This document shows, one piece after another, positions 1 through 35,730 of a DNA stretch of 35,730 nucleotides. The DNA is from Microbacterium sp. (GTDB lineage: Bacteria > Actinomycetota > Actinomycetes > Actinomycetales > Microbacteriaceae). Every line of letters begins with the position of its first letter. Position 1 is the first letter of the stretch. A model generated the notes under the pieces. That model did no database searches and was not told the DNA's origin. It saw only the letters and a program-made list of their open reading frames with translations. The position numbers and the translations under genes are program-made. Location: the NCBI GenBank assembly GCA_031178475.1, contig JAPSIX010000004.1, forward strand, positions 1 through 35,730, written 5' to 3'.

Positions 1-1
1 C

Positions 2-457
2 GCGATGCGCTACTCCGCCGTGCGCGCGGACGTCGACATGCTGGCCGCCGCGGTCGGCGAGGAGAACGTCGCCGTCGGTCTTCCCCTCGAGCACGAGGAG
101 CAGGTCGCGTTCGGTGTTCCCGGTGTGTTGTCGCTCACCGCGATCAACGAGAACGAGGAAGCCGCGCTCACGGTCGCGAACTACCTCGCCAGCCCCGAGG
201 TGTCGCACGAGCTGCAGAAGACTGCGGGCAACTTCCCCGCTCGTACCGACAGCCAGGCACCCGGCGACGACGAGTACACCCAGCTCTTCGCCGACGCACT
301 CGAGTTCGCGCGGTCCGAGACCATGCCGAACGCGGTGCAGATCCAGTCGGCGCTGAAGCCGCACCTGCAGGCCGCGCTGATGGGCAAGAAGACGGCCGAA
401 CAGGCACTGGCGGACGCAGCGGCCGAAGCACGGGAAACGATCAAGCGCGCAGGCTGA
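2..457 (+). CDS. Sugar ABC transporter substrate-binding protein, C-terminal part
   Basis: The reading frame is open from the left edge, so only the last ~151 residues are present. They match the C-terminal lobe of family-1 extracellular sugar-binding proteins: a stretch around VANYLASPEV and the phrase 'AGNFPARTDS' are typical of the hinge-distal helices where the cleft closes, and the end is helical and charged as in mature binding proteins. Two MalF/MalG-type permeases follow on the same strand, so this is the cluster's ligand-recognition component, anchored outside the membrane. The N-terminal lipobox lies outside the window. The ligand cannot be deduced; neighbouring amidohydrolase, aminotransferase and lyase genes suggest an amino or acylated sugar derivative. 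The family assignment is firm, the specificity unknown. Confidence 0.85.
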   Translation, partial: AMRYSAVRADVDMLAAAVGEENVAVGLPLEHEEQVAFGVPGVLSLTAINENEEAALTVANYLASPEVSHELQKTAGNFPARTDSQAPGDDEYTQLFADALEFARSETMPNAVQIQSALKPHLQAALMGKKTAEQALADAAAEARETIKRAG

Positions 458-474
458 GCCAGCAGATCGGATAG

Positions 475-511
475 ACGGGTGGCCGTCCGCACATTCCGGG
501 CGGCCACCCGT
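475..511 (+). terminator. Strong intergenic hairpin between binding protein and permease
   Basis: ACGGGTGGCCGTCCG pairs with CGGGCGGCCACCCGT over 15 positions (one T-G wobble) around a 7-base loop. No T-run follows. It lies 18 bases after the binding-protein stop, inside the operon. Such hairpins usually protect the 3' end of the binding-protein mRNA or partly stop transcription so that binding protein exceeds permease. A comparable stem sits at the same place in the second sugar importer of this window. Confidence 0.75.
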
Positions 512-544
512 GCTGTCCGAAAGACCCGCGCAGACCCGACAGGA

Positions 545-579
545 GCTCGTGTTGCTCGACACGCTCGTGTTGCTCGACA
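545..579 (+). repeat. Tandem direct repeat, 17 bases at 18-base period
   Basis: GCTCGTGTTGCTCGACA occurs twice back to back with one extra base between, just before the AAGGAGG ribosome site of the first permease gene. The second copy ends in the first base of that site. It may be a slippage duplication or a spacer; no dyad symmetry is evident. Confidence 0.8.
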
Positions 580-595
580 AGGAGGCAGTGAAGCC

Positions 596-1522
596 ATGAG
601 ATCAGCGGTGCTGAACGACCCCGCAACGGTGACGGATCGTCGGAAACCGTGGCATGCGCGTCTGCGCGAGCCGGCGGCCGGCCTGATCTTCCTCCTGCCG
701 ATGCTGGTCCTGTTCGTGATCTTCCGCTTCGTCCCCTCGCTCGGCGCGGTGGGGATGAGCGTCACCGACTACCAGCTGAGCGGCGAGTTCGACTTCGTCG
801 GATTCGAGAACTACACCCGGCTGTTCAGCGACCAGATCTTCCTCTCCAGCCTCTGGGCGTCCGTGCTCTACGCCGTGCTGTACGTGCCGATGGTGTTCCT
901 CGTCGGCATGACGACGGCACTGCTTCTGCACCACGTCGCCCGAGCCGGCGGATTCTTCCGCGGCGCTCTGTTCCTGCCGTACGTGACCTCGTCGGTGCTC
1001 GCGGCGATCCTCTGGCTCTGGGTCTTCGCCTCAGACGGCCTGATCAACGGCCTGCTCAGCCAGGCCGGGTTCGGCACCTTCCCCTTCCTGTCGGGGGATC
1101 AGATCACGGTGCTCGCGGCCATCGCCGTGGTCGCCACCTGGCGCGGGTTCGGCTACCCCATGCTCATCTTGCTCGCCGGGTTGAAGAACATCCCCGAGGA
1201 TCTCACCGAGGCCGCCATGATCGACGGGGCGGGACCGGTCCGGCGCTTCTTCTCGATCACCCTCCCACTGCTGCGTCCCGTCATCTTCTTCGTCATGGTG
1301 GTCGACACGATCGTCGCGTTCCAGGTCTTCGACCTGATCTACGTCATGACCGGCGGCGGGCCCGCCCGAGCCAGTCACACGCTCGTCTACATGCTCTACG
1401 AAGAGGGCTTCCAGTTCTTCGACTTCGGCTACGCCGCCACCATCGGCGTGGCGATCTTCCTGATCGTCCTCGTCATCTCCCTGATCCAGCGCGTCTTCCT
1501 CGACAAGGACAACAACGAATGA
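596..1522 (+). CDS. Sugar ABC transporter permease, MalF/UgpA type
   Basis: This 308-residue inner-membrane protein is one of two permease subunits of a carbohydrate importer. It shows a short charged N-terminus, about six hydrophobic helices starting near residue 28, and the EAA loop EAAMIDGAGP at residues 205-214 that docks on the ATPase. FVGFENYTRLF after the first helix and TGGGPARAS near the end are hallmarks of the MalF-like subfamily. The ATG was chosen over an upstream in-frame start because AAGGAGG lies about 10 bases before it and the upstream extension would run through the hairpin. Its stop overlaps the next permease start (ATGA). No ATPase gene is present; such importers commonly share a housekeeping MsmK/MsiK-type ATPase encoded elsewhere. 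Confidence 0.95.
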   Translation: MRSAVLNDPATVTDRRKPWHARLREPAAGLIFLLPMLVLFVIFRFVPSLGAVGMSVTDYQLSGEFDFVGFENYTRLFSDQIFLSSLWASVLYAVLYVPMVFLVGMTTALLLHHVARAGGFFRGALFLPYVTSSVLAAILWLWVFASDGLINGLLSQAGFGTFPFLSGDQITVLAAIAVVATWRGFGYPMLILLAGLKNIPEDLTEAAMIDGAGPVRRFFSITLPLLRPVIFFVMVVDTIVAFQVFDLIYVMTGGGPARASHTLVYMLYEEGFQFFDFGYAATIGVAIFLIVLVISLIQRVFLDKDNNE

Positions 1523-2400
1523 GCGCCGTCGCCCCGCCCATCGCCGACCCGCTGCTCGAAGAGGAGGCGCCGTCTCAGGACCGCCGTCGTCGTGCCACCA
1601 AGGGACAGGTGGCCATCGTCGCGCTCCTCGTCCTCGGATGCATCTTCACCGTCGCGCCGTTCGTGGCGGTGTTCATCCTCGCCATGAGCCCCGCCGGCGC
1701 CCCGACGATCCCGTTCCAGTGGCCCGACGAGCTGACGCTCGACAATGTCGTGCGCGTGCTGACGCAGCGCAGCTTCCTGAGCTGGACGTTCAACTCGTTC
1801 CTGTACTCCCTCGTCTCGGTCGTGGTCATCCTGATCACCGCCGCCATGGCCGGATACGCCTTCGCGAAGAAGCGCTTCCCGGGCAGGAACGTCATCTTCT
1901 GGTCGTTCCTGGCGACACTGATGGTCCCCAGTCAGGCCACGCTGATCCCGCTGTTCGTGCTCGTCGCGGAACTCGAGGGCGTCAACACCTACTGGGGCCT
2001 GATCGTGCCGACGCTCGCGAACGCGCACGCGGTGTTCCTGATGCGACAGTTCATCATGGGGCTGCCCAATGAGCTGTTCGACGCCGCCCGCATCGACGGT
2101 GCGGGGGAGTGGACCGTGTTCTGGCGCATCGTGCTGCCGCTGACGAAGCCGGTGCTCGCGACCCTCGGGATCTTCGTCTTCCTCTGGCACTGGAACGACT
2201 TCCTGTGGCCGCTGGTGATCGCCCAGTCCGACCAGATGCGCACCCTGACCGTCGGTCTGGCCTCGATGAACGCCGAGACCGTTTCGAACGCCACGCTCAT
2301 GGCGGCGGCAGCGGTCAGTGTCGTCCCGTGTCTGCTGATCTTCGCGGTGCTGCAGCGCTACATCGTCAACAGCATGGCGATGAGCGGGATCAAGGGGTGA
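1519..2400 (+). CDS. Sugar ABC transporter permease, MalG type
   Basis: This 293-residue second permease subunit has a cytoplasmic N-terminus rich in Arg and Lys (DRRRRATKGQ), six predicted helices, and the EAA loop DAARIDGAGE at residues 188-197. AGYAFAKKRFPG in the middle and WNDFLWPLV before the last helices are typical of MalG-like proteins, as is the C-terminus MSGIKG. The start overlaps the MalF-type stop by four bases, giving translational coupling. It is clearly paralogous to the permease at 20639-21526. The transport substrate is unknown. It would assemble with the partner permease, the upstream binding protein and an unlinked ATPase. Confidence 0.95.
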   Translation: MSAVAPPIADPLLEEEAPSQDRRRRATKGQVAIVALLVLGCIFTVAPFVAVFILAMSPAGAPTIPFQWPDELTLDNVVRVLTQRSFLSWTFNSFLYSLVSVVVILITAAMAGYAFAKKRFPGRNVIFWSFLATLMVPSQATLIPLFVLVAELEGVNTYWGLIVPTLANAHAVFLMRQFIMGLPNELFDAARIDGAGEWTVFWRIVLPLTKPVLATLGIFVFLWHWNDFLWPLVIAQSDQMRTLTVGLASMNAETVSNATLMAAAAVSVVPCLLIFAVLQRYIVNSMAMSGIKG

Positions 2401-2402
2401 GC

Positions 2403-3128
2403 ATGCGCGTCGTCGACTGCCACCGGGTCATCGGCGCCGTGCCCATGGCCCGTGCTCCCGAGGATCCACTCGGGCTGCTCGCCGAGCTCGACCAGCTGGG
2501 CATCGACACCGCCGCGGTCACGCCGGCGTGGCAGCTGTATGGCGACCCGCGGGGGACGGAAGAGTACGTGGCCGCTCGCGGCGAATGGGCACACCACTCC
2601 CGCCTGATCGAGGTTCCGGTCGTGCTCCCCGGGCCTGCCGACACGCGCTTCCCCGCAGATCTTGACGACCTCGACGTCGGGCTCGTGCGGACATGTCCGG
2701 CGCGGCACCGGTTCGACCCGCTCGGACCTGCCGCTGTTCACTGGTGGAATCGGCTGGCGGAGCGGGGCACGGCGCTCGCCGTCGATGCCGGCGAGCTCGG
2801 CCTGGACGGCGTCGCCCGCCTCGCCCAGGCCGCACCGGCCCTCGACCTGCTCGTCCTCGGCCCTGGCTACCGCGAGCTGAGACGGCTGCGCGAGCTGCTG
2901 GATGCGCACCCGCGGATCCACGTGGAGACCGGCACGATCGTCTCCGCAGGAGGAGTGGAGTGGCTGGCCCGTGGGGTCGGCGCGCACCGGCTCGTGTTCG
3001 GCACCGGCGCGCCGCTGTGGGATGACGCCGGCCCCCGCTTCCAGCTCGACCACCTCGGTCTCCCCGCCGACGACGTCGCGCTCATCGCGCACGGCTCGTG
3101 GGACCGGCTCGTGAAGGTGGACGCATGA
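2403..3128 (+). CDS. Amidohydrolase-2-like protein with altered metal site
   Basis: This 241-residue TIM-barrel protein is related to the amidohydrolase 2 family. The first strand reads VVDCHRVIG (H7 only) where active members have DxHxHxG, and the late strand reads VFGTGAPLWD at 198-207 where the usual FGSD supplies a metal-binding Asp; here it is Gly202. GVEWLARGVGAHR before it is ordinary for the family. It starts two bases after the permease stop, with AGGGG about five bases upstream, and its stop overlaps the next amidohydrolase. The pairing of a degenerate and an intact member suggests a heterodimer partner, a regulatory subunit, or an enzyme with different metal use. Family membership is good; catalytic ability is doubtful and the substrate unknown. 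Confidence 0.75.
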   Translation: MRVVDCHRVIGAVPMARAPEDPLGLLAELDQLGIDTAAVTPAWQLYGDPRGTEEYVAARGEWAHHSRLIEVPVVLPGPADTRFPADLDDLDVGLVRTCPARHRFDPLGPAAVHWWNRLAERGTALAVDAGELGLDGVARLAQAAPALDLLVLGPGYRELRRLRELLDAHPRIHVETGTIVSAGGVEWLARGVGAHRLVFGTGAPLWDDAGPRFQLDHLGLPADDVALIAHGSWDRLVKVDA

Positions 3129-3880
3129 TCATCGACATCCACGGCCACGTCGGCACCTGGCCGGACTTCTTCATCCCCGAGCCGTCCGCGCAGTGGCTCG
3201 TCGAGACCAGCACGCGCATCGGGATCGACCTCACCGTCATCTCGCACCTGGTGGCGGTCGGACACGACACCATCACCGGCAACCGGATGGCACTGGCGGC
3301 TGCCCGGCAGTTCCCCGGCCGGCTCGGCGTCTGGCTGGTCGCCGACCCGCACCGGCCCGAACGCGCCGCCGACATCCGGGCCCAGCTCGACGAGCCGGGA
3401 GTGTGCGGTCTGAAACTGCATCCGGATGTGCACGAGTACGCCATCACCGATCCGGGATACCGTCCCTACCTCGAGCTCGCCGAGGAGAGCGGCGTCCCGA
3501 TTCTCTCGCACGGCCAGACCCGGTCGCCGTGGTCGGATCCCGCGCAGCTCGCCGAGGTCTGCCGGCGCCACGAGCGGCTGACGCTGCTGATGGGCCATTC
3601 CGGCCTCTGGGTGGACGGATTCGATCGGGCGATCGCGTTCGCCCAGGAGCATGCCGGACTGCACCTCGAGATCTGCGGCTCGCGTCTGACGCACCGCTGG
3701 GTGGTGCGTCTGGTGAGCGAGGCCGGCGCGCACAAGGTGCTGTTCGGCTCGGATGCCAGCTTCCTCGACCCGCGCGTCGGTCTCGGAAAGGTGCGCATGG
3801 CGCGGCTGACCGACGAAGAGCGCGCACTCGTGCTCGGCGGCAACGCCGCACGCATCCTGGGGGAGAGGTGGCGAGGATGA
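3125..3880 (+). CDS. Amidohydrolase 2 family metal-dependent hydrolase
   Basis: This 251-residue protein has the full metal-binding set of the amidohydrolase 2 family: IDIHGHVG with H6 and H8 on strand 1, GLKLHPD (K97, H99), LSHGQ (H129), MGHSG (H158) and FGSDAS with D210 on the last strand. Members cleave C-N or C-O bonds or decarboxylate, usually as cytoplasmic enzymes with a Zn or Mn ion. ATGA overlap couples it to the degenerate paralogue before it and to the aminotransferase after it, so all are made together. In context it probably opens a ring or lactone, or removes an acyl or carboxyl group from the imported compound. The reaction itself cannot be read from the sequence. Confidence 0.85.
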   Translation: MIIDIHGHVGTWPDFFIPEPSAQWLVETSTRIGIDLTVISHLVAVGHDTITGNRMALAAARQFPGRLGVWLVADPHRPERAADIRAQLDEPGVCGLKLHPDVHEYAITDPGYRPYLELAEESGVPILSHGQTRSPWSDPAQLAEVCRRHERLTLLMGHSGLWVDGFDRAIAFAQEHAGLHLEICGSRLTHRWVVRLVSEAGAHKVLFGSDASFLDPRVGLGKVRMARLTDEERALVLGGNAARILGERWRG

Positions 3881-5070
3881 GCGACCGGCTCGCGATCGAC
3901 GGCGGAACACCCGTGCACGACGGGCGCTGGCCCGCCTGGCCACCGCCCGCCGATGAGCGCCAGCGCGCCCTGCTGGCCGAGGTCCTCGACTCCGGGGCCT
4001 GGGGGGCGACATCCGGCCCGCTGTGCGACGAGCTCGCTGAACGCTTCGCGGCATCCCACGGCGCCCGACACGGCGTCACGCTGACCAACGGCACGCTGGC
4101 GCTCTTCGTCGCGCTGCAGTCCGCCGGCGTCGAACCGGGTGACGAGGTGATCGTCCCGGCCTACACCTTCGTCGCCTGCGCGACCTCGGTGCTGCTGCTG
4201 GGGGCGACCCCGGTGATCGCCGAGGTGGATCCGCAGCACCTGCACCTCAGCGCCGAGACCGTGCGCAGCGCGATCTCACCACGGACGCGCGCCGTGATGG
4301 TCGTGCACCTCGCCGGCAGCCCCGCACCGATGCGAGAGATCCTCGACGTCGCGAGCGAGCACGACCTGGTCGTCATCGAGGACTCCGCGCAAGCGCACGG
4401 CGCGCGCTACGACGACAGGCCGGTCGGCTCTCTGGGCACCGCCGCGACGTTCAGCTTTCAATCCAGCAAGGCGATGACGGCCGGTGAGGGCGGACTCATC
4501 CTCACCGACGACGCGGCGATCGCCGACCGGGCATGGTCGCTGTGCAACGTCGGCCGCGAGCGCGGCGGTCAGTGGTACGGGCACGCCCGCGTGGGATGGA
4601 ACCTGCGGATGACCGAGTTCCAGGCGGCGCTGCTGCTGCCATGGCTCGATCGGCTCGACGACGAGATCGCGCTGCGCGAATCCTTCGCCACCGCACTCGC
4701 TGCCCAGCTGCACGCGCAGGGCGGAGAGGTGGATGTCGTCGCCGACCCGCAGGGGACCACCAGAAACTCCCGGCACCTGCTCATCCTGCGCCTGCGTGGA
4801 CCCCGCGATCGCGACTGGGTCGCCGCGGCGCTCGAGGCCGAGGGGGTGCCGGTCGATCTCGGCTACCCCCATCTCGGGTCCATCGAGCCGGTCGCGGCGA
4901 AGTCGCGGGTCGTCGGCGACCCGGCCGACCGATACACCGATCTGCTCTGGCTGCGCCAGCCCATGCTCATGGCCGGGGAAGCCGGCGCTGTGAAGACCGC
5001 AGAAGCGCTGCACCGTGTGCTCGCCGATGCCCGCTCGCGCGATCGACTCGCGCAGGACGAGAGGTACTGA
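3877..5070 (+). CDS. DegT/DnrJ/EryC1/StrS-family PLP aminotransferase
   Basis: This 397-residue fold-type I PLP enzyme has LTNGTLALFVAL binding the cofactor phosphate, YTFVACATS, VIEDSAQAHGA with D169 contacting the PLP ring nitrogen, and FSFQSSKAMTAGEGG where K198 should form the internal aldimine. The N-terminal IDGGTPV and WPAWPP are typical of the sugar aminotransferase family, and GWNLRMTEFQAAL is the usual dimer-interface motif. Such enzymes normally aminate nucleotide keto-sugars or inososes with glutamate. Here no nucleotide-sugar gene is near and the operon begins with an importer, so I infer it works catabolically, removing or moving an amino group on an imported amino sugar or aminocyclitol. 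The start overlaps the previous stop by four bases. Confidence 0.9.
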   Translation: MSDRLAIDGGTPVHDGRWPAWPPPADERQRALLAEVLDSGAWGATSGPLCDELAERFAASHGARHGVTLTNGTLALFVALQSAGVEPGDEVIVPAYTFVACATSVLLLGATPVIAEVDPQHLHLSAETVRSAISPRTRAVMVVHLAGSPAPMREILDVASEHDLVVIEDSAQAHGARYDDRPVGSLGTAATFSFQSSKAMTAGEGGLILTDDAAIADRAWSLCNVGRERGGQWYGHARVGWNLRMTEFQAALLLPWLDRLDDEIALRESFATALAAQLHAQGGEVDVVADPQGTTRNSRHLLILRLRGPRDRDWVAAALEAEGVPVDLGYPHLGSIEPVAAKSRVVGDPADRYTDLLWLRQPMLMAGEAGAVKTAEALHRVLADARSRDRLAQDERY

Positions 5071-5071
5071 A

Positions 5072-6148
5072 GTGTCCGTCATCGTGAGTGCTCCCGCAGA
5101 CCCGAGCATCCTCAGCAGGTTCCGCCAGGGCGGCGTCATCCCCGCCCACCCGCTGGCGCTCACCGCCGACCGCCGGCTCGACGAGCGCCGGCAGCTGGCG
5201 CTGAGCCGCTACCAGATCGAAGCCGGCTCGCTCGGGTTGGCCGTCGCCGTGCACTCCACCCAGTTCGCCATCCACGACCGCCATCGCCACCTGCTCGAGC
5301 CGGTGCTCGCGCTCGCGGCCGAGGCGGCGGGCGAGTACCCCGACCGGGCGCCGCTGCTGATCGCCGGCGGCACCGGTCCGACCGCGCAGGCCGTCGCAGA
5401 GGCCGAGCTTGCGGCATCCCTCGGCTTCCACATGGTTCTGCTGTCGACCTACGGCGCCGGCCGGCTCAGCGAGGACGAGCTTCTCGAGCGGGCCAGGGAG
5501 GTGTCGCACGTGCTGCCCGTGATCGGTTTCTACCTGCAACGCGCCGTCGGCGGGCGGTACCTGTCGCGCTCGTTCTGGCAGCGGCTGGCGGAGCTGCCGA
5601 ACGTCGTCGGCATCAAGATCGCCCCCTTCGACCGGTACGCCACACTCGACGTTGTCCACGGGGTCGGGCTGTCGGGCCGCGCCGACGAGGTGGCGCTCTA
5701 CACCGGCAACGACGACACGATCGTGATCGACCTGCTCTCGTCGTTCGCCAGCAAGGACGAGCGGGGGCGGCCCCTGCGGCTGGAGATCGTCGGCGGGCTG
5801 CTCGGCCAGTGGGCCGTCTGGGTGCAGAACGCCGCCGAGATCATGCAGCTCGTCAAGCGCGCCAAGGCGGGGGATGCCGAGGCGATGACCACCCTGCTCG
5901 AGGTCAACCCGAAGCTCACCGACGCGAACGGGGTGATCTTCGACGCCGCAAACGACTTCGCCGGGTGCATCCCCGGCATCCACGAGGTGCTGCGACGCCA
6001 GGGGCTGCTGGAGGGGGTCTGGCTGCTCGACGAGGACGAGCGGCTGTCGCCGGGGCAGCTGGCCGAGATCGATCGGGTCTGGGACGCCTACCCCGAGCTT
6101 CGCGACGACGCGTTCGTCGCCGAGAACCTGGACCGCTGGCTGCGGTAG
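5072..6148 (+). CDS. DapA/NAL-family (dihydrodipicolinate synthase-like) lyase
   Basis: This 358-residue TIM barrel belongs to the class I aldolase family of DHDPS and N-acetylneuraminate lyase. GIKIAPFDRY carries the Schiff-base lysine K182, IGFYLQ the conserved Tyr154, and AVHSTQ (61-64) replaces the usual TTGE loop, so the substrate end of the pocket differs from true DapA. It is about 60 residues longer than DapA, mainly in a C-terminal helical tail. The GTG start was chosen because GAGAGG sits about seven bases upstream and the preceding gene ends two bases before it. A close paralogue is at 30922-31986. It probably cleaves or forms a 2-keto acid C-C bond as the last step of the operon's pathway. 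The family is sure, the reaction unknown. Confidence 0.85.
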   Translation: MSVIVSAPADPSILSRFRQGGVIPAHPLALTADRRLDERRQLALSRYQIEAGSLGLAVAVHSTQFAIHDRHRHLLEPVLALAAEAAGEYPDRAPLLIAGGTGPTAQAVAEAELAASLGFHMVLLSTYGAGRLSEDELLERAREVSHVLPVIGFYLQRAVGGRYLSRSFWQRLAELPNVVGIKIAPFDRYATLDVVHGVGLSGRADEVALYTGNDDTIVIDLLSSFASKDERGRPLRLEIVGGLLGQWAVWVQNAAEIMQLVKRAKAGDAEAMTTLLEVNPKLTDANGVIFDAANDFAGCIPGIHEVLRRQGLLEGVWLLDEDERLSPGQLAEIDRVWDAYPELRDDAFVAENLDRWLR

Positions 6149-6154
6149 CGCACC

Positions 6155-7378
6155 TCAGAGGTTCAGCTTGTAGAGGGTGAGCGGGCGTCCGCTCGTGCCG
6201 GAGGGCTGCTGCCCGACCCGCTCGGCGTAACCGGCCAGCTCCAGTCGCTGCATCATCCGCCGCGCCGTGCGCTGCTCGATCGAGAGGGCGCCGGCGATGT
6301 CGCGGGTGGTGACGGCATCCGACCCGGCTGCCGCATCGCGCAGCTTCCGCACGGTCTGCGCCGAGAGCCCGACGCGCGCGGTGATCACGCCGATCCCGGC
6401 CTGCTCCAGCGGCGGGTCGTCGCTGGAGCGGTCGGTGTCGAGCACGATGTCGACGTCGTTGCGGAAGGATGCCGCGGCGGCGACGTCACCATGGCTGCGG
6501 GCGCGGGACAGCGCGCGCCGCGCGAGCGACTCCGCCTCGGCGGCGGTGCGGCCGAACCCGAATCCGATCTGCACGCGCTCCCGATCGGCCGCGAGCCGGC
6601 GCAGGATCGGCGCGGAGGTGAACTGCGCCGTGACGTCGGCGAGCGGTCCGCGCGTGGTGACGATCATGCCCCGGCCGTCGTCGACGCGACAGTACGTCCC
6701 CGCGATGCCGGCCGCCTCCCGCGCGAGGTCGCGCTCGAGTTCAGTGGTCCACGGCGACGCCTCGACGAGACCGAGCACGACATGGGCATCTTCGTTGGAC
6801 TGGTTGGACGCGAGCAGAAGCAGCTGGTGGAGGGTGGTGCGCACGGACTTCCACGAGGGGACCAGCCGCAGGACGGGGATCTCGCCGCGCAGCGCCTCGT
6901 ACACCGAGGCGACGCAGGTGATCGCCACCGACCCGTCGGCGGCGTGACGCCGATGGAAGTCGATCAGCGTCTGCGAGGTGACCCCGGCGCGGAAGGGCAG
7001 CGAGCGGATGCCGTCGGTGGGCAGATCCGACTCGGTCAGCACTGCCAGCACGTCGGAGGTGGCCAGGGTGTCGATCGACATCCGGGTGATGTCGGCCCCA
7101 TCCTTCAGCAGCTGCACGATCGCATGCAGCAGCGGGGTGCCGGTGTAGTCGATGTACAGGGCCGGGCGGTTGAGCCGATCAGCGGCGTAGGTGTACGGGA
7201 TGACGCCGGTGAACAGCCACGCGTCGACGTCGGCCGCGTGCGCGCCGACGATCTGCTCGGCCTCGGTCTCGTGTGAGTAGGGGTAGCGCCGGATGCGAAC
7301 GCCCGCGGTCCGGTCGCCCAGATCCGCGACGCTCCTGACCAGGTCGTGCGGTCCCACCACTCCGATGACCGTCGTCAT
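6155..7378 (-). CDS. Regulator: ligand domain, nucleotide-cyclase-like fold, winged helix
   Basis: This 407-residue protein is of uncertain family. The N-terminal ~150 residues (start TVIGVVGPHDLV) resemble a small-molecule-binding Rossmann-like domain. Near residue 270, GFGFGRTAAEAESLARRAL looks like the conserved turn-helix of GGDEF/PucR-type or GTP-cyclohydrolase III-type folds, without any visible catalytic GGDEF. The last ~70 residues (RDIAGALSIEQRTARRMM, then LAGYAERVG) form a winged helix-turn-helix. I infer a one-component transcription factor. It overlaps by ATGA the DapA-like gene upstream of it, and converges with the previous operon over six bases. Its best candidate targets are the 20-base motifs at 8375 and 9610. 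A cytoplasmic signalling role is less likely because of the DNA-binding end. Confidence 0.6.
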   Translation of the reverse strand: MTTVIGVVGPHDLVRSVADLGDRTAGVRIRRYPYSHETEAEQIVGAHAADVDAWLFTGVIPYTYAADRLNRPALYIDYTGTPLLHAIVQLLKDGADITRMSIDTLATSDVLAVLTESDLPTDGIRSLPFRAGVTSQTLIDFHRRHAADGSVAITCVASVYEALRGEIPVLRLVPSWKSVRTTLHQLLLLASNQSNEDAHVVLGLVEASPWTTELERDLAREAAGIAGTYCRVDDGRGMIVTTRGPLADVTAQFTSAPILRRLAADRERVQIGFGFGRTAAEAESLARRALSRARSHGDVAAAASFRNDVDIVLDTDRSSDDPPLEQAGIGVITARVGLSAQTVRKLRDAAAGSDAVTTRDIAGALSIEQRTARRMMQRLELAGYAERVGQQPSGTSGRPLTLYKLNL

Positions 7379-8307
7379 GCTCTCCGCCTCCCGCGCGTTG
7401 CAGAGCCTACCGCCCGCGCTGTGGCGAGCACACCTGCCCGCTCGTCATCGGAGAGGTCGGCGGGGCGCAGCGGATCCACCGCCATGTCGGCGGGCACCAG
7501 TCCTTCGTCGGCGGCGATCCACAGCATCCGCTGGACGTAACCGTCCCACGGCGGGCGGAAGGTGACCTCCGCCAGCGAATCGAGCGCTCGCGAGGCGTGC
7601 AGGAACGCGGTGGCGTCCCCGTCGCGGTGAGCCCGGACGACGGCGGCCGACGCTTCCACGCAGGCGGCGGTGATGCCGACGAGGGCGCCCTGCGCGCCCC
7701 ACATCAGCGACGGACCGAACATGCGGTCCTCTCCGGTCACGACGGTGCGACCGGCATCCGTCGCCAGCGCGATGCCCTCCTGACAGGCGACGGCGTCGCG
7801 CAGACGCGCCGGCTTGAACGCCGCGACCGCGGGATGCTGCAGCAGACGCCGGAGGTGATCGGCGGGGTAGGGGCGGGTGTAGAGGTCGAAGGCGATCAGG
7901 GGAAGCCCGGTCTGCTCCCACAGCTCATCGCACCGCGGCAGAGTCTGCTCCGGCCCGGAATCGCTCGCGCGGAAGAGGAGCAGGGCGTCCGCCCCGGCAT
8001 CCGCCGCGATGCGGGGCCAGGTTCGCGCGTCCTCGGTATCGGCGGCTTCGGTGACGCCCGTGACGACGAACGGGCTGACCTCGCGTGCGATCTCCACCAG
8101 CGTTCGCCGGGTGAGCGGATCCAGCAGGTCGCCGCGGCCGGTGTGCACCGCGACGGCCAGACCGTCGGCACCGCGCTCCATGAGGGCGGCGAAGTAGTCG
8201 CGCACGACGGTGAAGTCGATCTCGCCGGCGGCGTTCATCGGGGTCGCGGCGGCGGCGATGAGCTTTCCACGGAGCGCGTCGGCGCACCTCCGCGAGACCT
8301 CATGCAT
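7375..8307 (-). CDS. DapA/NAL-family lyase-like protein
   Basis: This 310-residue member of the DHDPS/N-acetylneuraminate lyase family has GKLIAAAATPMNAAGEIDF at the N-terminus, typical of the first strand, AVHTGRGD in place of the TTGE loop, FDLYTRP with the conserved tyrosine, and AAFKPARLRD with Schiff-base lysine K165. Length is normal for the family. It is only distantly related to the two longer paralogues in the window. Its stop overlaps the start of the regulator, so enzyme and regulator form a two-gene operon; the enzyme's substrate may also be the regulator's ligand. The ATG was chosen because a TATAGT hexamer ends seven bases upstream, which fits a leaderless mRNA. The reaction is unknown; cleavage or formation of a 2-keto acid is likely. 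Confidence 0.8.
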   Translation of the reverse strand: MHEVSRRCADALRGKLIAAAATPMNAAGEIDFTVVRDYFAALMERGADGLAVAVHTGRGDLLDPLTRRTLVEIAREVSPFVVTGVTEAADTEDARTWPRIAADAGADALLLFRASDSGPEQTLPRCDELWEQTGLPLIAFDLYTRPYPADHLRRLLQHPAVAAFKPARLRDAVACQEGIALATDAGRTVVTGEDRMFGPSLMWGAQGALVGITAACVEASAAVVRAHRDGDATAFLHASRALDSLAEVTFRPPWDGYVQRMLWIAADEGLVPADMAVDPLRPADLSDDERAGVLATARAVGSATRGRRRA

Positions 8308-8313
8308 CCCGCC

Positions 8314-8319
8314 ACTATA
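8314..8319 (-). promoter_or_regulatory. Candidate -10 box for a leaderless transcript
   Basis: On the minus strand TATAGT is followed by six bases and then the ATG of the DapA-like gene, so transcription would begin at the A of the start codon. No convincing -35 is visible. Leaderless mRNAs with exactly this spacing are common in actinobacteria. Confidence 0.5.
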
Positions 8320-8374
8320 CGACGCCGCCTTGCGCCGCCCGCCGCCGGTTGCAGATGCGATGAGGCAGCGATAG

Positions 8375-8394
8375 TTTCGGTTCAGGCCGTAACC
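8375..8394. promoter_or_regulatory. Shared 20-base motif, copy 1 (candidate operator)
   Basis: TTTCGGTTCAGGCCGTAACC recurs with 17 of 20 identities at 9610-9629. The outer parts are an imperfect inverted repeat (TTTCGG, six bases, CCGTAA). It lies between the divergent DapA-like/regulator operon and the alpha/beta hydrolase gene, just after a GATAGT that could be a -10 box. A binding site for the adjacent regulator is the simplest reading. Confidence 0.55.
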
Positions 8395-8424
8395 CGAGGG
8401 TCGGGATGCCGGCGGAGGAGCCCG

Positions 8425-9543
8425 ATGACGTACCAGTGGTATTGGCCGGACGCGAACCCGTACAGCTGGGACTTCGAGCGGTGGCGCACCCACTACCAGC
8501 CCGAGGCCGTGCAGAGTGCGCAGACCGGCGCCGCGGACCCGTTGCCGCTGCTCGACGCCGTCGGGGAGGTGGCGGATCGCAAGGACCGGTGGGAGCAGGA
8601 GGTCGTGCCCGGATTGCGGGCTGTCTCCGACCGCGTCCTCGGCACGCTCACCGATGTCCCTCCCGCGGATCCGCGCGGGGAGGCGGTCGGGCCGCGCTTT
8701 CGCACCGAGCACTACTCGATGCAGCGCCTGCGCTATCCGCTCACCGACGAAGAGTTCGGGTACGGGTGGCTGCTGACCCCTCATGAGCCGGTGGTGGCGG
8801 ATGCCGCCGTGCTGGCGCTTCATCCCACCGCGTGCAACGGCAAGGATCAGATCGTCGGTCTCGACGAGACGCCCATCTCCACGAACGGCGGCCCTTACGC
8901 CCGCGAGCTGGCCGAGCGGGGGCTGACCGTGTTCGCCCCCGACGCGATCACGTTCGGCGAGCGGCAGATGGACCACCGAAACGCCAAGTACCGCAGCGCC
9001 TGGGAGTTCTACGACGCGCATCCGGACGGGTCGGTCATGGCGAAGATGTCCTTCGACACCAGCCGAGCGCTCGACATGCTCGAGCAGCTCGGATTCCGTC
9101 GCTTCGGCTCGATCGGGCACAGTCATGGCGCATACGGCACATTGTTCGCCATGCTCGCCGACGAGCGGATCGCGGCCGGCGTGATGAGCTGCGGCATCAA
9201 CCTGCTGCGCGACGACCCCGGCCCCGAGCGGTGGTGGCGGGCGACCGCGCTCATGCCCCGGTTGGGCCTCGGGGGTGAGGATGCCGTGCAGACCCCGATC
9301 GACTTCCACCACTGGCTCGCATTGGTCGCCCCGCGGCCGGTGCAGATCATCGGCGGAACCGAGGATCACATCTTTCCGAACGTTGCCCCGCTCGCGGGTC
9401 GCCTGGAGGAGGTGCGCGAGGTGTACGCCCTGTACGGGGCGGCGGATGGCCTGCAGGTCGACATCGGCCCCGGTGGACACGTGTTTCCGCCGGCGGCACG
9501 CGAGGTGGGTTATTCGCTCCTGAAGACGACCCTCGCGGTCTGA
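8425..9543 (+). CDS. Alpha/beta hydrolase (dienelactone-hydrolase/esterase type)
   Basis: This 372-residue protein has no visible signal peptide, so it is probably cytoplasmic. The nucleophile elbow GHSHGAYG places Ser233, GGTEDHIFP gives Asp314 and GPGGHVFPP gives His352, in the right order for a complete triad. The N-terminus is aromatic (YQWYWPD, PYSWDFERW), an added cap not usual in small dienelactone hydrolases and reminiscent of large acetyl-xylan-esterase-like or glucuronoyl-esterase-like hydrolases. GGAGGAG lies before the ATG. It shares the upstream 20-base motif with the secreted lyase gene that follows, so the two are probably co-induced, with this enzyme deacylating or de-esterifying the lyase products. 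The ester substrate is unknown. Confidence 0.8.
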   Translation: MTYQWYWPDANPYSWDFERWRTHYQPEAVQSAQTGAADPLPLLDAVGEVADRKDRWEQEVVPGLRAVSDRVLGTLTDVPPADPRGEAVGPRFRTEHYSMQRLRYPLTDEEFGYGWLLTPHEPVVADAAVLALHPTACNGKDQIVGLDETPISTNGGPYARELAERGLTVFAPDAITFGERQMDHRNAKYRSAWEFYDAHPDGSVMAKMSFDTSRALDMLEQLGFRRFGSIGHSHGAYGTLFAMLADERIAAGVMSCGINLLRDDPGPERWWRATALMPRLGLGGEDAVQTPIDFHHWLALVAPRPVQIIGGTEDHIFPNVAPLAGRLEEVREVYALYGAADGLQVDIGPGGHVFPPAAREVGYSLLKTTLAV

Positions 9544-9602
9544 TCGCGACCCCTGAACGGCCCGGCACCGGCATCCCTGCTGCGCCGCCGCAGAATTCAC
9601 CC

Positions 9603-9631
9603 TTGACAATTTCGGTCAGGGCCGTAACCAT
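9603..9631 (+). promoter_or_regulatory. Promoter of the secreted lyase gene with motif copy 2
   Basis: TTGACA at 9603-9608, a 17-base spacer and AACCAT at 9626-9631 form a plausible sigma-A promoter. Nearly all of the spacer and most of the -10 are occupied by TTTCGGTCAGGGCCGTAACC (9610-9629), the second copy of the motif at 8375. A protein bound there would block RNA polymerase, so repression is expected. Confidence 0.6.
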
Positions 9632-9685
9632 TTCAAGGGACCAAGGGCGACCCCCGCGCCCTGGCACCCCTGGAGGGACATCCCC

Positions 9686-12600
9686 ATGAACGTGGTCAAG
9701 AAGAAGCTCAGGGCCTACTTCGGCGCAGCACTCGCGCTGACGATGCTGCTGTCGACACTGTCGCTCACGAGCGCAGCCGTCGCGGAGGAGACCGCCGACC
9801 CGCCTCCCATCCGCTACATGTTCGCCAACTCGTTCAGCGGGCAGGCCGAGATCCGCGTCCTGGGCGACATCAACGCCGTGCCGATCACGCGCAAGCAGTC
9901 GTACGGCGCCAGCATCGGCGCGACGGCGATCGGCCAGTCCCGCTCGTTCGAGTTCGACGTAGCGGCGGCCGGGTACTACCTGATCTCGTTCCAGGGCTAC
10001 CGGTACTTCTCGTCAGGCATCGGCGACCTGATCATCGACGGCGAGACGATCGGCCAGTACGACTTCTACGACCCGGGCAGCACGTACGGGCCCGACATCG
10101 CGATCAAGACCATCGAGCTCTCCGCCGGCACCCACGAGCTGACGCTGCTCGTCTCCGGCCGCAACCCGTCGGCCACACAGCGGAGCAATTACTCGCTGTA
10201 CCCGACGGCGCTCACGCTGACGCCGCAGGCCTCCCTGGCCGAGCTCCAACTCACCGTCGACGCCAAGGAGCGGCTGCTCCTCGACGAGGTCGTGAACCTG
10301 CAGGCATCGTTGACGATGACCGACGGCACGGCCGTGAACGATCCGACCTACCAGTACGCGAGCAGCGACCCGGCGGTCGCCAGCGTCGACGCCGACGGGA
10401 ACGTCACCGCCCTCGCCGGTGGCACGACCACGGTCACGGTCACCGCGACGGGCAACGGGCAGACGCTCGTGAAGGAGGTGCCGATCGAGGTCATCGACGC
10501 GAGACTGTCGAGCGTCACCGTGACCATGGACACGGGCGAGCTGCTCTTCGGCGAGTCGGCGCAGCTCTCCGTCGCCGGCACCCTGTCCGACGGGACGGAA
10601 GCCGACCTGACCGGCGCCTCGACGGTGTTCGGGAGCAGCGACCCCGCCACCGTCCACGTCGACGAGGCGGGCAAGGTCACCGCCGTGCGCCCCGGCGAGG
10701 CCGACCTGACCGCCCGGGTCACCTTCGCGGGTGCGACGCTCGAAGACACGCTGCACGTGACGGTCTCCGACGAGATCGCGAACGCGAAGACCCGCAGCAC
10801 GATCTACACCGAGGAGCGCGTGGCTGCGGCCCGCGAGAACGTCAAGAGCTACGACTGGGCCAAGAGCCAGCGGGATGCCGCGGTGCAGAAAGCCGATCAG
10901 TACCTGCGCAACGGCATCGAGTTCCTGTGGAACATCGTCCCGCCGCAGACACTGCCGCGCAGTTACGCCGTGAACCAGCGGCTGGGCAGCCCGGTGACCG
11001 GAAGGGACATCGACGAGTACGGCAACTATCCGTACCAGGCCGACCCGTTCGCCAGGCCGTGGAAGATCGTCGATCCCAGCAGCGGCTACACCTTCCCGAC
11101 CAACGACTTCGCTTCGTTCTACGAGAGCGGCCTCGATGAGCACGGCATCTTCCAGCGCGAACTCGCCGACGAGCAGTACCTCGTGAACGAGCTGTACCCC
11201 GAGAAGGGACCGACCTGGGGCGTCGACGACGGCCTGGGGTGGGTGGATGCCGAGGGCAACCACTTCCCGTTCATCGCCTACTACGTGCACTGGTTCCTCT
11301 GGCACGGCACCGACAGCGTGATCTCGAACGCGAACGTCGCGCTGCGTGACGCCTACCTCTACACCGGCGACATGAAGTATGCACGCGCCGGCATCGCACT
11401 GCTGGACCGGATCGCCGACATCTACCCGTCACTGGACGTGTCGAAGTTCGACCAGACCGTGTTCCTCAATTCGCACGGCGGTCTGCAGACCGGCAAGGCT
11501 GTCGGATCGCAGTGGGAGGAGCTGCTGATCAGGGAGTTCATCCACTCGTACGACGCGTACTTCCCGGTGATGGACGACCCCGAGGTGGTCGCCTTCCTGA
11601 GCGCGAAGGCGGCGGAGCACCAACTGAACAACCCGAAGAACAGCGGCGACGCGATCCGCCGGAACGCCGAGGACGGGATCGTCCTGCAGGCGTACCCGGC
11701 GGTGCGGAACGCGCAGATCTACAGCTCGAACGGCAGGCACGCCAACGTCCTGACCCAGGCGGCCGTCGTGTACGACACCATGCCGCAGACGCAGGAGTGG
11801 CTGGACTTCGCGTTCCAGGCCGGTGGTCTCACACCCCCGCCGCGTCAGGTGCTCGGCGGTGACATCCTGGCGCGACTCGTCGACGTCGTCGACCGCGACG
11901 GTGCGCCGACCTCGGGTGCGCCCGAGTACAACCTGCTGTGGCTTGCCCGCTACATCCGCATGGCGGACACGCTGCAGGGCTACGACAAGTACCCGGCGGC
12001 CGATCTGTACGACAACGTCAAGTTCAAGAAGCTGTTCTCGAACATCTACCCGCTGATCCTCAGCGAGAACTACATCCCGACGTTCGGCGACTCGAAGAAG
12101 ACCGGCGACCCCGGGATCTTCGGCGTCAGCATGATCGACATGGTGAAGGCGTATCAGCGCTACCGCGAGCCGATCTTCGCGCAGATGGCCTACTTCCTGA
12201 ACGGCAACAAGCTGGACGGCATCAACGGCGGCATGTTCGCGACGAACACCAAGCAGCTCCTCAAGGACATCAAAAAGGTCATCAAGGAGCACGGCCCGCT
12301 CGACCTGCCGACCGACAACCTCGCCGGCTACGGGTTCGCCGCGCTTCGCGACGGCACCAGCGCCGAGAAGGCGAAGGACGACAGCACGATGCGCGACGTG
12401 TGGATGTACTACGGCCGCAACCACGGTCACGGGCACCGCGACACGCTGAACATCGGGATGCACGCCTTCGGTCTCGACCTCTCGCCCGACCTCGGCTACC
12501 CCGAGTTCGCCGACAACCAGAACATGAACCGCTTCCAGTGGGTGAGCAACACCATCAGCCACAACACGGTCGTCGTCGACGAGTCCAAGCAGCGGCCCCA

Positions 12601-13810
12601 GTTCGTCGCCCAACCGAAGCACTTCGACGACGGTGACCGCGTGGAGCTGCTCGACGTCGAAGCGCCCCAGGTGTACCCGCAGACCGAGCTCTACAAGCGC
12701 ACCACCGCGATGATCAAGGTCGACGAGGCGAACTCCTACTCGGTGGACTTCTTCCGGGTGAAGGGCGGCGAGAACCACCACTTCAGCTTCCACGGAGCCG
12801 AGGGGTCGGTCACGACCGACGGGCTTGACCTGGTCGCTCAGCCGACGGGCACGTACGCCGGACCGGACGTGGAGTTCGGGCAGCGGGTCGACAGCGTCGA
12901 GGGGCACCTCTACCAGGGCCACGGGTTCCACTGGCTGAAGAACGTCGAGCGCAGCGCCGACCCCGCCAGCGGATTCAGCGTCGACTGGAAGGTCGAGGAC
13001 ACCTGGGACGTCTACGGCAACGGGGCAGGAGCCGAGACCGACGTGCATCTGCGGCTGACGATGCTCGGCGACCTCGACGAAGTGGCGCTCGCCGACGGTG
13101 TTCCCCCGCAGAACAAGCCGGGCAACCCCGAGGCTCTGCGCTATCTCGTGGCCAAGCGCAGCGGGGCGAACCTCGACAGCGTGTTCACCTCTGTGATCGA
13201 ACCCTACAAGGGTGAGCGATACATCGAGTCCGTCGAGCAGGTGAGCGCGACCGTCGACGGCACCGAGGTGACCGGCACGGACGTGCGGGCGGTCAAGGTG
13301 ACCCTGGCAGACGGCCGGGTGGACTACATCGTCAACGCGATGCAGCCGGACGTCACGTACGTCATCGACGACACGTTCACCTTCCAGGGCTTCTTCGGGG
13401 TCTACTCCGAGAAGGACGGGGAGCAGGTGTACGGCTACGTCAACGAGGGAACCGTGATCGGTGATCTCGTCGAGGACGCGACGGCGTCGGTCACCGGCAG
13501 CGTCGTGGACTACACCAAGACGCTCAGCCTCGAGAACTCGATCACGGTGAAGCTGTCGCAGCCGATCGCCGACGCGGAGCGGCTGGTCGGGTCGTACATC
13601 TACGTCGAGACCGACGGCGAGCGCAACGGCGCGTACCGGATCAAGGGGATCGCGTCGCAGGACGGCGACACAGTCACCCTCGACATCGGCGACATCACGC
13701 TGATCCGCAGCTACATCAACCCGAGCGAGATGAGCCGCGGCTTCACCTACAACATCGCCGAGGGCGCCGGCTTCGTCATCCCGCTGGCGACGGAGGTGCA
13801 GGCGGAGTAG
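9686..13810 (+). CDS. Secreted heparinase II/III-family polysaccharide lyase, multidomain
   Basis: This 1374-residue exported enzyme has a signal peptide of ~33 residues (charged NVVKKKLR, hydrophobic core, AVA cleavage). A ~140-residue beta-sandwich, probably carbohydrate-binding, is followed by two Big2-like Ig domains at ~181-270 and ~274-361 (ASSDPAVASVDADGNVTAL and SSDPATVHVDEAGKVTAV). An alpha/alpha-toroid region spans ~365-760 and a heparinase II/III-like beta-sandwich follows from ~880. The histidine-rich run NHGHGHRD at 912-919 is the likely catalytic or metal-binding part. No LPXTG, S-layer repeat or transmembrane anchor is seen at the C-terminus, so release is likely. Members beta-eliminate uronic-acid polymers (heparin, alginate, ulvan, hyaluronan types); the substrate here is open. 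A GGAGGGA site precedes the ATG. Confidence 0.85.
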   Translation: MNVVKKKLRAYFGAALALTMLLSTLSLTSAAVAEETADPPPIRYMFANSFSGQAEIRVLGDINAVPITRKQSYGASIGATAIGQSRSFEFDVAAAGYYLISFQGYRYFSSGIGDLIIDGETIGQYDFYDPGSTYGPDIAIKTIELSAGTHELTLLVSGRNPSATQRSNYSLYPTALTLTPQASLAELQLTVDAKERLLLDEVVNLQASLTMTDGTAVNDPTYQYASSDPAVASVDADGNVTALAGGTTTVTVTATGNGQTLVKEVPIEVIDARLSSVTVTMDTGELLFGESAQLSVAGTLSDGTEADLTGASTVFGSSDPATVHVDEAGKVTAVRPGEADLTARVTFAGATLEDTLHVTVSDEIANAKTRSTIYTEERVAAARENVKSYDWAKSQRDAAVQKADQYLRNGIEFLWNIVPPQTLPRSYAVNQRLGSPVTGRDIDEYGNYPYQADPFARPWKIVDPSSGYTFPTNDFASFYESGLDEHGIFQRELADEQYLVNELYPEKGPTWGVDDGLGWVDAEGNHFPFIAYYVHWFLWHGTDSVISNANVALRDAYLYTGDMKYARAGIALLDRIADIYPSLDVSKFDQTVFLNSHGGLQTGKAVGSQWEELLIREFIHSYDAYFPVMDDPEVVAFLSAKAAEHQLNNPKNSGDAIRRNAEDGIVLQAYPAVRNAQIYSSNGRHANVLTQAAVVYDTMPQTQEWLDFAFQAGGLTPPPRQVLGGDILARLVDVVDRDGAPTSGAPEYNLLWLARYIRMADTLQGYDKYPAADLYDNVKFKKLFSNIYPLILSENYIPTFGDSKKTGDPGIFGVSMIDMVKAYQRYREPIFAQMAYFLNGNKLDGINGGMFATNTKQLLKDIKKVIKEHGPLDLPTDNLAGYGFAALRDGTSAEKAKDDSTMRDVWMYYGRNHGHGHRDTLNIGMHAFGLDLSPDLGYPEFADNQNMNRFQWVSNTISHNTVVVDESKQRPQFVAQPKHFDDGDRVELLDVEAPQVYPQTELYKRTTAMIKVDEANSYSVDFFRVKGGENHHFSFHGAEGSVTTDGLDLVAQPTGTYAGPDVEFGQRVDSVEGHLYQGHGFHWLKNVERSADPASGFSVDWKVEDTWDVYGNGAGAETDVHLRLTMLGDLDEVALADGVPPQNKPGNPEALRYLVAKRSGANLDSVFTSVIEPYKGERYIESVEQVSATVDGTEVTGTDVRAVKVTLADGRVDYIVNAMQPDVTYVIDDTFTFQGFFGVYSEKDGEQVYGYVNEGTVIGDLVEDATASVTGSVVDYTKTLSLENSITVKLSQPIADAERLVGSYIYVETDGERNGAYRIKGIASQDGDTVTLDIGDITLIRSYINPSEMSRGFTYNIAEGAGFVIPLATEVQAE

Positions 13811-13827
13811 AACCCTGTCGGCGTTCC

Positions 13828-13856
13828 GGGGTGGGCGGGCCGAGGCCCGTCACCCC
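13828..13856 (+). terminator. Hairpin after the lyase gene
   Basis: GGGGTG pairs with CACCCC and, inside, CGGG with CCCG, with small bulges, 17 bases after the lyase stop. It is GC-rich with no long T-run, as is common for high-GC actinobacteria. It separates the lyase from the phosphonate-type transporter operon. Confidence 0.6.
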
Positions 13857-13908
13857 CTGTTCACCCGCCGTTCGATTCGCGGTACTGCGGTCTCGTAATT
13901 CCGCGTCA

Positions 13909-13971
13909 CTTTCGGGAGTTGGAATACCGGTGTTCTCGCAATGACGAGTGCATCCTCTCCCGAAAGGTCAT
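13909..13971 (+). promoter_or_regulatory. Structured leader able to sequester the ribosome site
   Basis: CTTTCGGGAG (13909-13918) and CTCCCGAAAG (13957-13966) are perfect 10-base inverted repeats. The downstream arm contains most of the GAAAGG ribosome site of the binding-lipoprotein gene, whose ATG is at 13973. The 38 bases between hold a small inner hairpin, CTCG-caatga-CGAG (13935-13948). Folding would hide the ribosome site, so this looks like a translational switch (riboswitch, thermometer or protein target). It matches no riboswitch class I recognise. A CGGG-rich dyad and a weak CGTAAT -10-like hexamer (13894-13899) lie just upstream. Confidence 0.6.
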
Positions 13972-13972
13972 C

Positions 13973-14875
13973 ATGCGCCGTACCACCCTGCCAGTCGCCG
14001 GCCTTCTCGCCGTCGGCGCCCTCGTACTGACCGGCTGCCAGGGCTCCTCCGCCGAGGCCGCCCCCGCCGACCCGAACGCCCCCATCACCATCGCCACGCT
14101 CCCGATCGGGGAGGACCCCACCGCCGAGAATCCCATCGAGGTGTTCGCCGAGCTGTTCGAAGAGGCGACCGGCCGCAAGGTCGAGGTCACCGATGTGCCC
14201 GACTACCTCAGCGTCGTCGAGGCCATCCGCGCCGATCACGTCGACATCGGCATCATGAGCGGGTTTCCCTCGGCGCTCGCCGTGAACACCGGCGAGGTCG
14301 ACCCCCTGGTCGCCTTCGAGGGCGACGACAAGCCGGTCTCGACCTGTGTGGTGCTGAACGATTCGCCGGTGCTTTCCCTCGAGGACCTCGAGGGAAAGAC
14401 GGTCGCCTTCGCCGACCAGGCCTCGAGTTCGGGTTACTTCATGCCGGTCTACATGCTGCACGAGGCGGGTCTCGAGCGAGGCGACGACTACGAGGCCGTG
14501 TTCGCCGGTGGCCACGAAGGATCGTTCGCCGCGCTCGCGCAGGGGCAGGTGGATGCCGCGTGCACCGCCATCATGCTCACCGAGCTCGGCAAGCCCATGT
14601 TCCCCTTCGAAGACGGCGAATGGCGCGGCGTGGGGGAGAGCCCGTCGATGGCAGTGCAGGGCACGGTGCTCGGCCGGCAGTCCCTCGACGCGGAGACCCG
14701 CGCGGTGATCGCAGACGGCATCGCCAAGGTCTTCTCACCCGAGAACGCTGAGCGGCTCGGTGCGATGGGATCCTTCGCCGGACTGGGACAGGTCGTCGAG
14801 CCCGACGCCGACCTGTACGCCTCCTTCGCCGAGATCGCCGCGGTCGCCGGCGTCGAGCTGAAGGACCTCAAGTGA
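13973..14875 (+). CDS. Phosphonate/phosphite-type ABC substrate-binding lipoprotein
   Basis: This 300-residue lipoprotein has a signal ending in LVLTGC, with Cys22 as the lipidated residue. The mature part belongs to the PhnD/PtxB-like binding family: ITIATLPIGEDP on strand 1, then DHVDIGIMSGFPSAL, and ASSSGYFMPVYML, the serine-rich anion-binding loop seen in phosphonate and phosphite binders. It captures the ligand on the outer membrane face for the ATPase and permease that follow. The ATG directly after the GAAAGG site was preferred to an earlier in-frame ATG, which would add a charged N-terminus before the signal. Translation may be controlled by the leader hairpin. No phosphonate-cleaving gene is nearby, so the ligand may instead be an organic phosphate ester or phosphite. 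Confidence 0.85.
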   Translation: MRRTTLPVAGLLAVGALVLTGCQGSSAEAAPADPNAPITIATLPIGEDPTAENPIEVFAELFEEATGRKVEVTDVPDYLSVVEAIRADHVDIGIMSGFPSALAVNTGEVDPLVAFEGDDKPVSTCVVLNDSPVLSLEDLEGKTVAFADQASSSGYFMPVYMLHEAGLERGDDYEAVFAGGHEGSFAALAQGQVDAACTAIMLTELGKPMFPFEDGEWRGVGESPSMAVQGTVLGRQSLDAETRAVIADGIAKVFSPENAERLGAMGSFAGLGQVVEPDADLYASFAEIAAVAGVELKDLK

Positions 14876-15690
14876 CCACGCTGAACATCGCGGAGGCCGG
14901 TCGCACTGAGCGCACATCCACCGCCGAGCTCCGGCAGGCGCTGCCCCTGGTCACCGTGCGCGATCTCGAAGTCGCCTACGACGCGCACACCGTGCTCGAC
15001 GGCGTCGACCTCGACCTGTTCCCCGGTGAGATGGTCGCGCTGCTGGGCGCATCCGGCTCAGGCAAGTCGACGCTCATGCGCAGTCTCACCGGCTTCGCGC
15101 CGATCTCGTCGGGTACCGTGCGGGTCGCGGGCCACGACGTCACAAACCTGCGCCGGGGCGAGCTGCGCACCCTGCGCTCGCACGTGGGACAGGTGTTTCA
15201 GCAATTCAACCTCATCCCGCGCCTGAGTGTGCTGACGAACGTGCTCACCGGAGCCCTGCACGGCGCGGGGCCGGTGAACCTGGTCGGCGGCTTCACCTCC
15301 GCGCACCGCCGCCGGGCGCTCGAGCTGCTTGACCGAGTGGGGATCGCGCACAAGGCGACAACGCCCGCCCGCGCGCTTTCCGGCGGTCAGCAGCAGCGTG
15401 TCGCGATTGCCAGGGCGCTCATGCAGCAGCCTCGGGTGATCCTCGCCGACGAACCGGTCGCTTCGCTCGACCCCAAGCTCGCCGACTCCGTGCTCGAGCT
15501 GTTGCGGCAGATCGCCAGCGAAGACGGCATCCCGGTGCTGGTGAGTCTGCATGTGCTGCCACTGGCCCTGGCGCACAGCGACCGAATCGTCGGCCTTCGG
15601 CACGGAGAGATGATCATCGCCGACGCCACCTCCCGGCTGGATGCCGCCGCACTCGCTCCGCTGTACGAAGAGCGAGGAGCAGGCCGATGA
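14872..15690 (+). CDS. phnC: Phosphonate-type ABC transporter ATPase
   Basis: This 272-residue ATPase shows Walker A GASGSGKST (59-67, Lys65), signature LSGGQQQR from residue 169, and Walker B ILADEP with Glu194. FNLIPRLSVLTNVLTGAL is characteristic of PhnC-type ATPases. An N-terminal extension of about 25 residues precedes the usual start of the fold. The GTG start overlaps the binding-protein stop (GTGA), and the gene's stop overlaps the permease start (ATGA), giving tight coupling. It energises uptake of the ligand caught by the upstream lipoprotein. The symbol indicates subfamily only, since the ligand is not proven to be a phosphonate. Confidence 0.9.
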   Translation: MTTLNIAEAGRTERTSTAELRQALPLVTVRDLEVAYDAHTVLDGVDLDLFPGEMVALLGASGSGKSTLMRSLTGFAPISSGTVRVAGHDVTNLRRGELRTLRSHVGQVFQQFNLIPRLSVLTNVLTGALHGAGPVNLVGGFTSAHRRRALELLDRVGIAHKATTPARALSGGQQQRVAIARALMQQPRVILADEPVASLDPKLADSVLELLRQIASEDGIPVLVSLHVLPLALAHSDRIVGLRHGEMIIADATSRLDAAALAPLYEERGAGR

Positions 15691-16529
15691 GCGTTGACGC
15701 GCCCGCACGTTCCGCAAGCACTCCGACGCCCGAGCTGAGTTCCGCCGAGCGGAGTCGCCTCGAGAGCGCCTTCCGCATCCCGCGGACCCGGTTCCTGCTC
15801 GGCCTCCCTGTCGCGATGCTGATCCTGATCTGGTCGTTCGACGGCGCCGGTTTCGACTTCGTCAAGCTCGGCGACGGCGCGGTCAACATGGGTGAGTTCC
15901 TCTCGCGGCTGTTCCCGCCCGATTTCTCGAAGATCGGCATCATCCTCGCGCTGCTGCTCGAAACCTTCCAGATGGCGATCGTGGGCACCGTGCTCGGGGC
16001 GGTGCTGTCGCTGATGATCGCGTTCGGGGCGTCTTCGAACATCGCACCGAGGTGGCTGTACTACCCGACGCGCTGGGTGATGAACGTCATCCGCTCCGTG
16101 CCCGACCTCGTCTTCGCGCTCATGTTCGTCTCGGCCGTCGGGTTGGGGCCCTTCGCCGGCATCCTGGCGATGACGCTCGGCTCGATCGGATCGATCGGAA
16201 AGATCTTCGCTGAGGCCATGGAGCAGGTCGACCGGGGGCCCGTCGTCGCGATGGAGGCCGTCGGCGCGTCGAAGCGGCAGGTCATCCAGTACGGCGTGCT
16301 GCCGCAGGCCGCACCGCTGCTCACCTCGTACACGCTGCTGCTCTTCGAGGGCAACGTGCGCGGCGCCACGATCCTGGGCCTGGTCGGGGCGGGCGGCATC
16401 GGCCTCGAGCTCACCACGGCCATGCGCATGTACGACTACGGCCACCTCAGCGCCATCATCATCTGCATCATCGTGCTTGTCACGCTGATCGACCAGGGCA
16501 GTGCGCTCATCCGAAGGAGAATCACGTGA
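15687..16529 (+). CDS. phnE: Phosphonate-type ABC transporter permease
   Basis: This 280-residue inner-membrane subunit has a ~30-residue polar N-terminus, then hydrophobic segments beginning near FLLGLPVAMLILIW, and the EAA loop AMEAVGASKRQVIQYGVLP, which contacts the ATPase. NVRGATILGLVGAGGIG near the end is highly typical of PhnE proteins. One permease gene is present, so the channel is probably a homodimer. It overlaps by ATGA with the ATPase gene and by GTGA with the phosphatase gene, so all four appear to be one transcript. The ligand is unproven; the subfamily assignment is strong. Confidence 0.92.
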   Translation: MSVDAPARSASTPTPELSSAERSRLESAFRIPRTRFLLGLPVAMLILIWSFDGAGFDFVKLGDGAVNMGEFLSRLFPPDFSKIGIILALLLETFQMAIVGTVLGAVLSLMIAFGASSNIAPRWLYYPTRWVMNVIRSVPDLVFALMFVSAVGLGPFAGILAMTLGSIGSIGKIFAEAMEQVDRGPVVAMEAVGASKRQVIQYGVLPQAAPLLTSYTLLLFEGNVRGATILGLVGAGGIGLELTTAMRMYDYGHLSAIIICIIVLVTLIDQGSALIRRRIT

Positions 16530-17317
16530 CGATCATCGACTCCGCCCCCGCATCCCGCGCGCTGTCGGCGCCCGAGCTCTCAGCCCCAGTCAACATGCGA
16601 GATCTCGGCGGCATCCCCATTGCCGGCGGCGTGCTGCGCGAGGGCTTTGCGATCCGCACCGACGATCTGGCTCTGGTCACCGACGAGGTGGCCGACGAGC
16701 TCGTCGAGCGCGGACTCTCCGCGATCATCGATCTCCGCTCCAACGCCGAGGTGGCGATCACCGGGCGGGGACCGCTCGGTGAACGTCCGGTCGCGTACCA
16801 CCACATCGCCCTGATGGCGAACGTCGGAGATTCGATGCCGACCGTGAACCGGGACTGGCGATTCACGCACGAGTCGATGGGCGAGTCGTACGTGGCGATG
16901 GCCGAGACCGCGGCGTCGGGGCTGGTCACCGCGCTCAACGTGATCGCGCACGCACCGGGGACGACCGCCTTCCACTGTGCGGCGGGCCGTGACCGCACCG
17001 GGGTGCTCGCCGCTGTGCTGCTGTTGGCGCTGGGCGCCTCCGACGACGACATCGTCGCCGACTACGCCCGCACCGGCCCGAACATGCCCGGCATCATGCA
17101 CCGCACGCGCGGTCTGATGGGTCCGCTGATGATTCGGCTCGGCGTCGACGAGGAGACCATGCGGCGCTCGCTGCCCGACGGACCGATGGACGTGTCGATG
17201 CGCATCCTGCTCGCCACCCTGCGCGACCGGTACGGCGACCCGCTGGGGCCGCTGCGCGCGGCTGGGCTCTCCGGCGACACGGTCGCCCGGCTGCGGGCTC
17301 GGGCGGTCAGTCCATGA
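16526..17317 (+). CDS. Tyrosine-phosphatase-like CX5R phosphatase
   Basis: This 263-residue cytoplasmic protein of the Y_phosphatase3 group has NMRDLGGIPI near residue 23, a family hallmark, and the P-loop HCAAGRDRTG with nucleophile Cys151 and Arg157. Related bacterial proteins dephosphorylate phosphotyrosine, phosphoinositides or small phosphate esters. The GTG start with GAAGGAGA upstream overlaps the permease stop, so it is coupled to the importer. I infer a catabolic role: removing phosphate from an imported phosphorylated metabolite, which would explain a phosphonate-type importer without C-P lyase or phosphonatase. A signalling phosphatase is the alternative. Its stop overlaps the TetR start (ATGA). 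Confidence 0.85.
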   Translation: MTIIDSAPASRALSAPELSAPVNMRDLGGIPIAGGVLREGFAIRTDDLALVTDEVADELVERGLSAIIDLRSNAEVAITGRGPLGERPVAYHHIALMANVGDSMPTVNRDWRFTHESMGESYVAMAETAASGLVTALNVIAHAPGTTAFHCAAGRDRTGVLAAVLLLALGASDDDIVADYARTGPNMPGIMHRTRGLMGPLMIRLGVDEETMRRSLPDGPMDVSMRILLATLRDRYGDPLGPLRAAGLSGDTVARLRARAVSP

Positions 17318-17934
17318 CGATCGCCGAGGCCAGGGTCGGGCGGCCTCGAGGACCCGGCCGCCCGCGCGACGAGGAGATCGACGGGCAGATCATCGCCGCG
17401 ACGCTCGCGATCATCGATGCGGGCGAGGAGGTCACGGTCGGCCGGGTCGTGGCGCGCAGCGGCGTGAGCCGTGCCGCCCTGTACCGCCGCTGGCCCTCGC
17501 TCACTGCCCTCATCGCGCAGGCGCTGGACGGGGAGCGGGCGGTGCCGCCCGAGTATCCCGACGACGGAGATCTGCGCGAGGCCGTTCTCACCGGGCTCGG
17601 ACTCGGTTCCGGAGGGCTGGCGGCAGCGGCCGCCGGGTACTCCGAGGAGCGGTTCCGGCAACGCGTCCGCCTGGTGATGGCCGACCGAGCGTTGCAGAGG
17701 ACGTACTGGGCTTCGCACGTCTCCCGCCGACGCGTGCCCCTCGAGAACGCGCTGCGTCGTGGAATCGCTCGCGGCGAACTGCGCGCCGATCTCGATGTCG
17801 AGGCGTGCTTCGACGTGATCGCCGGGGCGGTGTACTACCAGCTGGTCGTCCGCGGCGACCGCATCGACGACCCGGCGACCATCAGCCGACTGCGTGCCGC
17901 TGTCGACGTCGTTTGGCGCGGGATCTCCGTCTGA
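17314..17934 (+). CDS. TetR-family transcriptional regulator
   Basis: This 206-residue repressor-type protein has a basic N-terminal tail (VGRPRGPGRPRDEE) and a helix-turn-helix at about residues 40-62 (VGRVVARSGVSRAALYRRW). The rest is the helical ligand-binding and dimer domain; RGELRADLDVEACFDVIAG is common in TetR C-terminal domains of the TetR_C_11 type. It is the last gene of the importer-phosphatase operon, overlapping the phosphatase stop, which suggests autoregulation of the operon. A candidate target is the GC-rich dyad at 13878-13905, upstream of the leader hairpin, but it is weak. Its stop converges with the SGNH hydrolase gene over seven bases. Confidence 0.85.
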   Translation: MTIAEARVGRPRGPGRPRDEEIDGQIIAATLAIIDAGEEVTVGRVVARSGVSRAALYRRWPSLTALIAQALDGERAVPPEYPDDGDLREAVLTGLGLGSGGLAAAAAGYSEERFRQRVRLVMADRALQRTYWASHVSRRRVPLENALRRGIARGELRADLDVEACFDVIAGAVYYQLVVRGDRIDDPATISRLRAAVDVVWRGISV

Positions 17935-17941
17935 ACCACGC

Positions 17942-18643
17942 TCACCCCACCCGCCGCGCCACCGCGACCTGCGCCTCGAGATCCGCCACCACCCGCGAAC
18001 CCGCCGCCGCGCGGATGCCGAGCACGTCGGCGATCTCGAGAGCCATGACCGCGTGGCCGGCGGCGTTCGGGTGGAACGGGTCGTTCAGCATCCCCCACGG
18101 CACCCCGCCGCCGCCGAGCTGCTCGAAGCGGGCGAACTGGTCGATGAGCACGATGTCCTCGGTCGCGGCGACGTCGCGCACGGCCTGCGCGAAATCGGCG
18201 ATGCGCGCTCGCTCCGGCGCGTTGGCGACATCGACGGCTGGCTGCGTCTGCAGGACGGGAACGGCGCCGAGTTCGCGGACCCGCCCGACGAACTCGGTGA
18301 CGGATGCCGCGAATTCGGCCGGCTCGATGATGGGGAACACTCCGCCTGTGGAGCAGTCGTTCGTGCCGATCATGAGCGACACGATGTCGGGGCGCCACGT
18401 GGCGACGCGGCGGCTGAAGTCCTCCAGAAGCTGAACGATGCGCCATCCGCTGTTCGCCGTGTTGATGACCGCATCCCGCGCCCGCCCCAGATCGCCGCGG
18501 ATCAGCTCGTGCAGGTGATCGACGTAGTTGCGGGCGCCCTGTGTGTGCACGAGCCCGTGGGTGATCGAATCGCCCGTGAACACCCAGTTCAGCGGGTCGC
18601 TGCTGCCGAGGGCGTGCTGGAGGCTGGTGAGGTCTTCTGGCAT
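17942..18643 (-). CDS. SGNH/GDSL-family esterase
   Basis: This 233-residue hydrolase has all the SGNH blocks: FTGDSITHG with nucleophile Ser26, an Asn/Gly block (NTANSGWR), IGTND with Asn95, and LNDPFHPN with Asp188 and His191. No signal peptide is seen, so it is cytoplasmic. The ATG was chosen because AAAGGA lies just upstream and the family's first strand follows normally; a longer in-frame start would add a low-complexity Arg-rich leader through the repeat at 18664. Relatives deacetylate xylan oligosaccharides, rhamnogalacturonan or N/O-acetyl sugars. With the adjacent CE7-like enzyme it probably removes acetyl groups from imported oligosaccharides. The substrate is inferred only. Confidence 0.88.
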   Translation of the reverse strand: MPEDLTSLQHALGSSDPLNWVFTGDSITHGLVHTQGARNYVDHLHELIRGDLGRARDAVINTANSGWRIVQLLEDFSRRVATWRPDIVSLMIGTNDCSTGGVFPIIEPAEFAASVTEFVGRVRELGAVPVLQTQPAVDVANAPERARIADFAQAVRDVAATEDIVLIDQFARFEQLGGGGVPWGMLNDPFHPNAAGHAVMALEIADVLGIRAAAGSRVVADLEAQVAVARRVG

Positions 18644-18663
18644 TGTGTTCCTTTCCGGGCTGG

Positions 18664-18690
18664 GCCCCTCGACAAGCTCAGAGACCCAAG
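18664..18690. repeat. Dispersed Microbacteriaceae-type intergenic element, single copy
   Basis: CCCTCGACAAGCTCAGAGACC with flanking TGGG/CCCA resembles the short element (core TCGACAAGCTCAGGGACC) that I recall as scattered between genes of Microbacterium and its relatives. Only one copy is in this window, between two divergent genes. It supports the taxonomic guess; function unknown. Confidence 0.5.
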
Positions 18691-18723
18691 GTGATGTTCC
18701 TATAGAAGCGGATGCCGGGCGGC

Positions 18724-18729
18724 TATCGT
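18724..18729 (+). promoter_or_regulatory. Candidate -10 box for a leaderless transcript
   Basis: TATCGT is followed by six bases and then the ATG of the CE7-like esterase gene. No ribosome site precedes that ATG and no good -35 is seen. The spacing is identical to the TATAGT-to-ATG spacing at 8307-8319, which favours start-codon transcription initiation in both. Confidence 0.45.
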
Positions 18730-18735
18730 TGCGGT

Positions 18736-19650
18736 ATGCGTGCGCGTCCGGAACCCGACGACTTCGACGAGTTCTGGAAGGGCCTCGCCGCCCGCGCATC
18801 GCGCGTCGAGCCCAACCCCACGCGGTCGCCCGCCGAGCCTGCGTCCGACGGGGATGCCACCCGCACAGAACTCGCGCACTTCACCTCGCTGGACGGCATC
18901 CGGCTCGGTGGCTGGCTGGTGCTCCCGGAAGGGAAGATCCGCTCGGCGGTGATCATCGCGCACGGCTACGGCGGGCGCGCAGCTCTCGACCCGAGGTGGG
19001 CGCCGGCGGATGCCGCGGTGTTCTACCCGGTGGCGCGCGGGCTTCCCTCGCTGTCGCTGGTTCCGGGCATCCCGTCGGTCGGCCGGCAGCACGCGCTGCA
19101 CGGGATCGATGCCGCCGACACCTACGTCCACGGCGGCTGCGCGGCCGACGTCTGGTGCGCCGTGAGTGCGCTCGAAGAGATTCTCGGAACACGACTCGGC
19201 CAGCGCCACGGCGGCCTCCGGCTGGGCTACTTCGGGCCGAGCTTCGGCGGCGGGATCGGCGCGATGGCCCTGCCGTGGGATGACCGCATCGACGCAGCAT
19301 CCCTGTACGTCCCGAGTTTCGGCGCGAACGCCGCCCGGCTCGCCGTCGCCTGCGTGGGCAGCGGAGACGCCGTCTCGCGGTGGGTCGACGCCCACCCCGA
19401 GGCGTGGGCGGTGCTCGACTACTTCGACGCGGCGACGGCGGCGCGCCGGCTGGCCGTGCCGACGATCGTCGCACCGGCCCGTGAGGATCCCGCGGTGCCG
19501 CCCGTCGGCCAGTTCGCGATCGCGGATGCCGTCCCGCCGGAGCACCGGCGGATCATGCCGATGACGGCGGGGCACCGGGAGTACCCGGAGGAGGCAGCCG
19601 AGATGGCGGCCTACGCAGCGGCCACGCGGGAGCTGTTCGCCGGCGCGTGA
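18736..19650 (+). CDS. CE7-like acetyl esterase (acetyl xylan esterase / cephalosporin-C deacetylase family)
   Basis: This 304-residue alpha/beta hydrolase shows the CE7 layout: an N-terminal DDFDEFWKGLAAR segment, FTSLDGIRLGGWLVLP on the first strand, the nucleophile elbow GPSFGGG with Ser169 (GxSQGG in typical members), AREDPAVPP with Asp251, and TAGHREYP with His280. The triad order and spacing are normal. Such enzymes are cytoplasmic hexamers that deacetylate short oligosaccharides and small acetyl esters. No signal peptide is seen. It is divergent from the SGNH gene and convergent with an alpha/beta hydrolase, so three esterases stand side by side, suggesting uptake of acetylated sugars. 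The chosen ATG lacks a ribosome site and fits a leaderless mRNA. Confidence 0.85.
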   Translation: MRARPEPDDFDEFWKGLAARASRVEPNPTRSPAEPASDGDATRTELAHFTSLDGIRLGGWLVLPEGKIRSAVIIAHGYGGRAALDPRWAPADAAVFYPVARGLPSLSLVPGIPSVGRQHALHGIDAADTYVHGGCAADVWCAVSALEEILGTRLGQRHGGLRLGYFGPSFGGGIGAMALPWDDRIDAASLYVPSFGANAARLAVACVGSGDAVSRWVDAHPEAWAVLDYFDAATAARRLAVPTIVAPAREDPAVPPVGQFAIADAVPPEHRRIMPMTAGHREYPEEAAEMAAYAAATRELFAGA

Positions 19651-19690
19651 CCGATGCGCTCTCGGATCCGGCATCCGCTCGACGTCGCGA

Positions 19691-20587
19691 TCAGCCGAGC
19701 CGGTCGGCGAGCCAGGTCGCGCACGCCGCGAACACGTGATCCGGCAAGGGGTGGCCGCCGTTGTGCAGCAGGGTGTCGAATCCGCCGGCCGGCCAGTGCT
19801 GTGACGCGCGGTCGGCGACGTCGCGGTTGTGCGGCCCATCCGACGCGCCGCCTCCGGCGTACAGCAGCGGCCGAGGTGCGATCAGTCCGGTGAGTTCATC
19901 GAGGTCCCGATCGGCGGGCGAGCGATCGGCGAAGTACCACGGGTCGCCCCAGTTGGAGTGGGCGAGGCCGAGTCCCGGTTCGTGGGTGACCGCCGCGCGG
20001 ATCCGCACGTCGAGCGCCGCGAGGAACAGCGCGAGCTTGCCGCCGAGCGAGTGTCCGAAAGCTCCGACCCTGCCGGCATCCACCCCTGGCACCTCCGCCA
20101 GCAGGTCGACGGCGAGCATCAGGTCGGCGATGCTGCGTCCCAGCCCGGTGACTCCGGGAAAGCGCGCCGCGTGCGCTGCCGCCGGCGGCCCGTACCGGGT
20201 GGCGAGCTCGGTCGCGCCGTCGTCGCGCACCGCGGTCTCGGCCCACCACGGCACGGCGAGCACGCCGATGCCCCGAGCCGCGAAGCGGTCGGCGTAGTCG
20301 CGGCGCGGTCCCGGGCGATCCAGCGGGTACAGCCTGCTCGGCAGACCGAGCAGGGATTCCGTGTCGTAGAACGGCACGACGACGACCGGCGACGAGCGCG
20401 TGCCGGAGGGCAGCAGCAGCACGCAGGTCCAGTCCGCACCGAACGTGTGCAGATGCAGGTCGAACCGGGTCGTGCCGTGCGGTCCGGCGCCCGGGTCACC
20501 CCACCGCCCGCCCGAGCCGGGGGGCCGACGGACGCCCAGCTGTTCCATCCATCGGCGACGCACCGACTCAGACTCGTCTGTCGTCAC
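19691..20587 (-). CDS. Alpha/beta hydrolase, dienelactone-hydrolase-like
   Basis: This 298-residue protein has a nucleophile elbow FGHSLGGK with Ser180 and a C-terminal NGGHPLP with His279; the acid residue is probably the Asp in GGASDGPHN. The first strand starts at ~40 (TRFDLHLHTFG), and VLLLPSGTRSSPVVVVPFYD resembles acyl-sugar esterases and dienelactone hydrolases. No signal peptide is seen. The start is GTG with GGGAGCGG upstream. It reads toward the convergent CE7-like gene and away from the MalG-type permease, which is on the same strand and lies just downstream of a 17-base duplication. It is likely part of the esterase group acting on imported substituted sugars. The exact ester is unknown. 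Confidence 0.78.
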   Translation of the reverse strand: MTTDESESVRRRWMEQLGVRRPPGSGGRWGDPGAGPHGTTRFDLHLHTFGADWTCVLLLPSGTRSSPVVVVPFYDTESLLGLPSRLYPLDRPGPRRDYADRFAARGIGVLAVPWWAETAVRDDGATELATRYGPPAAAHAARFPGVTGLGRSIADLMLAVDLLAEVPGVDAGRVGAFGHSLGGKLALFLAALDVRIRAAVTHEPGLGLAHSNWGDPWYFADRSPADRDLDELTGLIAPRPLLYAGGGASDGPHNRDVADRASQHWPAGGFDTLLHNGGHPLPDHVFAACATWLADRLG

Positions 20588-20617
20588 CGTCGATCCGCTC
20601 CCTGTTCGACTCCGATG

Positions 20618-20651
20618 ACCCTCACTTCAGGCCGACCCTCACTTCAGGCCG
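20618..20651. repeat. Perfect 17-base tandem duplication over a permease stop codon
   Basis: ACCCTCACTTCAGGCCG occurs twice with no spacer. On the minus strand the first copy read contains the end of the MalG-type gene (Gly-Leu-Lys-stop), and the second repeats that ending downstream. Both copies are identical, which implies a recent replication-slippage event. Confidence 0.9.
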
Positions 20652-21526
20652 GACATCATCACTCCGCGCACGAAGTAGCGCTGCAGGAAGACGAAGACGA
20701 GGAACGACGGTACGAAGCTGATCACCGCGGCAGCCATCGTGGTCGCGAGCGGCACCTGCTCCTGCTGGAGGGTGTTCATTCCCACGGTGAGGACGTAGTT
20801 CTCCGAGGACTGCTGTGACACCATCGGCCACAGGAAATCGTTCCAGTGCGCGAGGAAGACGAACGTCGCCAGGGTGGCCATGATCGGCTTGGTCTGCGGC
20901 AGGATGATCGACCAGTAGATGCGGAACTCCCCGGCGCCGTCGATCTTCGCGGCATCCAGCATCTCGTCCGGGATGGAGTGGATGAACTGGCGCATGAGGA
21001 ACATCGCCGAGGCGTTCGCGAGGGTCGGCACGAGCATGCCCCACATCGTGTCCAGGCCGCCCAGGTCTCCGACGAGGATGTACTGGGGAATGATCGTGAG
21101 GTGGTACGGGATCATCAGCATCGCGACGAACACCCAGAAGATGAGCTCGCGCCCCGCGAAGCGCTTCTTAGCGAACGCGTAGCCCGCCATGGAGGCGAAG
21201 ACGAGCACGAGCAGCGTCGACACCACCGAGTAGATCGTCGAGTTGAGCGCCCAGCGGCCGATGCTGCGGCTGTTCAGAGCCTCGGTGAACGCGTCGAGTG
21301 ACAGCGTGTCGGGAAACAGCGCACCCGGCATCGAGATCGGCTGTCCGGGCTGCAGCGCGACGATGACCATCGCGTAGAACGGGAACGCGGTGATCACCGC
21401 GAAGAACATCAGCAGGGCGTGCATGGGCACGAGCCGGCGTGCCTTGCGCATGGCGCGGGGGGTTCTTCTCTGCCGCCTCTTGTTCTCGTCGAGGTCGGGC
21501 AGGACGGTGGCAACGGTCTCGGACAT
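20639..21526 (-). CDS. Sugar ABC transporter permease, MalG type (second importer)
   Basis: This 295-residue inner-membrane subunit has an Arg/Lys-rich N-terminus (ENKRRQRRTPRAMRKARR), six predicted helices and the EAA loop MLDAAKIDGAGEFRIYW. GYAFAKKRFAG and WNDFLWPMV are as in the paralogue at 1519-2400. Its start shares one base with the MalF-type stop (TGATG), so translation is coupled. The final codons are repeated downstream in a tandem duplication, which does not alter the protein. The importer is controlled by the LacI operator upstream of its binding-protein gene, so its ligand should be an inducer-linked sugar, possibly an amino sugar oligosaccharide. No ATPase gene is nearby. Confidence 0.95.
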   Translation of the reverse strand: MSETVATVLPDLDENKRRQRRTPRAMRKARRLVPMHALLMFFAVITAFPFYAMVIVALQPGQPISMPGALFPDTLSLDAFTEALNSRSIGRWALNSTIYSVVSTLLVLVFASMAGYAFAKKRFAGRELIFWVFVAMLMIPYHLTIIPQYILVGDLGGLDTMWGMLVPTLANASAMFLMRQFIHSIPDEMLDAAKIDGAGEFRIYWSIILPQTKPIMATLATFVFLAHWNDFLWPMVSQQSSENYVLTVGMNTLQQEQVPLATTMAAAVISFVPSFLVFVFLQRYFVRGVMMSGLK

Positions 21527-22467
21527 CAGTCGTTCTTCCCCACGAATTTGCGCTGGATCAGGGAGAGCACCAGCGTGATCAGCAACAGGACGACACCGGC
21601 CGCGCTGGCGTACCCGAAGTCGAAGTAGCCGAAGCCCTGGTCGTAGATCATGAAGGTGAGCGTGTAGCTGGCACGGGCGGGGCCGCCGCCGGTCATCACG
21701 AAGATGGTGTCGAACGTCTGCAGCGACTTGATCGTCTCGATCACGAGCACGAAGAACAGCGCCGGCTTGAGATTCGGCAGGGTGATGTTCCAGAAGCGCT
21801 GCCAGCCGTTGGCGCCGTCGAGCGAGGCGGCTTCGTAGTACTCCTGCGGGATGGCGAGCATGCCCGCGAGCAGGATCAGCATGTTGTACCCGAAGCTGCT
21901 CCACACGCTCAGGATCGCGAGCGTCGGGAGCACCCAGAATCGATCGGTCAGCCAGCCGATCGGCTCGAGGCCCACCGCTTCGAGCAGGGCGTTGACGGGT
22001 CCGCCGCCCGAGAAGATCCACATGAAGACGAGAGCGACGAGCACGCTCGATGTGACCGTGGGCAGGAAGAAGACGGACCGGTAGAACGACATCCCGCGCA
22101 TCGCCCGGTTGCACAGCTGGGCCATGCCCAGCGAGACGATCAGCGCCAGGGGCATCTGGATCGCTGCGAAGATGAAGGTCACCCGCAGCGAGTCGAGAAA
22201 GATCGGATCCTGGAAGAGGCGGATGAAGTGATCCAGGCCGACGAAGGAGTAGGTGCGCTTGAGCGTGTACTCGCCGAAGGCGAGGATCATGCCGTAGATC
22301 GCCGGCCACACCCGGAACACCGCGAACAGGATGACCATCGGGGCGATGAAGATGTACCCCGCGATGGCCTCAGGGGATCTCCACCACGGCCGTCTGCGCG
22401 GGGTCTGCTTCACGGGAAGTTCTCCTGACTCGTCCGGAGGAGCCGGTTTCGTCGTGAGCGTTGTCAT
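21526..22467 (-). CDS. Sugar ABC transporter permease, MalF type (second importer)
   Basis: This 313-residue permease has a polar N-terminus of ~35 residues (VKQTPRRRPWWRSPEA), six predicted helices, and the EAA loop YYEAASLDGANGWQRFWN. FVGLDHFIRLFQDPIF after the first helix and TGGGPARASYTL near the end match the MalF-like subfamily and the paralogue at 596-1522. It follows the binding-protein gene after a 67-base gap containing a strong hairpin. The ATG has only a weak ribosome site, which with the hairpin should keep expression below that of the binding protein. Specificity is unknown; it works with the neighbouring MalG-type protein and a shared ATPase. Confidence 0.95.
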   Translation of the reverse strand: MTTLTTKPAPPDESGELPVKQTPRRRPWWRSPEAIAGYIFIAPMVILFAVFRVWPAIYGMILAFGEYTLKRTYSFVGLDHFIRLFQDPIFLDSLRVTFIFAAIQMPLALIVSLGMAQLCNRAMRGMSFYRSVFFLPTVTSSVLVALVFMWIFSGGGPVNALLEAVGLEPIGWLTDRFWVLPTLAILSVWSSFGYNMLILLAGMLAIPQEYYEAASLDGANGWQRFWNITLPNLKPALFFVLVIETIKSLQTFDTIFVMTGGGPARASYTLTFMIYDQGFGYFDFGYASAAGVVLLLITLVLSLIQRKFVGKND

Positions 22468-22487
22468 GGGGTCCCTTTGAAAAGTCG

Positions 22488-22521
22488 CGTGGCGGGGGCC
22501 GGGTCACCGACCCCCGCCACG
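22488..22521 (-). terminator. Strong hairpin between binding protein and permease (second importer)
   Basis: GTGGCGGGGG and CCCCCGCCAC pair perfectly over 10 bases (11 with a flanking C-G) around a 12-base loop. It lies in the 67-base gap after the binding-protein stop. No T-run follows, so partial termination or 3'-end protection is likely. Its placement mirrors the stem at 475-511 in the other importer. Confidence 0.78.
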
Positions 22522-22534
22522 GGTTCCGTGCTTG

Positions 22535-23776
22535 TCAGAGAATGCGGTTCACTTCTTCGGCCGCGGCGTCCAGCGCCTCCTGCGGGTCGGCGCCCTCGAG
22601 CAGCACCCGCTGGATGTGGGGCTTGATGAGGTCGATGATCTCGCGGGCCTTGGGATGCTGCACGCCGGTGCGCACGTACTGCAGGTGCTTCTCACCCTCG
22701 GCGAGCTGCGGGTCATCGGTGTAGAGAGGAGCGGTGTCGGTGCGCGGCGAGTAGTAACCCGATGCGGGGAGGAACTCGTCGAGGAACTCCACGTCGGCGA
22801 GGTAACGCACCCAGGCCTTGGCGGCGTCGGGAGCGTCGGTCGTGTTGAAGATCGACCATCCTCCGACGGAGCCCGACAGCACGGTCTCCTCGTCGCTCAT
22901 CGGGTCGGCCGTGATGACGGCATCCTCGCCGAGGATGTTCCGGTGGCTGAGGATGGTCCCGCCGCCGCCGTAGGCGACGTTCTCGCGGCCGGCCTCCGAC
23001 TGCTCGAACGGGGGCAGGGTCGCGATCTCCTCCCGCGGGATCCAGCCGTTGTCGGCCATCTCCTTGATGAACTCGAGCGCCTTCACTCCCTCGGGGCCGT
23101 TGAACGCCGCCTCGGTCATGTCCTCGTTCAGCACCTCGCCGCCCGCCTGCCACAGGTACGGGTAGAAGGTGCCGTTGAGCGTGACGCTGCCGTAGTAGTT
23201 GGTGACGTAGTGGCCGGCCTCCTTGACCGCGGGGGCGATCTCCCGCAGCTCGTCCCACGTGGTCGGGCACTCCACGCCGGCGTTCTCGAGCACCTTCACA
23301 TTGCAGAACGGCGTTCCCACGATCACCAGCTGGGGCGAGCCGTACAGGGTGCCGTCGTACGTCATCGCCTCCAGTGACGAGCCGTGGAACTTGTCCCAGT
23401 CGTCACGCAGGTCGTCCAGCGGCAGGAGCAGATCCTCTTCGGCGTAGCGCGGGATGAAGTCGGGGTTGAAGTAGACCACGTCCGGTTCGGTGCCGCCCGA
23501 GACAGCGGTGACGAGCGACTCCTCGCGGCCGCTGAACGCCTGCATCTGCAGGTCGATCTCGACGTCGGGATACTCCTCGTTGAACTTCTCGATGTGCGGC
23601 TCCCACCAGCTGGGGTCCTGGATCTGCCCGAGTGGATAGGGCCAGAACGTCACGGTGCCCGACACCTCCTCCGGCGGGACCTCTTCGGTCGGGGCCGCGC
23701 TGCCGCTGCATGCGGTGAGGAGCAGAACTCCGCTCGTCATGACGGCGCCCGCGGCGAGGGTGGCTTTGTGTCTCAT
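22535..23776 (-). CDS. Sugar ABC transporter substrate-binding lipoprotein (second importer)
   Basis: This 413-residue family-1 sugar-binding protein has a signal peptide ending in LLLTAC, with Cys23 lipidated. The mature chain starts with an acidic linker, then SGTVTFWPYPLG on strand 1, FNEEYPDVEIDLQ and GGTEPDVVYFNPDFIPRYA, all typical of this family. AWVRYLADVEF and the C-terminal helices close the second lobe. GGAGGG precedes the ATG. It is the first gene of the importer operon, behind a TTGACA promoter whose start site is covered by a TGCAA-type palindrome, so LacI-type repression is expected. Only its C-terminal third can be compared with the truncated binding protein at the left edge; they are homologous but not close. 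Confidence 0.95.
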   Translation of the reverse strand: MRHKATLAAGAVMTSGVLLLTACSGSAAPTEEVPPEEVSGTVTFWPYPLGQIQDPSWWEPHIEKFNEEYPDVEIDLQMQAFSGREESLVTAVSGGTEPDVVYFNPDFIPRYAEEDLLLPLDDLRDDWDKFHGSSLEAMTYDGTLYGSPQLVIVGTPFCNVKVLENAGVECPTTWDELREIAPAVKEAGHYVTNYYGSVTLNGTFYPYLWQAGGEVLNEDMTEAAFNGPEGVKALEFIKEMADNGWIPREEIATLPPFEQSEAGRENVAYGGGGTILSHRNILGEDAVITADPMSDEETVLSGSVGGWSIFNTTDAPDAAKAWVRYLADVEFLDEFLPASGYYSPRTDTAPLYTDDPQLAEGEKHLQYVRTGVQHPKAREIIDLIKPHIQRVLLEGADPQEALDAAAEEVNRIL

Positions 23777-23829
23777 GATCCCTCCATTGGGTTCGGATGC
23801 TCCGAGCCGATCGCGGTCCAAGCGGGTAT

Positions 23830-23876
23830 TGCAATCGGTTGCAGTAACGGTATCCGCGACTGGAACGGTGTGTCAA
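23830..23876 (-). promoter_or_regulatory. Promoter with LacI-type operator, second importer
   Basis: On the minus strand TTGACA (23871-23876), an 18-base spacer and TACCGT (23847-23852) form a good promoter. The expected start site falls inside TGCAATCGGTTGCA (23830-23843), a 14-base palindrome of LacI-family type. The layout predicts repression by blocking initiation. Three similar sites occur in the window, near the LacI gene at 32009. Confidence 0.8.
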
Positions 23877-23907
23877 GAGCGCAGGCCGTCGAGTCTGGAT
23901 CGGGACA

Positions 23908-24897
23908 TCACCACGCACGCTGCGCTCCGCCGTGGTCGGCGCTGTCCTGCGCGAGGAGAGCCACGCGCGTCGCGAGCAGGCTCTGCGCGGTCGTGATCTC
24001 GGGCTCGGCACCCGCGGCGATCGCGTCGAAGAAGTAGGCGGCGGGGCGTCGCCCGCGCGGCAGGGCCACCTGGTGGCGGGGGCGCTCGTGCGTCTCCACA
24101 GAGAGGGTGTCGTAGGCCCAGTCCAGTTCGGCGGTGCCAGCAGAGCCGGTCAGGCGCATCCGGTAGTGCCCGTGGACCGCCGCCGCCTGCGGCCCGAGCC
24201 AGCTCGCATCGATCGTCGCCGTGACGTCGCCGGCGCTCAGAAGCACGGCGACGTGGTCGTCGAAGTGGGGATGCTCGGCGTGCCGGGCGTTGCCCGTGAA
24301 TGCCGAGACGGTGCCGTGGGCCGCGCCGCTCAACGCCAGCACGAGGTCGATGTCGTGCACGGGCAGATCTCCGGCGATGCCTCCGTACGTCTCGCGACGC
24401 AGGAACCAGTCCGGCCGCGACGGGAGGTTGAGCTTGTGCGGGCCCGTGCTCGCGACGAGTGCCAGCTGCCCGAGCACGCCGTCGGCGAGCAGCGACCGCG
24501 CGGCGAGCGTGGCGGGATAGAACCGCTTCTCGAAGACGACCGAGACGTGCCGGCCGGTCTCGGAAGCGAGCCGCTCGATGCGATCGAGGTCGGTGAGCGT
24601 CGTGCACAGCGGCTTGTCGGCGATGACGTGCGCGCCGGCCGAGAGCGCAGCCGACACCGCATCGGCGCGTCGGCTGTAGACGCCGGCGACCAGCGCCACA
24701 TCGACCTCATGGGCATGCAGCAGTTCGGCAGGTTCGTCGTAGACGGGGGTGTCGCCGAGGCCGCGCAGATACTGGGCGCGCATCGCCGGGTCGCTCTCGG
24801 CGGCCGCGATCAGGGTGCAGTCCGGGCGGGCGGCTACCTCGTCGAGCGCATACGCCACATGCGGATGCGCGGCGCCGAGGATCGCGACGCGGATCAC
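23908..24897 (-). CDS. Gfo/Idh/MocA-family oxidoreductase (1)
   Basis: This 329-residue NAD(P)-dependent enzyme has an N-terminal Rossmann fold starting VAILGAAHPHVA. ADKPLCTT places the catalytic Lys95; in the second domain GDLPVHDIDL gives Asp177 and His181. The glycine motif is altered to GAAHPH instead of GxGxxG. The GTG start overlaps the stop of the next oxidoreductase (GTGA), so the two form one minus-strand operon under the operator at 25969. Family members oxidise or reduce sugars, inositols or sugar acids at a secondary alcohol. The presence of four such enzymes suggests a multi-step oxidation-reduction route. The specific substrate is unknown. Confidence 0.85.
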   Translation of the reverse strand: MIRVAILGAAHPHVAYALDEVAARPDCTLIAAAESDPAMRAQYLRGLGDTPVYDEPAELLHAHEVDVALVAGVYSRRADAVSAALSAGAHVIADKPLCTTLTDLDRIERLASETGRHVSVVFEKRFYPATLAARSLLADGVLGQLALVASTGPHKLNLPSRPDWFLRRETYGGIAGDLPVHDIDLVLALSGAAHGTVSAFTGNARHAEHPHFDDHVAVLLSAGDVTATIDASWLGPQAAAVHGHYRMRLTGSAGTAELDWAYDTLSVETHERPRHQVALPRGRRPAAYFFDAIAAGAEPEITTAQSLLATRVALLAQDSADHGGAQRAW

Positions 24898-25913
24898 GGA
24901 GCGTGTTCCGTGCTCACACGGCGGCCGGATTCGGCGGCGGCGTAGACGGCGCACAGCAGGCGCATCGTGCGGGCCGCCTCCACGGCGTCGACGGCGCTTC
25001 GCCGACCTTCGCGGACGGCCGCCACGACGTCCTCCCACGTCGCGATGTGCCCGTGCAGGCCGATCGCGGCGGGGTCGGCGGCTCCGCTCGCCGCTGTCCC
25101 GGCGGCCTCCGGCCGGGGCAGTTCGGGGAACTCCCACCGGGTGATCTCGCCCTGCCCGATCTCGACGACGCCGCGCGAGGTGTGCAGGGACAGCGTCGCC
25201 GGTGAGCCGGGCGGCGTCGCCGTGGACGTGCTGATCACACCGAGTGCGCCGCTCTCGAAGCGCACCGTCGCGACGGTCGTGTCCTCGGCGGACATGTCGT
25301 GACCAAGCGTGCCGTACTGGGCCGTGACGTCGGTGACCGTTCCGCACAGCCACTGCAGCAGGTCAATGTTGTGCACCCCCTGGTTCATCAGGGACCCTCC
25401 GGCGGGCATCCTCGAGCGCCAGGGGGAGGCCGCGTAGTACGCATCGTCGCGCAGCCAGTGCACGTGCGTCGTGGCGAGGCGCAGTTCGCCGAGGACGCCC
25501 TCCGCCAGCATCCGCTTCACGGCGACGACCTCGGGCTCGAACCGGCGCTGCGCGACCATCGCGATGACGACGCCGTTCTCGTCCTGCGCGCGCACCAGCC
25601 GGTCGGCGTCGGCCGTCGAGAGCGCGATCGGCTTCTCGACGACGGCGTGCTTGCCCGCCGCGGCCGCCCCGAGGGTGAGCGCGGCGTGCGTCTCCGATGG
25701 CGTGCAGACGGCGACGGCGTCGACGTCGCCTCGCGACAGGATGCCGTCCGGCGTGGTCTGCGTCGCTTCGGGCCAGCCGCATTCGGCCATCGTCGTCGTG
25801 GAACCTCCGCTGAAGGCGGTGACGCGCACTCCCGGGATGTTCCTCAGCGCTCGCGCGTGGGTGGTTCCGATGCTGCCCAGGCCCAAGATGCCTATGCGGA
25901 GGTCAGTCGTCAC
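24894..25913 (-). CDS. Gfo/Idh/MocA-family oxidoreductase (2)
   Basis: This 339-residue enzyme has an intact Rossmann motif (GILGLGSIGTTHA), VVEKPIALS with catalytic Lys94, and SLMNQGVHNIDLLQWL with His181 in the second domain. The family's usual Asp is Asn177, as in its close relative at 26945-27940. YYAASPWRSR before it is also shared with that protein, so the two are paralogues. The start is GTG with GGGAGA upstream. It is the first gene of a two-gene minus-strand operon; its promoter (TTGCAA, 18 bases, TACGCT) overlaps the LacI-type palindrome. It likely dehydrogenates a sugar or sugar-acid intermediate. Confidence 0.88.
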   Translation of the reverse strand: MTTDLRIGILGLGSIGTTHARALRNIPGVRVTAFSGGSTTTMAECGWPEATQTTPDGILSRGDVDAVAVCTPSETHAALTLGAAAAGKHAVVEKPIALSTADADRLVRAQDENGVVIAMVAQRRFEPEVVAVKRMLAEGVLGELRLATTHVHWLRDDAYYAASPWRSRMPAGGSLMNQGVHNIDLLQWLCGTVTDVTAQYGTLGHDMSAEDTTVATVRFESGALGVISTSTATPPGSPATLSLHTSRGVVEIGQGEITRWEFPELPRPEAAGTAASGAADPAAIGLHGHIATWEDVVAAVREGRRSAVDAVEAARTMRLLCAVYAAAESGRRVSTEHAP

Positions 25914-25943
25914 GGCGGATTCTCCCGTCTGCAGTTCCCTTCC

Positions 25944-26007
25944 AGCGTAGGGGTGGCGTCGAAGGAGTTGCAACCGATTGCAAGAATTGTTGGCCCCATG
26001 CCAGGAT
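25944..26007. promoter_or_regulatory. Divergent promoters sharing one LacI-type operator
   Basis: TGCAACCGATTGCA (25969-25982) sits in the middle. On the minus strand TTGCAA (25968-25973) and TACGCT (25944-25949) make a promoter with an 18-base spacer. On the plus strand TTGCAA (25978-25983) and CAGGAT (26002-26007) make a weaker one. Each TTGCAA is a palindrome half, so one bound repressor would close both. The 140 bases between the divergent genes hold nothing else evident. Confidence 0.7.
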
Positions 26008-26054
26008 GGTGGTGAGCGCCGCCGGGCGAAACGACAACGACGACGGGAACAGCA

Positions 26055-26945
26055 GTGACACGGATCGGCTTCATCGGAACCGAGAACTCGCACACCGACC
26101 ACTTCATCCGGTTCCTCAATCAGGAGGAACGACACCCCGGCTTCCGCGCCAGTGCGCTGGCCGGTGGCCGCAGCGAGAGGAACGCCGCGCTGGCAGAGGC
26201 GGGCGGGATCGAGGTCATCGTCGACGAGCCGACCGACCTGATCGGCCAGGTCGACGCGGTGATCATCTCCACCCGCGACGGCGCGCTGCACCGTGCGCAG
26301 GCCGAGCCGTTGCTCGCGGCGGGGATCCCGGTGCTCGTCGACAAGCCTCTCGCGACGACCGGCGACGATGCGGATGCGATCATCGCGGCCGCCGAGGCCG
26401 CCGGCACGGTGCTCTTCTCCGCGTCCGCGCTGAGGTTCCTCCCCGAGATCGAAGAGCTGCGGGCGACGGACGGCGCGCTCCGTCACCTGCACATCTCGGG
26501 TGCGGGCGACCCGGAGAGCGTGTACTCCGGGCTGTTCTTCTACGGCATCCATCACGTCGAGGCGGCGATGGAGATCCTCGGCGACCCGCCCGTCGCAGAT
26601 GCCCTCGAGGTGTCGGTGCGCCGCACCGGCGACACCACCGTGGCCACCGTGGAACTCGGCGGAACACCCGTGACGTTCACGTTCGTGGCCCCGGGGGAGG
26701 GCGCCCCGACTCCGTTCCACGCGACGGGCGTGTACGCGGGCGACGTCCGGGCGCGCACGCTCGCCCTCGACCCCGACTACAACGCGCCGGCTCTCGCGCG
26801 GTTCATCGGTGCGCTCGAGTCCGGGCAGTGGCCGGCGGATGCTGACAAGCTGCGCGACCCCATCCGCGTCCTCGCCGCGATCGTCGCGGCTCTTCCCCAG
26901 GCGGCGCTTCCCCAGGCGGCGCTTCCGCAGGCAGAGGAGAACTGA
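26055..26945 (+). CDS. Gfo/Idh/MocA-like oxidoreductase (3), divergent
   Basis: This 296-residue protein is the most divergent of the four. The N-terminus IGFIGTENSHTDHF replaces the glycine-rich motif, VLVDKPLA keeps Lys97, and FYGIHHVEAAMEIL keeps His166, while the usual Gly-rich loop before the His is missing. It is shorter than typical (about 330). The C-terminus carries ALPQA three times, encoded by a 15-base DNA repeat. The GTG start has only a weak ribosome site. Its stop shares one base with the next start (TGATG). It could be an oxidoreductase of different substrate, or a partner or binding protein; the catalytic lysine and histidine favour an enzyme. The substrate is unknown. Confidence 0.72.
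   Translation: MTRIGFIGTENSHTDHFIRFLNQEERHPGFRASALAGGRSERNAALAEAGGIEVIVDEPTDLIGQVDAVIISTRDGALHRAQAEPLLAAGIPVLVDKPLATTGDDADAIIAAAEAAGTVLFSASALRFLPEIEELRATDGALRHLHISGAGDPESVYSGLFFYGIHHVEAAMEILGDPPVADALEVSVRRTGDTTVATVELGGTPVTFTFVAPGEGAPTPFHATGVYAGDVRARTLALDPDYNAPALARFIGALESGQWPADADKLRDPIRVLAAIVAALPQAALPQAALPQAEEN
26889..26933 (+). repeat. 15-base tandem repeat in the 3' end of oxidoreductase 3
   Basis: Three units of GCGCTTCCCCAGGCG type (with one to three substitutions) encode ALPQA three times at the extreme C-terminus. A similar 15-base period occurs at the 3' end of nagB. This is probably slippage in a tail with no structural constraint. Confidence 0.85.
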
Positions 26946-27940
26946 TGACCACCGCACCCCTCCGTTTCGGCGTCATCGGCGTCGGAGTGATCGGACGCCA
27001 GCACGTGCAGCGCCTGCTGTCGTATCCGGGCGATGCGGCGCTCGTGGCCATCGCCGACATGTCGGCGGACGCCGCCCGCGCTGTCGCCGGGGAGTACGGC
27101 ACCACGGCGGCGGAGTCCGTCGACGACCTGCTCGCCCGGGACGACATCGACGCGGTCGTCATCGCGATTCCGTCCGGCCTGCACGCCGACATGGCCGTGG
27201 CGGCGCTCGACGCCGGCAAACACGTGCTTCTGGAGAAGCCGATCGATGTCACCGTCGACGCGGCCGACCGGATCATCGCGGCCGAGGAGCGCTCGGGCAA
27301 GGTCCTCACCGTGGTGAGTCAGCGGCGCTTCGCGCCCGAGAACAGCTTTCTGCACAGCGCGATCCGCTCGGGCGACTTCGGGCGGATCACCTCCGCGAAC
27401 ATCGAGATCGCCCTGTGGCGCAGCCAGGAGTATTACGACTCCGGTTCGTGGCGCGGCACCTGGAAGCTCGATGGCGGCGGTGCGCTGATGAATCAGGGCG
27501 TGCACATGGTCGACCTCATCCTGTGGCTGCTGGGTGACGTCGAAGAGGTGCACGCGTACGGTGGCCTGCTCGCGCATGAGCGCATCGAGGTCGAGGACAC
27601 CATCGCCATCACCGCCCGGTTCGCCAGCGGAGCGGTGCTCACGTTCCTCGCCAGCACGGCGTCGTACGGCGACTTCCCGATCCGCGTCGCGGTGATGGGC
27701 GACGCGGGCGCCGCGGTGACACTCGACGAGCGCTTCAGCCACTTCCGGCTCGAAAGCGGCGCCGATCTGCCGGACTTCGAGCCGGTGGATGTCGGCCTCG
27801 CGGGCCTCGACGACTTCGTCAATGCGGTCCGGGGCGGTCGCTCACCGCTGATCACCTCACGCGAGGCGCGTGCTGCGGTGGCGTTCATCGAGGCGGCGTA
27901 CGAGTCGATGCGCACCGGGCAGCCGGTCACACCGCGCTGA
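26945..27940 (+). CDS. Gfo/Idh/MocA-family oxidoreductase (4)
   Basis: This 331-residue enzyme has an intact nucleotide motif (FGVIGVGVIGRQHVQRLL), LLEKPIDVT with Lys98, and LDGGGALMNQGVHMVDL with His187. YYDSGSWRGTWKLDGG matches the deoxy-glucose- or inositol-dehydrogenase-like subfamily and the paralogue at 24894-25913. A one-base overlap with oxidoreductase 3 couples translation. Its stop faces the 2-hydroxyacid dehydrogenase over 12 bases. It likely acts with the other three on an imported sugar, perhaps by transient 3-keto formation or as inositol/sugar-acid dehydrogenases. The reaction is inferred from the family only. Confidence 0.9.
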   Translation: MTTAPLRFGVIGVGVIGRQHVQRLLSYPGDAALVAIADMSADAARAVAGEYGTTAAESVDDLLARDDIDAVVIAIPSGLHADMAVAALDAGKHVLLEKPIDVTVDAADRIIAAEERSGKVLTVVSQRRFAPENSFLHSAIRSGDFGRITSANIEIALWRSQEYYDSGSWRGTWKLDGGGALMNQGVHMVDLILWLLGDVEEVHAYGGLLAHERIEVEDTIAITARFASGAVLTFLASTASYGDFPIRVAVMGDAGAAVTLDERFSHFRLESGADLPDFEPVDVGLAGLDDFVNAVRGGRSPLITSREARAAVAFIEAAYESMRTGQPVTPR

Positions 27941-27952
27941 CGTTCATCGTTC

Positions 27953-28957
27953 TCAACCCAGCCGGTGGTAGTTCTCGGGGGTGACCTCGGAGCGCAGGGT
28001 GCCGTCATGCAGGAAGCTCTCGATCTCGCGCACCACGTGCTCTCCCTGAGCGAACCGCGCCTGCACCGTGCCGCCGGCGACGTGCGGCAGGAGTATCGCG
28101 TTGTCGCGGCCGAACAGATCGCTCTCGGCCGGCAGGGGCTCGGTGGTGTACACGTCGAGCCCCACACGCAACCGTCCCGATCGCACCTCGTCGAACAGCG
28201 CCTCCTCGTCGGTGACCTGCGCACGCGCCGCATTGATGACGATCGCCTGGTCGGGCAGCAGCGCGAAGTGCGCCGCCCCGATCATCCCCGCAGTCTCCGG
28301 GGTGGCCGGTGCGCAGATCGCGAGGACGTCGCTCGTCGCGCACAGCTCGTCGAGGCTGCAGAGCTCGAGTCCCAGCTCACGCGCATCGGCGTCCGACGCG
28401 TAGGGGTCGTACGCGCGGACGCCGGTGGCGCCGAGTCCCCGCACCATCCGCGCGTAGTGGCGTCCGACGCGGCTGAGAGACACGATGCCGATCCGCTGGG
28501 CGGTGATGCTCTGCCCCAGCACACCAGAGCCGCCTTCCCGCCAGTCGCGGCTGCTCTGGAAGCGCCGGTCGTGCCACACGAGGTTGCGCAGCTGCGCCAG
28601 GGTCAGCGTCACCGACATCTCTGCGACGGCGAGCGCCATGGCATCGGCACCGCCCTGCGCGAGGCGCACGTCGCCGCCGAGCGTCTCGACCGGGAAGAGG
28701 CTGCGCACCGAAGCGGCACTGTGCACGGCGAGCCGGAGCCGTCGCCCGCGGAGGACGGCGGGATCGAAGCGCGCCGTGCTCCATGAGGTGATGAGCACGT
28801 CGTACTCGTCGGCGAGGTCGTCGGGAACGGACACCCGGCCGTCCTTCTCAGCTCCGCGGACGAGCTCGCCGAGACCGGCGAGCCGCTCGCGCGTCGCGTC
28901 GTCGTAGAGGCGCCCGTAGTCGGCATCCGCGATGGCGATGTAGATGCGTGCGGTCAT
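27953..28957 (-). CDS. D-2-hydroxyacid dehydrogenase-family protein with altered nucleotide loop
   Basis: This 334-residue protein follows the D-isomer 2-hydroxyacid dehydrogenase plan: a split catalytic domain, with catalytic Arg245 in INAARAQV, Glu273 in TTEPLPAESD and His292 in LLPHVAGGT. In the nucleotide loop the usual GLGRIG reads SLSRVG (residues 160-165), so two of three glycines are Ser. This may change cofactor choice or slow turnover. It is the third gene of a minus-strand nagB-nagA operon, 20 bases after nagA with GAGGAGAG before its ATG. It could reduce a 2-keto acid made by a DapA-like lyase, or oxidise a sugar acid. Glyoxylate/hydroxypyruvate reductase activity is another option. 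Confidence 0.82.
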   Translation of the reverse strand: MTARIYIAIADADYGRLYDDATRERLAGLGELVRGAEKDGRVSVPDDLADEYDVLITSWSTARFDPAVLRGRRLRLAVHSAASVRSLFPVETLGGDVRLAQGGADAMALAVAEMSVTLTLAQLRNLVWHDRRFQSSRDWREGGSGVLGQSITAQRIGIVSLSRVGRHYARMVRGLGATGVRAYDPYASDADARELGLELCSLDELCATSDVLAICAPATPETAGMIGAAHFALLPDQAIVINAARAQVTDEEALFDEVRSGRLRVGLDVYTTEPLPAESDLFGRDNAILLPHVAGGTVQARFAQGEHVVREIESFLHDGTLRSEVTPENYHRLG

Positions 28958-28977
28958 TGCTCTCCTCGTCGGGAAGG

Positions 28978-30009
28978 TCAGCTCCGGTGCACGACAGCGC
29001 CGGCAACGGTGACGGTGCTGATGCGGATGCCGTCGTCGTCGATCTCGATGTCGACTCGGTCGCCGCCGGCTTCGGCGCGTTCTGCGACGCCGAGGATCCG
29101 GGCGGGGTTCGCGGTCGCCATCCGCACCACCTCGTCCTCGCGGAGGGGAAGGTTGTGGATCGCCCACGCGACGCACCCGAGCAGCGACCTCCCGGAGCCG
29201 GCGAGCAGTCCACTGCGGGGCAGGGAGAGCCGCCCGTCCTCACCGACGAGGACGTCGCCTCCGACCGGGGTGCGGTGCAGGCCCGGTGCGGCACCGGCGA
29301 GTGCCGCCGAATCGGATGTCAGGATGCTGCGGTCGACGCCCTTGGCGCGGATCATCGCGGTGAGTGCATCGGCGGGCAGGTGGTGGCCGTCGGCGATGAA
29401 CATGGCGGTGAGGGCGTCGGCTGCGAGCTGAGCCCAGATGTGGTTGGGATGCCGCGGGAGGGTGCGGTGCGTGCCGTTGCCGAGGTGCGTCGAGAGGGTG
29501 GCGCCGGCGGCGACCGCCTCGCGCACCTGGTCGGGACCGGGTGCGCAGTGGCCGATCGACGTGCGGATGCCGTGGGCTGCCGCGTACCTGATGTACTCCA
29601 GCGCGCGGTCGCGCTCGGGGGCGAGCGTGACGATCCGCACCAGGCCCTCGGCAGCGTGCTGCCAGCGGCCGAGCTCGGCGATGTCGGGGTCGCGCAGGTG
29701 GGCCGGGTCATGCGCTCCGCGGGGACCGTCATCGGCGTTCAAGGCCGGGCCCTCGACGTGCACGCCCGCGATCGAGTGCGCCACGAGCGGATCGTGCCGG
29801 CGTGCCTCGGCGACCGCGGCGAGGACATGGCGGATCTTCTCCTCGGGCGCGGTGATCACCGTCGGCAGATACGTCGTCACGCCCTGCGTCCACAGCACGC
29901 GGGTGAGGTCGACGACCGTCTGCGCCGTCATGTCGTCGGCGTTGACGTCGATGCCGGCGTAGCCGTTCACCTGGAGGTCGACCAGGCCTGGCCACGAGCG
30001 GGACGTCAT
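28978..30009 (-). CDS. nagA: N-acetylglucosamine-6-phosphate deacetylase, N-terminally short
   Basis: This 343-residue cytoplasmic enzyme hydrolyses GlcNAc-6-P to GlcN-6-P and acetate, feeding NagB. Metal-site motifs are present: HVEGP with Glu86, IGHCAP with His154, THLGNG with His175, and LTSDSA with catalytic Asp233. The protein begins only six residues before PGLVDLQVNG, whereas typical NagA has about 50 residues of beta-sandwich there; the C-terminal sandwich strands remain, so the small domain is incomplete. A longer frame exists upstream but runs through nagB's 3' end and has no plausible NagA sequence. The start overlaps the nagB stop (ATGA). The symbol rests on motifs and on the nagB neighbour. 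Confidence 0.83.
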   Translation of the reverse strand: MTSRSWPGLVDLQVNGYAGIDVNADDMTAQTVVDLTRVLWTQGVTTYLPTVITAPEEKIRHVLAAVAEARRHDPLVAHSIAGVHVEGPALNADDGPRGAHDPAHLRDPDIAELGRWQHAAEGLVRIVTLAPERDRALEYIRYAAAHGIRTSIGHCAPGPDQVREAVAAGATLSTHLGNGTHRTLPRHPNHIWAQLAADALTAMFIADGHHLPADALTAMIRAKGVDRSILTSDSAALAGAAPGLHRTPVGGDVLVGEDGRLSLPRSGLLAGSGRSLLGCVAWAIHNLPLREDEVVRMATANPARILGVAERAEAGGDRVDIEIDDDGIRISTVTVAGAVVHRS

Positions 30010-30836
30010 AGGGGGAGGGTAGCGGTCGGCGCGTCCTCCGCGTCGTGAGGGCGCTCGGCGTTCTGCCTCGCGGCGTTCTGCCTCTCGAGCTGCGATGCTG
30101 CCGCCTCGTCGAGGAACCAGGTCACATCCGCGTGTGTGCGAAGGAAGCTCGCGGGGTTCGAGTCGTCGACCGGCCCGCCGTGCGCCCGGGCGACGGCCGC
30201 GGCCTTGTGTGCGCCGATCACGCTGCACACGAGTGATCGTCCGCTCAGCAGCGTGGGGACGGTGAGGGTCAGCGCCTGCGTCGGCACGGCCGGGAGGTCG
30301 GGGAACAGTCCCTCATCCACCTGCTGCTGGCGGGAGGCGGTGTCGAGCGTGACGACCCGGGCGGGCTCGGGGTCGGCCGGGTCGGCAGCGCCGGGCTCGT
30401 TGAACGCGATGTGGCCGTTCACTCCCACGCCCAGACACACGAGGTCGATAGGAGCCTGCTGGATCAGCCTTGCGTAGCGCTCCGCCTCGGCGGCCGGCTC
30501 GCCGTCGGTGCGGATGCGGGCGAAGCCGTCATGCGCCTGGCGGGGGAGGCGCTCCCGGAGCCAGAGTCCGAACCCGGCGGGGTGCTCGGGGGGAAGGCCG
30601 AGGTACTCGTCCATGTGGAACGAGCGCACCCTGCTCCAGTCGATGCCGGGGGCGTCGGCGAGGTGCGTGAGCATCGCGTCCTGCGAGGGTGCGCTGGCGA
30701 AGATGACCCGGGCCTCGCCCCGGGCGGAGAGCGCCTCGCGGAGGACTTCTGCGGCGCGGTCGGCTGCTCGCCTCCCCGCCTCGTGGGCGTCGGGGGCGAT
30801 GTGGACTCTGGGAGTGGCCGAGCCGGTTCCGTCCAT
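30006..30836 (-). CDS. nagB: Glucosamine-6-phosphate deaminase
   Basis: This 276-residue enzyme converts GlcN-6-P to fructose-6-P and ammonia. FHMDEYLGL provides the proton-transfer Asp76. GVGVNGHIAFNEPG gives His142 and Glu147; the Asp next to this His in E. coli is Asn140 here, a change I recall in several Gram-positive enzymes. The C-terminal tail LERQNAARQNAERP is repetitive, encoded by 14-base units at 30056-30084, and is not conserved in the family. The ATG is preceded by AAGGAG, and the LacI-type palindrome at 30847 abuts this site, so repressor would sit at the transcript's start. It is the first gene of the nagB-nagA-dehydrogenase operon. Confidence 0.88.
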   Translation of the reverse strand: MDGTGSATPRVHIAPDAHEAGRRAADRAAEVLREALSARGEARVIFASAPSQDAMLTHLADAPGIDWSRVRSFHMDEYLGLPPEHPAGFGLWLRERLPRQAHDGFARIRTDGEPAAEAERYARLIQQAPIDLVCLGVGVNGHIAFNEPGAADPADPEPARVVTLDTASRQQQVDEGLFPDLPAVPTQALTLTVPTLLSGRSLVCSVIGAHKAAAVARAHGGPVDDSNPASFLRTHADVTWFLDEAAASQLERQNAARQNAERPHDAEDAPTATLPL

Positions 30837-30846
30837 GTATGCTCCT

Positions 30847-30860
30847 TGCAATCGGTTGCA
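30847..30860. promoter_or_regulatory. LacI-type operator between nagB and the DapA-like gene
   Basis: TGCAATCGGTTGCA lies in the 85-base divergent gap. It is identical to the importer operator at 23830. It abuts nagB's ribosome site on one side; on the other, TTGCAA (30846-30851) and TACGAG (30868-30873) could drive the plus-strand gene. One site could therefore govern both directions. Confidence 0.75.
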
Positions 30861-30921
30861 GTAACCATACGAGATAGCAGCCGGGGCGGTCAACATGACC
30901 GCGTTGAGACGGAAGGTTCTG

Positions 30922-31986
30922 ATGCCCGACATCCCATCCCTGCGTCCCGAAGCTGCTCGGACCCTCGCCCGCGGCGCGGTCATCCCTGCCCATCCGCTGG
31001 CGCTCGACGCCGACCGCCGTCTGGATGAGCGGCGGCAGCGGGCACTCACCCGCTACTACCTCGCGGCGGGTGCGGGCGGACTGGCGGTCGGGGTGCACAC
31101 GACCCAGTTCGAGATCCGCGACCCCGAGCACGCGCTCTACGAACCGGTGCTCGCGCTCGCCGCGGAGGAGATGGATGCGCGCGCGGACGCTTCGGTCGTG
31201 CGCATCGCCGGCGTCGTCGGCGACACACCGCAGGCCGTTGCCGAGGCCGAGCTGGCGCGCGGCCTGGGATACGACGCCGTTCTGCTGAGCCCGGTGGTCG
31301 AGGGGGCGGATCCCGCTCGGCTGCTGGAGCGCGCGAGGGCGGTCGCTGAGGTGATGCCGGTCATCGGGTTCTACCTGCAGGCCGCGATCGGAGGCCCGGT
31401 GCTCGAGCGCGCCTTCTGGCGTGAGTTCGGCCGGATCCCGGCGGTCGTCGCCGTCAAGGCGGCTCCGTTCGACCGGTACCGCACCCTCGAGCTGGTGCGC
31501 GGGATCGCCGAGTCCGGGCGGGCCGACGGGATCGCCCTGTACACCGGGAACGACGACGCGATCGTCGCCGACCTGCTGGCCGAGTACCACGTCGACAGCG
31601 CGGACGGGCCCAGGACGATGCGCTTCGTGGGCGGGTTGCTGGGTCAGTGGGCGGTCGGCACGCAGGCGGCGGTGCGGATGCTGGCGCTGGCGCATCGTGC
31701 TTCCGCGGGCGACCACGCGGCTCATCGCGCACTGTCCGCGGCGGCGGTCGACCTGCTGGATGCCAATCAGGCCGTGTTCGACCCGGCCAACGGCTTTCAC
31801 GGCGTGATCGCCGGCGTGCACGAGGTGCTGCGGCAGCAGGGTCTGCTCGACGGGGTGTGGTGCCTCGACCCCGAGGAGGGGCTGTCGCCCGGCCAGGCCG
31901 ATGAGATCCGGCGGGTTCGCGCGGCGTACCCCGAGCTGCACGACGACGCGTTCATCGCCGCCCACCGCGACGAGTGGCTCCGCTGA
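30922..31986 (+). CDS. DapA/NAL-family lyase-like protein, long form
   Basis: This 354-residue protein is clearly paralogous to the one at 5072-6148: both share VIPAHPLAL, ADRRLDERRQ and LYTGNDD. K179 in VAVKAAPFDRY is the Schiff-base lysine, Tyr151 in IGFYLQ the general-acid tyrosine, and VHTTQFEI keeps a Thr-Thr pair. Both have the same C-terminal extension of ~60 residues (EGLSPGQADEI, then RRVRAAYPEL), absent from DapA. The ATG after GGAAGG was preferred to an ATG nine codons earlier that lacks a ribosome site. Being divergent from nagB under a shared operator, it likely takes part in the LacI-controlled pathway, cleaving a 2-keto-3-deoxy acid or related product. The reaction is unproven. 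Confidence 0.85.
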   Translation: MPDIPSLRPEAARTLARGAVIPAHPLALDADRRLDERRQRALTRYYLAAGAGGLAVGVHTTQFEIRDPEHALYEPVLALAAEEMDARADASVVRIAGVVGDTPQAVAEAELARGLGYDAVLLSPVVEGADPARLLERARAVAEVMPVIGFYLQAAIGGPVLERAFWREFGRIPAVVAVKAAPFDRYRTLELVRGIAESGRADGIALYTGNDDAIVADLLAEYHVDSADGPRTMRFVGGLLGQWAVGTQAAVRMLALAHRASAGDHAAHRALSAAAVDLLDANQAVFDPANGFHGVIAGVHEVLRQQGLLDGVWCLDPEEGLSPGQADEIRRVRAAYPELHDDAFIAAHRDEWLR

Positions 31987-32008
31987 GCCCTCGACGTCTC
32001 GGTGTCGG

Positions 32009-32980
32009 TCAGGCGGCGGGGCCGGTCGACTGGCGGTGCACGAAGGTGCCCTCCAGTCGCGTCGGGCCTGCCGGCTCTCCGGTGATGGCGACGCGCAGCG
32101 TCTCGAGGGCGGCGCGGGCCAGCTCGGCGTTCGGCGTCTGCACCGTGCTGAGCGTGGGGGTGAGCACGCGGGCGAGCAGCACGTCGTCGCATCCGACGAC
32201 CGACACGTCGTCGGGCACCCGGCGCCCTCCCTCGGCGAGACCGGCGATCACTCCGCAGGCGGTGAGGTCGTCGAAGGCGAAGGCCACGGTGGCGTCTGTC
32301 GCGAGCAGCTCCTGCGCGGCATCCCGTCCGCCGTCGTAGGAGGCGCTGAACGGGCCCAGCTCCACCAACTCGACGTCCTTCCCGCCCGCCCAGGTGCGGA
32401 TGGCCGTGCGGCGCTGCTCCGCGGCCCACGAGCCCACCGTGCCGCTGAGCAGGGCGATGCGGCGGTGACCGAGGGAGTAGACGTGATCGCCCGCCACGTG
32501 CAGGGCGCTGGTCATGTCGCAGACGACCGAGGCGAGGCCGTCTACCTCGCGGTTGAGCACGACAGTCGGTGTGGTGCCGATCGCCTCGCGCAGGATGTCG
32601 TCGGGGGCGAGCGGAGAGGCGAGCAGGATGCCGTCGACCTGCGATCGCAGCCGGGCGATCAGCGACGGCTCGTCGGCGGCGTCTCCCTGCGCATCGACGA
32701 GGATCACCGTGGCATCATCGGCGGCGGCCTGGATCTCGCGCACCAGCGGCGGGAAGAACGGGTTGGTGATGTCGGGGACCAGAAGCCCGACCGCGCCGGT
32801 GCTGCCTGTGGCGAGCCGGCGGGCGATCCGGTTCGGCTGGAAGCCGAGCCGCTCGGCGGTCTCGAGCACGCGCTGGCGGACGTCGGCCTTGACCAGCTCG
32901 GGCCGGCTGAACGCCCGCGAGACCGTCGCGGCGTGTACGCCGAGCTCCTCGGCGATCGAGTAGATCGTCACCTTTCCCAC
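32009..32980 (-). CDS. LacI-family transcriptional repressor
   Basis: This 323-residue repressor has the N-terminal helix-turn-helix TIYSIAEELGVHAATVSRAF and a hinge helix PNRIARRLATGST that inserts into the minor groove at a central CG. The periplasmic-binding-like core follows, with GLLVPDITNPFFPPLVREI as first strand and GYDGG-like SYDGGRDAA later. The start is GTG, with GAAAGGGG before it. It lies 69 bases downstream of the mannitol-type dehydrogenase, on the same strand. The palindromes TGCAAnCGnTTGCA at 23830, 25969, 30847 and 34487 have the form LacI proteins bind, so it probably controls them, including its own operon through 34487. The inducer is unknown; an amino sugar or sugar acid is likely. 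Confidence 0.92.
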   Translation of the reverse strand: MGKVTIYSIAEELGVHAATVSRAFSRPELVKADVRQRVLETAERLGFQPNRIARRLATGSTGAVGLLVPDITNPFFPPLVREIQAAADDATVILVDAQGDAADEPSLIARLRSQVDGILLASPLAPDDILREAIGTTPTVVLNREVDGLASVVCDMTSALHVAGDHVYSLGHRRIALLSGTVGSWAAEQRRTAIRTWAGGKDVELVELGPFSASYDGGRDAAQELLATDATVAFAFDDLTACGVIAGLAEGGRRVPDDVSVVGCDDVLLARVLTPTLSTVQTPNAELARAALETLRVAITGEPAGPTRLEGTFVHRQSTGPAA

Positions 32981-33039
32981 GCCCGACCCCTTTCGTCGTC
33001 ACGACTGACGCGCCATCCCCGTTCAAGACAGGCTAGTGC

Positions 33040-33056
33040 CCGGTGCGTCTCACCGG
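33040..33056 (-). terminator. Small hairpin overlapping the dehydrogenase stop
   Basis: CCGGTG pairs with CACCGG around a 5-base loop, spanning the stop codon of the mannitol-type dehydrogenase. No T-run follows. It could lower read-through into the repressor gene downstream, or be incidental. Confidence 0.4.
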
Positions 33057-34456
33057 CCATGCACGCCACCCCCGAGCCGGGCGATGCACACCATCGCGTC
33101 GTCGTCTTCGGCGAGCTCGGCAGAGACGAGGGCGACCAGCGCCCTGACCGGGTCGGCGCACGACGGTGCGTCGGCGATCGCCGATGCCGGATCCTCGACG
33201 GCCCGTCCCTCGTTGAGCTCGGCGAGGACGAACCGCGTCCATGCTGCGATGACGTTCAGTCCGGCCGTGACGTCTCGGCCCCGCTCGCGCTCGCCTCGAA
33301 CGACGTCGACCACCCGGCTGCTCAGCTTGACGCTGCCGTCGGCGGCGATCTGCCGCAGCGAGTGTTCGATGGCGGCGTTGCGGAAGCGGTCCTCCAGGGC
33401 GCGGCGGTAGTCGGCGGTGCACAGTTCGGGATGGGCGGCGAGGGCGCGCTCGTCGAGGTCCCACAGCTCGTGCACTTCTCGCGCGCATTCCGGGTCGGCG
33501 ATCGCCTCGGCCACCGTGCGGTGCCCGCGCAGCAACCCGGAGTAGGCCAACAGCGAGTGGGCGCCGTTCAGCATCCACAGCTTGCGCTTCTCGTACGGCC
33601 CGACATCGTCCACGAAGACGGCCCCGGCGCGCTCCCACTCCGGCCGCGGACCGCGGAACTCGCCGGCGAGGATCCAACTCGAGTACGGCTCGGTCACCAC
33701 GGGTGCGGCATCCCGGTACCCGCACCCCGCTTCGACAGCGGCGATGTCGGCGTCGGTGATGCGCGGAGTGATGCGGTCGACGGACGTGCTGATGAAGTCG
33801 GCGCAGGCGTCGATCCACGAGGTGTCGTGTGCCTCGCCGAGGCGGGCCAGTCCGTGCAGGGCGGCTCGCACGGCATCCGCGTTGGCAGCGAGGTTGTCGC
33901 ACGGGATCACGGCGACGGGCCCGGCGCGCGCTCGGCGTCGGCCGTCGAGCGCCCAGAGCAGCCGGCCCGGCATGGTGCGCAGAGCGCCGTCCGGGATCGC
34001 GGCGGGTGCGGCGCGGAGCGAGAAGGCTCCGGCATCGCGCAGAATCGCGGCGTCCGCGGTGATGTCGGGGTCGCCGGCGTCGATGCGTCCGTGGGAGTCG
34101 AGGCGGTACCCCTTCTCGGTCACGGTGAGGGTGATGACGGCCACCTCCCGGCGGGAGACCAGTTCGCGCAGGGTGGCGGTCTCGGCGCCGTCGTGCACTG
34201 CCACGACCGAGCGCACGAGCCGGTGATGGTCGCCGTCGTCGCTGCGTTCGATGAGCGTGTACAGCCCGTCCTGTGCGGCGAGTACGCGCGCGGCTTCGGG
34301 GCTGCGCCCGGTGAACGCGGCGATTCCCCACTCGGGGGCGGCCTGTGCGGTGTACCAGGCCTGATGTGCGCGGTGGAACGCCCCGAGCCCGAGGTGGACG
34401 ATCCGCACCGGTGCCGGCGGTTCGTCCCGGACAGGCGACGGCAGAGGGGACGACAC
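33050..34456 (-). CDS. Mannitol dehydrogenase / fructuronate reductase family
   Basis: This 468-residue long-chain polyol dehydrogenase has VHLGLGAFHRAHQ binding NAD, TEKGYRL, VIPCDNLAANADAV, STSVDRITP, then KLWMLNGAHSLLAY with the catalytic set Lys292, Asn297 and His300 in the K-x4-N-x2-H spacing. The family includes mannitol 2-dehydrogenase, fructuronate reductase (UxuB) and tagaturonate reductase; sequence alone does not choose. In this cluster fructuronate reductase would link uronates to keto-deoxygluconate metabolism. The start is GTG with a weak GGGTGAGG site. A LacI-type palindrome lies 31 bases upstream, so the gene, and perhaps the following lacI gene, is in the regulon. Confidence 0.87.
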   Translation of the reverse strand: MSSPLPSPVRDEPPAPVRIVHLGLGAFHRAHQAWYTAQAAPEWGIAAFTGRSPEAARVLAAQDGLYTLIERSDDGDHHRLVRSVVAVHDGAETATLRELVSRREVAVITLTVTEKGYRLDSHGRIDAGDPDITADAAILRDAGAFSLRAAPAAIPDGALRTMPGRLLWALDGRRRARAGPVAVIPCDNLAANADAVRAALHGLARLGEAHDTSWIDACADFISTSVDRITPRITDADIAAVEAGCGYRDAAPVVTEPYSSWILAGEFRGPRPEWERAGAVFVDDVGPYEKRKLWMLNGAHSLLAYSGLLRGHRTVAEAIADPECAREVHELWDLDERALAAHPELCTADYRRALEDRFRNAAIEHSLRQIAADGSVKLSSRVVDVVRGERERGRDVTAGLNVIAAWTRFVLAELNEGRAVEDPASAIADAPSCADPVRALVALVSAELAEDDDAMVCIARLGGGVHGR

Positions 34457-34486
34457 GGCCTCACCCTACTGGGTGGTACACCGCAG

Positions 34487-34500
34487 TGCAACCGCTTGCA
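34487..34500. promoter_or_regulatory. LacI-type operator upstream of the dehydrogenase
   Basis: TGCAACCGCTTGCA is the fourth palindrome of the set, with one mismatch in the inner pair. It lies between the flavin-reductase-like gene and the dehydrogenase, both on the minus strand. It would give control of the dehydrogenase and of the repressor gene itself. Confidence 0.7.
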
Positions 34501-34525
34501 GCCTCTCGGTGCCTGCGATGCGACG

Positions 34526-35182
34526 TCAGCGGTACCATTCCTCGTCGATGGATGCCAGGCGAGACGGCATCACCTCGTCGCCGAGACCGAAGAACCGCTG
34601 GAAGCTCAGCAGCAGCGGCCGCCACCGGTCGGGATCGATCCGGTTGGCGTGCCCCGGCAGCCGCAGCGAGTCGCGCACGTGCACGCGCGTGATGGCGATC
34701 TCGACGGCGAGGACGGATGCCTGTGCGACATCGGTGCCGCCGAGCGGATGCAGTGCTCGCACGGTTCCTTCGAGGTGCACCGGCAACTCGGCCAGGCGGG
34801 GCGGCTCGACGGTCTCCGCGTCGAGCGGAGTGAGGTCGGCCAGGCCGAACTTGTCGCGTACCGGGCGGTAGCCGGCGGCCCGCTTGCGGGCGGACACCTC
34901 CGGCCGGCCGGTGGTGAGCGCCAGGCGGTCGACGAAGTCGACCTCGCGTTCGGACGGCAGGTTGATCACCACTTCGCGGGTGGCGATCAGATTGCGGCCG
35001 GTCTGGCTGTTCGCGGCGATGCCGACCACGGCGGTCTGTCCGAGCCACCACACCGACGAGTTCGGTGCGATGTTGGGGTGCCCGGTGTCATCGACCGTGG
35101 TCAGCAGCGCGACAGGGGTGCCGAAGTAGAGGATGGCGGGTGCGATCGGACGATGGGGATCGAGGTGGGTGAGGTTCGGCAT
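34526..35182 (-). CDS. Flavin-reductase-like FMN-binding split-barrel protein
   Basis: This 218-residue protein has an FMN-binding split-barrel pattern: LYFGTPVALLTTVDDTGHPN at the start, APNSSVWWLGQTAVVGI as the next strand pair, then NLIATREVVINLPSE, the usual family signature. The family includes flavin reductases and DIM6/NTAB-type proteins that bind FMN and often assist oxygenases. Its C-terminus (LRLPGHANRIDPDRWRPLLL) is common in this branch. The ATG has GGAAGGG upstream. It lies upstream of the LacI-controlled dehydrogenase on the same strand, but the operator stands between them, so it need not belong to the regulon. No partner oxygenase is near; the role is uncertain. Confidence 0.8.
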   Translation of the reverse strand: MPNLTHLDPHRPIAPAILYFGTPVALLTTVDDTGHPNIAPNSSVWWLGQTAVVGIAANSQTGRNLIATREVVINLPSEREVDFVDRLALTTGRPEVSARKRAAGYRPVRDKFGLADLTPLDAETVEPPRLAELPVHLEGTVRALHPLGGTDVAQASVLAVEIAITRVHVRDSLRLPGHANRIDPDRWRPLLLSFQRFFGLGDEVMPSRLASIDEEWYR

Positions 35183-35284
35183 GAGCGCCCTTCCGTTCCG
35201 GGTTCCCTGCCAGTCTTTGCGACGCGGCGCATTGGTGTCTGGCGGAAATCGGCCGTCGCAGCAGGGGCCAGCCGGGGGCGCGTC

Positions 35285-35335
35285 CCACCACGCAGACGTC
35301 ACGCCACCATCCGAATCGCCGTGGTCGCGTGGTGG
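35285..35335 (-). terminator. Inverted repeat downstream of the small membrane protein
   Basis: CCACCACGC and GCGTGGTGG are perfect 9-base arms with a 33-base loop. They lie 45 bases after the stop of the 50-residue protein and upstream of the flavin-reductase-like gene. The loop is long for a terminator, and no T-run follows; function is uncertain. Confidence 0.35.
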
Positions 35336-35380
35336 CGCGACGGTCGGCTGGTGACGGGCGGTGCACTGACCGCTCGAGCG

Positions 35381-35533
35381 CTACCCGAACAGGAGGGTCA
35401 GTGTGGTGGCGCCGCCGCCGACGAGGATGAGCGCGGCGATCGTGACCCAGGCGACGAAGCGGATGCGGCGGAAGCGGCGCTCGCCGAGGTCGCCGTAGTC
35501 TTCCGAGTCGTGGTGGTCGGTCCGGTCGCTCAT
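35381..35533 (-). CDS. Small single-pass membrane protein, 50 residues
   Basis: The protein starts MSDRTDHHDSEDYGDLGERR, continues with a basic FRRIRF and one strong hydrophobic helix (VAWVTIAALILVGGG), and ends TLTLLFG. This layout, an acidic/basic N-terminus and a single C-terminal helix, is a common uncharacterised type in actinobacteria. AGGAGGGG lies about six bases before the ATG, which is among the strongest ribosome sites in the window and supports it being real. It is separated from the neighbouring flavin-reductase-like gene by ~200 bases and appears not to belong to the sugar clusters. Its role is unknown. Confidence 0.72.
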   Translation of the reverse strand: MSDRTDHHDSEDYGDLGERRFRRIRFVAWVTIAALILVGGGATTLTLLFG

Positions 35534-35690
35534 GCTCGCCCCTCCTGGCGCTGCGCTCTGCTGCTCACGCTGCTGATTTCGGCATACGCTCGGCTCGCAC
35601 TGTTCGAATCTGCTCGCGCTGCACAGATTGACGCCGCGCGAGCAGCAAACGGCAGCGCGACCGCTCCCGAGCGCATGGGCACGCGAGCTG

Positions 35691-35730
35691 TCACGCCGAC
35701 GGCTCGGTGACCGTCGGGCCGAAGACCGCA
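35691..35730 (-). CDS. Possible C-terminal end of a gene entering from the right
   Basis: Read on the minus strand, the frame open to the right edge ends with AVFGPTVTEPSA and then a TGA stop. Only 12 residues are visible, so no function can be assigned. The remaining ~155 bases up to the small membrane protein show no gene or clear site. Confidence 0.3.
   Translation of the reverse strand, partial: AVFGPTVTEPSA

What the first reader, a model, noticed from the sequence alone, without database searches (positions are those of the whole stretch)
2403..6148. Undescribed catabolic operon: importer, two amidohydrolases, StrS-type aminotransferase and DapA-like lyase
The four enzymes behind the sugar importer overlap or nearly touch, so they should act on one imported compound. 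The combination of amidohydrolase 2, a sugar-type PLP aminotransferase and a DHDPS-fold lyase does not match a catabolic pathway I know. A possible order is ring or acyl opening, removal of an amino group, then aldol cleavage of a 2-keto acid. An aminocyclitol or amino-sugar acid is a reasonable class of substrate. The importer and the absence of biosynthetic partners argue against an antibiotic pathway.
Basis: partly seen in the sequence, partly recalled or inferred. Interest (0 to 1): 0.7.

Follow-up and report, generated by a model that had tools for sequence, protein, structure and literature searches.

The report
Amino-sugar operon with paired amidohydrolases
A soil-type actinobacterium carries a conserved, probably sugar-degrading operon in which an intact hydrolase is always paired with a related copy that has lost its active-site metal ligands, and such pairs recur, sometimes fused into one protein, in other bacteria and in archaea; what they break down is not yet known.

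Summary
Importer permeases, AH1, AH2, a StrS-type aminotransferase (AT) and a DHDPS-fold lyase (DHD1) overlap by 4 bp or lie 1-2 bp apart. The set recurs. In 394 genomes of the class, searched with AH1 alone, all 14 AH1-subfamily loci in 13 other genomes read AH1-AH2-AT, 12 with the permease directly upstream. Seven of the loci fetched with flanks, and a Nonomuraea locus, also carry DHD1 and the divergent regulator.

The reading changes in two ways. First, the "two amidohydrolases" are not two enzymes of one kind. AH2 keeps all five metal ligands (HHHHD) and AH1 keeps one at most. This intact-plus-degenerate pattern holds in 73 of 75 tandem pairs collected (both exceptions are technical), including Bathyarchaeota and haloarchaeal fusion proteins. 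AH1-AH2 is therefore most likely one heteromeric enzyme with a pseudoenzyme subunit. Second, the operon lies in a larger locus with a PL17-like lyase, NagA, NagB, four Gfo/Idh oxidoreductases and a second importer. A relative carries most of the same parts.

Catabolism of an amino-sugar or amino-uronate component of a polysaccharide is the best reading. Substrate and reaction order remain unproven. I found no description of the operon or the pairing in the papers I could search.

The parts
5..457 (+). C-terminal part of the sugar ABC substrate-binding protein (gene enters from outside the window)
   Evidence: no Pfam hit alone; clusters with substrate-binding proteins at the same place in 15 other loci (family F2)
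596..1522 (+). sugar ABC permease 1
   Evidence: PF00528
1519..2400 (+). sugar ABC permease 2
   Evidence: PF00528; UgpE/GlcU-like in NCBIfam, below cutoffs
2403..3128 (+). AH1: Amidohydro_2-fold protein without the metal site, probable pseudoenzyme subunit
   Evidence: PF04909 26.6 bits; ligand columns H V D G G against HHHHD in AH2; TIM-barrel model, pLDDT 89, nearest folds are amidohydrolases/decarboxylases
3125..3880 (+). AH2: metal-dependent amidohydrolase, probable catalytic subunit
   Evidence: PF04909 112.5 bits; H6, H8, H129, H158, D210 kept
3877..5070 (+). AT: StrS/DegT-type PLP aminotransferase
   Evidence: PF01041 301.9 bits; PLP lysine in FSFQSSKAMTAGEGG aligns with the corresponding AHBA synthase lysine
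5072..6148 (+). DHD1: DHDPS/NAL-fold Schiff-base lyase with altered active site
   Evidence: PF00701; model pLDDT 94, DHDPS folds at Z about 34; Lys182 invariant, Tyr133 equivalent aligns with invariant Phe153
6155..7378 (-). REG: probable transcriptional regulator (sensor plus C-terminal HTH)
   Evidence: no Pfam hit itself; homologue in L030 has HTH domains; conserved near the cassette in 12 loci including the window (F3)
7375..8307 (-). DHD3: second DHDPS-family protein, ATGA-coupled upstream of REG
   Evidence: PF00701 52.9 bits; recurs in 11 related loci
9686..13810 (+). HEP: secreted heparinase II/III-type lyase with Big_2 domains
   Evidence: PF07940 and PF02368; nearest solved: PL17 alginate lyases, weak; homologues near AT in L039, L050 and L109
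20639..23776 (-). second sugar importer (perm4, perm3, SBP2)
   Evidence: ORFs; homologous permeases and SBP in related loci
23908..27940 (.). four Gfo/Idh-type oxidoreductases (23908-24897 -, 24894-25913 -, 26055-26945 +, 26945-27940 +)
   Evidence: ORF reading and homology; not scanned against Pfam individually
28978..30836 (-). NagA-like (28978-30009) and NagB-like (30006-30836) enzymes
   Evidence: Amidohydro_1 for NagA; NagB by reading of the translation; NagA/NagB with DHD1 in L109-L111
30922..31986 (+). DHD2: paralogue of DHD1
   Evidence: 55-57% identical to DHD1

Best explanation
This is one catabolic operon inside a polysaccharide-utilisation locus. A secreted uronate-type lyase and other enzymes release N-containing oligosaccharides and the ABC permeases import them. 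AH1 and AH2 form a heteromeric amidohydrolase: AH2 carries the metal site and catalyses, while AH1 is a metal-free pseudoenzyme that stabilises AH2, regulates it or completes its active site. The likely reaction is opening of a lactone or cyclic amide, or hydrolysis of an amide, on an oxidised sugar. AT then moves the amino group of an amino-sugar or amino-uronate intermediate to a 2-keto acid, using StrS-type chemistry in the degradative direction. DHD1 forms a Schiff base through Lys182 and cleaves or dehydrates the resulting 2-keto acid. Shown here: gene chain, recurrence, folds, PLP and Schiff-base lysines, loss of the metal ligands in AH1, and intact-plus-degenerate pairing with fusions. 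Inferred: heteromer formation, catabolic direction, substrate class and step order. My confidence by layer: one functional unit 0.95; AH1-AH2 as a heteromer 0.75; catabolic direction 0.8; amino-sugar or amino-uronate substrate 0.5; this step order 0.25.
For: Co-function: AH1 retrieved independently of AT in 394 class genomes gave 14 loci in 13 other genomes, all AH1-AH2-AT, 12 with perm2 directly upstream. Seven fetched flanks (L178, L179, L180, L182, L187, L188, L190) also hold EPIM-DHD1 at 65-68% identity, REG and AT'; six of them show AH1' and AH2' too. Nonomuraea L123 is similar. The cassette AT clade is monophyletic at 100/100. Heteromer: 73 of 75 tandem pairs in 11 clusters at 40% identity are one intact plus one degenerate. 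One haloarchaeal protein fuses a degenerate and an intact domain, and a second fuses them in the reverse order. Precedent: the inactive dihydroorotase homologue of P. aeruginosa is needed for ATCase activity (PMC7053772). Catabolic amino sugar: NagA/NagB, Gfo/Idh, lyase and importers in the locus; relative L109 has HEP, AT, AT', GFO2, GFO1, DHD1, NagA and NagB within 19.5 kb; AT homologues sit with NagA, NagB and Gfo in Paenibacillus and Chloroflexi.
Against: No substrate, activity or complex is demonstrated. AT could equally run in the synthetic direction. AH1/AH2 contact was not modelled, because only single chains could be predicted. DHD1 is often found without AH1, AH2 or AT, beside an epimerase-family gene and a hydroxyacid dehydrogenase or NagA/NagB, so it is a module shared with other pathways. 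Streptomyces, Actinomadura and some Kribbella loci lack DHD1 in the stretch seen and carry DHD3, an MLE-type enolase and a luciferase-like monooxygenase instead. The lyase match to PL17 is weak.
Confidence: 0.5

Rival explanations
1. AH1 and AH2 are two separate enzymes acting one after the other; AH1 would use a metal-free mechanism.
For: AH1 keeps its own conserved residues (R96, P99, H102, G155, R160, GTG at 200-202), so it is under selection; both genes are complete.
Against: AH1 lacks four of five metal ligands in the window and keeps at most one in its relatives; the same asymmetry in 73 of 75 tandem pairs and the haloarchaeal fusions point to one complex. Single intact Amidohydro_2 proteins also exist, so pairing is a property of particular subfamilies.
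Confidence: 0.15
2. The locus uses the oxidative uronate logic: dehydrogenation to a lactone, lactone handling by an amidohydrolase (Gli-like), an MR/MLE cycloisomerase (Gci-like) and a DHDPS-family dehydratase (KdgD-like), with AT handling an amino group on the uronate.
For: PMC6353982 describes Udh, Gli (amidohydrolase superfamily), Gci and KdgD acting in that order. Relatives of the operon carry an epimerase-family gene, AH pair, MLE enzyme and DHDPS protein in various combinations, and L176/L185 has AH1-AH2-MLE.
Against: The window itself has no MLE or EPIM homologue; DHD1 gives no NCBIfam KdgD hit; the MLE of L030 is closest to muconate cycloisomerases; AH2 relatives are nearest the uncharacterised 3irs and 3cjp.
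Confidence: 0.25
3. AT is biosynthetic: the operon makes or salvages an aminocyclitol or amino sugar (AHBA-, kanosamine- or scyllo-inosamine-like).
For: The nearest solved structures of AT include AHBA synthase and 2-deoxy-scyllo-inosose aminotransferases.
Against: RifK is a long lone branch outside the cassette clade; no biosynthetic partner gene was recognised in the conserved families; importer, NagA/NagB and lyase accompany the set.
Confidence: 0.12

Closest known systems
AHBA synthase RifK / 2-deoxy-scyllo-inosose aminotransferase (StrS/DegT fold)
   Same: fold, PLP lysine and the FSFQ..K.MTAGEGG motif
   Different: about 205 bits only; separate clade; partners are importer, amidohydrolase pair and lyase instead of antibiotic genes
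Oxidative uronate pathway Udh-Gli-Gci-KdgD
   Same: uses an amidohydrolase-superfamily enzyme on sugar acids (PMC6353982); KdgD is a DHDPS-family enzyme (general knowledge)
   Different: no aminotransferase and no pseudoenzyme partner is described there; the window lacks MLE and EPIM homologues
P. aeruginosa ATCase / pseudo-dihydroorotase complex
   Same: an inactive amidohydrolase-superfamily chain required for partner activity (PMC7053772)
   Different: there the active partner is a transcarbamoylase; here the partner would be a homologous intact amidohydrolase
ACMSD and gamma-resorcylate decarboxylase group (Amidohydro_2)
   Same: TIM barrel of the same family with HxH, H, H, D ligands
   Different: AH2 is about 250 aa, shorter than these enzymes of about 330 aa; nearest profile hits are uncharacterised 3irs and 3cjp
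DHDPS (DapA) and N-acetylneuraminate lyase
   Same: fold (Z about 34) and Schiff-base lysine
   Different: Tyr133 position is Phe, GTTGE-type loop replaced by H-T/S-T/G, about 60 extra residues

Membership tests
CUT1-type sugar ABC importer | two BPD_transp_1 permeases with a substrate-binding protein | tested here: met
   PF00528 twice; SBP end at 5-457 by clustering; no ATPase gene seen for this importer
StrS/DegT aminotransferase (PF01041) | family profile and PLP lysine | tested here: met
   301.9 bits; lysine aligned with AHBA synthase
Nucleotide-sugar aminotransferase equivalogs (LegC, PseC, ArnB, WecE, DesI) | NCBIfam curated cutoffs | tested here: not met
   LegC 200 of 420, PseC 199 of 423, ArnB 190 of 631 bits and so on
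AHBA synthase | groups with RifK and lies with AHBA genes | tested here: inconclusive
   best PDB match, but RifK is a long unresolved branch outside the cassette clade
Amidohydro_2 metalloenzyme (AH2) | HxH, H, H, D metal ligands | tested here: met
   HHHHD
Amidohydro_2 metalloenzyme (AH1) | HxH, H, H, D metal ligands | tested here: not met
   H V D G G in the window; in relatives at most the first His is kept
DHDPS superfamily | TIM barrel with Schiff-base lysine | tested here: met
   K182 invariant; Z about 34
DapA (lysine biosynthesis) | catalytic Tyr133 and GTTGE motif; NCBIfam dapA model | tested here: not met
   Phe at the Tyr133 position and motif absent by sequence alignment; no NCBIfam hit for DHD1
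Oxidative uronate pathway | uronate dehydrogenase, Gli, Gci and KdgD together | tested here: not met
   no MLE or EPIM homologue in the window; no KdgD hit for DHD1; Udh and Gli themselves were not searched for
Pseudoenzyme-containing heteromer | physical complex, activity depending on the inactive chain | not testable with these tools
   only genomic support: pairing and fusions

The most novel reading that the evidence does not exclude
Binary amidohydrolases: a widespread, undescribed enzyme architecture in which an intact and a metal-less Amidohydro_2 chain form an obligate complex in carbohydrate pathways of bacteria and archaea. Here it is coupled to a StrS-fold aminotransferase that runs in the degradative direction in a new amino-sugar or amino-uronate pathway.
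Probability: 0.35. Interest if true: 0.7.

Novelty: new variant of a known kind. Interest (0 to 1): 0.52.

Why it matters
StrS-type aminotransferases are known mainly from antibiotic and surface-sugar biosynthesis (general knowledge), so a conserved catabolic setting would widen their role and may expose a degradation route for unusual amino sugars. The intact-plus-degenerate amidohydrolase pairs, seen in actinobacteria, archaea and a Klebsiella plasmid and fused in haloarchaea, would mean that many proteins annotated simply as 'amidohydrolase family protein' are non-catalytic subunits. Single-gene assays of such genes would then fail or mislead.

Tried and rejected
(1) Literature searches for this gene combination and for tandem or inactive Amidohydro_2 partners returned nothing relevant; only open-licence full texts were searched. 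(2) NCBIfam gave no equivalog for AH1, AH2, DHD1, DHD2 or HEP. (3) A nucleotide-sugar role for AT was rejected on cutoffs and neighbours. (4) DHD1 as DapA was rejected on motif and profile. (5) That the set is a chance neighbourhood was rejected by independent AH1 retrieval. (6) Membership of the oxidative uronate pathway was considered and not met in the window, but kept as a rival for how it works. (7) Cassette B (AT', AH1', AH2') was looked for in the window's genome: no AT' was found and AH1-like hits were only the window pair and one on C205; the genome is about 77% complete, so absence is not firm. (9) AH1-AH2 contact could not be modelled, as only single chains are predicted.

Full report
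OBSERVATION. The reported genes are present at the reported place. On the + strand the window reads perm1 596-1522, perm2 1519-2400, AH1 2403-3128, AH2 3125-3880, AT 3877-5070, DHD1 5072-6148. Junctions perm1/perm2, AH1/AH2 and AH2/AT are ATGA overlaps; perm2/AH1 are 2 bp apart and AT/DHD1 1 bp apart. On the other strand REG 6155-7378 and DHD3 7375-8307 share an ATGA overlap and converge on DHD1. Pfam assigns BPD_transp_1 to both permeases, Amidohydro_2 to AH1 (only just above cutoff) and AH2, DegT_DnrJ_EryC1 to AT and DHDPS to DHD1 and DHD3.

RECURRENCE. A scan of genome contigs with AT gave 80 loci. In Isoptericola, Actinomadura, Kribbella and Streptomyces the order AH1-AH2-AT is kept, usually preceded by a substrate-binding protein and two permeases. 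To avoid circularity I searched again with AH1 alone: 394 genomes of the class gave 14 AH1-subfamily loci in 13 genomes besides the window's own, all AH1-AH2-AT, 12 with perm2 directly upstream. Of the loci fetched with flanks, L178, L179, L180, L182, L187, L188 and L190 also hold EPIM-DHD1 (DHD1 65-68% identical), REG and AT', and six of them show AH1' and AH2' as well. A Nonomuraea locus (L123) holds a similar set. None of the other genomes of the same genus or family in those samples has AH1, so the operon is an accessory, probably horizontally acquired unit. DHD1 is less tightly bound: its homologues often sit elsewhere with an epimerase-family gene and a hydroxyacid dehydrogenase or NagA/NagB. 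In Streptomyces, Actinomadura and some Kribbella loci DHD3 is present instead, with an MLE-type enolase and a luciferase-like monooxygenase nearby.

THE AMIDOHYDROLASE PAIR. An alignment of AH1 and AH2 relatives shows that AH2 keeps H6, H8, H129, H158 and D210 while AH1 has H, V, D, G, G in those columns. AH1 is nevertheless conserved (mean column identity 57%, with its own invariant residues R96, P99, H102, R160 and the GTG at 200-202) and is predicted with good confidence as a TIM barrel of the same fold group. I then checked every tandem Amidohydro_2 pair in the collected loci: 73 of 75 non-identical pairs, in 11 clusters at 40% identity, have exactly one intact member. The one 'both intact' case is the junction between two fused haloarchaeal proteins; the one 'none intact' case (L142) is probably a truncated ORF. 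The pairs include Bathyarchaeota L076, a distant actinobacterial family with small draft genomes (among L130-L156) and a second pair on contig C205 of the window's own genome (L195). A Klebsiella pneumoniae plasmid PTS operon (L128) shows the same pattern with its two genes 2.5 kb apart, so it is not counted among the 75. In Halomontanus rarus one 541-aa protein carries a degenerate N-terminal and an intact C-terminal domain, and the neighbouring gene has the reverse order. Retrieval with AH1 favours finding degenerate partners. The complementary search with intact AH2 relatives also found pairs of the same kind, and in addition solitary intact proteins, so pairing is a property of subfamilies and not of all Amidohydro_2. 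Loss of ligands with conserved pairing and fusion is best explained by a heteromer with a non-catalytic chain; an inactive amidohydrolase-superfamily chain needed for partner activity is known from P. aeruginosa ATCase (PMC7053772). The physical complex itself is inferred.

AMINOTRANSFERASE. AT keeps the PLP lysine in FSFQSSKAMTAGEGG; the best solved matches are AHBA synthase, perosamine synthetase and 2-deoxy-scyllo-inosose aminotransferases. It stays far under the cutoffs of all nucleotide-sugar equivalogs. In a tree of 68 sequences the cassette AT clade is monophyletic (100/100), AT' forms another clade, and AT/AT' also co-occur without amidohydrolases in Paenibacillaceae and in f14 genomes. 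Two archaeal ATs that also neighbour AH pairs group together. RifK is a long branch, so its placement is unsure.

LYASE. DHD1 is modelled at pLDDT 94 and matches DHDPS structures at Z about 34. Lys182 is invariant. The position of catalytic Tyr133 aligns with an invariant Phe153 and the GTTGE-type loop is replaced by H61-T/S-T/G. Schiff-base chemistry is therefore likely, with a different acid-base arrangement; whether it is an aldolase or a dehydratase is open.

WIDER LOCUS AND MECHANISM. The same 35 kb holds a secreted heparinase II/III-type lyase with weak similarity to PL17 alginate lyases, esterases, a second importer, four Gfo/Idh-type oxidoreductases, NagA, NagB, a DHD1 paralogue (DHD2) and a mannitol/fructuronate-type dehydrogenase. 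Locus L109 of a same-order genome carries HEP, AT', AT, GFO2, GFO1, EPIM, DHD1, NagA and NagB within 19.5 kb, so the wider association is also conserved. I therefore favour degradation of an amino-sugar or amino-uronate component of a polysaccharide: import, oxidation, hydrolysis or ring opening by AH1-AH2, deamination by AT, and cleavage or dehydration by DHD1. The chemical logic resembles the oxidative uronate pathway, where an amidohydrolase-superfamily lactone isomerase acts on sugar acids (PMC6353982), but the window fails its membership test and that pathway has no aminotransferase. Step order and substrate are inference.

NOVELTY. I found no description of this operon or of intact-plus-degenerate Amidohydro_2 pairs in the open literature I could search; subscription papers were not searched, so this is not proof of novelty. 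The parts are known families; the combination and the pairing rule appear to be a new variant.

Noticed in passing
G000 contigs C300 (L113) and C205 (L195): The end of C300 and the start of C205 share 127 identical bases; read together they give a DUF6923-like propeller protein, hydroxyacid dehydrogenase, DHD2-like protein, epimerase-family protein, two permeases and an SBP. C205:6309-7856 holds another intact-plus-degenerate amidohydrolase pair.
   Followed up: partly
L128 (Klebsiella pneumoniae plasmid CP067510.1), 10001-13918: A PTS operon with an intact and a degenerate Amidohydro_2 gene flanking IIB/IIC/IID genes, next to an ADP-ribosylglycohydrolase-family gene and a GntR regulator.
   Followed up: partly
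L124 (Halomontanus rarus plasmid), 11134-14521: Two adjacent genes, each a fusion of an intact and a degenerate amidohydrolase domain in opposite orders, near an MLE-family enzyme and a StrS-type aminotransferase.
   Followed up: partly
window 13919-17317: A phosphonate-type ABC importer (PhnD/C/E-like) followed by a tyrosine-phosphatase-family gene, four overlapping genes inside the sugar locus.
   Followed up: no
L029-L031, L049, L064 and others (family F4): Secreted DUF6923/PQQ-type propeller proteins recur beside the operon (11 loci, 17 copies); function unknown, possibly the polysaccharide-degrading or binding part.
   Followed up: no
L036 11205-12968 (family F3): A 588-aa protein without any Pfam hit belongs to a family found near AT-family genes in 18 loci, mostly Bacillota.
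   Followed up: no
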